Below, piece after piece: positions 1-64,000 of a DNA stretch of 64,000 nucleotides. A program made the position numbers and the translations under genes. The stretch lies in NCBI RefSeq assembly GCF_016097555.1, contig NC_054712.1, forward strand, positions 42,325,999 through 42,389,998, in the 5' to 3' direction. How positions within the stretch are numbered: the stretch's first letter is position 1; the number at the start of each line of letters is the position of its first letter. A model generated the notes under the pieces. That model was given only the letters and a program-made list of their open reading frames with translations, ran no database searches and was not told where the DNA came from. The stretch comes from Gigantopelta aegis. Its lineage: Eukaryota > Mollusca > Gastropoda > Neomphalida > Peltospiridae.

Positions 1-9813: not shown

Positions 9814-12800
9814 TGGCACACACACGTGGGATTTTCAGCACTCACTGGCTACGCTGTTTATAGGATGAAATGCTGGTGTCGTCCCTCCTGAATGTCTTGT
9901 ACACGAATCACAGACCCCTCCTGAATTTCGTGGAGATAGTTCGTTTGATGCCATCCGACCGTCAGTCTCATCTGAAACAGAGTCAGTGTGATTCAAACAC
10001 GATTTACAACATAATTCGCGGAGTGTATTTGAAAGTTTGCGGGGGTAGGTTTGGGCAGTTACTGCGATAGTCCGGAGATGGAAATCTGAGGGCCAAAATT
10101 GGCAAAAGATACCGAACCTGTTAAGTTGCATATGAAACGTAGGCAGGGACCATGACACCCGCTACTCGTCCCACCCCCCTTCCCCCTCGTTACGCGGTCC
10201 CTGAATAACGTTTTATTTGATCACGATTTGATAGGGTGTTCTCGACATAGATAAAACAAACATTTGGAGAATTCAATATCCACAACGCGATATGCGCCAA
10301 TTTCAAGAGTTAGCATTCAAAGAAAGAAATATTTTATTTAACGACACAATCAACACATTTTATTTACGGTTATATGGCGTCAGACATATAGTTAAGGACC
10401 ACACAGATTTTGAGAGGAAACCCGCTGTCGCCACTACATGGGCTACTCTTTCCGATTAGCAGCAAGGGGTCTTTTATTTGCGCTTCCCACAGTCAGGATA
10501 GCACAAACCATGGCCTTTGATGAACCAGTTATGGATCACTGGTCGGTGCAAGTGGTTTACACCTAACCATTGAGCCTTGCGGAGCACTCACTCAGGGTAT
10601 CTGGATTAAAAATCCCATGCCTCGACTGGGATCCGAACCTAGTACCTACCGGCCTGTATACCGATGGCCAGTTAGCATTGAAGGACACGACTCAACAAGA
10701 CGACGATACAGTTTACGAGAAAACACGATCTAAAACGCTAAAGCTTGTTTTGTCTCACGACATCACTTGAGCACATTGATCGGCTAATAGTCGGCTACTG
10801 GATGTGAAACATTTGGTAATATTTGACACAGGGTCTTGGAGGAATCCCGCACACAGGGCAACACAAACCAGCTCCAACCCAGAGCGAGTTCTCAAGGGCT
10901 CAGTGGGTAGTTGTAAGACCACTACACCCTCTTCTCTCGCACTAACCACTGACCAACTAACAACTAACACTCTAACACACTAACACAGACAGCACAGATA
11001 GCTGAGGTGTGTCCAGGACAGCGTGCTTGAACCTTAATTGGATATAAGCACGAAAATAAGTTCAAATGAATAAAGGACAACCCCCCCCCCCACACACACA
11101 CACAAATCCACCTACCCAGTCCACTGATATGATTCGATCCCACGACGTAAGCGGATACCAGCCTTTACGACGATGGTGTTTGTGACAAACCATGATGTAT
11201 CAGTGGCGTAGCGTGAACTGGACCTGGGGGGGGGGGGGGGGGGGGGGTCGAATATGAACCAAGTGGACCTTTTCTATTTTGTTTTTGCACCACCAGAAAC
11301 TCCATATGTACAAACCTGTATGTTTTAGTTCTGAAAGTGGACCATTTGCTTCGGGGGGGGGGGGCAGCCTACTCTCCTGTGTATGCCCATTGAACACATT
11401 TGTTAAAACTGGTTTTTATATGATATACGGTGTACTACGTCATGTTGCAATAAAACCATGCTTTTCTCAAACAGATGTTAATGGATAAATCGCGTTTTGG
11501 AAATGAACTATTCCACTGTATGGTTAGTCGGTTACTACGGGAATGCACTTCGGACTATTTTTGGTATGGCGTTTTCCTTCCGAGTTTTCGTACGCTCTCC
11601 AGTTGATATCCAGGGAATATTTATCGTATATATAAGTAAATTTCATATTTCATCATTGAAAACCTCTCAGATATTCAATTAAATTTAATTTGTTTGATTT
11701 TATGCAAAGTATCGTGTAAGGCAGCTTAGAGTATCATTTTATTCAGTGTCATTCAATATTGCAAGTGAAAATAGATACACGTCAAAGTATTACTGCCCTG
11801 CCCAATTTCAGCGTTGCAGTAATAAAAAATATGTGTTTACATTATATGTTGGCATTTATTGTTAATATATTGCCTTGAAATGTCATAAAATACATGTTTG
11901 TCTGTTCTTAAAGGCGCTCAATCACGGATTTAGTGGGCCTTATTTCTCTAAATATAGATTATAAATGGAAATTACATTTATTTGGAATACCAAACCAAGC
12001 TATTGTATGATCCAAAACATTTTAATTGAACTACGATCGAGGGATTTCATTTTTAAAATTTAGAACTCTTCTTCTGAAAAGTCATAAAAAAAATACGGCA
12101 AAACAGACTCGTAGTGATGAGGCTGTATATACGACAACCGTATAATGTAGTTTAGAATTTTATAATAAACCACTGCCGTGTATGGGGACTTGGCAAATGA
12201 GGACTGACTATATAATAAAATAATTTAAAAAAATATTATTTCATGACAAAAATAACTGCGAATACGCTGAAATAAAATAATCAACAGTCGGAACATGAAC
12301 TCACCATTTATTATTATTATTATTATTATTATTACATGCATTATAATGTTGGTAAAATCACGTCGCGGTGGGGTGGGTGGGGGCGGTTGTTACAGAAACA
12401 TTACATAAATTTGGAGGGGGACCCGGGAGTTGTCACAGCATTACTGGTATAAAAAAATATGTATTTTGAGTTTTATTGCCCTTGCAATTTTGCGCATTTG
12501 AAATATGACTAAATACAGCAAAATAACCTTTTAGTCATATTTATTTGCAGTAAAATTAACTTTAATTTTTTTTTACGTAAGGAGCCTAAAAATTGTGCAA
12601 TCAGTGAAAAATTATTAAATTCAAGCCTTGTTGTTAGTTTGTGTACTGTCCGAAGTTAGTTTCCACCTCTACAGTTTATAATTTGTAACACCGGTATTTA
12701 TTTATTTATTTATTTATTATTATTAATTTTTTGTTAGTACTGTAGGGTCAATATTACCTATGCATATGTCTATGGAAAACGTACACAAAAGGATCCGCTA

Positions 12801-15800
12801 GATTCATATACTAGAAGAAGAAAACGCAATTACTTTATTTAAATTTGATAAAACGATCAACTGTCTAATAGGTCTTGTTAGACGGTAAGATAAGCGAATT
12901 ATACATCATAATACATACCGCCTAGCCCGAAAAGACGAGTACCAAAGGTGCGAATGCCATGAGGGGTGTGTGGCGGCTTACCACCCAACCCCATATTTTC
13001 ATTATATATTGGTCCCCTTCAACATTTTGTTTTAGCTCATTTCCTGTGGCTTTTGAAGGATTTTATTTGGGTTCTCAAATATATACTACTCAAAAGAATT
13101 TAAGGGTCAGATGATATTTTCGACATTATTTTCTGAATGTCAATTATATTAGCTAGACCATAATGTCACGCATGGTATTGTTCCATTTTGACGAAAGTGG
13201 GTCTAGGCAACCCATAAATTAATTAAAATCGACTGTCATTGACACTGTCGACTAGTTCTAATGGCGAAAACATGCTTACATTTGCACGCAAATTAGGGCG
13301 AAAGCGAAAGGTCTGCTAAGTGCCCATAACTTGCTTTTTCACAAAGCGCTTCATTTGCACGCTTTGCATGTGTGTTCCATGTTCCCAATGCTGAATTTCC
13401 GTATAATTGGAGTTTGCGTTCGTGTACGGTGCACACTCCAAATTCGACAATGGTACGACGTCAACTGACTATCGAAGATCGAGGAAGGGCTATTGCTTGG
13501 CTTCAGGATGGCAATACGCAAAGAAATGTTGCTCTGAGACTTGGTGTCAGTCAGAGTGTCGTTGGCCGACTGTGGCAACGGTACCAAGCAACGAATTCTG
13601 TTCGAAATCGTCCACGTTCGGAAAGACCCCGAAACACTACAAATAGAGAGGACCGCTACATCACCAATATGGCTCTACGTCAACGCACAACCACTGCACG
13701 CCGATTACGTAACAATCTGCGGACTGCGACTGGAACTCGAGTGTCTGATCAAACATACGCAATCGTCTGAGAGCCAATAATCTACGCTGCCGTCGCCAGG
13801 CTGTTCGACCACCACTCCTACCACGTCACAGAACGGCCAGACGTCACTGGTGCACACTTCATCTGCGGTGGCAACGTGTTCAGTGATGTTCACTGATGAG
13901 TCCAGGTTTAGTCTCCAGTTCAACGACGGTCGGGTTCGTGTCTACAGACGTCCTGGGGAGCGCTTCGCTGACGTTAACGTTAGACAACGTCACCGGTTCG
14001 GTGGTGGCAGCGTCATGGTGTTGGGCGGCATCTCTATCCACCACAGGACCACCCTCTATGTTGTGGATGGCAATCTGAATGGAATCCGCTATCTGAATGA
14101 GATTATCCGGCCGTTGGTTCTCCCAGGCCTTCAGCAGATTGGCGGCGGGGCAGTTCTGCAGGATGACAATGCCAGACCCCACCGCGCCAGGGTGGTAACG
14201 GACTTTCTCAGACAACAAGGTATCGCCAGGATGGATTGGCCAGCATATTCGCCTGACTTGGCCCCAATAGAGTCGGCCTGGGACGAATTAGGCAGGAGAG
14301 TTCGGGATAACCATGCCCCTCCGGCCAACCTTCATGATCTGGGTCAACTTCTTATGGCAGAGTGGCAGGCCATTCCCCAAGAGTTCTTCAGACGTCTGAT
14401 CAACAGCATGAAGCAACGATGTGTCGAGTGTATTCGCGCCAGGGGTGGATTCACACACTATTAAACGAATGTTCTAATGTGTAAAATCCATGTTTGACAA
14501 CCTTCAACTTTGACAGCATGTCATGCGACTTTCTTGTATACAGTGACGTTTATTTGTGTTTTTTTTGTAAATATGGAACAATAAATTAAATTTTTGGTGT
14601 AGTTTACATCATCAATGTAATACACTCTGAAACTTATTTGGTTATACATTTTTGACCCTTAAATTCTTTTGAGTAGATATTTACTATTTTACTATGAACG
14701 ACAAAACCATAACAGTATTGGTACAGTACACTACGGACGTAGTTATTCTGTATAGCAGCTTTGGAGCTTACAGCAGACGCAGTTAGTGAAATTGACTTCA
14801 CCGGTGTATCTTTGACACAAACTTGTATTAAAGGCATACTGTCACAGATTACGGACCTATTTAATAGTCTAACAAATTATTATCTGAACAAAAATAATTT
14901 GCTTTGTCCCTAAATGTACTTTATCCAACCATCTTCATAACCAACATACTCCATTTATTAATGACATTTTGTAAAAATAATTGAATTATGGCAATGGTCC
15001 ATAATTCAAAAACTAAAATTGCCCAGAGGGATGACATGGATTTCACTCCATCATGGTTAAGTTAATGTGATGCGATAGCTACATTTGGTTTCCAACGATT
15101 AATGTAATTTTTTATTTATTATCCATTTTTAGAGAAATAAGGTCCTAAAATCCGTGACAGTATGCCTTTAACGAAAATATAAACAATGCACAAATAAATG
15201 AATGGTACCTGGTGGGAACACTTTACTGTGCAAATAAATCGATGTTTTCATAAACTAGATGATATTAACATCCATTCAGTAGACATTACAACCATACTTA
15301 ACTTTTGTTATACATTACAGTTTGTAAGTAATAAATAAATAATCATAGTTGGCAAAGTGACACACAAAATTTATGGAACTCCTTTGGGAATTATTTTACA
15401 ACCGTCGTTCTCACTCCAGGAATAAAACAATATATATATTATGTTAAACTCTATGCTATTTTTTAAGTTTATGACATTTGTTTGCTTTTAGACCTTATTG
15501 TTAATTATTAACTTAATACGAGTTTTTGCTTTTCTCTCTCTTTTTTGTGTCTTCTTCTCCGCACCCTGTTTTCAATTTGACGCTCATCGGTAAACATGTC
15601 AAAACTCTGTATAAAAAAAATAAAGCAAAACGCCGTACCAAAAATCGGCGCAAGTCCACTCTCGCAGTAACCGAGTAACCATACAGTGTAGTTACTTGTT
15701 TATTAGAACACTAGCTTTTTAATTTGATCTCGAAGGTGGGACGCAACTGGATATTCTGCCCTCTGCCCTCTGCCCCGCTAGTGACGCCCCTGGTACTTAC

Positions 15801-15905
15801 GTCCTGGAAGGACCTCTTTCGAACCCTGCCTGTCAGAAGACAAAGCTGAAAAAAATATTAATAATGTGTACAGATGGGTTTTTGTTTGTTTATTTGTTGT
15901 TTGTT

Positions 15906-15942
<37 letters not shown>

Positions 15943-16130
15943 GCTAACATCTCTGGCGAGCGCTCAAGCAACTGACCTTAATCCCGCCCCATGACTTTTA
16001 CTAGGGTCATTTAGTGTCCGATTTGGAGATTTACTTTGTGTGTGTGTGTTTGTTTGTTTGTTTGTTTGTGTGTGTGTGTTTGTTTGTGTGTGTGTGTGTT
16101 TGTTTGTATGTGTGTGTGTGTTTGTGTGTT

Positions 16131-16165
<35 letters not shown>

Positions 16166-16701
16166 AAAAAAAACAACAAAAAAACACGTCACTAACATAT
16201 AACACACAGACAAAGAAATCTTTTCGTTAATACGACAAAGACACGCACGCACGTACACACTCACACGCATACACACACACACACACACACAGAGTAAATA
16301 TCCTCCAACTCGGACACAAAATTAAGGTCAGTTGCTTGAGCGCTTGCCAGAGATGTTTGCGTCGCAGGATCGCACCACCTCGGTGGATCAATGACCGTGA
16401 TATGTGTCTTTCTGTCTGTGGAAAACTGCATATAAAAGATCCCTTGCTGCTAATGGAAAAATGTAGCGGGTTTCCTCTGATAACGAGTCATAATAAATTA
16501 CCAAATGTTTGACATCCAGTAGCCGATGATTAATTAATCAATGTGCTCAAGTGGTATCGTTAAACAAAACAAACTATTTTTAAAATAATTTTGTAGTAAC
16601 AGTCCGGTTTTAAGAGATATTCGGTTTAGACTGGTTCTGTACTGATCTTTAAAGAGGGACCGTGGAAAACGTCCGGGGTTTTGTTGTTGTTGTTGTTTTT
16701 T

Positions 16702-16732
<31 letters not shown>

Positions 16733-19700
16733 GGGGGTGGGGGGTGCTTATCAAAAATAAAGATACAACTCACGAGAATTTGTACGAGAAATTGAACGTG
16801 ACGATCTCTCGCTTCCTTTTTTTTTGTTTTTGCTGCCGCGGGAAGCTGGCGACGGCGATCGAGATTTCTTGGCTTTGCCGCTGGCTTTTGCCGACTTTGT
16901 TCGGCCAGTCTTGCCTTCCTTGGGGCTCTTCGATCGGCGCTCTTTGGATCCATCTTTCGACCGCTTCGGAGAACGGTGTCCTTAAAAACAAGTATTCCTT
17001 AAAGGGACATTTCCGAGTTTGCTGCAATTTTTAAGATGTTATTGACTAACAGAGACTTTTTAACGATTGTATTTACATATCAAATATATTTTTTCTGAAT
17101 AAAACATTAGTGGCTGTATATTAAACGTGTTTCTGATCGTTCTAATATTTGTACTACGTTAAATTTCATTTTATTTCCTAAAATATACTTTTTTCGTACG
17201 TACGAAAGTATATGAAGACAAAATCCAGTTTGGGCTTCTTACAAATATTGAAACGACCAGAAACACATTGGAAATACTGACACTGATATACTAAACAAGA
17301 AAATATATTTAATATGTAAGTTTAATCGTAGAAATATTTTATTAGTCGGAAACATCTTACAATGCAGCAAAGTCAGGAATGTTCGTTTAAATTAATAACA
17401 CATTTCAACTGGTCAGAAAATATGTTGCGAAATGTCATGTCTAAGATATCGTGAAAACCACAGCCGAAATAGAGGTAAATCTATCCACAAATAGCGAACA
17501 TAGCAGTAGATCTATCCACAAATAGCGAAACTAGCGGTAGATCTCCAAAGTCAAAATAGCGGTAGATAGATCTCCAAAGTCAAAATAGCGGTAGATGGAT
17601 CTCCAAAGTCAAAATAGCAGTACACAGGTCTCCAACGTCAAAATAGCGGTAGATAGATCCCCAAAGTCAAAATAGCGGTAGATAGATCCCCAAAGTTAAA
17701 ATAGCGGTAGATAGATCTCCAAAGTCAAAATAGCGGTAGATGGATCCACAAAGTCAAAATAGCAGTAGACAGGTCTCCAACGTCAAAATAGCGGTAGATA
17801 GATCCCCAAAGTCAAAATAGCGGTAGATAGATCCCCAAAGTTCCTTTGGATTATTTAACAGCAAAATACTATAACCCATTTCGTTCCGTTAATGCAACTT
17901 GAAATATATTTAGTTAAATAGTTTATTATATTATCACGTCATTTATGTTGTTTTACAAGTCAGGTTGATCAAAGAGAAGCGTTTTGTCGTAAATTACTGC
18001 TTTCTTTTACACTGTGCGTACAGGAGTTGGTCAGAGCTGACGTCACTTCGCCCCCAAGCTAGAGTACCGGACGTCTCGAAAAGAAATGAAAATGACTTCT
18101 CCCAGTTAGCAGGAATAATCACGTTTTTTAAAAATTATTAACACTAAAATTGCGCGTTTTTCATTTGTTAAAGTGTCAGTATGTGTTGGTGGTCCGGGTA
18201 TGCATCTTTCCAACACATAAGGCTCATGTTTTAGTTTAGTATCCCTTTAATAAACAAGCCGTAATACGTTGCAAACGGTCTGCATCATACACATCATAAT
18301 CGAGATGTAACTTGTATTTGCCCATGGGCTCATATTTTTTTTTTTTTTTTACTTCCGGTGTGTTTTTTGTTGAGTGACATCGGAAAGACCCTCCCGCGTT
18401 GTCTCAGATCAATATAGCAGCCAGAGGGCCAGTATAACTGCCCCACTGGACCTATAACAAGACCAATATGAAAAAACACATTTAATAACATAATAGTAAA
18501 ACTTAATTTTTTTACGCATTTATGTTTTTATTTCATTTTAACTTATTTTCGTGCTTATATACAATTACGGTTAAAACACGCTGTCCTTGGCACACACCTC
18601 AGCTATCTGGGCTGTCTGTCCAGGACAGTGGGTTAGTTGTTAGTGGTTTCGTGGTTAAGCCTATCCTACATGAGGCTGGTAGGTACTGGGTTCGCAGCCC
18701 GGAGGGTATATAAACCAGGAGCCCAGAGAGGTTTAATTAGCATTGCGAGTACAAAAGGTCTGAGGCCTGGAATATGTAGGTGTGGGCTGTGGGACCCCCA
18801 AACGGTCATTCTTAAGTGTCATCTCCTGTACCAATCCGAGGGGCCGCCCCTCAAAATACCCCACATTTTAAGTTTAATTAGCATGGTTGAGTACACCTAT
18901 CAAACCTACACCAAAATGTTCTCTGTTGATGTACTAATTAAGATCCACCATTCTTAAGTGTCATCTCCTGTACTTAGTCCACTTAAGAACGCCTCTAATT
19001 AGCACTAATTAGAAGTTTAATTAGCATGGTTGAGTACATCTACGAAACTGGTGCCAAAATATTCTTTAGGGTACCCTGACTAAGGATCAGTGATTCTTAA
19101 GTGTCAAAACCTGTACCGAATCCACTTAAGAACGGGTCAAAGGTCACAATCCACCCAATTTCAGGTTAATTAGCACGATTGAGTACATCAACGAAACTAA
19201 TGTTAAGATTTTCTCTGTTGATATACTAATTAAGATCTACCATTCTTAAGTGTCATCTCCTGTACTTAGTCCACTTAAGAACGTCCCTAATTAGCACTAA
19301 TTAGAAGTTTAATTAGCATGGTTGAGTACATCAACGAAACTGATGCCAAAATATTCTTTAGGGTACCCTGACTAAGGATCAGTGATTCTTAAGTGTCAAA
19401 ACCTGTACTGAATCCACTTAAGAACGGGTCAAAGGTCAAAATCCATCCAATTTCAGGTTTAATTAGCACGATCGAGTACATCAACGAAACTAACGTTAAA
19501 ATTTTCTCTGTTGATGTATAAATTAAGATCCTCCACCATTCTTAAGTGTCAACTTCTGTACTTAATCCACTTAAGACTGCCACTAATTAGCGCTAATTAG
19601 AAGATTAATTAGCATGACTGAGTACATCAACGAAACTGATGCCAAAATATTCCTTAGGGTACCCCCACTAAGGATCAATGATTTTTAAATATCAACACCT

Positions 19701-22700
19701 GTACTGAATTCACTTAAGGTCAAAGGTAATAATTTGCCCAATATTAGGTTTATTAGCATTCACGAGTACATCAAAACATTAATATGTTCTCTGTTGGTAT
19801 GGTAAACAAGATCCGTCATTCTTAATGTCAACTCCTGTAGTTGGTCCACTTTAAACGCAATGAGCGTGAAATGAAAATGTATGATTAATATAACTAAATA
19901 ATTTTCTATTTGATTGTAATATTATATGAATATGATGATGTGACTATTTCCACATTTGAACAATGAAAGATTACATTTACTTGATCGTCTCATTGCCTTT
20001 AATTCTCAGTGTGAGCGTTATAGCAGTGATACTTTTTGTATGAACTGTTGTGATAGTTATACGTACTTGTTGCATTGTTTTCACAAGCTAGTTCACAGGG
20101 TCCATACGTGATGGTTCTGGGTGATGTAATGGCCACTCATTTGAATAATCAATTTTGCAGAATTCTGTCCAAGCTGCAAGCCACACGATATACTTTCGAT
20201 TCTGTGCCAAAACACATGAAATAAAAATGGGATTTCTCCAAAACCACAGCATGAATAAAGAATGTGAGTATATGATTATACTAAATGCAGTCAAACTCCA
20301 CGACTAGGTCAAAACGAAAAGTGTGTCCCTAAATCTAAACTAAGTTATTGATGTGATCAAAATTCAACTCAAGGTTCATTTTTCTGATTAGTCACCAGAC
20401 ATTAAGAAAATTATTGATCAAAACAGAACTTAAGTTCCAGTCTGGTTCCATTTCATTGCCTGCCTAAACAACTTTCACCTTCCTTAATCTTCATCCTCAA
20501 AAAGGACTACCTCATCATCAGATAATACTGTCATGTTATCCTCTTCGATGCTCTCATCATCAACAATCCCGTTTTCATCTGGAATGAGGGTTTCTGGCAG
20601 TTGTATCAGTGAGGTCGGCATTCACCCACATTTGTGAAACAAAGGATGCATGTTTGATATGCATGGTTAGCTCTGCTTCACATGGTGGAATGGCACTTGC
20701 AATTATGGCCTTCAGCTTCTCCAACGGATTTTTTGTCGTTGACTTTGATATCTTGTATCAAAAGGCATTGAGTGTTGTTTTGCTTGTATCCTTTGTTCCA
20801 TAGATGCTAGCGGTAAATGTTTGCAGGATATTTTGTATGATATGACTGAGTTCTGCATCAATCGCCATATCTTCAAATGCTTTTTGTACCTCGGTATTCC
20901 TTTCCAGCTTAGCAGATAGTCTCAACTTTCCCTTGCGAACAAATGATCCAGTGTAGTCACTACCGGTGAATGCATGGAATCCTGGTAGTGCTGCACATAT
21001 CTGAGGGCCAAGTATCTGGTAAATAGTGATTATATTGGTATATCTGTGGTTATTTTTGGCAGCTGTACCAACATCAATCCACAGTGGCGACTCAAACGTT
21101 CTGCAGTCATACAGCATGATGACTGCTATGTCAGTATCTCCTTTTACACCAGTCTTGTGAGTGTTATCAACTGCTTTTGCATGAAGGCATATCTTGGTAT
21201 CCGCCTCCTTGTAGTTATGTCTAAGGTCATCGACCACTTCCCACTTGAGAACTCCATCTACAACTTGACCAGGAACTGTGGTAGTTGGGTTTTGAATGAT
21301 CTCGATTTCAAGGCATGACTATTGACCTGTGGTCTCCTTTGTTCGGGTCCAGTTATCAAAAACTCCCTGTTATCTGCTCAACATAAGCACAGGGAAGGCT
21401 GCCAGTGACAAGATTCGGGAAAGTCTGCTCAGCGTTCCAGAAAATGGACAGTCACACCATCGAGAATTCCTACAGTTCTGCATTAGTGATCTCAACAGAT
21501 TTGAAGAGAAGATAAAGTCCTTTACAAATGATTGTGTGAAGAATCAAAGAGCTAAAGACCACAGAATAGCTGAACTTAAGAGTACAAGATATCTTATGGT
21601 TCACCTGGTGTTACTAGCAACCAAACGGACTCTGGACTTGCCATTCATATTTGAATATTCACTCACACCTGTACCATTGTCAATGTGCAGCACAGATGGA
21701 AAAATGGCAAAAACCGAAAAAAGCGCTCCCTTCCATTTATTGGAATCAGAGGTGAAAGATGGAAAAGGCCACCCCGAATTCACACGTGTATGCATTGTAG
21801 ACGGCCAATTTCTCCTTCATACATTACCTCACTGTCTACCGTCAACTTACAGAGGACTTGCAAGAAACATTCTGATTCAAACAATGGCATTGTCTATCAT
21901 TCAAATTCACCTCGTCTTTGACAACTACCCACAGCCATCTTTGAAAGATATGGAGTGAGGCAGAAGAGGAGCAGATAACAGAAAGTTTTTGATCATTCAA
22001 AACCCAACTTTCACAGTTCCTGGCAAGGGAGTGGCAGGACCAGCAATATGCACAAATAATTAGAAGCCGCCAGCTTTACCTTGATATTCCAGGGGAATGC
22101 CATCATTTCAAAGTTGTAGATGGAGTTCTCAAGTGTGATGTGGTTGATGACCTTAGAAATAACGACGAGGAGGCGGATGCCAAGATATGCCTTCATGCAA
22201 AAGCAGTTGATGACACTCACCAGACTGAGGTAAAAGGAGACATAGTCATCCGTGCGTCAGGTACTGACAAAGCAGTCATCATGCTGTATCACTGCAGAAA
22301 GTTTGAGTTTGATACTTGGCCCTAAGATATGTGCAGCACTACCAGGATTCCATGCATTCACTGGTAGTGACTACACTGGACCATTTGTTCGCAAGGGAAA
22401 GTTGAGACCATCTGCTAATTTGGAAAATAATACAAAGATACAAAAAGCATTTGAAGATATGGCAATTGAAGCAGTCATATCACACAAAATACCCTGCAAA
22501 CATTTACCGCTAGCATCTATGAAGCAAAGGATACAAGCAAGACAACACTCAATACCTTTCGATACAAGATATTTGAAAAGGGTTATGGACCAAAGTTAAC
22601 GACAAAGAATCCGTTGGAGAAGCTGAAGGGCATAAATACTAGTGCCATTCCACCATGTGAGGCAGAGGTAAAGGTTCATATGAAACATGCATCCTTTGTT

Positions 22701-25700
22701 GCACAAATGTGGGTGAATGCCGATCTCACTGATATCCAACAACATCCAACTGCATCAAATGGTTGGGATTTTTACAATGGATATTATCAACCAATATTCC
22801 ATGAAAAAACACAACTGCCAGAAACCCTCATCCAGATGAAAACGGGATCGTTGGTGATGAGAGCATTGAAGAGGAAGACATGACAGTATCATCTGAAGAT
22901 GAGGCAGTCCTTTCTGAGGATGAAGATTAAGGAAGGTGAAAGTTGTTTAGGCAGGCAATGAAATGGAACCAGACTGGAACTCAAGTTCTGTTTTGATCAA
23001 TAATTTTCTTTCTGTCTGGTGACTAATAAAAAAAATGAACCGTGAGTTGAATTTTGATCACATTAATAACTTAGTTTAGATTTAGGTACGCACTTTCTGT
23101 TTTGATCTAGTCCTGGAGTTCGACTGCATTTATAGTAATCACATACTCACATTCTTTATTCATGCTGTAGTTTTGGAGAAATCCAATTTTTATGTCATGT
23201 GTTATGGCGTGGAATCGAAAGTATATCATGTGGCTCGCAACTTGGACAGAATTCACCAAAATTTATTATTCAAATGAGTGGCCATTACATCGCCCAGAAC
23301 TATCACCTATGGACCCTGTGAACTAGCTTGTATCTTAAGTTTGGTATACCAGACTTTTCATTGTTAACTAATAGTACATTCAGAATTTCACCAGACACTG
23401 ATAAAAACAATGGATCAACGTATGTATAACTATTACAACAGTTACTCTCATTCATGCAAAAAGTATCACTGCTATAACACTCACATTGAGAATTAAAGAC
23501 AATGAGTAGATCAAGTAAATGTAATCTTTCATTGTTCAAATGTGGAAATAGTCATATCATCATATTCATATAATATTACAATCAAATAGAAAACTATTTA
23601 GTTATATTAATCATACATTTTCATTTCACATTCATTGCATTTAAAGTGGACTAACTACAGGAGTTGACATTAAGAATCGTGGGTCTTGTTTATCATACCA
23701 ACAGAGGACATATGTACTCGTGAATGCTAATAAACCTAATATTGGGCAAATTGTTACCTTTGACCTTAAGTGAATTCAGTACAGGGGTTGATATTTAAAA
23801 ATCATTGATCCTTAGTGGGGGTACCCTAAGGAATATTTTGGCATCAGTTTCGTTGATGTACTCAGTCATGCTAATTAATCTTCTAATTAGCGCTAATTAG
23901 TGGCAGTCTTAAGTGGATTAAGTACAGGAGTTGACACTTAAGAATGGTGGAGGATCTTAATTTGTACATCAACAGAGAAAATTTTAACATTAGTTTCGTT
24001 GATGTACTCGATCGTGCTAATTAAACCTGAAATTGGATGGATTTTGACCTTTGACCCGTTCTTAAGTGGATTCAGTACAGGTTTTGACACTTAAGAATCA
24101 CTGATCCTTAGTCAGGATACCCTAAAGAATATTTTGGCATCAGTTTCGTTGATGTACTCAACCATGCTAATTAAACTTCTAATTAGTGCTAATTAGGGGC
24201 GTTCTTAAGTGGACTAAGTACAGGAGATGACACTTAAGAATGGTAGATCTTAATTAGTACATCAACAGAGAAAATTTTAACGTTAGTTTCGTCGATGTAC
24301 TCGATCGTGCTATTTAACCTGAAATTGGGTGGATTATGACCTTTGACCCGTTCTTAAGTGGATTCGGTACAGGTTTTGACACTTAAGAATCACTGATCCT
24401 TAGTCAGGGTACCCTAAAGAATATTTTGGCATCAGTTTCGTTGATGTACTCAACCATGCTAATTAAACTTCTAATTAGTGCTAATTAGGGGCGTTCTTAA
24501 GTGGACTAAGTACAGGAGCTGACACTTAATAATGGTGGAACTTAATTAGTACATCAACAGAGAACATTTTGGTGTAGGTTTGATTGGTGTACTCAACCAT
24601 GCTAATTAAACTTAAAATTTGGGGTATTTTGAGGGGCGGCCCCTCGGATTGGTACAGGAGATGACACTTAAGAATGGCCGATTGGGGGTCCCACAGCCCA
24701 CACCTACATATTCCAGGAGACCTTTTGTACTCGCAATGCTAATTAAACCTCTCTGGGCTCCCGGACTAATAGTGGTCTTACACCTACCCAAAGTGATGGG
24801 TTGGTGTAAGACCACTACACCCTCCTGGCTGCGAACCCAGTACCTTATTTCCGATGGCGGAATCACGACACCACCGAGGCCGGTTTGTGCTTTTAAAGAA
24901 ATTTGCGACAGTAGCTGAAGTGTACCTGATTTTGGCGTCGATGTCATTTTCGGACCAGCTCGACCTGAAGACCTCGTCGACGAGATCTTGGAGGCCGTGT
25001 CCGAGAACGCATCGGGTGGCACCAGGTAGCTTGGCGTCTTTCCCGGACTCTCCGGCTCCTGATTACAGTGTCCACAGACGGGCACCGAACTCAGTTTACT
25101 CAAAGACCTTTCTGAGCCGCCGAAGTCCGATCCGTTCACGGGCCATGCTACATACTCTGGAGGTCCCAATACCTGATACCTGTCGTCTGACCTTGGATAA
25201 GCTGACATGTTCCGTTGCGATGACGACGGAGAATATGACTTTGGCAGGTTTTGAAACTGAATGGGCGGGTAAGGTACTGGGCTGAGGTTGGAACGCTCTA
25301 GTTCAGGACCTCGTAAAATTTCTTTGTATTCGTCAGTTTCAGCAGATTGGGTGAGAAAAAAACAAAGAGAAAAAAAAAAAAAAAAAGAAGAAAGAAAATG
25401 TCAGTTTATCTTGACTTATATCATAAGCAAAAGATTAAGTTTTTAAAATCTGAAACACAAAACCGTTATCCACAATTTAAACTCATCTCCAGCACATGTG
25501 TATTCAAGTCGGTAAACAATGTGCATTACACGTGTGATCACCACACGTTTTGGGAATGCGACGATATAAATAATGGAGGTAAACAATTAGGAGACTTAAT
25601 TCTGAAAAAGAAGGGGCGAGACGTAGCCCAGTGGTAACAGCGTTCGCTTTATGCGCGGTCAGTTTGGGATCGATCCCTGTCAGTGGGCCCATTAGGCTAT

Positions 25701-28166
25701 TTCTCGCTCCAGCCAGTGCACCACGACTGGTATATCAAAGGCCATGGTATGTGCTTTGCTGTCTATGGGATGGTGGATATAAAAGATCCCTTGCTGCTAA
25801 TCGAAAAGAGTAGCCCATGAAATGGCGACAGCGGGTTTCCTCCCTCAATACTTGTGTGGTCCTTAACCATATGTCCGACGCCATATAACCGTAAATAAAA
25901 TGTGTTGAGTGCGTCGTTAAATAAACCATTTCTTTCTTTCTTTCATACATACTTTCGTCCTGCAAGTGGCTCGTTCACATCTATTGATTAAACCCTTTGT
26001 AGTCCATAACTTTTTCTTGATTTCTCCTGGAAAGTTGGTCCAGACCCTTGTGACAGTGACCACGTTCCAATTATTTTGGAGAATGACGGGTTCATATTAC
26101 TTAAAAGGGTTAAATAAATGGAGGCTGGCAAAGGGAAATTGGCATCAATTTCAGAATCTATGCCTGCACTTGTTTGTAACAATCTGCCATTACTAATGCC
26201 AATGACCCCTTGCCTTTGTTCACTTCCATCTTGAAAGATATAACAGATACACTATTTCTAAGACCAGTACCGAAGCGTAAACCATGCATGGTTTAATGCA
26301 TCTTCATAAATCAAGGCTAATAATTGTTCCTCGTATTCAGCCTTGATACATGTAGTCAAGATTACTGATATCCACTACTAGCGCCCTCTATTGGAAGAAA
26401 ATTTGTAACACCGATTATGTCCCTTACACGATGACATCGCTGACCAATCACAGCATCGGTAACATGTGACAATCTTGAAAGCAATATGGCCTCAGACCAC
26501 AATTAATTTCGCTATATGTTTCTATATAGCCTTAGTGGCTATAACATTTTTATTAATATCAGCAGGCCCGTGAAGTTTTGTATGTACCTTTGCCTGCATG
26601 GGGGACACATACCCTGAAAAGGACAACCCCTGTTGTCCAGCTCTTTCTCCCAGCATATTGGTTTAAACAGACACACCCTCTAAACCAGGCCGGAGTACAC
26701 CCATTTTACACAAAAAGCACTACTTTTGCATGGGCCGGAATTACCACAAACAAGTCTTCAATGTCAGCAAGTTACACATGTTTACAAACTACATGCTATC
26801 CCCTGTCACTTCAGTCAAACAGTTGCCACTTCATAGCTGTCTGCCATGAAATAATCACAGTCAAACAGCAGACTACTTGCGCGGTGAAACTTCCGGATTT
26901 TGGACAACCAAATGGGAAGATAACTGTAATCTGAGGCCATATCAAAAATTAACCGCCGGACGCTGACGCTGCCATCTTTGTTTACAATAACAAGGGAATC
27001 TATAAGGAGCGTTGCGATTCGTTGCAATCAGATCTCATCGCATCCAATGAAATTTTAGCATTTTGTGGCACGATTTCTTGACATGTATCAAGGCTGAATA
27101 CAAGGAACGAATATTAGCCTTGATTTATGAAGATGGGTTTAATGACGCATACAAAGAATCGAAAGATGCAGTCAAAGAGTGAAACCGAACTCTCGGTAGG
27201 TTCCAGAAAGAAATATGTTTTATTTAACGACGCACTCAACACATTTTATTTACGGTTATATGGCGTCAGACATATGGTTAAGGACCACACAGATTTTGAG
27301 AGTTATATTTTGTGTCCCGGCTATGTTAAAAAGAAGGGTCTAAAGGTCCGTGATATTTTAAAGGTTATTGGCCACTCATGTAGTATTCTCTATATCTATA
27401 CATCCACATTTAATATTAGATAAACACACATTTTATTTTTGCCAAAAAATATACATTTTGTAGGTATACATACATATTTATACATAAATTAATATAATGT
27501 GCACACTGCAGGGAATGGTATGTAGCATCGGGTTACAACCGATAAAATTCTATAGTAAATGGGTAATGCATGCATAGCAATAATATACAATAATAACATA
27601 TGTCATGTATCAATGTTGTCTGTTCTATGCGTGGTAGCAGTTTTCAAATACTTACACAATTTAATTAGCTGTTTTGAATTGTCGCTGGACAGTAGTTGCG
27701 TTAATTTAAATGTTGATGGTTTATTGTAATAAAAAAGTATTAAGGATTTTCATGGTACTCTAAAGTTTCAAGCGAGGGTATGCGTACTCCCAATACGGTG
27801 CCCCCCCCCCCCCCCCCCCCCCCCCCAAGGTTATGTACCTGTTCAACCATTACTCTCGCTATAACATCGCTAATACCAACTCATTTTGTTGTGGGGAGAA
27901 AAAAACCCACAATTAGTACATTTACCAGCAGGAATTTCTTTCGCCTTTTCCCCAGTATTCCATCCAATGACCGACGAGATCAAATTGCTGGCTGGCACGT
28001 CGGTGTTTTCACGAAGCACGCGAAGACAGTTCTTCAACTCGACGTTTTCGTCTCGCAGTTGTTTGCTCTGTAGCGAGAAGTCCGACAGCCGTTGAATCGT
28101 GAGAGACGCAATCAAGTCGTCAGTTCGTAAAGACGGGAAAGGCTGTGAATATTCTAAAGAAGACAT
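8805..28166 (-). CDS. SPATC1-like: Speriolin-like protein gene (four exons)
   Basis: Exons 27926-28166, 24926-25321, 16774-16980 and 8805-9415, read on the minus strand, join in frame to about 484 residues. All three introns are phase 1 with GT..AG borders. The N-terminus carries a heptad-like helix ([19 protein letters not shown]) resembling the speriolin N-terminal domain. The C-terminus ([23 protein letters not shown], then DGKPILLW at the very end) closely follows the speriolin C-terminal domain. In mammals, speriolin (SPATC1) is a testis protein reported at the spermatid centrosome and as a CDC20 partner; its paralogue SPATC1L works in the sperm head-tail junction. A sperm centriole or neck role is therefore an inference. 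Introns of 2.6-7.9 kb are packed with transposons. A TGA stop lies six bases upstream of the ATG in frame, supporting the start. Confidence 0.85.
9647..9812. repeat. (CA)n compound microsatellite
   Basis: Two pure CA tracts (about 9647-9702 and 9776-9812) flank an imperfect CA/GA/CG-rich middle. They lie in intron 3 of the speriolin-like gene. The His-Thr and Val-Cys frames here are artefacts. Confidence 0.9.
10325..10672 (-). repeat. Chimeric SINE: family 2 head with family 1 tail
   Basis: On the minus strand the 5' part (box-B-like GGTTCGGATCCC and the gagtgagtgctccgcaagg block) is family 2. The 3' part, after the tttcctctcaaaatctgtgt block and through the gtcgttaaataaaa end, is family 1. 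The switch lies within the core shared by both, near 10440-10500. A template switch during reverse transcription is the likely origin. Confidence 0.75.
10741..11068. repeat. SINE family 2 tail fragment joined to SINE family 3 body
   Basis: The first part (to about 10850) is a minus-strand family 2 tail. From about 10874 the plus-strand body of family 3 follows (ccagagcgagtt block to the gcacgaaaataagttc end) without its head. A poly-C/CA tract follows at 11079. Confidence 0.6.
11069..13086. other. Intronic DNA without a recognised gene
   Basis: Within intron 3 of the speriolin-like gene. It contains a poly-G run (11226-11247) and a single terminus-like segment at about 11910-11975 matching the TTAA-type MITE end of 14828-15171. 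ATT/TTAT simple repeats lie at 12309-12333 and 12697-12720. No coding segment is seen. Confidence 0.5.
13089..14673 (+). mobile_element. Tc1/mariner element, family A (decayed copy)
   Basis: Perfect terminal inverted repeats begin CTCAAAAGAATTTAAGGG and end with the reverse complement. They are flanked by TA on both sides, the Tc1/mariner target duplication. The element is 1585 bp. It encodes a decayed DD34E transposase. A second member of the same family lies at 31605-32883. It sits in intron 3 of the speriolin-like gene on the opposite strand. Confidence 0.92.
13450..14464 (+). pseudogene. Tc1-type DD34E transposase, family A (broken)
   Basis: The N-terminal part starts at [14 protein letters not shown] and has paired helix-turn-helix character ([20 protein letters not shown]). 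The catalytic part carries [15 protein letters not shown] and [14 protein letters not shown]; 34 residues separate the second Asp from the Glu. The frame is lost near 13755 (stop at 13768) and again near 13876. At the second site this copy lacks about 10 bases present in the copy at 31605-32883. The C-terminal frame is then open to a stop at 14464. The transposase cannot be active in this form. Confidence 0.88.
14828..15171. mobile_element. TTAA-flanked MITE
   Basis: Begins TTAAAGGCATACTGTCAC and ends with its reverse complement, giving TTAA at both borders and 344 bases overall. No coding capacity. TTAA ends suit piggyBac- or Kolobok-type mobilisation, but the autonomous partner is not in the window. 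A related lone terminus lies at about 11910. Confidence 0.75.
15172..15900. other. Intronic DNA, nothing recognised
   Basis: AT-rich intron 3 sequence of the speriolin-like gene with no repeat or coding segment that I recognise. Confidence 0.4.
15909..16290. repeat. TG/TTTG compound microsatellite between inverted SINE-head fragments
   Basis: TG tracts at 15909-15940 and 16037-16163 (TG with TTTG interruptions), then CA tracts at 16255-16290. On either side (15941-15982 and 16323-16362) the same about 40-base segment (ctcaagcaactgacctta and its complement) occurs in inverted orientation, giving a large imperfect hairpin. Confidence 0.7.
16323..16577 (+). repeat. SINE family 1b with a divergent head
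   Basis: The tail and part of the core (tgcatataaaagatcccttg, the taccaaatgtttgacatcca block, the gtatcgttaaacaaaacaaac end) are family 1b. The head (gttgcttgagcgcttgccag) differs from the usual one and recurs inverted at 15941-15982. Confidence 0.65.
16684..16745. repeat. Poly-T/poly-G tract
   Basis: A GTT/T run followed by about 40 Gs lies just downstream (minus-strand sense) of the speriolin-like exon 3 donor. Confidence 0.85.
16774..16980 (-). CDS. SPATC1-like: Speriolin-like exon 3 (Lys/Arg/Ser-rich)
   Basis: Acceptor ttgtttttaag; donor TCTC followed by gtgagt, an excellent 5' splice site. The 207 bases are phase 1 at both ends. In the frame fixed by the flanking exons it encodes a strongly basic, RS-like stretch ([19 protein letters not shown], then [18 protein letters not shown] and [10 protein letters not shown]). 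This frame is not the longest open frame here, but it is the only one that joins exons 2 and 4. A role in phosphorylation or nuclear targeting is possible but inferred. The acceptor lies about 18 bases from a MITE end. Confidence 0.72.
16999..17390. mobile_element. TTAA-flanked MITE with long imperfect inverted repeats
   Basis: Begins TTAAAGGGACATTTCCGAG and ends near GGAATGTTCGTTTAA, with extended complementarity between the two halves (for example the tgctgca, aacatctta and accagaaacac blocks). TTAA at both borders. A right-half fragment of the same family occurs at about 62765-62945. It lies in intron 2 of the speriolin-like gene, next to the exon 3 acceptor. Confidence 0.8.
17463..17850. 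repeat. 29-bp tandem repeat with higher-order structure
   Basis: About 13 monomers of roughly 29 bases (core atagcggtagatagatc then cccaaagtcaaa). A variant monomer carrying cagtacacagg or cagtagacagg and ccaacgtc occurs at 17618 and 17763, 145 bases apart. This equals five monomers, so blocks of five were duplicated together. The first two units are more divergent. Confidence 0.85.
18540..18720. repeat. SINE family 3 pieces in inverted arrangement
   Basis: From 18540 to about 18645 the SINE 3 tail lies on the minus strand. From about 18646 to 18712 a tRNA-like head (tttcgtggttaagcc, then ggtactgggttcgcagccc) lies on the plus strand. The plus-strand head starts the left arm of the large palindrome; its mirror image lies at 24827-24882. 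Confidence 0.65.
20470..21302 (-). pseudogene. XPG/FEN-like nuclease gene, C-terminal part (left arm copy)
   Basis: On the minus strand an open stretch (21237-20758) encodes [20 protein letters not shown], then [10 protein letters not shown] and [16 protein letters not shown]. These match a family of 5'-nuclease (XPG/FEN-1/PIN-like) proteins common in invertebrate genomes, whose metal-binding acidic residues lie in the EEAD, DTD and G.D motifs. Here the first motif reads KEAD; DTD and GSD are kept. Relative to the right arm it lacks about 85 bases near the start and about 21 bases before the DTD motif. No N-terminal half adjoins it on this strand, so it is a partial inverted copy. Confidence 0.75.
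21329..22930 (+). pseudogene. XPG/FEN-like nuclease gene (centre plus right arm; broken)
   Basis: The centre encodes an N-terminal region with [15 protein letters not shown], then [14 protein letters not shown] and [16 protein letters not shown], typical of the first half of the XPG/FEN-like family (VDG and VFD carry acidic active-site residues). A TGA at 21956 interrupts it. The right arm continues with [34 protein letters not shown] and an acidic tail ending at a TAA (22928). The frame changes several times and a segment of about 75 bases present in the left arm is missing, so it is not functional. The family is often found as multi-copy, probably transposon-borne genes. I do not know an element class that places it in a foldback structure. 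Confidence 0.75.
24926..25321 (-). CDS. SPATC1-like: Speriolin-like exon 2
   Basis: 396 bases, phase 1 at both ends. The acceptor follows a long T/C tract (25345-25385 as A-rich plus strand) and a ctgac branch-like site. The donor is ATCAG followed by gtacac. It encodes a Pro/Ser/Tyr-rich linker (for example [19 protein letters not shown] and [17 protein letters not shown]) and a short [13 protein letters not shown] motif. No folded domain is evident, which fits the long variable middle of speriolins. The open frame continues past the donor into repeat DNA; that extension is not coding. Confidence 0.78.
25345..25395. repeat. A-rich tract (splice polypyrimidine tract on the minus strand)
   Basis: An A/G-rich run on the plus strand reads as a long T/C tract on the minus strand just upstream of the speriolin-like exon 2 acceptor. 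Confidence 0.6.
25613..25945 (+). repeat. SINE family 1, full length
   Basis: Complete copy with head (ggcgagacgtagcccagtgg), core and a tail ending in a TTTC microsatellite (about 25928-25945). It lies in intron 1 of the speriolin-like gene, antisense to it. Confidence 0.9.
26299..27135. mobile_element. Non-autonomous element with long TIRs and 9-bp target duplication
   Basis: The terminal inverted repeats start CATCTTCATAAATCAAGG and extend for nearly 60 bases. They are flanked on both sides by the identical 9-mer GGTTTAATG (26290-26298 and 27136-27144). Long TIRs with a 9-bp duplication suit a Mutator-like (MULE) element. No transposase is seen in its 837 bases. An internal fragment of the same family lies at about 7080-7215. 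It sits in intron 1 of the speriolin-like gene. Confidence 0.85.
27206..27303 (-). repeat. SINE family 1, 3' fragment
   Basis: Only the tail and last part of the core are present; it stops at the attttgagag block. It lies just beyond the right target duplication of the MULE-like element. Confidence 0.8.
27304..27925. other. Intron 1 DNA, nothing recognised
   Basis: AT-rich intron sequence with a poly-C tract of about 25 bases (27801-27826) close to the exon 1 donor. Confidence 0.4.
27926..28166 (-). CDS. SPATC1-like: Speriolin-like exon 1 (start codon; N-terminal helix)
   Basis: The start ATG is at 28164-28166, with an in-frame TGA six bases upstream. The donor is GCTG followed by gtaaatg, phase 1. 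It encodes [20 protein letters not shown], then a predicted coiled coil ([20 protein letters not shown]) ending LRENTDV. This is the same order as the speriolin N-terminus, where a short coiled coil with an ENEELK-like segment precedes LIREN. Confidence 0.82.
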
Positions 28167-28169
28167 TTG

Positions 28170-28917
28170 CTCTCACCCTTGCAGCTCACTTGTATCAAAA
28201 CAAACGTCGCTACCAAGTGTGACGTCATCTAATTGTTCATGACGCCAGTTCGGTCGGAAAACCTCGACTGATCCCGATGTAAGTTAAATCTATTCGGAAG
28301 TCGGCAGCCCACTCGAAACTACAAAATTGTTAATTACCTAAATGAAACCTCAGACACACAACAATCGGTTACAGTTTATATTAACGTTATCGGATCGAAA
28401 TGAATGATTTAAAAGCGTACGGGATGAGGGTGAGGGACAGAACTGTTTAAATGGAAGGAGCTCATTTGTGTGTATATGTAGGCCTATAGAATTCAATTTC
28501 CGTTACATTTCAATACAATTTAACGTCATGCCATTGGTCCAGCCGTGCAAACCGTTGAGCTGTAACACGGCACCGGGTTTCACTTGTGTTAAAAGTGGGT
28601 CGCGACCACTGGGTAATTTTCAAACAAGCTGATTTTGTGAAAATTTTAATAGTTAAACATTTATTCAAATGAGGTTTATTGTAAGGTTTTGATGAGCTAA
28701 GTTTCCATAAATAGTAGCCCGAGTACTCTGATGGGTAAGAGAGCTATACGGACATTTGGACAGTTACCAATGCTCTCTAACCGCCCGACACCAGTTTATA
28801 TAAATTCTGCGCAATCGCTGCCTACCAAATGTACGGTAGTCAGATTCCCGCTCTAATACAACAACAATCCTATGTTTGACGTTACATACATACCTTTACA
28901 TCGATCATTTTCGAGTT
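28170..28917. other. Probable promoter side of the speriolin-like gene; no repeat recognised
   Basis: Non-repetitive, moderately GC-containing DNA upstream of the minus-strand start codon. It must contain the 5' UTR and promoter. A CRE-like TGACGTCA lies at about 28220-28227 (in gtgtgacgtcatct), near the expected promoter. I cannot place the transcription start. Confidence 0.35.
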
Positions 28918-29242
28918 CCGGGGCGGGACATAGCCCAGTGGTAAAGCGTTCGCTTGATGCGCGGTCGGTTTGGGATCGATCCCCGTCAGTGGGCCCGTTA
29001 GGCTATTTCTCGCTCCAGCCAGTGCACCACGACTGGTATATAAAAGGCCGTGGTATGTGTTATCCTGTGGGATCGTGCATATAAAAGATCCATTGCTGCT
29101 AATCGAAAAGAGAAGCCCATGAAGTGGCGACAGCAGGTTTCCTCTCTATATATCTGTGTGGTCCTTAACCATATGTCCGACACCATATAACCGTAATTAA
29201 AATGTGCTGAGTGCGTTGTTAAATAAAACATTTCCTTCCTTT
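28918..29242 (+). repeat. SINE family 1, full length
   Basis: Head (gggcgggacatagcccagtgg), core and tail are all present, ending in a TTAAATAAAACATTTCCTTCC tail. It is one of the best-preserved copies. Confidence 0.9.
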
Positions 29243-30130
29243 CGAGTTCCTTGATAAAAGAGAAGCACATAATACTAATACACACTACAGGAAGAAACCC
29301 GTCAGCAACTACGTATTTAACCGGAACATGTTCATGCTATGGGCCTGCTCGTTCTAACCATAAGCGTACGAGACGGGGGAAGGGGGGCAACTGTCACCCT
29401 TGTGCTAGAGAGAAACCTCAAATTAGGTCAAACATTATAAAGTTATTCTGGTAAAATGTACTAACCTGAGACTTTTTTTGTGTGTTTTTTTCCAACATTC
29501 TGCCCTCAAAATTAGTTGTAATTCAGGTAGAAATGCGTAGTGATTCGTTTGCAAACCTATATACTCATTTTTAGTGACATCCACCCTAGGAGTGTTACAC
29601 TATGATGCCACAACACTTTTAGTATGGATGACATATTGTTTTGAAGGGCACTTTTGAATTTTCACTGCCTGACTTGTATAACTGTTTGGTAGTAATGCCA
29701 AAATGAACAAATGTTGTTATTCAGATTCGGACATTTTCGTTTAATTCAGGAAAAAACCAGGCTGCCCGCACCCACCCACCCACCCCCACCCCTACAAAAA
29801 TGGGACCCTATACGCCTGTGGTTCCAACTAGTATTAAACGAACACCACCCAGGACCAGAACACCAGTGCCCGGTAAACTTGTATACGCACTGGTTAGCCA
29901 GGTCCGTGGAAACGATACCTGGAGTTGGGGTTGGGTGGGTGTGTGTGTGTGTGTGGGCATAATCTCGAATGAGTGGATCCCAACCTTTAGTGGTGGTGGT
30001 GGTGGTGGGTGGCACAAGCCATACATATGTATTTGTATCTTTATTATAACCCACTCCCCCACCCTCCGGTTTCTAAAGGCCTGGGACCATTTTCACAGAA
30101 TATCATAAACCTAACTTTGGACAAAAAGGT
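29243..30130. other. No gene seen
   Basis: Intergenic DNA with CCCA-rich, GT and GGT simple-sequence patches (29766-29795, 29935-29954, 29990-30010). Pro-rich and Gly-rich frames across them have no coding support. Confidence 0.45.
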
Positions 30131-30134
30131 ACAG

Positions 30135-30437
30135 CTACGACGCACTCAACACATTTTATTTACGGTTATATGGCGTCAGACATATGGTTAAGGACCACAC
30201 AGATATTGAGTGAGGAAACTCGCTGTCGCCACTTCATGGGCTATTCTTTTCGATTAGCAGCAAAGGATCTTTTATTTGCACCATCCTATAGACAGGATAG
30301 CACATACCACGGTCTTTGATGTACCAGTCGTGGTGCACTGACTGGAGCGAGAAATAGCGCAATAGGCCCACTGATGGGGATCGATCCCAAACCGACCGCG
30401 TATCAAGCGAGCGCTGTACCATTGGCCTACGCCTCGC
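30135..30437 (-). repeat. SINE family 1, full length
   Basis: Tail at the low end (acgacgcactcaacacattt), head at the high end (gagcgctgtaccattggcct). Good match to family 1 on the minus strand. Confidence 0.88.
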
Positions 30438-30482
30438 CCACAGCTACGATGAAATCATAATTCGTATTATTATATTAAGTAA

Positions 30483-30802
30483 AAGTAAAGTTTGATTCGT
30501 TTAACGACACCACTAGAGCAGATTGATTTATTAATCATCGGCTATTAGATGTCAAACATTTGGTAATTGACACGTATAGTCTCAGAGAGAAAACCCGCTA
30601 CATTTTTTTTCTGTTAGTAGAAAGGGATCTTTTATATGCACCATCCCACAGACATGGTAGCACATACCACAGCCTTTGATATACCAGTCGTGTTGCAATG
30701 GCTGGAACGAGAAATAGCCCAATGGGCCCACCGACGGGAATCGATCCCAAACAGACCGCACATCAAGCAAGCGCTTTACCACTGGGCTACGTCCCGCCCC
30801 GT
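30483..30802 (-). repeat. SINE family 1b, full length
   Basis: The tail is the 1b type (gtttaacgacaccactagag); the head and core are those of family 1, complete to the ctacgtcccgcccc end. Confidence 0.88.
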
Positions 30803-30885
30803 ACTATATTAAGAGTACAAATATACTTTGAAGTACACATATAGTTCGTTTTCGTTTGTCCTTGCAATGCTCCATCTTTTTTTCC

Positions 30886-31020
30886 CTTGCCACTGATGGA
30901 AAGATGTTGGAAGTTTCCCATTTTAAGGCTATATGTCAAAAATTACCAAGTGTTTGACATCCAATAGTCAGTGATTAATAAATAAATGTGCTCCAGTTGT
31001 GTTATTAAACAAAATAAAAA
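30886..31020 (+). repeat. SINE family 1b, 3' fragment
   Basis: Carries the tail portion with taccaagtgtttgacatcca and the tgtgttattaaacaaaata end. The head is missing. Confidence 0.7.
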
Positions 31021-31149
31021 ACTTTTATTTTCTCTCTCTATTTTTTGTAATGACGTCATTTTCTGCGTGAAATAGTTGGCATAGCTTACTACGTTTTTAC
31101 GATATCGTAGCAGTAAAAAAAAAAAAAAAAAAAATTAATAAAAATTAAA

Positions 31150-31365
31150 CGGCTGTCATACATTTGGTAATTTTTCCATTTGTAGCAAAGGATATTTTAT
31201 ATGCATTATCCCACAGACAGGATAGCACATACCACGATCTTTGAAATACCAATCGTGGTGCACTGGCTGGAACGAGAAATAGCCAAATGGGCCATCGACG
31301 GGAAATTATCCTAGATCGACTGTGTATCAGGCGGGCGCTTTACCACTGGACTACGACCCGTCCCC
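31150..31365 (-). repeat. SINE family 1b, 3' truncated
   Basis: Core and head on the minus strand with several substitutions. The tail beyond the tacatttggtaatttt block is missing. An A tract lies at 31117-31135 beside it. Confidence 0.75.
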
Positions 31366-31604
31366 AACTCGCACATTTATCTGGAGTAAAACATAAGTAT
31401 ATAGTTAAAACTATTGCGTGTATCCTACTATCCTAGTTTTCTAATAGTTGTGTTCACTGAATGATTATTTGCCAATACAAAAAAAGAGAGAAGACTTTTA
31501 TCCTCTGTTCCAGTGTGTTTATAATAATAACATATATAATATATAGTATAAACTAACAGGCAAAAGAAACTTATCACTTTTAAAATAAGTTTATCTATAT
31601 ACTA

Positions 31605-32883
31605 CTCAAAAGAATTTAAGGGTCAAAAATTTATAACCAAATAAGTTTCAGGGTGTATTAGATTGATGATGTAAACTACACCAAATATTTTATTTATTGT
31701 TCCATATTTACAAAAAAACAAAACAAATAAACGTCACTGTATACAAGAAAGTCACATGACATGCTGTCAAAGTTGAAGGTTGTCAAACATGGATTTTACA
31801 CATTAGAACATTCGTTTAATAGTGTGTGAATCCACCCCTGGCGTGAATACACTCGACACATCTTTGCCTCATGCTGTTGATCAGACGTCTGAAGAACTCT
31901 TGGGGAATGGCCTGCCACTCTGCCATAAGAAGTTGATCCAGATCATGAAGGTTGGCCGGAGGGGCATGGTTATCCCGAACTCTCCTGCCTAATTCGTCCC
32001 AGGCGTTCTCTATTGGGGCCAAGTCAGGCGAATATGCTGGCCAATCCATCCTGGCGATACCTTGTTGTCTGAGAAAGTCCGTTACCACCCTGGCGCGGTG
32101 GGGTCTGGCATTGTCATCCTGCAGAACTGCCCCGCCGCCAATCTGCTGAAGGCCTGGGAGAACCAACGGCCGGATAATCTCATTCAGATAGCGGATTCCA
32201 ATCAGATTGCCATCCACCACATAGAGGGGGGTCCTCTGGTGGATGGAGATGCCGCCCCACACCATGACGCTGCCACCACCGAAACGGTGACGTTGTCTAA
32301 CGTTAACATCAGCGAAGCGCTCCCCAGGACGTCTGTAGACACGAACCCGACCGTCGTTGAACTGGAGACAAAACCTGGACTCATCAGTGAACATCACTCG
32401 ACCCCACTGAACACGTTGCCACCGCCACCAAGTCTCAGAGCAACATTTCTTTGCGTATTGCCATCCTGAAGCCAAGCAATAGCCCTTCCTCGATCTTCGA
32501 TAGTCAGTTGAAGTCGTACCATTGTCGAATTTGGAGTGTGCACCGTACACGAACGCAAGCTCCAATTATACGGAAATTCAGCATTAGGAACATGGAATAC
32601 ACGTGCAAAGCGTGCAAATGAAGCGCTTTGTGAAAAAGCAAGTTATGGACACTTAGCAGACCTTTCACTTTCGTCCTAATTTACGTGCAAATGTAAGCAT
32701 GTTTTCGCCATTAGAACTAGTCGACAGTGTCAATGACAGTGGATTTTAATTCATTTATGGGTTGCTTAGACCCACTTTTGTCAAAATGGAACAATACCAT
32801 GCGTGATATTATGGTCTAGCTAATATAACTGACATTCAGAAAATAATGTCGAAAATATCGTCTGACCCTTAAATTCTTTTGAG
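31605..32883 (-). mobile_element. Tc1/mariner element, family A, internally deleted, nested in family B
   Basis: The same termini as the element at 13089-14673 (CTCAAAAGAATTTAAGGG and its complement) are flanked by TA. It is 1279 bp, about 300 bp shorter, because the segment coding for the second half of the DNA-binding domain is missing. It lies in the left part of a family B element. Confidence 0.9.
31816..32532 (-). pseudogene. Tc1-type transposase, family A (internally deleted)
   Basis: The catalytic region is uninterrupted: [17 protein letters not shown], then [18 protein letters not shown], ending at GGFTHY and a stop. Upstream, the sequence jumps from the first helix-turn-helix segment (GAGACTTGG) to TGGCGGTGGCAACG, removing about 300 bases and shifting the frame. 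The copy therefore lacks most of its DNA-binding domain. Its catalytic part is better kept than that of the copy at 13450. Confidence 0.87.
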
Positions 32884-33065
32884 TACTGCAATAAGTTTGA
32901 AAATAATGAGAAAAGATTCGCCAAAACACACCCTGTGTTTCCGAAAAGTCACTGTTTTCGGATTGAGTGAATTTCGTGCAGTCATGAAAAATGTGAAAAA
33001 CAGCATAATTTGAATTTGTTAAAAATGCTCGTGCATGATTGTTGCATAAATACCGGTGTGGGACA

Positions 33066-34127
33066 ATGCAAGGAAGCAATATCAAAAAGAACATCAGAGA
33101 GATGCCGAGACTTGCCCAAGCAGAACGCAACAGAGCTATCGGTATGGCCGATATGGGGGCCTCTCAACGGCAAATTGCAAGAACCTTCAACTGCAGTCAA
33201 GCAGCCATTAGCAACTTGTTGAGCCGTTATCAGCAGACAGGCCAGGCACAAGACCGTGCAAGATCGGGAAGACCAAAGGTCACAACGCCAGCTAAAGACC
33301 ACTACATCCGGACAATCCACCTGATGAACCGATTCGTGACGGCGATGTCAACGGCGGCGACGGCACTGGGACACCCCATCAGCAGACGAACAGTCTTACG
33401 ACGACTCCGCAGGGCTGGTATCAGAGCTTTCTGCCCCTTCCGTGAACTGGCCTTGACCCCTCTACACCGTGAACGCAGATTACAATGGGCACGAACTGTA
33501 CGGCTGTGGCAGCGGCGTGATTGGGAAAGGGTGCTGTTCACGGATGAAAGTCGCTTCAACATGTTCCGAAATGATGGCCGAGCTCGTGTTTATCGACGTA
33601 GGGGAGAAAGACTGGCGCCGAACTGCATCCAAGATGTGCACCCTTTTGGTGGAGGCGGCGTAATTGTATGGGGCGGTATTTGCGGTCAACGGACAACAAG
33701 GCTTCTCATCATCCGTGGAAATCTGACTGGTCAACGATACAGGGATAAAGGGTTGCGACCTGTTGTAGTGCCATTCTTGCGTCAACAGCCTAGGGGTACC
33801 CTTTTGCAGCATGACAATGCACGACCTCATACAGCCAGACTTGTTCAGCATTATCTCAACAACGTTAACGTCAACGTATTGCCTTGGCCATCATGTTCTC
33901 CAGACATAAATCCCATAGAGCATCTGTGGGATCATCTGGATCGACAGTTGAGACAACGCGTACCTCCCCCAGCAAATCGACAGCAGCTTGAACATTTTGT
34001 TGGATGTTTGGCGCAGAATTCCTGCTGACGTCATCCGGTGACTGATGACATCCATGAGGAGACGTGTTTTGGCGTGTATTGACGCAAGGGGTGGTCACAC
34101 ACGCTACTGTCCCATGATTTAACTTTA
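33066..34127 (+). pseudogene. Tc1-type DD34E transposase, family B (C-terminus broken)
   Basis: A long open frame from the ATG at 33066 carries an HTH region (MGASQRQIARTFNCSQAAIS), a second DNA-binding half with GRPK, and the catalytic motifs LFTDES, LQHDNARPH and CSPDINPIEHLWDHL, with 34 residues between the last Asp and Glu. A frameshift near 33990 ends the frame at a stop at 34028. In another frame the expected C-terminus (RRIPADVIR, then ACIDARGGHTRY) follows with a TGA, ending near 34127. All catalytic residues are present, so decay is mild. Confidence 0.88.
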
Positions 34128-34493
34128 GAAGCACATTTTGAAGGGACTCTGATTGTGTACTTTTTAATTTTGACCCCATGTCTCTTTCGCTCGGCCTTAT
34201 GGCAAGTGCACTATCGATATAGCAATGCTTTTTTGTAAAGACATTGAAAAATGATTCCTTTCAGTAAAATAATCATCCTATAGATCACATCTGTCTTGAT
34301 TTTTCTTTATGGACCTACTGAACAAGGTGATAAGTTTATTTTGCCTGTTAGTGTAATAATATGTCAAACCCGACATAAATATAGTATATACATCTTCATA
34401 CATACATACATTCTAAGAGATAAAGCATAGATAAATAACTGTTAATTTATGATATATACGTACAAGTATTTAGCATTATTAGCTGATAATTGG

Positions 34494-34772
34494 GGGCGGG
34501 ACGTAGCCCAGTGGTAAAGCGTTCGCTCCCTGTCTGTGGACCCATTGTGCTATTTCTCGTCCCAGCCAGTGCTCCACAACTGGTCTAACAAAGGCCGTGG
34601 TATGTATTACCCTGGCTGTGGGATGGTGCATATAAAAGATCCTTTGCTACTAACAGAAAAGAGTAGGCTATGAAGTGGCGATATCGGGTTTCCTCTCTCA
34701 ATATCTGTGCCATATAACCGTAAATAAAATGTGTTGAGTGCGGCGTTAAATAAAACATTCCTTCCTTCCTTC
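34494..34772 (+). repeat. SINE family 1 with a shortened head
   Basis: The head (gggcgggacgtagcccagtg) is intact at first but lacks the part from tgatgcgcggtcgg to the box-B-like segment. The core and tail are otherwise complete. Confidence 0.85.
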
Positions 34773-35378
34773 TATTAGCTGATGAATAATAATAAAATAT
34801 AATACTCGATAAAATACAGGGCGTTGAACATATGAAAGCAAGGGAAGGGGTTGGTTATATATATATAAACCGGATCCTGTCGAAATCGGACATATTCAAA
34901 GGTACCGTGGTGATCCGGTTTTGCCAGTTTCCACTGTATATATTTATATATATGTCAATATCTTTGTATTTCGCTTTTACAACCTTTTTATAAACAACAC
35001 GTGAATACTTTGACTACGGGTCGATTCAGTTTATTTGTCAGGTAAATCATATATGACACGCATGCTTGGATATCGGTGTCGCAACAAACAAAATGAATGT
35101 GTATTTAGTACTCACAGGTCTATTGAGAAATTGTCACGGGGTAACATATTATTTACTATCGAGCTGTTCTACCGATATCATCTACGTTACGTTTCTCAGC
35201 ACACAAGTAAGTGTTGGTATTGTAAATAGTCTAACATAAAATATATATAAAACATCTTATAACTGCATGCAGGCATACACGCGCACACGCACGCACACAC
35301 AAATATATACACATACTAGTATACACATACATATATAAACACACACTACACACATACATTACACACACACACACATAC

Positions 35379-35412
<34 letters not shown>

Positions 35413-35555
35413 CACATACATACATACATAGGCCCCTACATACATACATACATACATTCATATATACAGGCAGACAGACAGACAGACATATTATGACATA
35501 CTTCTAGATTCAGTGTGTTTTAATAAGTGTACATTTTTTTTTTTTTCAATTTTAG
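34773..35555. other. Upstream region and intron of the BTB-Kelch gene
   Basis: AT-rich DNA with a CA/CATA microsatellite (35278-35488) and CAGA repeats (35470-35487). The last bases form a long T tract ending ttcaattttag, a strong 3' splice site immediately upstream of the Kelch coding exon. A 5' UTR exon must lie further upstream; I cannot place it. Confidence 0.55.
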
Positions 35556-35563
35556 CTGTCGGA

Positions 35564-37195
35564 ATGGCAAAGGTTCAACTGTCGTTTCTTAGAAACATCC
35601 ACGAGCTACTAATTCAAGGCGACCACAACGACATAAAACTTGTTTTTCAAGATGGCTGCACGACTGGAAGTCAGATATGTCTGATAGCACTGTCGCCTTA
35701 TTTTGAAGCGATGTTGACGTCTGATATGTTGGAAAAGAACACTGGAGTGGTGATGTTACCGACAGTATCTAAACAAACGTTTAACAATGTGCTGAAATTT
35801 CACTTTCTTGGTGAAAACGTTGTCAACGACGCCAACTGTCACATGTTACTTGATATCGCCGAGTTGATGCTTTTGGATGACCTTAAGTCTTTCTGCATGG
35901 ATTACATGCATGACAATCTCACACTAACCGTGAAGAACTGCATTTACATTTGGAGATTATCTAATAATTATAACATGGAGAATCTTGCTACACAAGCATT
36001 TTGTCACGCGGTTAGAAACATGGGGGGTCTTTCAAAGAATAGATCCATCGTGGATTTGACAAAAGATGAATATCTTCAAATATTGTCTCAGTGTGATTTG
36101 TCGTATAAAGAAGAGGACGTTGTTCGAGATGTCCAGATGTGGATACAGGAAAACAACCCTTCAGATAACACTATGGTCGATCTGTTCAGAGAAATCAAAT
36201 TTGAGCACGTCAGCTTGAGTTATCTGACTGATGACATCGACTTTACAAGTTTTGTCCAGGAACACGGAGCGGTGCAGCAAGTGGTTCAGGAAGGCACCAC
36301 GCGTTACCACCACCCACGCCGAGAAACAGACTCATTTACTGACAATCGAGCTTTAGAGCTATGTCTGGACGTGGTGTTCGTGCTTAGAGGGTACGTGAAC
36401 GTTTTGTCGGCTGCCAGTTTAACCAACAAAACGTGGTACCAGTTACCGCCAGCTCCGTGTAACCCTGGCGACTGGTGTGCGGCGGCAGTGTTTGGTAAAT
36501 GTATCTACATCACAGGAGGCTATGAAAACAAGAACCTGACGTTGACGTATCGTGTCTGGGAAAGGGTGTGGGATTACGGGCCAATCCTAAAACACCAACG
36601 TTATGCTCACTGCATGACGGTCCTCGGCGACTCACTATACGTGATTGGAGGAGAGAACAGTAGCACCATAGAAGAGCTGCAGCACGGACAGCAAGAATGG
36701 CAGGTGGTTGGAGATATCGGCTGTAAGAGACAGAATTCCTCCGCTGAAGCTGTTGGAGAAAACATTCTCGTGGTGGGTGGAATCATGTATGGGAACATCA
36801 TAGACGTCATCCATTGCTTCAACACAAACACACATGCTCTGTCTATTATCGACATGCCAGAAACGACGGGATACGTCACGAGGTCGTATCGGTGGATGTC
36901 AGATATATATTTAGTGCACGATCACGGCGCTGTCGACCTCCTGCACATCGATGATGACTCAAGGATGCCGATACCGAGAGCTGAACGTGTGGCAGAATTC
37001 GACAAACCTGGGAGATGCTTTGGCTTTGTGAACAGAGGAAAGGACGATATCATCGTCTATTCGAAAAGTGGCATCCAGAAGTGGAACATCAGCGATGGCT
37101 CCAAAGAACGCATCAAGTTTCAAAATAGGCTAGAACATGGCGAGATCTTCGATACTTTAGAGATGAAGATACCGCCTTTCTATCTCGGTCCATGA
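35564..37195 (+). CDS. BTB-BACK-Kelch (Kelch-like) protein
   Basis: 543 residues in one exon. An acceptor ends at 35555, so the ATG at 35564 (ggaATGGC) lies near the exon start and a 5' UTR intron precedes it. The open frame extends upstream only through the T tract. Residues about 20-115 form a BTB domain (DIKLVFQDG, LIALSPYFEAMLTSDMLEKN), then a BACK domain (about 130-230, with FREIKFEHVSLSYL). From about 285 come degenerate Kelch blades (IYITGGYENKN, LYVIGGENSS, ILVVGGIMYGN). Kelch-like proteins usually act as CUL3 ubiquitin-ligase adaptors: BTB binds CUL3 and Kelch binds the substrate. Fewer clear GG motifs than a full six-blade propeller are visible. Single-exon members occur in expanded invertebrate families. 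The exact orthologue is not determined. Confidence 0.92.
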   Translation: MAKVQLSFLRNIHELLIQGDHNDIKLVFQDGCTTGSQICLIALSPYFEAMLTSDMLEKNTGVVMLPTVSKQTFNNVLKFHFLGENVVNDANCHMLLDIAELMLLDDLKSFCMDYMHDNLTLTVKNCIYIWRLSNNYNMENLATQAFCHAVRNMGGLSKNRSIVDLTKDEYLQILSQCDLSYKEEDVVRDVQMWIQENNPSDNTMVDLFREIKFEHVSLSYLTDDIDFTSFVQEHGAVQQVVQEGTTRYHHPRRETDSFTDNRALELCLDVVFVLRGYVNVLSAASLTNKTWYQLPPAPCNPGDWCAAAVFGKCIYITGGYENKNLTLTYRVWERVWDYGPILKHQRYAHCMTVLGDSLYVIGGENSSTIEELQHGQQEWQVVGDIGCKRQNSSAEAVGENILVVGGIMYGNIIDVIHCFNTNTHALSIIDMPETTGYVTRSYRWMSDIYLVHDHGAVDLLHIDDDSRMPIPRAERVAEFDKPGRCFGFVNRGKDDIIVYSKSGIQKWNISDGSKERIKFQNRLEHGEIFDTLEMKIPPFYLGP

Positions 37196-37519
37196 GCCAG
37201 AGGGGTAGGTCGGTACCACCTGGGGAGGGGGGGGGGGGGACGAATGCTCATAGTGATTTTTGTCAAAGCCTATAACCCTAGAGATGGAAAATATATGATA
37301 GCATTGCGGGAATCACAGCTTTCTGCGTGTAGCTAAACATTTTGATACCCTACCTCCATTTCCACGGCAATCAATTTGTTTACGGAATTTTCCTTTTGTG
37401 GCTAAAACGACAAAACCGTAATACGTAATCAGGGCCGTATCTCTGCATAATGCGGAGTTGAATCTTTCAGGGCATTTGACAAAATATATTGGTTGTACAA
37501 CATTTATCAGAACATTTAA

Positions 37520-38225
37520 GATGGCAAAACGCAATCTAATTAAAATTAGCTCCACTATTACATGTGGATCTAACCGCAGCCAGTTGTAGCTCATGTCCAC
37601 CAATCAAAACCTTACTTGCAGAATCATGCCAGTGATTTGAAAATAATTTTAAAATATTCCAAATTATTCTGAGGGTATACGATATGTTTCATGTGAATTA
37701 CGAATGCCTTATTTAGACCAGTAGAACTAATTTTAATCAGATTGCTAACAACACTGCGTAGTCTCCAATGTCCAGGTAACATTTCGTCTGTAAATAATAA
37801 TTTAAATATTGACCAATCACACTTCGCTTTTTATAATTTTATTTGGGAGCATACAAATTCTAAAAATATCGGGCGAGTCTATTTTAGTGGCCGCAGTACA
37901 GCGAACCATACCAATACGTACGGGATGGGTTATCACTCTTCAATTTTACATTAATTTATTTATTTATTTATAAAAAAACTAAAACAACTAAACCAGCCTT
38001 CAGTTTTACATTAAAAATTATTTATTTTATAAAATAAAACATGTTTTAAGGCATTCGTAATTCACACGAATCATGTCGTATACCCTCAGGATAATTCGGA
38101 ATGTTTTCAAATTATTTTCAAATCACTGGCATGATTCTGCAAGTAAGGTTTTGATTGGTGGACATGAGCTACAACTGACTGCTGTTAGATCCACATGTAA
38201 TAGTGGAGCTAATTTTAATTAGATT
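37520..38225. mobile_element. Long-TIR (foldback-type) element, second copy
   Basis: Begins near caatctaattaaaattagc and ends with its complement. The arms share gtggatctaac, ccttacttgcagaat and ttcgtaattcaca blocks over roughly 190 bases. The inner sequence matches the element at 6094-6700 in reverse orientation (for example atcgggcgagtctattttag). No coding capacity. Confidence 0.78.
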
Positions 38226-38687
38226 GGGCAAAACGTGGAGGACGAGGAGTTAATTGATTAGATAATGCAGATATTATCAAGTTAACACTATTGATCTAAC
38301 ATCCTCAGCTGATTGGTCCAACTACTTTTAAACTTTACTGTGATCATACAGACAACCAGTGAAACAAGACCAAAAATCATTTATAGTTAGATCATTTTGT
38401 TGTTGATTCTTGTGCTGTATATCTCATACCAGGAGTTTTCTTTTCCCATGCTATTTTAGTCGTCATGCAACCTTTATTTTGTTATTACTTTTTCCATTTA
38501 TTTTTTGTTTGTAGTTTTTTAATCTTTATGTTGTTAACCATACCAGAAGTTCTAGCTTTAAAATACATAACCATATTGATGAGTACATACATGTATTTGT
38601 ATTTATGTATGCAAGATACTATTCTTAACGTAAGTATTGATTGGTGCCTTACAAATTACAAAAAAAACTGCCCTTTTTTTCTGTAAA
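38226..38687. other. 5' flank of a LINE; no separate gene
   Basis: AT-rich DNA leading into the LINE open frame. It may include the LINE 5' region. I see no ORF1 for the element. Confidence 0.35.
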
Positions 38688-41319
38688 ATGGATATGAATA
38701 TAAACATAGTTAGTTTAAACTGTAGAGGTTTAAATGATTTATTAAAAAGGAAACAGGTATTCCATTTTTTTAAAAGTAAAAAAGCTTCAATATATTGTCT
38801 CCAAGATGTGCACTTTACCAAAGAATTAGAACAAATTGTTAAACAACAGTGGGGTTATTCGGAATGCTATTTTAGCTCGTTTAAATCTAATGCTCGGGGA
38901 ACAGCAATATTATTTAATAACAGTTTTGAATTTAAAGTAAATCCGATACAGGAAGATAAAAATGGTAATTATCTTGCACTGAGTGTTGAAATAGACAAAG
39001 ATTCTTACACGTTGATTAGTGTTTATGGTCCCAATTTAAATAAACCAACTTTTTATAACAATTTAATTAATATAATTGATAAATTAGATAGTAAATTTGT
39101 TATTTTATGTGGTGATTGGAATTTAGTTCAAGATCCAACACTTGATTTGTACAATTATAGAACAGTTAATAATCCAAATGCACGAGAAAAAATATTTGAT
39201 ATGATAGAAATATTTGACTTAAAAGATCCATGGAGAGAACATAACCCAGTTTCAAGGCGATTTACTTGGAGACAGACTACACCCTTGAAACAGTCACGGT
39301 TAGACTATTTTTTAATATCACATAATTTATTATCATCAGTTGTTTCTACAAATATTCATCCCAGTTTTAAATCTGATCATTCACTTATTGAATTAACATT
39401 AAAAATTAATGAAATAGAAAGAGGAAAGTGTTTTTGGAAGTTTAATAATTCATTACTTGAAGACAAGGAATTTGTAAAGTTGATTAAAGAAACTATAAAT
39501 GTAACTGTTGAGCAATACAAAAATAAAACTAATGACGAGACTATAAACCAATTCACAATCAAATCAATGATCAGCTTTTATGGGAGACCTTACTACTTAT
39601 GATTCGGGGGAAGACAATATGGTATTCATCAATAAAAATTTTTTTACAATAAATAGACAAAAAGAGTTAGAAATTGAACTTGATAGACTAACACAAAAAA
39701 TAGATGATACAGAAGATATTAATGTTAAAAACAAACTGATCCAAAATGTTAAATTAATTAATGTTAATACTGAAAAAATTAGTTGCATAAGAGCTAAAGT
39801 GAATTTTGTTAGATCAAAAGCAAGATGGGTTGAGAAAGGTGAAAAACCCACAAAATATTTTTTTAAATTTAGAATCTAGAAATGTTCTAAATAAATCTTT
39901 TGTAGAATTAGAGACAAATGATGGTCAAACAATCAAAGACACGGTGAGTATAATAGAGGAAACAAAGTCTTTCTTTAAAAAAACTTTATTCGAAAAAAAA
40001 ACAGTAAGTGAAGTAAACTTAGAAGAACTCTTTTCACACAATGACTTGAGTGAGTTCACAAAATTGGACCCAGATACTTCTGAATGTCTGGAATGTATAC
40101 TATGTTATGATGAAATCCTACAAGCTCTTAAAATTATGAAAAATGAAAAAAGTCCTGGCCCTGAGGATTTACAGTAGAATTAAAAAAAAAAAAATTGGAG
40201 AGATCTAAACAAATATCTAATAAATTCTTTAATTATGCATATAATAATGGAATGCTCTCAGTTACCCCAAAACAAGGTTTAATAACCTGTATTCCAAAAG
40301 TAAATACAAACAAGAAACTTTAAAAAAATTGGAGACCTATCTCTTTACTTAACGTGTCTTATAAATTAGCATCAGCTGCTATAGCCCGAAGAATAAAGTC
40401 GGTCCTTCCAATTATTATAAGTGAAGAACAAAAGGGATTTCTATCAGGTAGATTCATTGGTGAAGTGACACGATTGGTATATGATATTATGAATTATACC
40501 GAAGAACATAATATCCCAGGCTTATTATTATTGACTGATTTCGAAAAAGCCTTTGACTCGGTAGCTAGACTGGGATTTTATTCATAAAGTACTAAAGTTT
40601 TTTGGTTTTGGATGAAATGGGTTTACTTATTTCAGAGAGATAGCCAATCTAGTGTCCTTGTAAATGGATTTGCTTCATCTTTTTTTAACCTAGGAAAAGG
40701 GTGTAGGCAGGGCGATCCGGTGTCTCCATATATTTTCCTTCTCTGTGCAGAAATATTAGCCAGACTATTAAAAAACAATAATAATATAAAAGGAATAAAA
40801 CTTGGTAACACTGAATATTTATTTACTCAATTCGCACATGATACCACAGTAATATTAGATGGAACGGAGAAAAGCCTATATGCTACTCTGAATACTTAAA
40901 AAAAATATTCTAGATTTTCAGGTCTTAAAGTGAATATGGAGAAAACTAAATTGATTTGGATAGGATCAAAAAAACGCAGTCGTTATAAATTATGTAAAGA
41001 ATGGAAACTTGATTGGACAGACCAGTTTAATTTATTGGGAATTAAGTTTGATGTTGATTTAGAAAATATAGTTAAAATTAATTATACTGATAAAGTGAAA
41101 GCTATTGAGTCTTTAATGAATATTTGGTCAAGTAGAACTTTAACACCATTAGAAAGAAACACTGTTGTAAAATCCTTATTTATGGCAAAACTAAATCATT
41201 TATTTTCAGCCATTCCAAATCCGACTACTAATTTAATACTAGAATTTCAAAAGAAACTTTTTAAATTTATATGGAAAGGAAAACCAGATAACATAGTTTG
41301 TTTTTCTAAAAATATATAA
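38688..41319 (+). mobile_element. Decayed LINE with endonuclease and reverse transcriptase (L1/Tx1-like)
   Basis: Starts with an apurinic-endonuclease domain from ATG 38688 (IVSLNCRGLND, YCLQDVHF, LCGDWNLVQ, RFTWRQ, SRLDYFLIS, SDHSLI). A reverse transcriptase follows in several frames: KSPGPEDL, WRPISLLNVSYKLASAAIAR, LLTDFEKAFDSV, GCRQGDPVSPYIFLLC, then FAHDTTVILDG, where the usual catalytic ADD reads AHD. A region typical of L1/Tx1-type elements (NMEKTKLIWIGSKK) comes next. Stops and frame changes occur, for example a TGA-ended frame at 39602 and others near 39879, 40177, 40587 and 40899. The C-terminal part and 3' end are missing, so it is dead and truncated. Confidence 0.87.
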
Positions 41320-41485
41320 ACCCACTAAAAGTGTATGTTATTGACTTAAAATCCATTTTGATCATGCATTTATTGTTGTATTTGTGTTGTAATAATGACT
41401 ATAATGGTATTATTGTTTAAAATGGTATCTCTGTACAAAGGGTCCATGGAAAATATTGACAAACATAACATGGAAATGAAAGAAA

Positions 41486-41545
41486 AAAATGTTTTATTTA
41501 ACGACGCACTCAGCACATTTTATTTATGGTTATAAGGCGTCAGGA
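41486..41545 (-). repeat. SINE family 1, 3' tip
   Basis: About 60 bases of the family 1 tail (gtttt atttaacgacgcactc) on the minus strand, just after the LINE remnant. Confidence 0.75.
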
Positions 41546-41599
41546 TCAATAACATGGCCACATCTAAACAGGCATACTGTTCACTCCACAAATTAACCT

Positions 41600-43060
41600 A
41601 TTTATATGTTGTATTATTACAGTGGTCTGTGATTCAGCTGTATACTTACTTACTTTGCTGCCTGGCGTTAACTTATGTTTTAGTTATTTTTCTGCAGTTT
41701 CCCACCAGTTTTGTTTGGGCCGAACACGTTTTTGTTTTCCTTCTGGTGTCCATCTCAGTGCAGTTTTGAAAATACTGTCATCTTTCTTTCTTACGATATG
41801 GCCAGTCCATCTTCATCTTCTAGTAATGATTATGTTCCTCATACTCTTTTGTCTGGCTGTTATAAACAGTTGCTACTTTGAAGTTTTTTTGTCATTATAT
41901 TTCGAGGGCATTTTGTGTGGAAGGTAGAAGGGTGATTAGAGTCAAGTTCTGTCATACGTCAGCATTCTGAGCCATACAAAAGAATGGAGAAGACACAGCT
42001 TTGGTATAGCTTAAGTTTTGTTCTTCTTGAATATATTGTTGATTTCCAAACAGGTTTCAGTCTGAAGAAAGCACATATGGCCTTGTTTGTGCGATGTTTT
42101 ATGTCACCACCAGCATCTCCATTTTTGCATACAATATGATTCCTAGATAGGTGAAGGTGACTGTGGTTTGCAGTTCTTCGTGATCAAGATAGACTGTTAT
42201 CGGATTTCTCTGGTTTAATCCCATCACTTTGCATTTCATTTTGTTTATCTTTAGTCCTAATGTTTTTTTACTGCTGTCATTGAGTGTATTTGTCTTTTCC
42301 TGTAAGTCGTGTCCTCAAGAAAGGGAAACATTGTCCATCTTATTCCTCGCGTTGTTTCTTCGGTTGTTTTCTTTTTAATCCAGTCTATTACAAGGTTGAA
42401 TAGTACTTCTGACACCGCACATCCTTTTCTGACCCCTGACTTTACTTTAAATGCAATATCTGACTGTCCTATGGAGCATGTGTAATTATCACAGAAGAGC
42501 TTAATGATGTCCACAATATGTGATGGAACTCCATTGCACGACGTATCCCCCAGGAGGCTGTCTCTATGCACGCTGTCAAAGGCTTTTTCAAAGTCTGTAA
42601 AGTTTATATACAGTTCTCTCTTTTCATTATGTGCACTGTTTAATGATGTTTCTGAGAGTAAATACTGTGTGGTCCGTACAGTTTCTTCCTTTTCGAAAAC
42701 CAGCTTGTACCTTTCTTAGCACCTTGTCTACTGCCGTTGATAATCGTTTTATAATAATATTACAGAAGAGTTTTGCTGGAGACTGACAACAAGTTGTTAT
42801 TGTTTGTCAAGTCGCCTTTCTTGGGGAGTTTAACAAGTGTGCCTTTGCACAACTCATCAGGAATTATCTATTCCTCCCATATCATGACATATACGGGTTG
42901 AAGACGTTTGGCTGCTAGTTTTGGGTCAGCTTTGAATAACTCCGCATGGCCTAGTGCATTTCCGTTCTTGAGTTCCTTGATAGCATCTGCTCAAACAACT
43001 TATTTGAAGCCATGTTTGCCAGAAATCCAGCCCGATCTCTCCAATCATGATTCTGCACCA
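41600..43060 (-). mobile_element. Decayed LINE, reverse transcriptase to C-terminus (second clade)
   Basis: On the minus strand, from about 42600 down: KAFDSVHRDSLLGDTSCNGV, then IIKLFCDNYTCSIGQSDIAF, KVKSGVRKGCAVSEVLFNL and WIKKKTTEETTRGIRWTM. Further down come pieces typical of the C-terminal end (kyekylKHKLTPGSK-like) near 41650. This type is common in invertebrates as endonuclease/reverse-transcriptase elements of the RTE or Jockey groups. It differs in sequence from the LINE at 38688. The ADD-containing segment is disrupted after FLED, the QG of the RQG motif reads KG, and many frame changes are present. Confidence 0.75.
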
Positions 43061-43922
43061 TGGCAAAATCTCACTAGGTCAGGCACGGCGGAAGCAAGTT
43101 GACATTGGGGTGGGGGGGGGAGAGGACTGAGATCGAAGGCGCAAAGCAAAGTTTCTAGGAGGCTCGGAGGTATACTCCCTCCGTAAAATTTAGAAAACTG
43201 AATGTCTTGAAATGCATATATTTCTGTAGAACCCTAATCCTAACCTGGTGCATCACAAAAAGAGAGGAAACGGCGAAGAGAAAACGTTGGCAGACTGCTA
43301 CAGTTGCAATTTTTTAAGAAGCGGTTACACATTTAGGTTTAACGATAAATATTAGTTAAATTCCTAGGGTATGTTTGTATTAATTTTTATACATTCGTGA
43401 TATAATATTGTCATTTGATATATATGTTTTTCAAGCGGTTACATCTTTGCATTTGTAGACATATGTTAAAATAAACGAATCGACATCAATACTATTCATA
43501 GGTAACGATCATTACGATGTCCGCATGTCTCCCGTCCCCCATTAATCAGTCTAATGCCGACATTGATATACCTTTTGAGAAAACCTCACTCGAATACTAA
43601 AAATAAACAACCAATTTAAACAACATATATGCGGCATATATATTTATATTCATTATGTTGTAATTGCAGCTATGACAACAGGTGCAGTACAGTACGAGAC
43701 TTGAGGGGAGTGATTAATTGTTCCCCTAACTTAGGGAGCTAAAATATTCTCCTTTAACTCAGTGTGGAGTGTGTGGGTGTGTGGGAGTGTGAGTGATAGC
43801 TCCTCTTAAACTAAGGTGTCTGCATTAGAGATAGGCCCCTAAAAATGTAAATCTGTAATTAATAGTGTATTTATTATAGTAACAATTAAAATAATAAAAA
43901 ATTATGTATAGTATTAGTATAG
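43061..43922. other. No gene seen; G-rich repeat patch
   Basis: A G-rich dispersed-repeat-like segment at 43081-43200 (with ggcgcaaagc) resembles the one near 51001-51110 (gcgccgaaggcgcgagg). The rest is AT-rich DNA without recognisable features. Confidence 0.4.
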
Positions 43923-43925
43923 TGT

Positions 43926-44252
43926 TTTCCCTAGCTTGTTTTAGCATGGTGCAGCACTATGCCTCAATAGTCTAGCACCACCTTGCCTTAATCAGCACCA
44001 TGCTGCCCTGAGATTAAACAAGCTTTTTTCAGTAATTAATTCTAAAATTGCCTTTATAAAACACAAAAAGAGGTATTATTAATAAAATATGCATTTTATA
44101 TCTTTTGTCATTCATTTATTAAAGCAAGCACATAAATTACATTAATGTTTATTTCGATTAATTTTTGTGTATTTTTAATGAAAAACAAGTGCCCTGAAAA
44201 TGCCCCAAAAGTGTTTGGTCTACCATGCCTTGCCTAATTTCTAGGGAAATCA
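43926..44252 (+). mobile_element. Short TIR element (about 330 bp), copy 1
   Basis: Ends are short inverted repeats (ttttccctagc at the left, ttctagggaaat at the right). The whole unit recurs in reverse orientation at 49735-50075, including the ttagcatggtgc, ctgccctgagattaaacaag and ccccaaaagtgtttgg blocks. Non-coding; probably a MITE of unassigned family. Confidence 0.72.
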
Positions 44253-44587
44253 TCATAGTACCATATAGGACCAGCCATGTGTTTAGAGAAATGACGTCAC
44301 ATATTAGCAAACGCGCGCATCTGGTAGGCACAAGTCGATAATGGCAAGTAGTAACAAAGCGAACTAGCGTGGCGTGAATAGCAAACAATGGCCAAAACGT
44401 GCTTAAATTACCGCTTGTAGCACGGGAACGCTATTCTACATAGCTCCTGTATGGAGGAGATACATGTACTCTTTTGACCCATCAAATTTGACGATTGGCC
44501 AAGGTCAAGACTGTAACAAACTTCCTCTTTTTCTTCTTTTTTTCTTCACATTAATAAATAAATAATATATATATATATATATATATA

Positions 44588-45436
44588 CTGTAGATCCTGA
44601 AATTAATGCGATCATAATATTAATGCGAAAACTGTGAGCTCGTATTATTCGCATTAATAATATGACCCATTTATTTCTATGTTTTGTCTGTGTTCCATGT
44701 TATTAAAACAAAACAAACAAAGATTAAAATTCTAACAAATAACACAACTGGAAAACAATTCCTTGTAGGCAAGTCTAACTAATTGTTGACTAGTCCAGCA
44801 AGCTATGTGTCACACTCTTTTAAAACAAAGATTAAAATTCTAATACATTTATAAAACAACTGGAGTACAATTCATTGTAGATGAGACATACTAACTGTAC
44901 AATAATCTAACAAGATGCCAGCCACGCATGATGATTGCAGGGTCTTTGGCTATCCTATCAAAAGCCAACACGATACATCGCATGTGAATGGGTTTTAGCA
45001 CGCTAATCCTGAGGTCGACTGTTTCTTTGATTTCACTGTTAAAGTTCATGAAACTTAGTTGGGTGAATTGTTCTTTTGTTATGACTTTGAAATATGTCTA
45101 CATTCTTAGGAAGATACAGTTGTAATGGTACATATATGCTAATGTATGTAACCATACCTTTTACGTAATTGAATGCTGCAAAATATGCTTGGAGTTGATC
45201 TCACCAAAAACACTAAGGACTAAACAGGTTAACTGATGTGTACACAGATATGTTACTAAGTAAGTTGATCTCATTGAAGACAACTGTAACTTGGATTGAA
45301 CCAAAAAGTACACGGATGTGTATTGCTAGGAAAGTAATATTTCAAAAGGAGGCCACTCATTAATTTCATGTCTCATTTTAGTCTGCCCACCGTCACTCGC
45401 ATTAATTTAGGGACGCATTAATTTTGAGATCTACAG
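44588..45436 (+). mobile_element. TIR element with TA flanks (about 850 bp), copy 1
   Basis: Begins CTGTAGATCCTGAAATTAAT and ends AATTTTGAGATCTACAG, with TA on both sides, so a Tc1/mariner-type non-autonomous element is likely. Inner TIR parts repeat attaatgcg and its complement. A second copy in reverse orientation lies at 58412-59617 and carries two nested SINEs. No transposase is seen. Confidence 0.78.
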
Positions 45437-45439
45437 TAT

Positions 45440-46010
45440 ATATATACATTTGTTACAAATGAACAACCAGTAGACAAGACTAATAGTTTCTGGCATGAGT
45501 CCTTTTGTAGATGTTTTTTCTGACACGAGTCTCAAGAAAATCAATCTTTGGAGTGAGCTCCATGGATTGATTTTCTTGAGACGAGTGTCAGAAAAACCAT
45601 ATACAAAAGGACGAGTGCCAGAACTATTTTCTAGCACAACCTGTCTCATAAATTTAATTATTAATTTAGTCTAACTATACTGTAAATCTCTTCAATTTTA
45701 TTTTTGTAACGTGATGTCACCTCTAAGCTGACACCCATGTTACGTCACGAGTGTGAAAGCATACAGTGGTATTGAGAAGACCTACTCATATTATGTGACG
45801 TCATATACTACTTTGTTTAAAAAATTACGTAATCAACCGGTAGCAACTGCCGTGTACATCCTAATATTAACCAATGAAAATGGCGGATTAGTGTCTACAC
45901 ACATGTGGTAGACGGTTTTTCTACCACCCCTTTCTAGCACCTTTCTACGACGTCATTGTGCTAGAATGATGTGTTATACTTGTAAGGTTCATTTGTAAGG
46001 CTTTTCATCA
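45440..46010. repeat. Palindromic repeat with strong hairpin
   Basis: A near-perfect inverted repeat of about 62 bases per arm lies at 45487-45625: ctggcatgagtcc, tctgacacgagtctc and gaaaatcaatc, mirrored after an 18-base loop. Further out, tgttacaaatgaac (about 45448) and gttcatttgtaa (about 45988) are also complementary, suggesting a larger non-autonomous TIR element. Confidence 0.6.
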
Positions 46011-46250
46011 ACAATAAAATTTAAACTTTAAGCAAGTAAGTATCTTATTAGAAAACTTTAAAACTATTAATTTTATGAAGTCCTTTTTTATTCCTTAAGT
46101 TACTGACATCGGATACATATATTAACACATTGTATTAAAATGGAGGATACTAAATTAAGTTTCACTACCTGTTCCAAGACCACACATACATTGGTCCCTC
46201 TAGCTACAGCGTCCCTTTTTAAATATTAGTACAGAACTTAGCCTTTTAAA

Positions 46251-46414
<164 letters not shown>

Positions 46415-46439
46415 TTGCTATACAAACTAGTAATAACGA

Positions 46440-47607
46440 CCTTCGAAAACTCGATAACCTGGATCTCTCGACCTAATTCTTTGGTCCCGTCGTAAAGATT
46501 TAATAGAGTATGCACCTCTAAAACTCGACGGGTGTGGATTGATCAAACTGTTGTTGCCGATAGTATTTTAAGACAAATGTATTGTCAATCATGTCAAACA
46601 AGCGAAGCGTGCCTGTCTCAGGTGGTCTTAGCTGTCGAGGATTGGGGTGATTATTATAGAATAATAGATCACCGACTAAGCAGAACGAAATGATCCTATG
46701 TTTGGTAGTCAGTGTTGTCCATGGTGAAGAGCCTCGCTACGTAATACTTAATCACAGACACAGTCTGGTTAACTTCAAAGAGCACTTGTAATAATTGTTA
46801 GCGCTGTTTGTTTTTGCTCTCAAAGGCGTGAATCATGTCAAACTTTAGCTTTTCTATTTATGTATCAGTTAATGTTTATCAATTACCAGTCATTTAGTTA
46901 TGTTAAAAATTGATGTATCACAGATCGAGCAGTCTGGGTAAGGAGGGTGGGTGGCCAGATTGGAGAAAGAAAATAGAGGTGTGAAGCATAAATAATCTTG
47001 TGTAAAACAAATGTACTTATAGTGTTATTCGGCATTTATTTGGTAGTTACGTTCCGCCACATTGTGATATCTGCAAAATATGTCAACGTTACTTTTTGTT
47101 ATTTATATACAAAAACAATGTATGTATGTATGTATGTATGTAAATGCCTTCATTTTTCATTGTTTTTTTTCTGTCAATAAATAAATGTAGCCTATATGAT
47201 CAAGCATATATTTCAAATTCATCTGGGTGATCCTTTTTGTTTTATTTACTTACTCTTACAATATACACAAAATGAATGTAGGACAGCCGTTGAAGATGCC
47301 AACAGCTGGGGTGGGGTGGGATGAGATGACTGATATATTAATTCGCCTTGTAAATAGAGATGCATAGTTTTTAAGAGTTTAGAGGTAGGCAGCAAAGCGC
47401 ACGCTTCTTACAATATTAAGCGAAATAAACCAGCTGCAATGCAGTTTCAAATTTGAACTCTTATATATTAATTTCGAAAACTTGAACTCCCTGAAACTCA
47501 AACTATTTCCTCGTCCCCTTTAAGATCGAGTTATTTAAGTTTGACTGTATATATGTATATATTATATATATATAAAAATTTTCCATTAATATTTTAATCA
47601 CCTAATT
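46440..47607. other. No gene seen
   Basis: Intergenic AT-rich DNA with a short TATG repeat (47118-47142). No repeat family or coding exon recognised. Confidence 0.4.
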
Positions 47608-47925
47608 CCATGTGGGGCAAGACATAGTTTAATACGCAGTCGGTCTAGGATTGATTCCTGTTAGTGGTCCTATGGGGCTATTTCTTGTTCCAGCTAGTGC
47701 TCCACAACTGGTGTAACAAAGGCTATGCTATTTATTATCCTGTCTGTGGTCTGCTGCATATAAAAAAAAAACTTGCTGCTAATCAGAAAGAGTAACCCAT
47801 TGTGTGGCAGCAGCAGGTTTCCTCCTAATATTATCTGTGTGATCCCTAAACATATCCGACTCCATATATTCGTAATTAAAATGACTTGAGTGCATCGTTA
47901 AATAAAAGATTCCTTCCTTTCAAAT
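47608..47925 (+). repeat. SINE family 1, degenerate
   Basis: Head, core and tail order as in family 1 but with many substitutions (gggcaagacatagtttaata start, a poly-A insertion near 47763). It is the oldest-looking copy in the window. Confidence 0.8.
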
Positions 47926-48149
47926 CCCAAACAGTGTCAATTACCTTTGATAAGAGACACAGTTTTAAAGGCTTTCGCTTTCAACCTCATTAATAAACTA
48001 GTTAAAACAACTAATTACTGTAAATTGTAACAGTAAAATGTTTTTATGTTTTAATTTAAGACACAAATTAACACAATGCATACAATGTATATGATGTGAT
48101 ATTTGGTTTATAATGATAAAAAAAGAAAATATAATTTTATTGATTTTGT

Positions 48150-48263
48150 AAATTCTGTTTTTATTACAAAATAGAGATCCTGGTAAAAACGATTAAGTCC
48201 AGGTGTTATCAATGTCATCATCACATATTGAATAGCCCCAATAATGTTGCATAGTTTGGAAAG
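48150..48263 (-). promoter_or_regulatory. 3' UTR with polyadenylation signal
   Basis: Downstream of the TGA of the minus-strand terminal exon, an AATAAA signal (ttttatta on the plus strand, about 48157-48164) lies about 100 bases away. This is the expected layout for a gene end. Confidence 0.6.
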
Positions 48264-48392
48264 TCAGTGAAAACAATCGCCGAATCTGATGCCAGTGTTC
48301 TCTTTAGCATCCCTTAAATCATCCTGAAAGGCCCTCATTTTATCCAACAGCTGCCGGTTCTCTTTTTGTCCATAAACAGGGATCATTGATAT
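48264..48392 (-). CDS. Terminal coding exon of an unidentified minus-strand gene
   Basis: The acceptor is cttgat...ttttttctag in minus-strand sense; the exon starts in phase 0 and encodes 42 residues: ISMIPVYGQKENRQLLDKMR, AFQDDLRDAKENTGIRFGD, CFH, stop. The helix-forming, charged middle and the ending at a codon followed by a polyadenylation signal support a real exon. No matching upstream exon is identified. A possible first exon with ATG at 48911 (ATGTCGAACA then gtaagc) lies downstream of a CACGTG-containing region at 49120-49130, but the phases of the two do not join directly. I do not recognise the protein. Confidence 0.6.
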   Translation of the reverse strand: MSMIPVYGQKENRQLLDKMRAFQDDLRDAKENTGIRFGDCFH

Positions 48393-48399
48393 CTAGAAA

Positions 48400-49734
48400 A
48401 AATATGAAAATTAAGAATTTTCTGTGATATAAATATTAAAGTTTTATATTGTGTACATAGTAGTATTAGTAACTATAGCATGATTTGACTATCACACACA
48501 CACACACACATGCACACACACACACACACACAGAGCTCCCTGTTTAATATTTAATTAAAAATATAAATACTCCAGCCACCTACATATTTTATGGCATGAT
48601 ACAATATAAAATATACTCAGAATTATTTTCACCCACTATAATGGATTTGTCAATACAAACAAAAAGTTACATAAAACACTGTTTGTCGATTGACTGGGTA
48701 CTGTCAACAGGGCCTCTTTGTTTCCATGTCACAGTTTGGTGTTGTGGGTTTTTTTTTTCCATTTTAATTTGATTATCTTTTCAATTTTTCATTTCAATAA
48801 AATACTGACGTGTACTAGTATTACAAATGAATAACATACAACAAACGTTGTATACAATGACGATATCCATTGTGAAATGGGCAAAATTGATTGTTGTCAG
48901 CTTACTGTTCGACATTTCGCTTCCAGTGGTATTTGATAAAACTAATTCCACAATCCTTCCTACAGTGATTTGTGAAACTAACAACAACGTATGAAATTAC
49001 CATGAAAAAATACCATTTATCAAAACTAGTCTATACTGATTTAATTGACGAAAAAACATTTGATTGTTCATTACTACTAATGTCAACAGCGGTTTCTTGC
49101 CTACCAGTGCTCACGCGGTACCACGTGATCAAAACGTGATGTCACTGTGGCTTTTCCTATTAAAGTCACCAACCCTAGTTTCCGAAGTATGTACATTTTA
49201 TGTCCCACAGATCAATTTTCAGCCAAATTTACAAGCACCAAGACATCCCACCGCTTACAAAAACAACAGCATTGATAGTGTTTATCATTACAATTATACC
49301 TATCTTGGGTACCAAATAATATTTACACCACCTTTATGAAAACCAACAGCAGAGACAAGGACTGGGATGTGGAGGTGAACAGCAAAAGAAGTTGAAAGAT
49401 AGGAGTTGCCAGATCAGGAAGAAATGAGATGGAATTCAAAGGAGAGAAAGGAAAGGGGGCACTGGGGAAAAAAAACACAAACAAACCCAACAGCAGGTGA
49501 TATCAATTCATCAATGTAATTGATTCATTTAAAAAACCCACCCAAAACAACAACAACTCAGAACTGTGTTATCCCATGCATTAAAACAGACCAACGTTAT
49601 ATCCGCAGGCCTTTGGATTTTACATTTCCGGTACTGTGTTGGTAGAATCATGGATCAGAAATTTCGGTTCCCATGATTATTATATCGAGTACGACTATTC
49701 AACAAAAATAATATATATATATATATAATAGTGA
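48400..49734. other. Presumed upstream part of the minus-strand gene; exons not placed
   Basis: Contains a CA microsatellite (48494-48531) and moderately complex, non-repetitive DNA. Around 49100-49150 a CACGTG E-box and a GTGACATCACG-like element lie close together in minus-strand sense and could be a promoter. I could not define the exons. Confidence 0.3.
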
Positions 49735-50075
49735 TTTACCTAGAAATTTTGCAAGGCATGATAGACCAAACACTTTGGGGCCATTTTCGGGGCACTTTTT
49801 TTTTCCATTAAAAACACACAAAAATTAATTGAAAAAAACGTTAATGTAATTTATATGCTTGCTTTAATAAGTAAATGGCAAAAGATTATAAAAGGCATAT
49901 TTTATTAATTAATAATACCTAAAAAAAATTGGTGTTTTATAAAGGCAATTTTAGAATTTAATTACTGAAAAAGGCTTGTTTAATCTCAGGGCAGCATCAT
50001 CTTGATTAAGGCAAGATGGTGCTAGACTATAGAGGCATGGTCCTGCGCCATGCTAAAACAAGCTAGGGAAAATAC
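49735..50075 (-). mobile_element. Short TIR element, copy 2
   Basis: Reverse-orientation copy of 43926-44252, with small insertions in A/T runs. It shares the gcaaggcatgatagaccaaa and gctagggaaaa ends. Confidence 0.72.
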
Positions 50076-51000
50076 TATATAATATACCAATTTACGATGG
50101 GTTCCCATGATCACAAGATAGGGAACCGAAAAAGTATTTTCCATGAAATTTGAAATCCTATGACCTGCTCTAGTTCTGCTACATATAATACTTCATACAC
50201 GCCTTTTTTGTACGAGATACTAAGGGGCAAAATAAGGGGTAGGCCTATCCTTAGAGTCAACTAACACAATATTAAAGCTTTCAGTTTTATTATTTTTTTA
50301 ATTTATCTTCTTTTTTTTTTAGCTTTTCTGGTTTACTTGGAAAGATGGGGGTAATTCAGCTGCTCACCTTTAATTTTGTTATTCAACAACGTGCCTAATA
50401 TTTTCAGTCAAACACTGTACTTACAGAATAATGACATAATATATCTTTTGTAATAATTAGTATAATGAAATAAATTAAATAAAAATAATTAAAGAAATAT
50501 AAAAATAATATAATAAAATACTAATTAATATTTTTTTTCTTTTTTCTTTTTTGAAGGCAAACACTAAAATGTTTAACACACAACATCATTAAAACTTTCA
50601 GATTTTTATTATTATTATTTTTTTTTTTTTTTAGCTTTTCTGTTTTACTTGGAAGGGTGCATGGGGTCAGTTAGTCACCCACCTTTAATTTTGTAAAATT
50701 CAGTAACGATGGACTAATTCTTGAAAAAGGAAACCCAGTGAAAAACAAACACCAGAAAAAAGAGGCACTTGAATAAATTTAGTGAGGGGGTGGATCACGG
50801 ATACCTAAATTAGTTTTTGCATATATCCCTTAAATAGTTTCTGCCAATTTTCAGTTCTAAAGAGGCCTGTAACTGTAAGCACAGAGTTGTAAGCAGTGTG
50901 TAGTTTAATGGCAAAACACAAAGAAGAAATTACGAAAGCTGTAATACACACAAATATTCTTCACTACTTAATAACATTACAAACCAGGATTTCTGCCAGC
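50076..51000. other. No gene; internal duplication of a T-rich segment
   Basis: Two related segments (about 50255-50400 and 50560-50710) share a TTTTTAGCTTTTCTG block, then tttacttggaa and cacctttaattttgt. A roughly 300-base direct duplication is therefore likely. No coding segment. Confidence 0.45.
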
Positions 51001-51110
51001 AGGCCCGTAGCATGGTGGACATTATTGGGAGGGTCCAGTTGAACGAGCGCCGAAGGCGCGAGGTATTTGGGGGGGGGGGGGGTCCGGGGGCATGATTCAA
51101 ATGTTATTTG
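51001..51110 (+). repeat. G-rich dispersed repeat patch
   Basis: A gcccgtagcatggtgg start, gcgccgaaggcgcgagg and a poly-G run resemble other G-run repeats of the window (11205-11250, 43081-43200). Confidence 0.4.
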
Positions 51111-51592
51111 CCCGCTAATGTAACTCTCGCTATAACTTTTACATTCATTCGAGATGTAAAGGTTATCAAAAAAAAAAAAAAGCTAAAGTTATTTGGGTGG
51201 GGGGCGGGCCCTCCTGCCACCACCCTCCCCCACCCCCTGCTACAGACCTGGCCAGAGGGTACGAAGGGTAAAATTATGTACCCTAAAATCTTGCAATTAG
51301 GTAACTATGTACTTAGGTGATCTTAGTGCTAAGATCGCTTCGTGGAACGGGGCCCTGAACCATATGTACATGTATGTATGTGTATGTCCAATCCCATATT
51401 GGGTAATTAAAATGTGTTGAGAAATAGTTGCCGCTGAGTACATAGAGCATCATTATAACATTTCTATTACATTCACTAGAACTTAATGTTATCCCGTCAG
51501 TCTAAAACTAATTGGTATTGGAGGGGAAGTATCATTTCTAGTTTATGTGATGGCATTTGTGTCCTTGAAACAAAATCTGCACTCACATACTG

Positions 51593-51711
<119 letters not shown>

Positions 51712-51902
51712 GGCATTGGAAGATTATAATAACTGGAGTGAGCCAATGAATTATCTTCAGATTTGGGGGAGGGGGGGGGAGTTCTTTTTAGCCCCCCCCA
51801 ACCCCACTGCTTCCGATGCCTGTTCTACAGTATTATGATTCATTATGAACAGTTGAAGTTTAAAAGTGATAATAAGTTGTGATAATTTCTACATAGTGAA
51901 CC

Positions 51903-52014
51903 ATGTCTGCATTGATGGCCGCTGGTGTGGGGATCGTGCGAGCTCCTAAAGTAACAGGCTTGAAGAAACCACGACCGCTCCGAAGACAGACATCGTCCCC
52001 TGAACGACAGACAG
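51903..52014 (+). CDS. Serine-rich gene exon 1
   Basis: Encodes MSALMAAGVGIVRAPKVTGL followed by a basic KKPRPLRRQTSSPERQ stretch, a possible phosphorylation and 14-3-3-type region. The donor is ACAG followed by gtgatt, phase 1. The start context is gaaccATGt. The 5' UTR lies upstream, near the TA tract. Confidence 0.72.
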
Positions 52015-55000
52015 GTGATTGTATTTCACAGTGTGATAAATTGCACGTGTAGCTTTAGTGTGTGGGTAAATTCACAGTACTGTAAGGCCCAGAACACATC
52101 AGATCTGGCGAGTATGGTACCAGTCGAAAAAATTAAACACTGAATTGAATAGGACTAATTATGCTGTGTCTGTGCTGGCATGAACTACAGATCTGGCAGC
52201 AGACGACATAGAACATACGCTATATTTTCACACTGGCAGCTGCAGGGCACAATATTTCACGAGAACCGTTGTTTTGTTCGCATGTCGGTTATGCAACTTT
52301 ATAATCATGAGAACGCCAATCGGTTATGTGCTGCATAATTACATTCTAAAATTAAAAGTACCATATATCAGTAATGAAAGTGAAAATCAGCTTGTTTTTA
52401 AGTTTGAGCTGCAGCCTGTGCAAGCTGTATTAAAAAAAAAAATTCTTGATAAACAACTGGAAAGATGTATATTACTCAAAGTAGGATTCTCGTAATTATT
52501 GTTGGTGTTTATAGAACAAAATATATCTCAAGATATGAATGCAATATTGAAAAAACGTAACAGTTACAGACCCAGACGTCAGAATATACCAGACGTGGTG
52601 TGTCTTTGCCACACTCGCCAGACCCAACTTCGGTGTGTTTTGGACCTAACTCTCTTGCCCTTTATCATGTGACATAATCCCCCTTTACCTTGATTCCAAA
52701 AGAGTTTCTAATGGATTCTCAGCTTGTGATGATCATATGGCATTGAGCAGAAAACTTTCCCCAACTAAAACTACTTGCAGCACTTGCACATTTTGGTAGT
52801 GTTAATTTCATTGGACAGTGTGGTTTTGGCATCTAGGCCACAGTCTTTGACAAGAACAAAATCAAGGTGAACTGAAGGTCGCCCCAGAAATGGTGCTAGG
52901 CGGGCAGTCTCGTTAAGTTTGAAATGACGTTTAGTAAAAAGTTTATTACAAGGTGATTTGCCACACCTAAAACTTTTCAGGTGAGGTGTAGGGGAGTGGG
53001 AGAGATTACTCGCCTTTCCTGGCGAAGACTGAGATCAGCATTGTGGACATCTTTAACTTTTAGACTACTGGATTAATTTTTGACAAAAACCACGTTGAGT
53101 GGGTACAAGTTTATAATTTTTACTCGCATATATTCACTTAAATGTTTTATAAATACATAAATTCATATTTGAATCGGTAAGTATTAGTTTCGTGGGTTTT
53201 TCTAATTTTTATGATATTTTAGATCAGTTAATATTGATTAAAATTAAGTAAACAATCTTAGAAGTTGTGTTTACTTACGGGCATATGTGGCCATCTGTCC
53301 AGTATTTATGTCCATTATTCCCATTAACAATGTCATTCTCACTAGAATTAAAAAAAATCCCCTACAATTCATATCCCAATATATGGTGATGTTGGGCGAG
53401 ATACTTTGCCTGCAGTAGTCAGAAGGTTAAATTGATCTCTCTTGTACATTTATCATGCATACAAAACATTAGATAAAACTGTTCACTACTTATCGGAAAC
53501 AACTGCCTATTTTCAAAGATAATGACAACCTGTGGACCACACAGTTTAAATATTTTTATTTATTTCTTTCAGACATGAAACCCCCGCTACCAAAGCGTTC
53601 TACCAGTATGTTTGAATCACAGGAGGATCGGTTTCGGAATCTCATCATAACAACCGACTCTACTTGTAGCGTTGATAACGAGAGGTATTCACAGGTGAGG
53701 AAACAGATATTTTCATTTGTAACTAGCAGAAAGGCTATCTTATACCGAGAAACATCCCCTTGTGCAATATTTGATAATACAAAATTATTTTGTACTGATA
53801 GGATATGATATTGGGGGTCAAAATTGGTTGAAATACCTGCCAGTCATTTGGTCCAGCAAGCCACAGTGCTCGCTTGATGTATGATTGGTCTGTGATCGAT
53901 CCATTGGACTATTTCTTGTTCCAGCCAGTGCACCATGACTGGTATAACAAAGGCCGTAGTATGTGCTATCCTATCTGTGGGATGGTGCATATAAAAGATC
54001 CCTTGCTGGTAATCGAAAAAGAGTAGCCCATGAAGTGGCGACAGCGAGTTTCCTCTCTCAATATCTGTGTGGTCCTTAACCACATGTCCGATGCCATATA
54101 ACCGTAAATAAAATGTGTTGAGTGCGTCATTAAATACATGTCCCTCCTTTATTCTGCCTCGGTAGTTTTGGACTGAATTTGCCATTATTCTTTGAGCTTC
54201 TTAGACCCTGCAATGTACATTATATATATCTATAAATTATTATTCCCTACTGGTCCAACTGGAGGGGACTATAGGTTTCGTCTCTGTCTGTTACATATAG
54301 TTTTTCAGATTTTCTTTTCATAATGCCTTAGGATATTGAGCTGATGTTATGGGTATTGCTTTATCAAGTATTGTTACAGCGGGTTTCCTCCCTCAGTATC
54401 TGTGTGGTCCTTAACCATATGTCCGATGTCATATAACCGTGAATAAAATGTGTTGAGTGCATAATTAAATAAAACACTTCCTTCCTTTTAACAGAAACAT
54501 TTGGGTAGACAAATATACTTAAGATAGGTCAGGTCAATATGGATCCCTGAAGTTGTTGTACGTTATTTCAGAACACTCTTGACAGCTTGTGCAGTGACAC
54601 CATGATCGAGTGCAACAACAACATCTTGAAGCAGAGTCTTCACTACCCGAGTGTTGGCAGCCGTCGCTCGTCCATTGACAGCTCCGCATCGGAATCATCG
54701 TCATCAGCGAGTCACCGACCCACCACCGTTGCCAGGCAGGTGAGCGAGTCTGGCAACATGAGGAGTGCAAGCGAAGAACAACCACAGTGTCAGACAGTTG
54801 GGTACAAAGCCACGCCCCACGAACGCGTGATCTTCAGACGGTCGTCTGGTGGTGGTGGTAGTGATGGTAGACATGTTCCACCGTTCAACAGACAGTCCTC
54901 GACATCCAGTTCCTCCAGTGGTGATCAGTCCGACTGCAACGCTAACCGTCTAAACACGGGGAATGTCAACGTGTACATACACAATGTTAAAGTGGAACAA

Positions 55001-58000
55001 CAGAACCGCGATGATGGGGAGAGGCTGGAAGTGGGGACTTCGATGACGGACGATCTTAAGACTTCGCCTGGTAGTCCCGTCCATACGTGTGGCTCTGAGG
55101 GTGCTATTCAGACTTCGCCATACGCCGCTGCCAAGAACTTCCAGACTGTGACGAATCCTGTGATATCATCGAAGGCGGAGGTGTTTTGTTCGAGTGGAGG
55201 CAGGGGCGGTGGTGGTGGCGAGGGTGGTGTAAAGAACACCAAGGACATGTGGGCGATCACCCAGCACGTGCACAAGGCAAAGATGGAGGAGCTGCACCAC
55301 AAGCTGGGCAGTCTGAGGCCGGCCGATCCCCACCTCCTGCAGAAACAGATCCAACTGGCCAGGCGGCAGTTCCTCGAGGAGTCGGACCAGGACGTACCAC
55401 ACAACACAGAGTCCAGGTTTGTGTGTGTTAAATTATAGATTTCTCCTCGTGTTGTGTCGTAGTTCTTCTAAATCTGAATCTTTTAAAGCTATCTTAGCAC
55501 TATAAAAATCATAAAACCATCGTAGGTTATGACACAACTGCAGCACATGCCATATTGACATCATAGACAAGGACAGACCACACAACACATAGTCCAGGTT
55601 TGTGTGTGTTTTATAGATTTCTTCTCGTGTTTTGTTGTAGTTCTCCTAAACCTGGTGAGGGATGTTTTAAGCTATATTAGCACTACGCAATCATAAAACC
55701 ATTGTAGGCTATGATGTCACTACAGCATGTGCCATAGTGACATCATAAACAAGGACAGACGACACACAACAGAGTCCAGGTTTATGTGTGTTTTATAGAT
55801 TTCTCCTTGTTTTGTGTCGTAGTTCTTCTAAACCTGATTAGGGATTTTTGAAGCTATCTTAGCACTTGGGAAATCATAAAACTGTCGTAGGTTATGTCAC
55901 AACAGCATGTGCCATCGTGACATCATAAACAAGGACAGACCACGCAACACCGTGCCTCGTGTGGTGTCATAGCTCTTCTAAATCTGGTTAGGGATGTTTT
56001 AAGGTATATTAGCACTAGGGAAATCATAAAACTATTGTAGGCTATGATGTGACTACAGCACATGCCATAGTGATGCCATAAACAAGGACAGACCACACAA
56101 CACAGAGTCCAGGTTTGTATTTAATGTATTTTGGTGTTTTTTTTGTCGTAGTTCTTCTAAATCTGATACGGGAGTTTTAAAGCAGTCTTAGCACTACAAA
56201 GTCATAAAATTATGATAGTCTATGATGTCCCTACAGCACTCGCCATATTGACATAATGGCTAAGGACAGACCACACAACACAGTCCAGTTTTGTCCATAT
56301 TTCATGGATTTCTCCTCATTTTGTCTCAACTTTTAAACCTGTATTAGCACTACAAAATCATAAAACCATCGTAGGCTATGATGTCACTACATGGCACAGT
56401 GATTATGATGGTTTTACGATTTTAAAGTGCTAAGATAGCTAAGAAAATATGGCCTTGATTCTCATATGATGCCACTGTATACCTCTATCATCGACATGGA
56501 TTATTTACTGAATGTTGGCTTGTTTTGCTGGCTTGCCATTAATAGGTGACTACGAGTGATTTTTTACTCCCCTTATTTAATATAATAATAAATGTCCATC
56601 GGATATAAAATTAAAAAGAATACTTCCCTAATGAATGATTATTATTTACATAATTTGTGCATTTTGATAACCTTACAAGTGATGTATAAATTGAAAACGT
56701 CATCCCTGTTTGGTTAATATTAGTTTGTAGTATGGTGTTAATATTTAATTATAAACCAATGACGTTGCATCATTCTTCTGTATCAATTTGTTTAGGTCGC
56801 ATGAAATAGCCGCCTTTAATTTAATTTTCACCTGTTATTTCTATGCTGTGGTTTTGTGTTTGCTGAATGTTTGCTTGTTTTGTGTTGTAGTTCTTCCCCT
56901 GCTCAGTCTGATGATACACCTCTATCACCAGTGTGGATTATTTACTGAATGTTTGATTGTTTTGTGTTCTACCCCTGGTGATTCTGATGATACAGCACCA
57001 TCGTACACCTCTGTCGTTAGTGTGGATTATTTACTGAATGTTTGATTGTTTTGTGTTATAGTTCTTCCCCTGCTGATTCTGATGATACAGCAACATCGTA
57101 CACCTCTGTCATCAGTGTGGATTATTTACTGAATGTTTACTGATTATTTACTGAATGTTTGATTGTTTTGTGTTATAGTTCTTCCCCGAATGTTTGATTG
57201 TTTTGTCTTGTAGTTTTACCCCTGCTGATTCTGATGATACAGCACCATCGTACACCTCTATCATCAGTGTGGATTATTTACTGAATGTTTGCTTGTTTTG
57301 AGTTGTAGTTTTACCCCTTGAGTCTGATGATACAGCACCATCGTACACCTCTATCATTAGTGTGGATTATTTACTGAATGTTTGATTGTTTTGTGTTGTA
57401 GTTCTACCCCTGGTGATTCTGATGATACAGCACCATCGTACACCTCTGTCGTTAGTGTGGATTATTTACTGAATGTTTGATTGTTTTGTGTTGTAGTTCT
57501 ACCCCTGGTGATTCTGATGATACAGCACCATCGTACACCTCTGTCATCAGTGTGGATTATTTACTGAATGTTTGATTGTTTTGTGTTGTAGTTCTACCCC
57601 TGGTGATTCTGATGATACAGCACCATCGTACACCTCTGTCATCAGTGTGGATTATTTACTGAATGTTTGATTGTTTTGTGTTGTAGTTCTACCCCAGGTG
57701 ATTCTGATGATACAGCACCATCGTACACCTCTGTCATCAGTGTGGATTATTTACTGAATGTTTGATTGTTTTGTGTTGTAGTTCTACCCCTGGTGATTCT
57801 GATGATACAGCACCATCATACACCTCTGTGATCAGCATGGATGGAGAGAAACTCGTCTTGGCATCCAGATGTCTGAAGACTCTTATGGTATGACATATGA
57901 CACGAAAAATACTCTAGTTTCCTTAAATCCCGTATTTTAGTCCTGCCAGAAAACTTTCCTGCCCTTGTTTTGCTTACAAGAACCTAATTTTCATAGCCAT

Positions 58001-61000
58001 TCAGAGTTTTAGACCTGGGGAATTATTAATTTCTTCCCATACTTAGATAATTGGGAACCATTAAAGATATTACTATATTGTGTATTTATATAAAAAATTA
58101 TATTCACATTCTAAGGGCAGATAAAAATTACTCTCCTTGAATTAGTCTGAGGGGAGTATCCCCTTGAACGGCAAGGTCTAGAGTTAGTGAATTTTTTGTC
58201 CAGTGTCATTTTCAGTTGTGATGAAAGGACAAACGTCCATCTGCACATCCTCCATACAGACAAGCACATTTGGTGCTCTTGCAGAACAATGACGGTAAAA
58301 TAAATGGATATTAATTATCACGCGAGCTTGTGTAAGAGTCGAGCAGTATTTAAGTGACTTATTGCTAGACAGCAAAACCTCCCATTTTATTGAAACTTAA
58401 GTTGCCAAATGCTGTAGATCCTGAAATTAATGCGTCCCAAAATTAATTGCAGTGACGGTGGGCAGACAAAAATACGACATGAAATTAATACGAGTGGCCT
58501 CCCTATGAAATATTACTTTTCTAATAATACACGTCTGTCTACTTTTCGTTTAAATCTGAGTTACAGGCGTCTTTAATTAGATGAACTCACTAATATGTTA
58601 GTGTACACATCAATTAGCCTGTTTAATCCCTAGTGTTTTTTGTGGAGTTCAACTCAAAGCATATTTTTGCAGCAATGATTTACATAACGTGTATAATTAC
58701 CTAAATCTGGCTAAACATTATCATACATGTACCATTGCAACTATATCTTATTAAGATATGCCGACAAAGTTGCAGTGAACTTGAACAGCAAAAACAAAGA
58801 AATGGTCGTGCTAAAACCCATTCACGCATGATGCATTGTGTCGGCTTTTGCTGGCCTATTGGACAATTAGTCTATCTTACCTACGATGATTTGTGCTCAT
58901 GTTGTTTTACAAATGTATAAATTAGAATTTTAATCTTTCTTTACTGGCCTCAATAGTGTTGTGGTTAAGCCATCAGACATAAGGGTGGTAGATACAGGGT
59001 TCGCAGCCCAGTACAAGCAAGTTTTAATGACTCAGTGGGTAGGTGTAAGACTATTACACCCTCTTCTCTCTCACTAACAACTAAGCTACTCTCCTGGACA
59101 GACAACCCAGATAGCTGAGGTGTGTGCCCAGGACTGCGTGCTGGAGCCTTAATTGGATATAAGTACAAAAATAAATTGAAATAAAATGAATGTCATAGTT
59201 AAGCCATCGGATATGAGGCTGGTGGGTACAGGGTTTGCAGTCCGGTACCAGCTCCCACCCAGAGCGAGTTTTAATGACTCAATGGGTAGGTGTGAGACCA
59301 CTAGTCCATTACACACTTTTTTTCTATCACTAACCACTAACAACTAACCCACTGTCCTGGACAGACATCCCATATAGCTGAGGCGTGTGCCCAGGGCACC
59401 ATGCTTGGATATAAGCACGAAAATAAGTTGCAATGAAAACAAAATTTTGTTTGTTTTAATAGCATATGACACATGCATGTAGCTTGCTGAACTATTGCTG
59501 GATACATTTAAAAAAAAAAAATGCATCATATTATTAATGCGAATAACACGAACCCGCATTTTTCGCATGAACATTAAAATTGTTATATTAGAATCACATT
59601 AATTTCAGGATCTACAGTATATCATGGTGTTATATTCAAGAAAAATTATTATTTTACGAATGGATTGCAATTTTCAGTCAGCTTGACTGGTTGAACAAGT
59701 TGTTAGAACAGTCTACTTGTCTTGCACCAAAACCACTTGTAGATGAGTGTTAACAAAGAGCTGTCCTCTCTCTCCTGTTTCAGAAAGCTGTCAACAAGAT
59801 TTGTCAGATGAAGGGTACCCACTTGATAAAGTTAGAGAGCACTGAAGGCTGTGACATACAGGTATATTTTAATTTGTTGTTTCTTAATTTTTAAGGGTGG
59901 AAGTGTTCACCCACCTCAGCCAACCCTTTTAACCCCCATTCCAACCAGTGCTCCAATCTTATATGGTCTCTGGGATCGATCCCTGTTTGTGGACCTGTTG
60001 AGAGATTTTTCATTCCCACTAGTGCACCACGACTGGTATATCAATGGCTGTGGTATGTGCTATCCTGTCTGAGATGGTGCATATAAAAGATAGCGTAGCG
60101 GGTTTCCTCATTAAGACTATATTTAAAAAATATTACCAATTGTTGGCTGTCCATAGCCGATGATTAATAAATCAACATGTTCTAGTGGTGTCGTTAAACA
60201 AAACAAACTTTGTATTGTGTCATACACCATATTTGTTGCTGTAACAGACACAAACAAAGTGTGAGACAGATTTAAAATTGATATTTAATTTGTATGTTTG
60301 GTTGAGTTTGCTTTATTTTATCTGAGATATTTTTAAAACTGCAGCAATTATTTCTATTTTATGTTCATAGTCAAGCATGCCAAGGAAAGCAAAAGTGTCA
60401 GCGACGAAGCACGTAGTTAGAAGTACACCATTTAAAAGTACGTACTGTGCTTTTTAATCATTTATTCCTTTCTTCTTTTCACTTATTAGTATCTGATTAC
60501 TGGTTTGTGTTTTCCGTTTTATTATTTATCTCTGAACCGTTTAAGAATTGCATTTTTATGTCTTAATTTATAAATTTTTATGCTGAAAATGATTTCATTT
60601 CCTGGTTTTAATATTTCTAAAAGGTTGATTTTAAAATGGTCCATATTACTGACCTTTTAAAGCAAAATTTCAGTGTCGTAAATGACATACAATTTACTGA
60701 AGTAAACCACACATTTTGGTTTGACCAGGGTTTAAGCATGTTGTGTTTAAAAACATATAGCCAATCGTGGAATGTTATTTGTATTAGCATTTTGTTTGTT
60801 TTAAAAGAGTATGCAGACATTAACTTCCAGCTCATAGCGTGTGGCTCGTACCCTCATAAAACTGTTAAAAACATTGTGAACGGCTTATTATTAGTGATTA
60901 ATTTATACATGAAATATATTTGTCAAATACAGTTGTAATTAGTTTGGGTGGGGTTTTTTTTGTGTGTGATTAATCTAACAGTACATCTTAAAACTGTTGC

Positions 61001-63493
61001 CCTTAGCTTTTAGGTGGTGTAAAATATTTTCGATTGTTACTGTTACGTTTTTATTGATAACTTAAACACTACTGCAGGCCTTAAATTTGGCAAATTAAAG
61101 GGCAAGACCATTTGGCACAGACCAATGGAGACTTTTTGAGGGCATTGCGGTCAGAATGCAGGGCAACAAGGCAAACTTTAACAAGCAAAACAGCACGCAT
61201 TCAACATTAAGCAGGGGGCGGGATCGATCCCCGTCGGTGGGCCCATTGCGCTATTTCTCGTTCCAGCCAGTGCACCATGACTGGTATATCAAAGGCCGTG
61301 GGATGGTGCATATAAAATATCACTTGCTGCTAATCGAAAGGAGTAGCCCATGAGGTGGCGACAGCGGGTTTCCTCTCTCAATATCTGTTTGGTCCTTAAC
61401 CATATGTCTGATGCCATATAACCATAAATAAAATGTGTTGAGTGCGTCGTTAAACAAAACCTTTCTTTATAATAAAATCCCTTGCTGCTAATCGAAAAGA
61501 GTAGCCCATAAAGTGGCGACAGCAGGTTTCCTCCCTCAATATCTGTGTGGTCCTTAACCCTATGTCCGACACATATAACCATAAATAAAATGTGTTGAGT
61601 GCATTGTTAAATAAAACATTTCTTTCCTTATAATAAAACAACTTTCAGGAGTCGTGTTTGAGTATGATGACCAGTTAGTACCGAGTATTATGAGGGCATT
61701 GAAGCATATGACTATTTATTACGACAATTTGCAGCTTGACCCTGCTACTGACAACTTTTTACTTTAATTATTATTTTTGTTAAGTCCCATACTTGTTACC
61801 CGTCTCGGACACTAGCATCGGCAGCTTTTAGTTCTGCCTGTCATTTAGACATGGTTCACATTCTGTGCTACTTTCAGATCCGCCTTCTCACAACTTTGGT
61901 CAAGGTGATGGGCTGTCGAAGTTTGGTGAACAAAGCTTTGAATGGCAGATTCTACACGAGGAACTGGACACAAACTCGTTCAGCAATAGAGAGCCTCAGT
62001 ACGATCCTGAGGAGTCGTGTTCTGCTGAAAGTAAGTAGATTGGTGATGTACTAGTGTACGATCTCGTTTAACACTAGAGAGAGTCAGTACGATCCTGAGG
62101 AGTCGTGTTCTGTTGAAAGTAAGTAGATTGGTGATGTTCTAGTGTATGATCTTGTTTAACACTAGAGAGAGTCAGTACTATCCTGAGGAGTTGTATTCTG
62201 TTGAAAGTAAGTAGACTAGTGACGTTCATCTGATTTATAAAATATTAAACGAGGGAAATAATTTTCAATCGTCACAAGCTTTTTAGCGAGTGACAATGAA
62301 AATAATTGCACAACTGGTATATCAAAGGAATGCGCTACCCAATCTACTAATGGAAAATTTTTGTGGGTTTCCTCTTTAAGACTATAATGACAAAATTATC
62401 AAATGTTTGGCATCCAGTAGCTGATGATTAATGAATTGGTGTGCTCAAGTGGTGTCTTGATAATTGCAAGAAAGTCCTTTAAAAAGGACCATCCTGACTT
62501 TGCAACTATTGTGACGTATTTTCAAATAAAAATTACTTTTCTTTTCAACATTACCTGTCCTCAAACAAGTGCACTCACCTCCTACAGCTAGTAGTCTGGT
62601 CCTAACATACCAAAAGCCAATGGGATGGCCTAAATTCTTCTACTGTATGCTCCTTCTAGTTCCGGTCACGTGACTGTAACTCCCTTCATTTTTCCTTCGC
62701 TGTTCGGTTAGGACATCCATTACTTTGGCGTTGATTTATCAAATGTGTTTCTGGTTCTAGTATAAATTGTTTTGTAGGTTAGAAATTAATTTTTAGGTAA
62801 AATACAGTTTGGGCTGCCTACAAACATTAGGATAAAAAGAGACCTTGTGTATACAGACATCTAAACAAGACAATGTATCGTATATGTGAGTTTAGTTGTT
62901 GGAGATGCTCTGTTATCCGGAAACATATTGCAATGGCAAACCTCTGGCAAGAATCTATAGGCAGTCCTGTAAATATTGTATACATGTAACATGATGAACT
63001 GGGTCTGTGTTTTCAGATTTAAGGTGAGACTCTTGCGAAGAAGCTATAGAGAGTTGTAAATATTGTATAACATAGAACTGGGTCTGTGATTCAGATGTAA
63101 GACAATACTCTTGACAAGAAGCTATAGACAGTCCTGTAAATATTGTATAACATAGAACTGGGTCTGTGATTCAGATGTAAGACAATACTCTTGACAAGAA
63201 GCTATAGACAGTCCTGTAAATATTGTATAACATGATGAGCTGGGTCTGTGTTTTCAGATTTAAGACAGGACTCTTGAGAAGAAGCTATAGACAGTCCTGT
63301 AAATATTGTATAACATGATGAACTGATGTGAGATTTAACACATGTTGAGCTGGGTCTTGTGTTTTCAGATTTAAGACAGTACTCTGACAAGAAACTGCTG
63401 GGTCTGGCCAAACGCTCGTTGTCACGACATCAGCCCGAGAACTGGCACTCGATGCATCATGACTTCCCAGAAGTCTGTCTCCTCAATCTCGAG
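51903..63493 (+). CDS. Serine-rich protein gene, eight exons, continues beyond the window
   Basis: Exons 51903-52014, 53573-53694, 54572-55416, 57782-57887, 59784-59861, 60371-60437, 61878-62030 and 63369-63493 join without a phase error into 536 residues with no stop. The last donor (GAG, gtaact) leads out of the window. The start ATG is preceded in frame by TGA two codons upstream. The N-terminal half is basic then Ser-rich and probably disordered. Residues about 301-350 (ITQHVHKAKMEELHHKLGSL, QKQIQLARRQFLEES) look helical or coiled-coil. The later part contains LVLASRCLKTLMKAVNKICQ and RSLSRHQPENWHSMHHDFPE. I do not recognise the family. A cytoskeletal or scaffold role would be a guess. 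Introns 3 and 7 contain tandem arrays of duplicated splice junctions. Confidence 0.8.
53573..53694 (+). CDS. Serine-rich gene exon 2
   Basis: Acceptor ttatttctttcag; donor TCACAG followed by gtgagg. The exon completes a GAC codon and encodes MKPPLPKRSTSMFESQEDRF through DNERYSQ, with a proline-rich and a serine-rich segment. Confidence 0.78.
53855..54150 (+). repeat. SINE family 1 in intron 2
   Basis: Head partly degraded (ccagtcatttggtccagcaa), core and tail good, ending near the gagtgcgtcattaaata block. Confidence 0.85.
54375..54490 (+). repeat. SINE family 1, 3' fragment in intron 2
   Basis: Starts at the acagcgggtttcctccctca block and includes the full tail with a TTCCTTCC end. Confidence 0.82.
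54572..55416 (+). CDS. Serine-rich gene exon 3 (largest)
   Basis: Acceptor cgttatttcag; donor GTCCAG followed by gtttgtg (a weak donor), phase 2. Encodes 281 residues: Ser-rich tracts (SSIDSSASESSSSASHRP, QSSTSSSSSGDQSD), two Gly runs (RSSGGGGSDG, GGRGGGGGEGG), a hydrophobic VNVYIHNVKVEQQN strand-like piece and the helical LLQKQIQLARRQFLEES. The last about 30 bases plus donor are the unit that is tandemly repeated downstream in the intron. Confidence 0.85.
55417..56400 (+). repeat. Tandem array of duplicated splice donor (about 182-bp unit), intron 3
   Basis: Units repeat the end of exon 3 (ccacacaacacagagtccag) with its gt and about 150 bases of intron. Donor copies lie at 55417 (used by the model), 55598, 55780 and 56113; two more units near 55950 and 56288 have lost or altered the GT. 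Each unit also contains a pseudo-acceptor (tgttgtagttct) like those of the second array. Use of any later donor would add a stop (AAA TTA TAG follows the first junction in frame). Confidence 0.85.
56465..57781 (+). repeat. Tandem array of duplicated splice acceptor (95-bp unit), intron 3
   Basis: Units repeat the intron end (gattgttttgtgttgtag) plus the first about 55 bases of exon 4 and a gtggattatttactgaatgt segment. Copy starts: 56891, about 56966 (AG lost), 57062, 57179 (truncated), 57214, 57309, 57402, 57497, 57592, 57687, then the true exon at 57782. The last five steps are exactly 95 bases. A more decayed copy lies near 56465. In each decoy, the exon frame runs into CTG AAT GTT TGA. 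Confidence 0.9.
57782..57887 (+). CDS. Serine-rich gene exon 4
   Basis: Acceptor tgtgttgtag; donor CTTATG followed by gtatga. Encodes STPGDSDDTAPSYTSVISMD then GEKLVLASRCLKTLM. Only this last copy of the repeated acceptor region continues into GGAGAGAAACTC and a donor, so it is the only copy that can be a complete exon. Confidence 0.8.
58944..59190 (+). repeat. SINE family 3 (nested)
   Basis: Head (ggcctcaatagtgttgtgg), box-B-like ggttcgcagccc, then the ctggacagacaacccagata block and a gtacaaaaataaattgaaat end. Confidence 0.8.
59191..59447 (+). repeat. SINE family 3 (nested, second tandem copy)
   Basis: Directly follows the previous copy: tgtcatagttaagccatcgg start, gttt gcagtccggtacc, tail to gcacgaaaataagttgc. 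The head lacks its first bases, so it may have inserted into the A-rich tail of the first copy. Confidence 0.78.
59784..59861 (+). CDS. Serine-rich gene exon 5
   Basis: Acceptor tctcctgtttcag; donor ATACAG followed by gtatat. 26 codons, phase 0 at both ends: KAVNKICQMKGTHLIKLEST then EGCDIQ. Confidence 0.75.
59960..60210 (+). repeat. SINE family 1b in intron 5
   Basis: Core (tgcaccacgactggtatatc) and 1b tail (the gtgtcgttaaacaaaacaaac end) are clear; the head is shortened. Confidence 0.82.
60371..60437 (+). CDS. Serine-rich gene exon 6
   Basis: Acceptor atgttcatag; donor TTTAAAA followed by gtacgt, phase 1. A second GT seven bases later would put a stop in the next exon, so the first is chosen. 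Encodes SSMPRKAKVSATKHVVRSTP then FK, a basic segment. Confidence 0.68.
61213..61468 (+). repeat. SINE family 1 in intron 6
   Basis: Starts in the head (gggcgggatcgatccccgtc, with part of the head missing) and runs to the tail. Confidence 0.85.
61475..61625 (+). repeat. SINE family 1, 3' fragment, tandem to the previous copy
   Basis: Starts at aaaatcccttgctgctaatc right after the tail of the previous copy and repeats the distal half to the tail. This may be a tandem duplication of the SINE's 3' half. Confidence 0.8.
61878..62030 (+). CDS. Serine-rich gene exon 7
   Basis: Acceptor gctactttcag; donor GAAA followed by gtaagt, a near-perfect donor. Encodes NPPSHNFGQGDGLSKFGEQS, FEWQILHEELDTNSFSNREP and QYDPEESCSAE, an acidic segment. 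The last about 55 bases plus the donor recur twice downstream. Confidence 0.78.
62031..62225 (+). repeat. Tandem array of duplicated splice donor (88-bp unit), intron 7
   Basis: Two extra copies of the exon 7 end (tcagtacgatcctgaggagt ... tgaaa) plus gtaagtag follow the true donor at 62031. Donor copies are at 62119 and 62207, exactly 88 bases apart each time. All keep gtaagtag, an excellent 5' splice site. Exon extension to a later copy would read GAA AGT AAG TAG, a stop. Confidence 0.9.
62305..62470 (+). repeat. SINE family 1b fragment in intron 7
   Basis: Carries caactggtatatcaaagg, then the 1b tail (aaatgtttggcatccagtag, gtggtgtcttg). Head and very end are missing. Confidence 0.7.
62765..62945 (+). 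repeat. Fragment of the TTAA MITE of 16999-17390
   Basis: Shares the acagtttgggct, ctaaacaagaca and tccggaaacat blocks with the right half of that MITE. Termini are not present. Confidence 0.6.
62995..63368 (+). repeat. Tandem array of duplicated splice acceptor (about 80-bp unit), intron 7
   Basis: Units repeat gctgggtctgtgttttcag plus the first about 25 bases of exon 8 (atttaagacagtactct) and a gctatagacagtcctgtaaa segment. Copy starts: 63017, 63095, 63175, 63258, then the true exon at 63369. Spacing is 78, 80, 83 and 111 bases. In most decoys an extra T gives TCT TGA in frame, so use of a decoy would stop translation at once. Confidence 0.88.
63369..63493 (+). CDS. Serine-rich gene exon 8
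   Basis: Acceptor cttgtgttttcag; donor CTCGAG followed by gtaact. Encodes LRQYSDKKLLGLAKRSLSRH, then QPENWHSMHHDFPEVCLLNL and E. Only this copy of the repeated region goes on into the long open segment with a donor. The gene continues beyond the window. Confidence 0.8.
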
Positions 63494-63568
63494 GTAACTC
63501 TCTCTCTCTTTACCAGAACCATTCTCCTTGATGGAACTCTGTAGTGTGTTCAGGAACAGTATTACTTC

Positions 63569-63730
63569 CACGGATTGAAGGATCGATTCCTCTCTGTGGA
63601 CCCATTCATTGATTGGGCTTTTGACTGTGCCATCCACAGCACCATAACTAGTATATCAGGTCATGGTATGCTGCCCTGTTTGGGAATGTGCATATAAAAG
63701 ATCTCTTGCTACTAATGAAAAAATGGCGGT
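63569..63730 (+). repeat. SINE family 1 fragment, degenerate, intron 8
   Basis: Pieces of head and core (gatcgattcctctctgtgga, catataaaagatctcttgct) are recognisable; the tail is missing. Confidence 0.65.
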
Positions 63731-64000
63731 GGGTGGGATGGAAATGACAGTGAAAAAATGATGGATGTAGAGGAATAGGTATGGAAATACTGTAAACGTC
63801 TTAAAATTTAGCTTTAACTGGCCCCAGGCAAGTAAAGCTGTTGAGGATGACTACAGTTTGAATGAAGCTAGTCCTCCTGGTCTCTTAGATATGTTTTAAT
63901 GTGATTATTGTGCAGTCATACAAAGGTTTGAATTTTTTCACGATGAGCTTCAAATGTTGCATATATTATCAGTCAGGTGGTTCTAATCAATGGAGAACTA

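Follow-up and report, generated by a model that had tools for sequence, protein, structure and literature searches.

Four tandem arrays at both ends of introns 3 and 7 of a single gene in the deep-sea vent snail Gigantopelta aegis, a peltospirid, are very probably mirages: tandem duplications that spanned the exon-intron borders by chance, then grew as ordinary minisatellites, and are tolerated rather than regulatory. The gene, LOC121388199, lies in the 64,000-nucleotide stretch of a chromosome that was analysed here, C14:42325999-42389998 of the assembly (the window, whose coordinates are used throughout unless a locus is named). Mirages, minisatellites spanning exon-intron borders, were described at both 5' and 3' borders in amphioxus (PMC3087553, PMC3902484); the original prediction, which knew of no described pattern with this layout, was therefore mistaken on this point, the amphioxus cases being the same thing. 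No report of mirages in molluscs or gastropods was found in the open-licence PubMed Central literature among the matches listed. Within the literature searched, what is new is the presence of mirages in a mollusc, four of them in one gene, together with others at conserved genes elsewhere in its genome.

LOC121388199 encodes a public predicted uncharacterised protein of 599 aa. Joining seven exons gave an open frame of 498 residues with 100% identity to this protein over the searched part, and the eight in-window exons, exon 1 included, give 536 open codons identical to its residues 1-536; the remainder is coded just beyond the window end. The exons are as follows.

51903..52014, plus strand: exon 1, coding part (tblastn of the LOC121388199 protein; end fixed by the exon model)
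53573..53694, plus strand: exon 2 (exon model)
54572..55416, plus strand: exon 3, with the authentic donor CAG/GTTTGT at 55416/55417, matching the public protein
57782..57887, plus strand: exon 4, with the authentic acceptor TTGTAG/TTCTAC
59784..59861, plus strand: exon 5, neither border with an array
60371..60437, plus strand: exon 6, neither border with an array
61878..62030, plus strand: exon 7, with the authentic donor AAA/GTAAGT
63369..63493, plus strand: exon 8, with the authentic acceptor TTTTCAG/ATTTAAG
about 64146-64337 in window coordinates: exon 9, beyond the window end

The protein showed no Pfam family above the cut-off and no PDB relative. Homologue searches with residues 250-485 of the 498-aa part (938 candidates, E 10), residues 500-599 (58 candidates, E 1) and residues 1-140 (577 candidates, E 1) returned the protein itself alone, and an Rfam search of the window gave no match. 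In intron 6, an open stretch behind a good acceptor (61651-61767, plus strand) ends in a stop and is absent from the public protein; it may serve as an alternative last exon or have no meaning.

All four arrays, designated A to D, were reported by Tandem Repeats Finder (TRF). They and their intact decoy sites are listed below.

55389..56448, plus strand: array A, about six units of ~180 bp (TRF 55389-56294, periods 182 and 178)
after 55597, 55779 and 56112: intact decoy donors of array A
56865..57842, plus strand: array B, 95-bp units (TRF 56915-57842)
56891, 57062, 57179, 57214, 57309, 57402, 57497, 57592 and 57687: intact decoy exon starts of array B
61975..62222, plus strand: array C, three 88-bp units (TRF)
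after 62118 and 62206: decoy donors of array C
62948..63396, plus strand: array D, ~80-bp units (TRF 62948-63325, period 80)
63017, 63095, 63175 and 63258: decoy exon starts of array D

Each unit combines a piece of an exon with its splice site and flanking intron. The array A unit holds the last 28 nt of exon 3, the donor and ~75 nt of intron, followed by the left arm of a palindromic element and its centre; the array B unit holds ~34 nt of intron end, the acceptor and the first 61 nt of exon 4. In array C the unit consists of the last 56 nt of exon 7, the donor and the intron start, and in array D of the intron end, the acceptor and the first ~28 nt of exon 8. The authentic border copy stands at the exon-side edge of each array, being the first donor or the last acceptor in the exon model. 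When each junction was searched by BLAST, same-strand copies spanning the junction were found at 4 of the 14 in-window junctions (four copies for the exon 3 donor, nine for the exon 4 acceptor, two for the exon 7 donor and three for the exon 8 acceptor), and none at the other 10. TRF gave no array of period 10 or more in intron 8; over the whole gene, including the exon 9 side, 4 of 16 junctions lie at array edges. The junction BLAST, like the placement test given below, took the end of exon 1 at 52013 where the exon model has 52014.

The four splice-junction arrays that had been proposed from the letters alone were thus borne out by TRF and the junction BLAST, and their layout, unit lengths and exon numbering hold against the exon model. 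The claims about decoys stand with corrections. Intron 3 carries three intact decoy donors and nine intact decoy acceptors, and intron 7 two and four. Array A has about six units, but not every unit has a donor: three of the five extra units keep it, unit 4 having lost it by deletion and unit 6 having lost its GT. Array B has its nine intact acceptors, but the unit at 56947 has lost its AG. The array B unit gave 10 genome matches, all inside the array at this one locus and none from a second haplotype, in the assembly of one individual.

The likeness to the amphioxus mirages, which have been described in Adh3, the globins Gb6 and Gb9, troponin C and PGBD5 (PMC3087553, PMC3902484), extends to several features: a unit made of exon end, splice site and intron with the authentic copy at the edge; AG or GT kept in many but not all units; concerted evolution within the array with the boundary copy excluded; and a unit length in the same range, reported as 10-160 bp. 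The snail case differs in being from a mollusc, in that both ends of two introns carry arrays, four in all, and in that one array is palindrome-based. The amphioxus mirages are additionally backed by RT-PCR and by length differences between haplotypes.

The units within each of the arrays vary by substitutions and indels in an orderly fashion. In all four arrays, identity to the authentic copy drops with distance from the exon (1 of 5000 permutations was as steep); this test used 20 copies that are not independent of one another, and excluded the partial unit at 57131 and the far degenerate pieces of arrays B and D. Apart from the outer ones, the full units of array B are 88-100% alike pairwise, the units at 57471 and 57566 being identical and those at 56947 and 57376 identical over their shared columns. 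The authentic exon 4 copy, by comparison, is 78-87% identical to the full-length B units (at most 87.4%), and the positions at which it differs are the same for every unit. The arrays have grown and been homogenised internally, with the boundary copy left out.

Array A contains a further component. Its unit gave at least 68 genome matches, six in the array and 62 elsewhere (with 40 of 868 candidates scored), and all 62 outside matches fall within positions 78-181 of the 184-nt unit. Many of these are overlapping plus/minus pairs, palindrome-like, and the six outside copies that were compared all have two arms and a centre. A short palindromic MITE-like element is dispersed in the genome in at least dozens of copies (e.g., L093-L098); it resembles the MITEs, short palindromic relatives of DNA transposons, in being short, palindromic and dispersed. 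Units A1-A5 have no right arm, and in each of them the left arm and centre are followed directly by a further copy of the end of exon 3. The sole copy in array A with both arms, identified by sequence comparison, is the following.

56339..56448, no strand assigned: palindromic element

Since the right arm is kept solely in this distal piece, the element probably preceded the array, duplication having joined its centre to the exon end. Array A was built on a transposon-like palindrome that lay close to the start of intron 3. The folding of the unit was unusual at 55690-55775 (z -2.90, reached by 1 of 200 shuffles) and less so over the longer piece 55641-55775 (z -1.64, 13 of 200). Nothing unusual was seen for a hairpin in the units of B, C and D (z -0.28, 0.01 and 1.18, respectively). 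A hairpin as the common cause of all arrays was rejected because only the A unit has an unusual fold; a causal role for the palindrome fits array A only.

The decoys are not distinguished from the real sites by their strength. In intron 3, the real donor and two of the three decoys share a U1 duplex energy of -9.4 kcal/mol, against -5.6 kcal/mol for the third decoy; in intron 7, all three donors have -7.2 kcal/mol. The real donors are therefore without advantage over most decoys by U1 pairing. The public predicted protein corresponds exactly to the outermost donor and the innermost acceptor in both introns.

The sequence of events that we propose for the mirages begins with a tandem duplication that happens to span an exon-intron border, and the border copies would then be amplified and homogenised as in any minisatellite. 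Array A would have been seeded at the palindromic element inside intron 3, its units running from exon 3 to the centre of the element. Under exon definition, the splicing machinery treats each exon as one unit. Pairing between the sites that flank an exon would pick the exon-nearest donor and acceptor, so that the decoys would be removed with the intron; border duplications directed into the intron would then leave the message unchanged and be close to neutral, and selection would guard the authentic copy only. Expansion and decay of the arrays would yield a longer intron and a stock of cryptic sites with no regulation. Splicing of LOC121388199 is presumably normal despite the arrays; the amphioxus mirages leave splicing undisturbed (PMC3087553, PMC3902484), which supports this view by analogy.

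The original prediction had raised the possibility of local duplication with a preference for exon-intron borders; such a process could act, for example, through transcription- or splicing-linked breakage. A survey of conserved genes in the same genome makes such a process unlikely. Genome searches covered the assembly of 1,149,253,464 bases in 5,216 contigs, and exon ends were taken from domain searches for the myosin head (80 matches), protein kinase (136) and kinesin motor (124). The survey took 30 of the 80 myosin loci, 30 of the 136 kinase loci (of which 16-odd had usable ends) and 20 of the 124 kinesin matches (the first 20 rows without internal stops). Rows were dropped if they held more than one internal stop, and ends if they lay 8 positions or fewer from the domain edge. 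An end was counted as positive if a same-strand copy within 400 bases reached across the end of the domain match with 10 nt or more to either side. Positives were found at 6 of 104 exon ends and 6 of 62 loci (myosin 4/52, kinase 2/16 and kinesin 0/36). Control points in introns 500-1000 bases away had tandem copies at 20 of 168, and the difference, which runs against a border preference, gave a Fisher p of 0.14. Tandem repeats abound in this genome, and splice borders are neither preferred nor spared.

By eye, five of the six positives clearly include exon (L015, L017, which is decayed, L018, L061 and L063), and in the sixth, L027, the acceptor is covered with hardly any exon. The clearest is myosin locus L018, where the exon ends in ACIDLIER with the donor GTGAGT and is followed by seven further copies of exon end and donor, intact and at an exact 80-base spacing. 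Since the exon at L018 is a matched part of the myosin domain, copying there ran from the exon into the intron. Kinase locus L061 has its own donor and four decoys. Decayed exon-end copies that miss the survey rule were also seen by eye at the 3' ends of L017 and L077. Left of the exon at L024 and L042, minisatellites abut the authentic myosin acceptor and contain no exon, the repeat supplying part of the intron end.

Within LOC121388199 itself, some results speak for a border preference. All four of the larger arrays sit at borders. When four arrays of these lengths were placed at random in the gene, a junction fell 10-65 nt inside the end of each array at a frequency of 0.000345 in 200,000 trials, or 0.030 under a looser rule by which a junction counts once it lies 10 nt or more inside. 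For 4 affected junctions out of 14, the chance that both ends of two introns are hit is 0.021, and at the survey rate a single gene would have at least four of its 16 junctions affected with P = 0.012. The placement, pairing and outlier figures are not predicted by a neutral process, but all are after the fact, the placement and pairing tests having been set up once the pattern was seen. LOC121388199 is a high outlier among the few genes examined, and was itself chosen for its pattern. Border-favouring duplication is therefore unsupported genome-wide, with this gene still standing out.

An origin of the introns themselves by tandem duplication, with both ends derived from one segment, is very unlikely. 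Introns are known to be gained when an exon segment containing AGGT is duplicated in tandem (PMC3443670). The snail arrays share with it a tandem duplication around splice signals; unlike it, no intron was made here, an existing intron having gained copies, and the ends of intron 7 are dissimilar. A case of intron gain by this route is reportedly found in potato. The array A units contain TTTTGTGTCGTAG/TTCT, which resembles the exon 4 acceptor, and only 20 of 5000 shuffles scored as well against that acceptor as the majority consensus of array A; a hand-edited consensus scored 1/5000, and the unedited figure is preferred. Taken singly, the scores of units A1, A2, A3 and A5 were reached by 1, 1, 0 and 0 of 500 shuffles, whereas those of A4 and A6 were reached by 141 and 131. 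The two borders of intron 3 gave a comparison matched by 1 of 300 shuffles, but the borders of intron 7 gave 231/300, the array-free intron 5 was about as low as intron 3 (2/300), and the match spans only ~18 nt. A common origin of arrays A and B is suggestive only.

The second explanation offered in the original prediction was a regulated poison-splicing device, in which decoys would be used in some conditions and add stops, so that mRNA decay would lower the protein. Poison exons and unproductive splicing are a known system, and the snail arrays resemble it in that use of a decoy would add stops. The reading frame behaves as that prediction had it: a stop arises in 39 of the 40 donor-acceptor pairs tested for intron 3 and in 14 of the 15 for intron 7, which leaves the outermost donor joined to the innermost acceptor as the one open combination and all 53 other tested pairs closed. 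Pseudo-exons of 135-140 nt could also be delimited by acceptor-donor pairs in array A, every one of them containing a stop, and the decoys that are intact are about as strong as the real sites. The arrays do not provide tandem alternative exons, as the units are partial exons and all tested alternatives have stops. The difference from poison exons is that the stops here are expected by chance. In random intron stretches of this gene, a stop in a given frame occurs at a frequency of 0.80 for 80 nt, 0.82 for 88 nt, 0.85 for 95 nt and 0.97 for 182 nt; no excess of stops over this expectation per array was found, stops in all four arrays are about an even bet, and the stops are therefore no sign of a device. 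Against regulation there are also the lost decoys (A4, A6 and the B unit at 56947), the presence of similar arrays in unrelated housekeeping-type genes, and the strongest array, that of myosin L018, in which use of the first decoy would lengthen the message by a stop-free 80 nt and shift the frame instead. A poison-splicing device is highly improbable.

An assembly or gene-model artefact is extremely improbable: although the assembly was made from noisy PacBio reads with wtdbg2 and copy numbers may be off, it was built from reads of at least 8 kb and polished with Racon and Pilon (PMC7895826), compared with arrays of about 1 kb or less whose units differ in an orderly way by substitutions and indels, and like arrays recur in conserved genes.

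The reading of the four arrays as mirages can be extended to the genome, though with only an even chance of being right: mirages would occur genome-wide in the snail lineage, independently of amphioxus, with several percent of borders carrying intact decoys, and border duplication would be ongoing and sometimes seeded by palindromes. If so, thousands of genes would test the choice of the spliceosome among up to eight or ten near-identical sites. Mirages had previously been described as a possible cephalochordate peculiarity; a mollusc case that includes several conserved genes indicates that border-spanning minisatellites recur in repeat-rich animal genomes. Their effect is to make introns longer and to supply them with cryptic splice sites ready for use. 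The arrays also serve as natural experiments on splice-site choice, in which identical donors lie adjacent and one is presumably used, and as a warning to gene annotators, who face many equal-looking junctions per array.

Several other features were noted in and near the window. A Speriolin C-terminal domain (Pfam E 1.4e-33) lies at 8805-9536 on the minus strand, and 16751-16981, 24900-25400 and 27870-28172, also on the minus strand, are probable further speriolin-like coding pieces; together they may be one minus-strand gene. Three of the four coding pieces of this speriolin-like gene have no tandem copies, and the fourth has short weak ones only. At 35432-37192 on the plus strand lies a long open frame, the domains of which are BTB, BACK and Kelch. 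A Tc1/mariner-like transposase frame at 13781-14461 (plus) has a confirmed DDE_3 domain, and further such frames at 31816-32565 (minus) and 33039-34028 (plus) were assigned by likeness only. The endonuclease domain of a LINE-like element, followed by reverse-transcriptase-like frames, is found at 38634-39599 (plus). An element of ~6 kb at 18715-24764, whose two internal ORFs gave no Pfam match, is bounded by ~1.4-kb terminal inverted repeats, which share 94.7% identity over 1,377 columns and are built of ~292-bp tandem repeats. Lastly, a 32-bp tandem array of about 99 copies was found 15 kb past the window end, at C14:42405453-42408594 (about 5455-8596 of L010).
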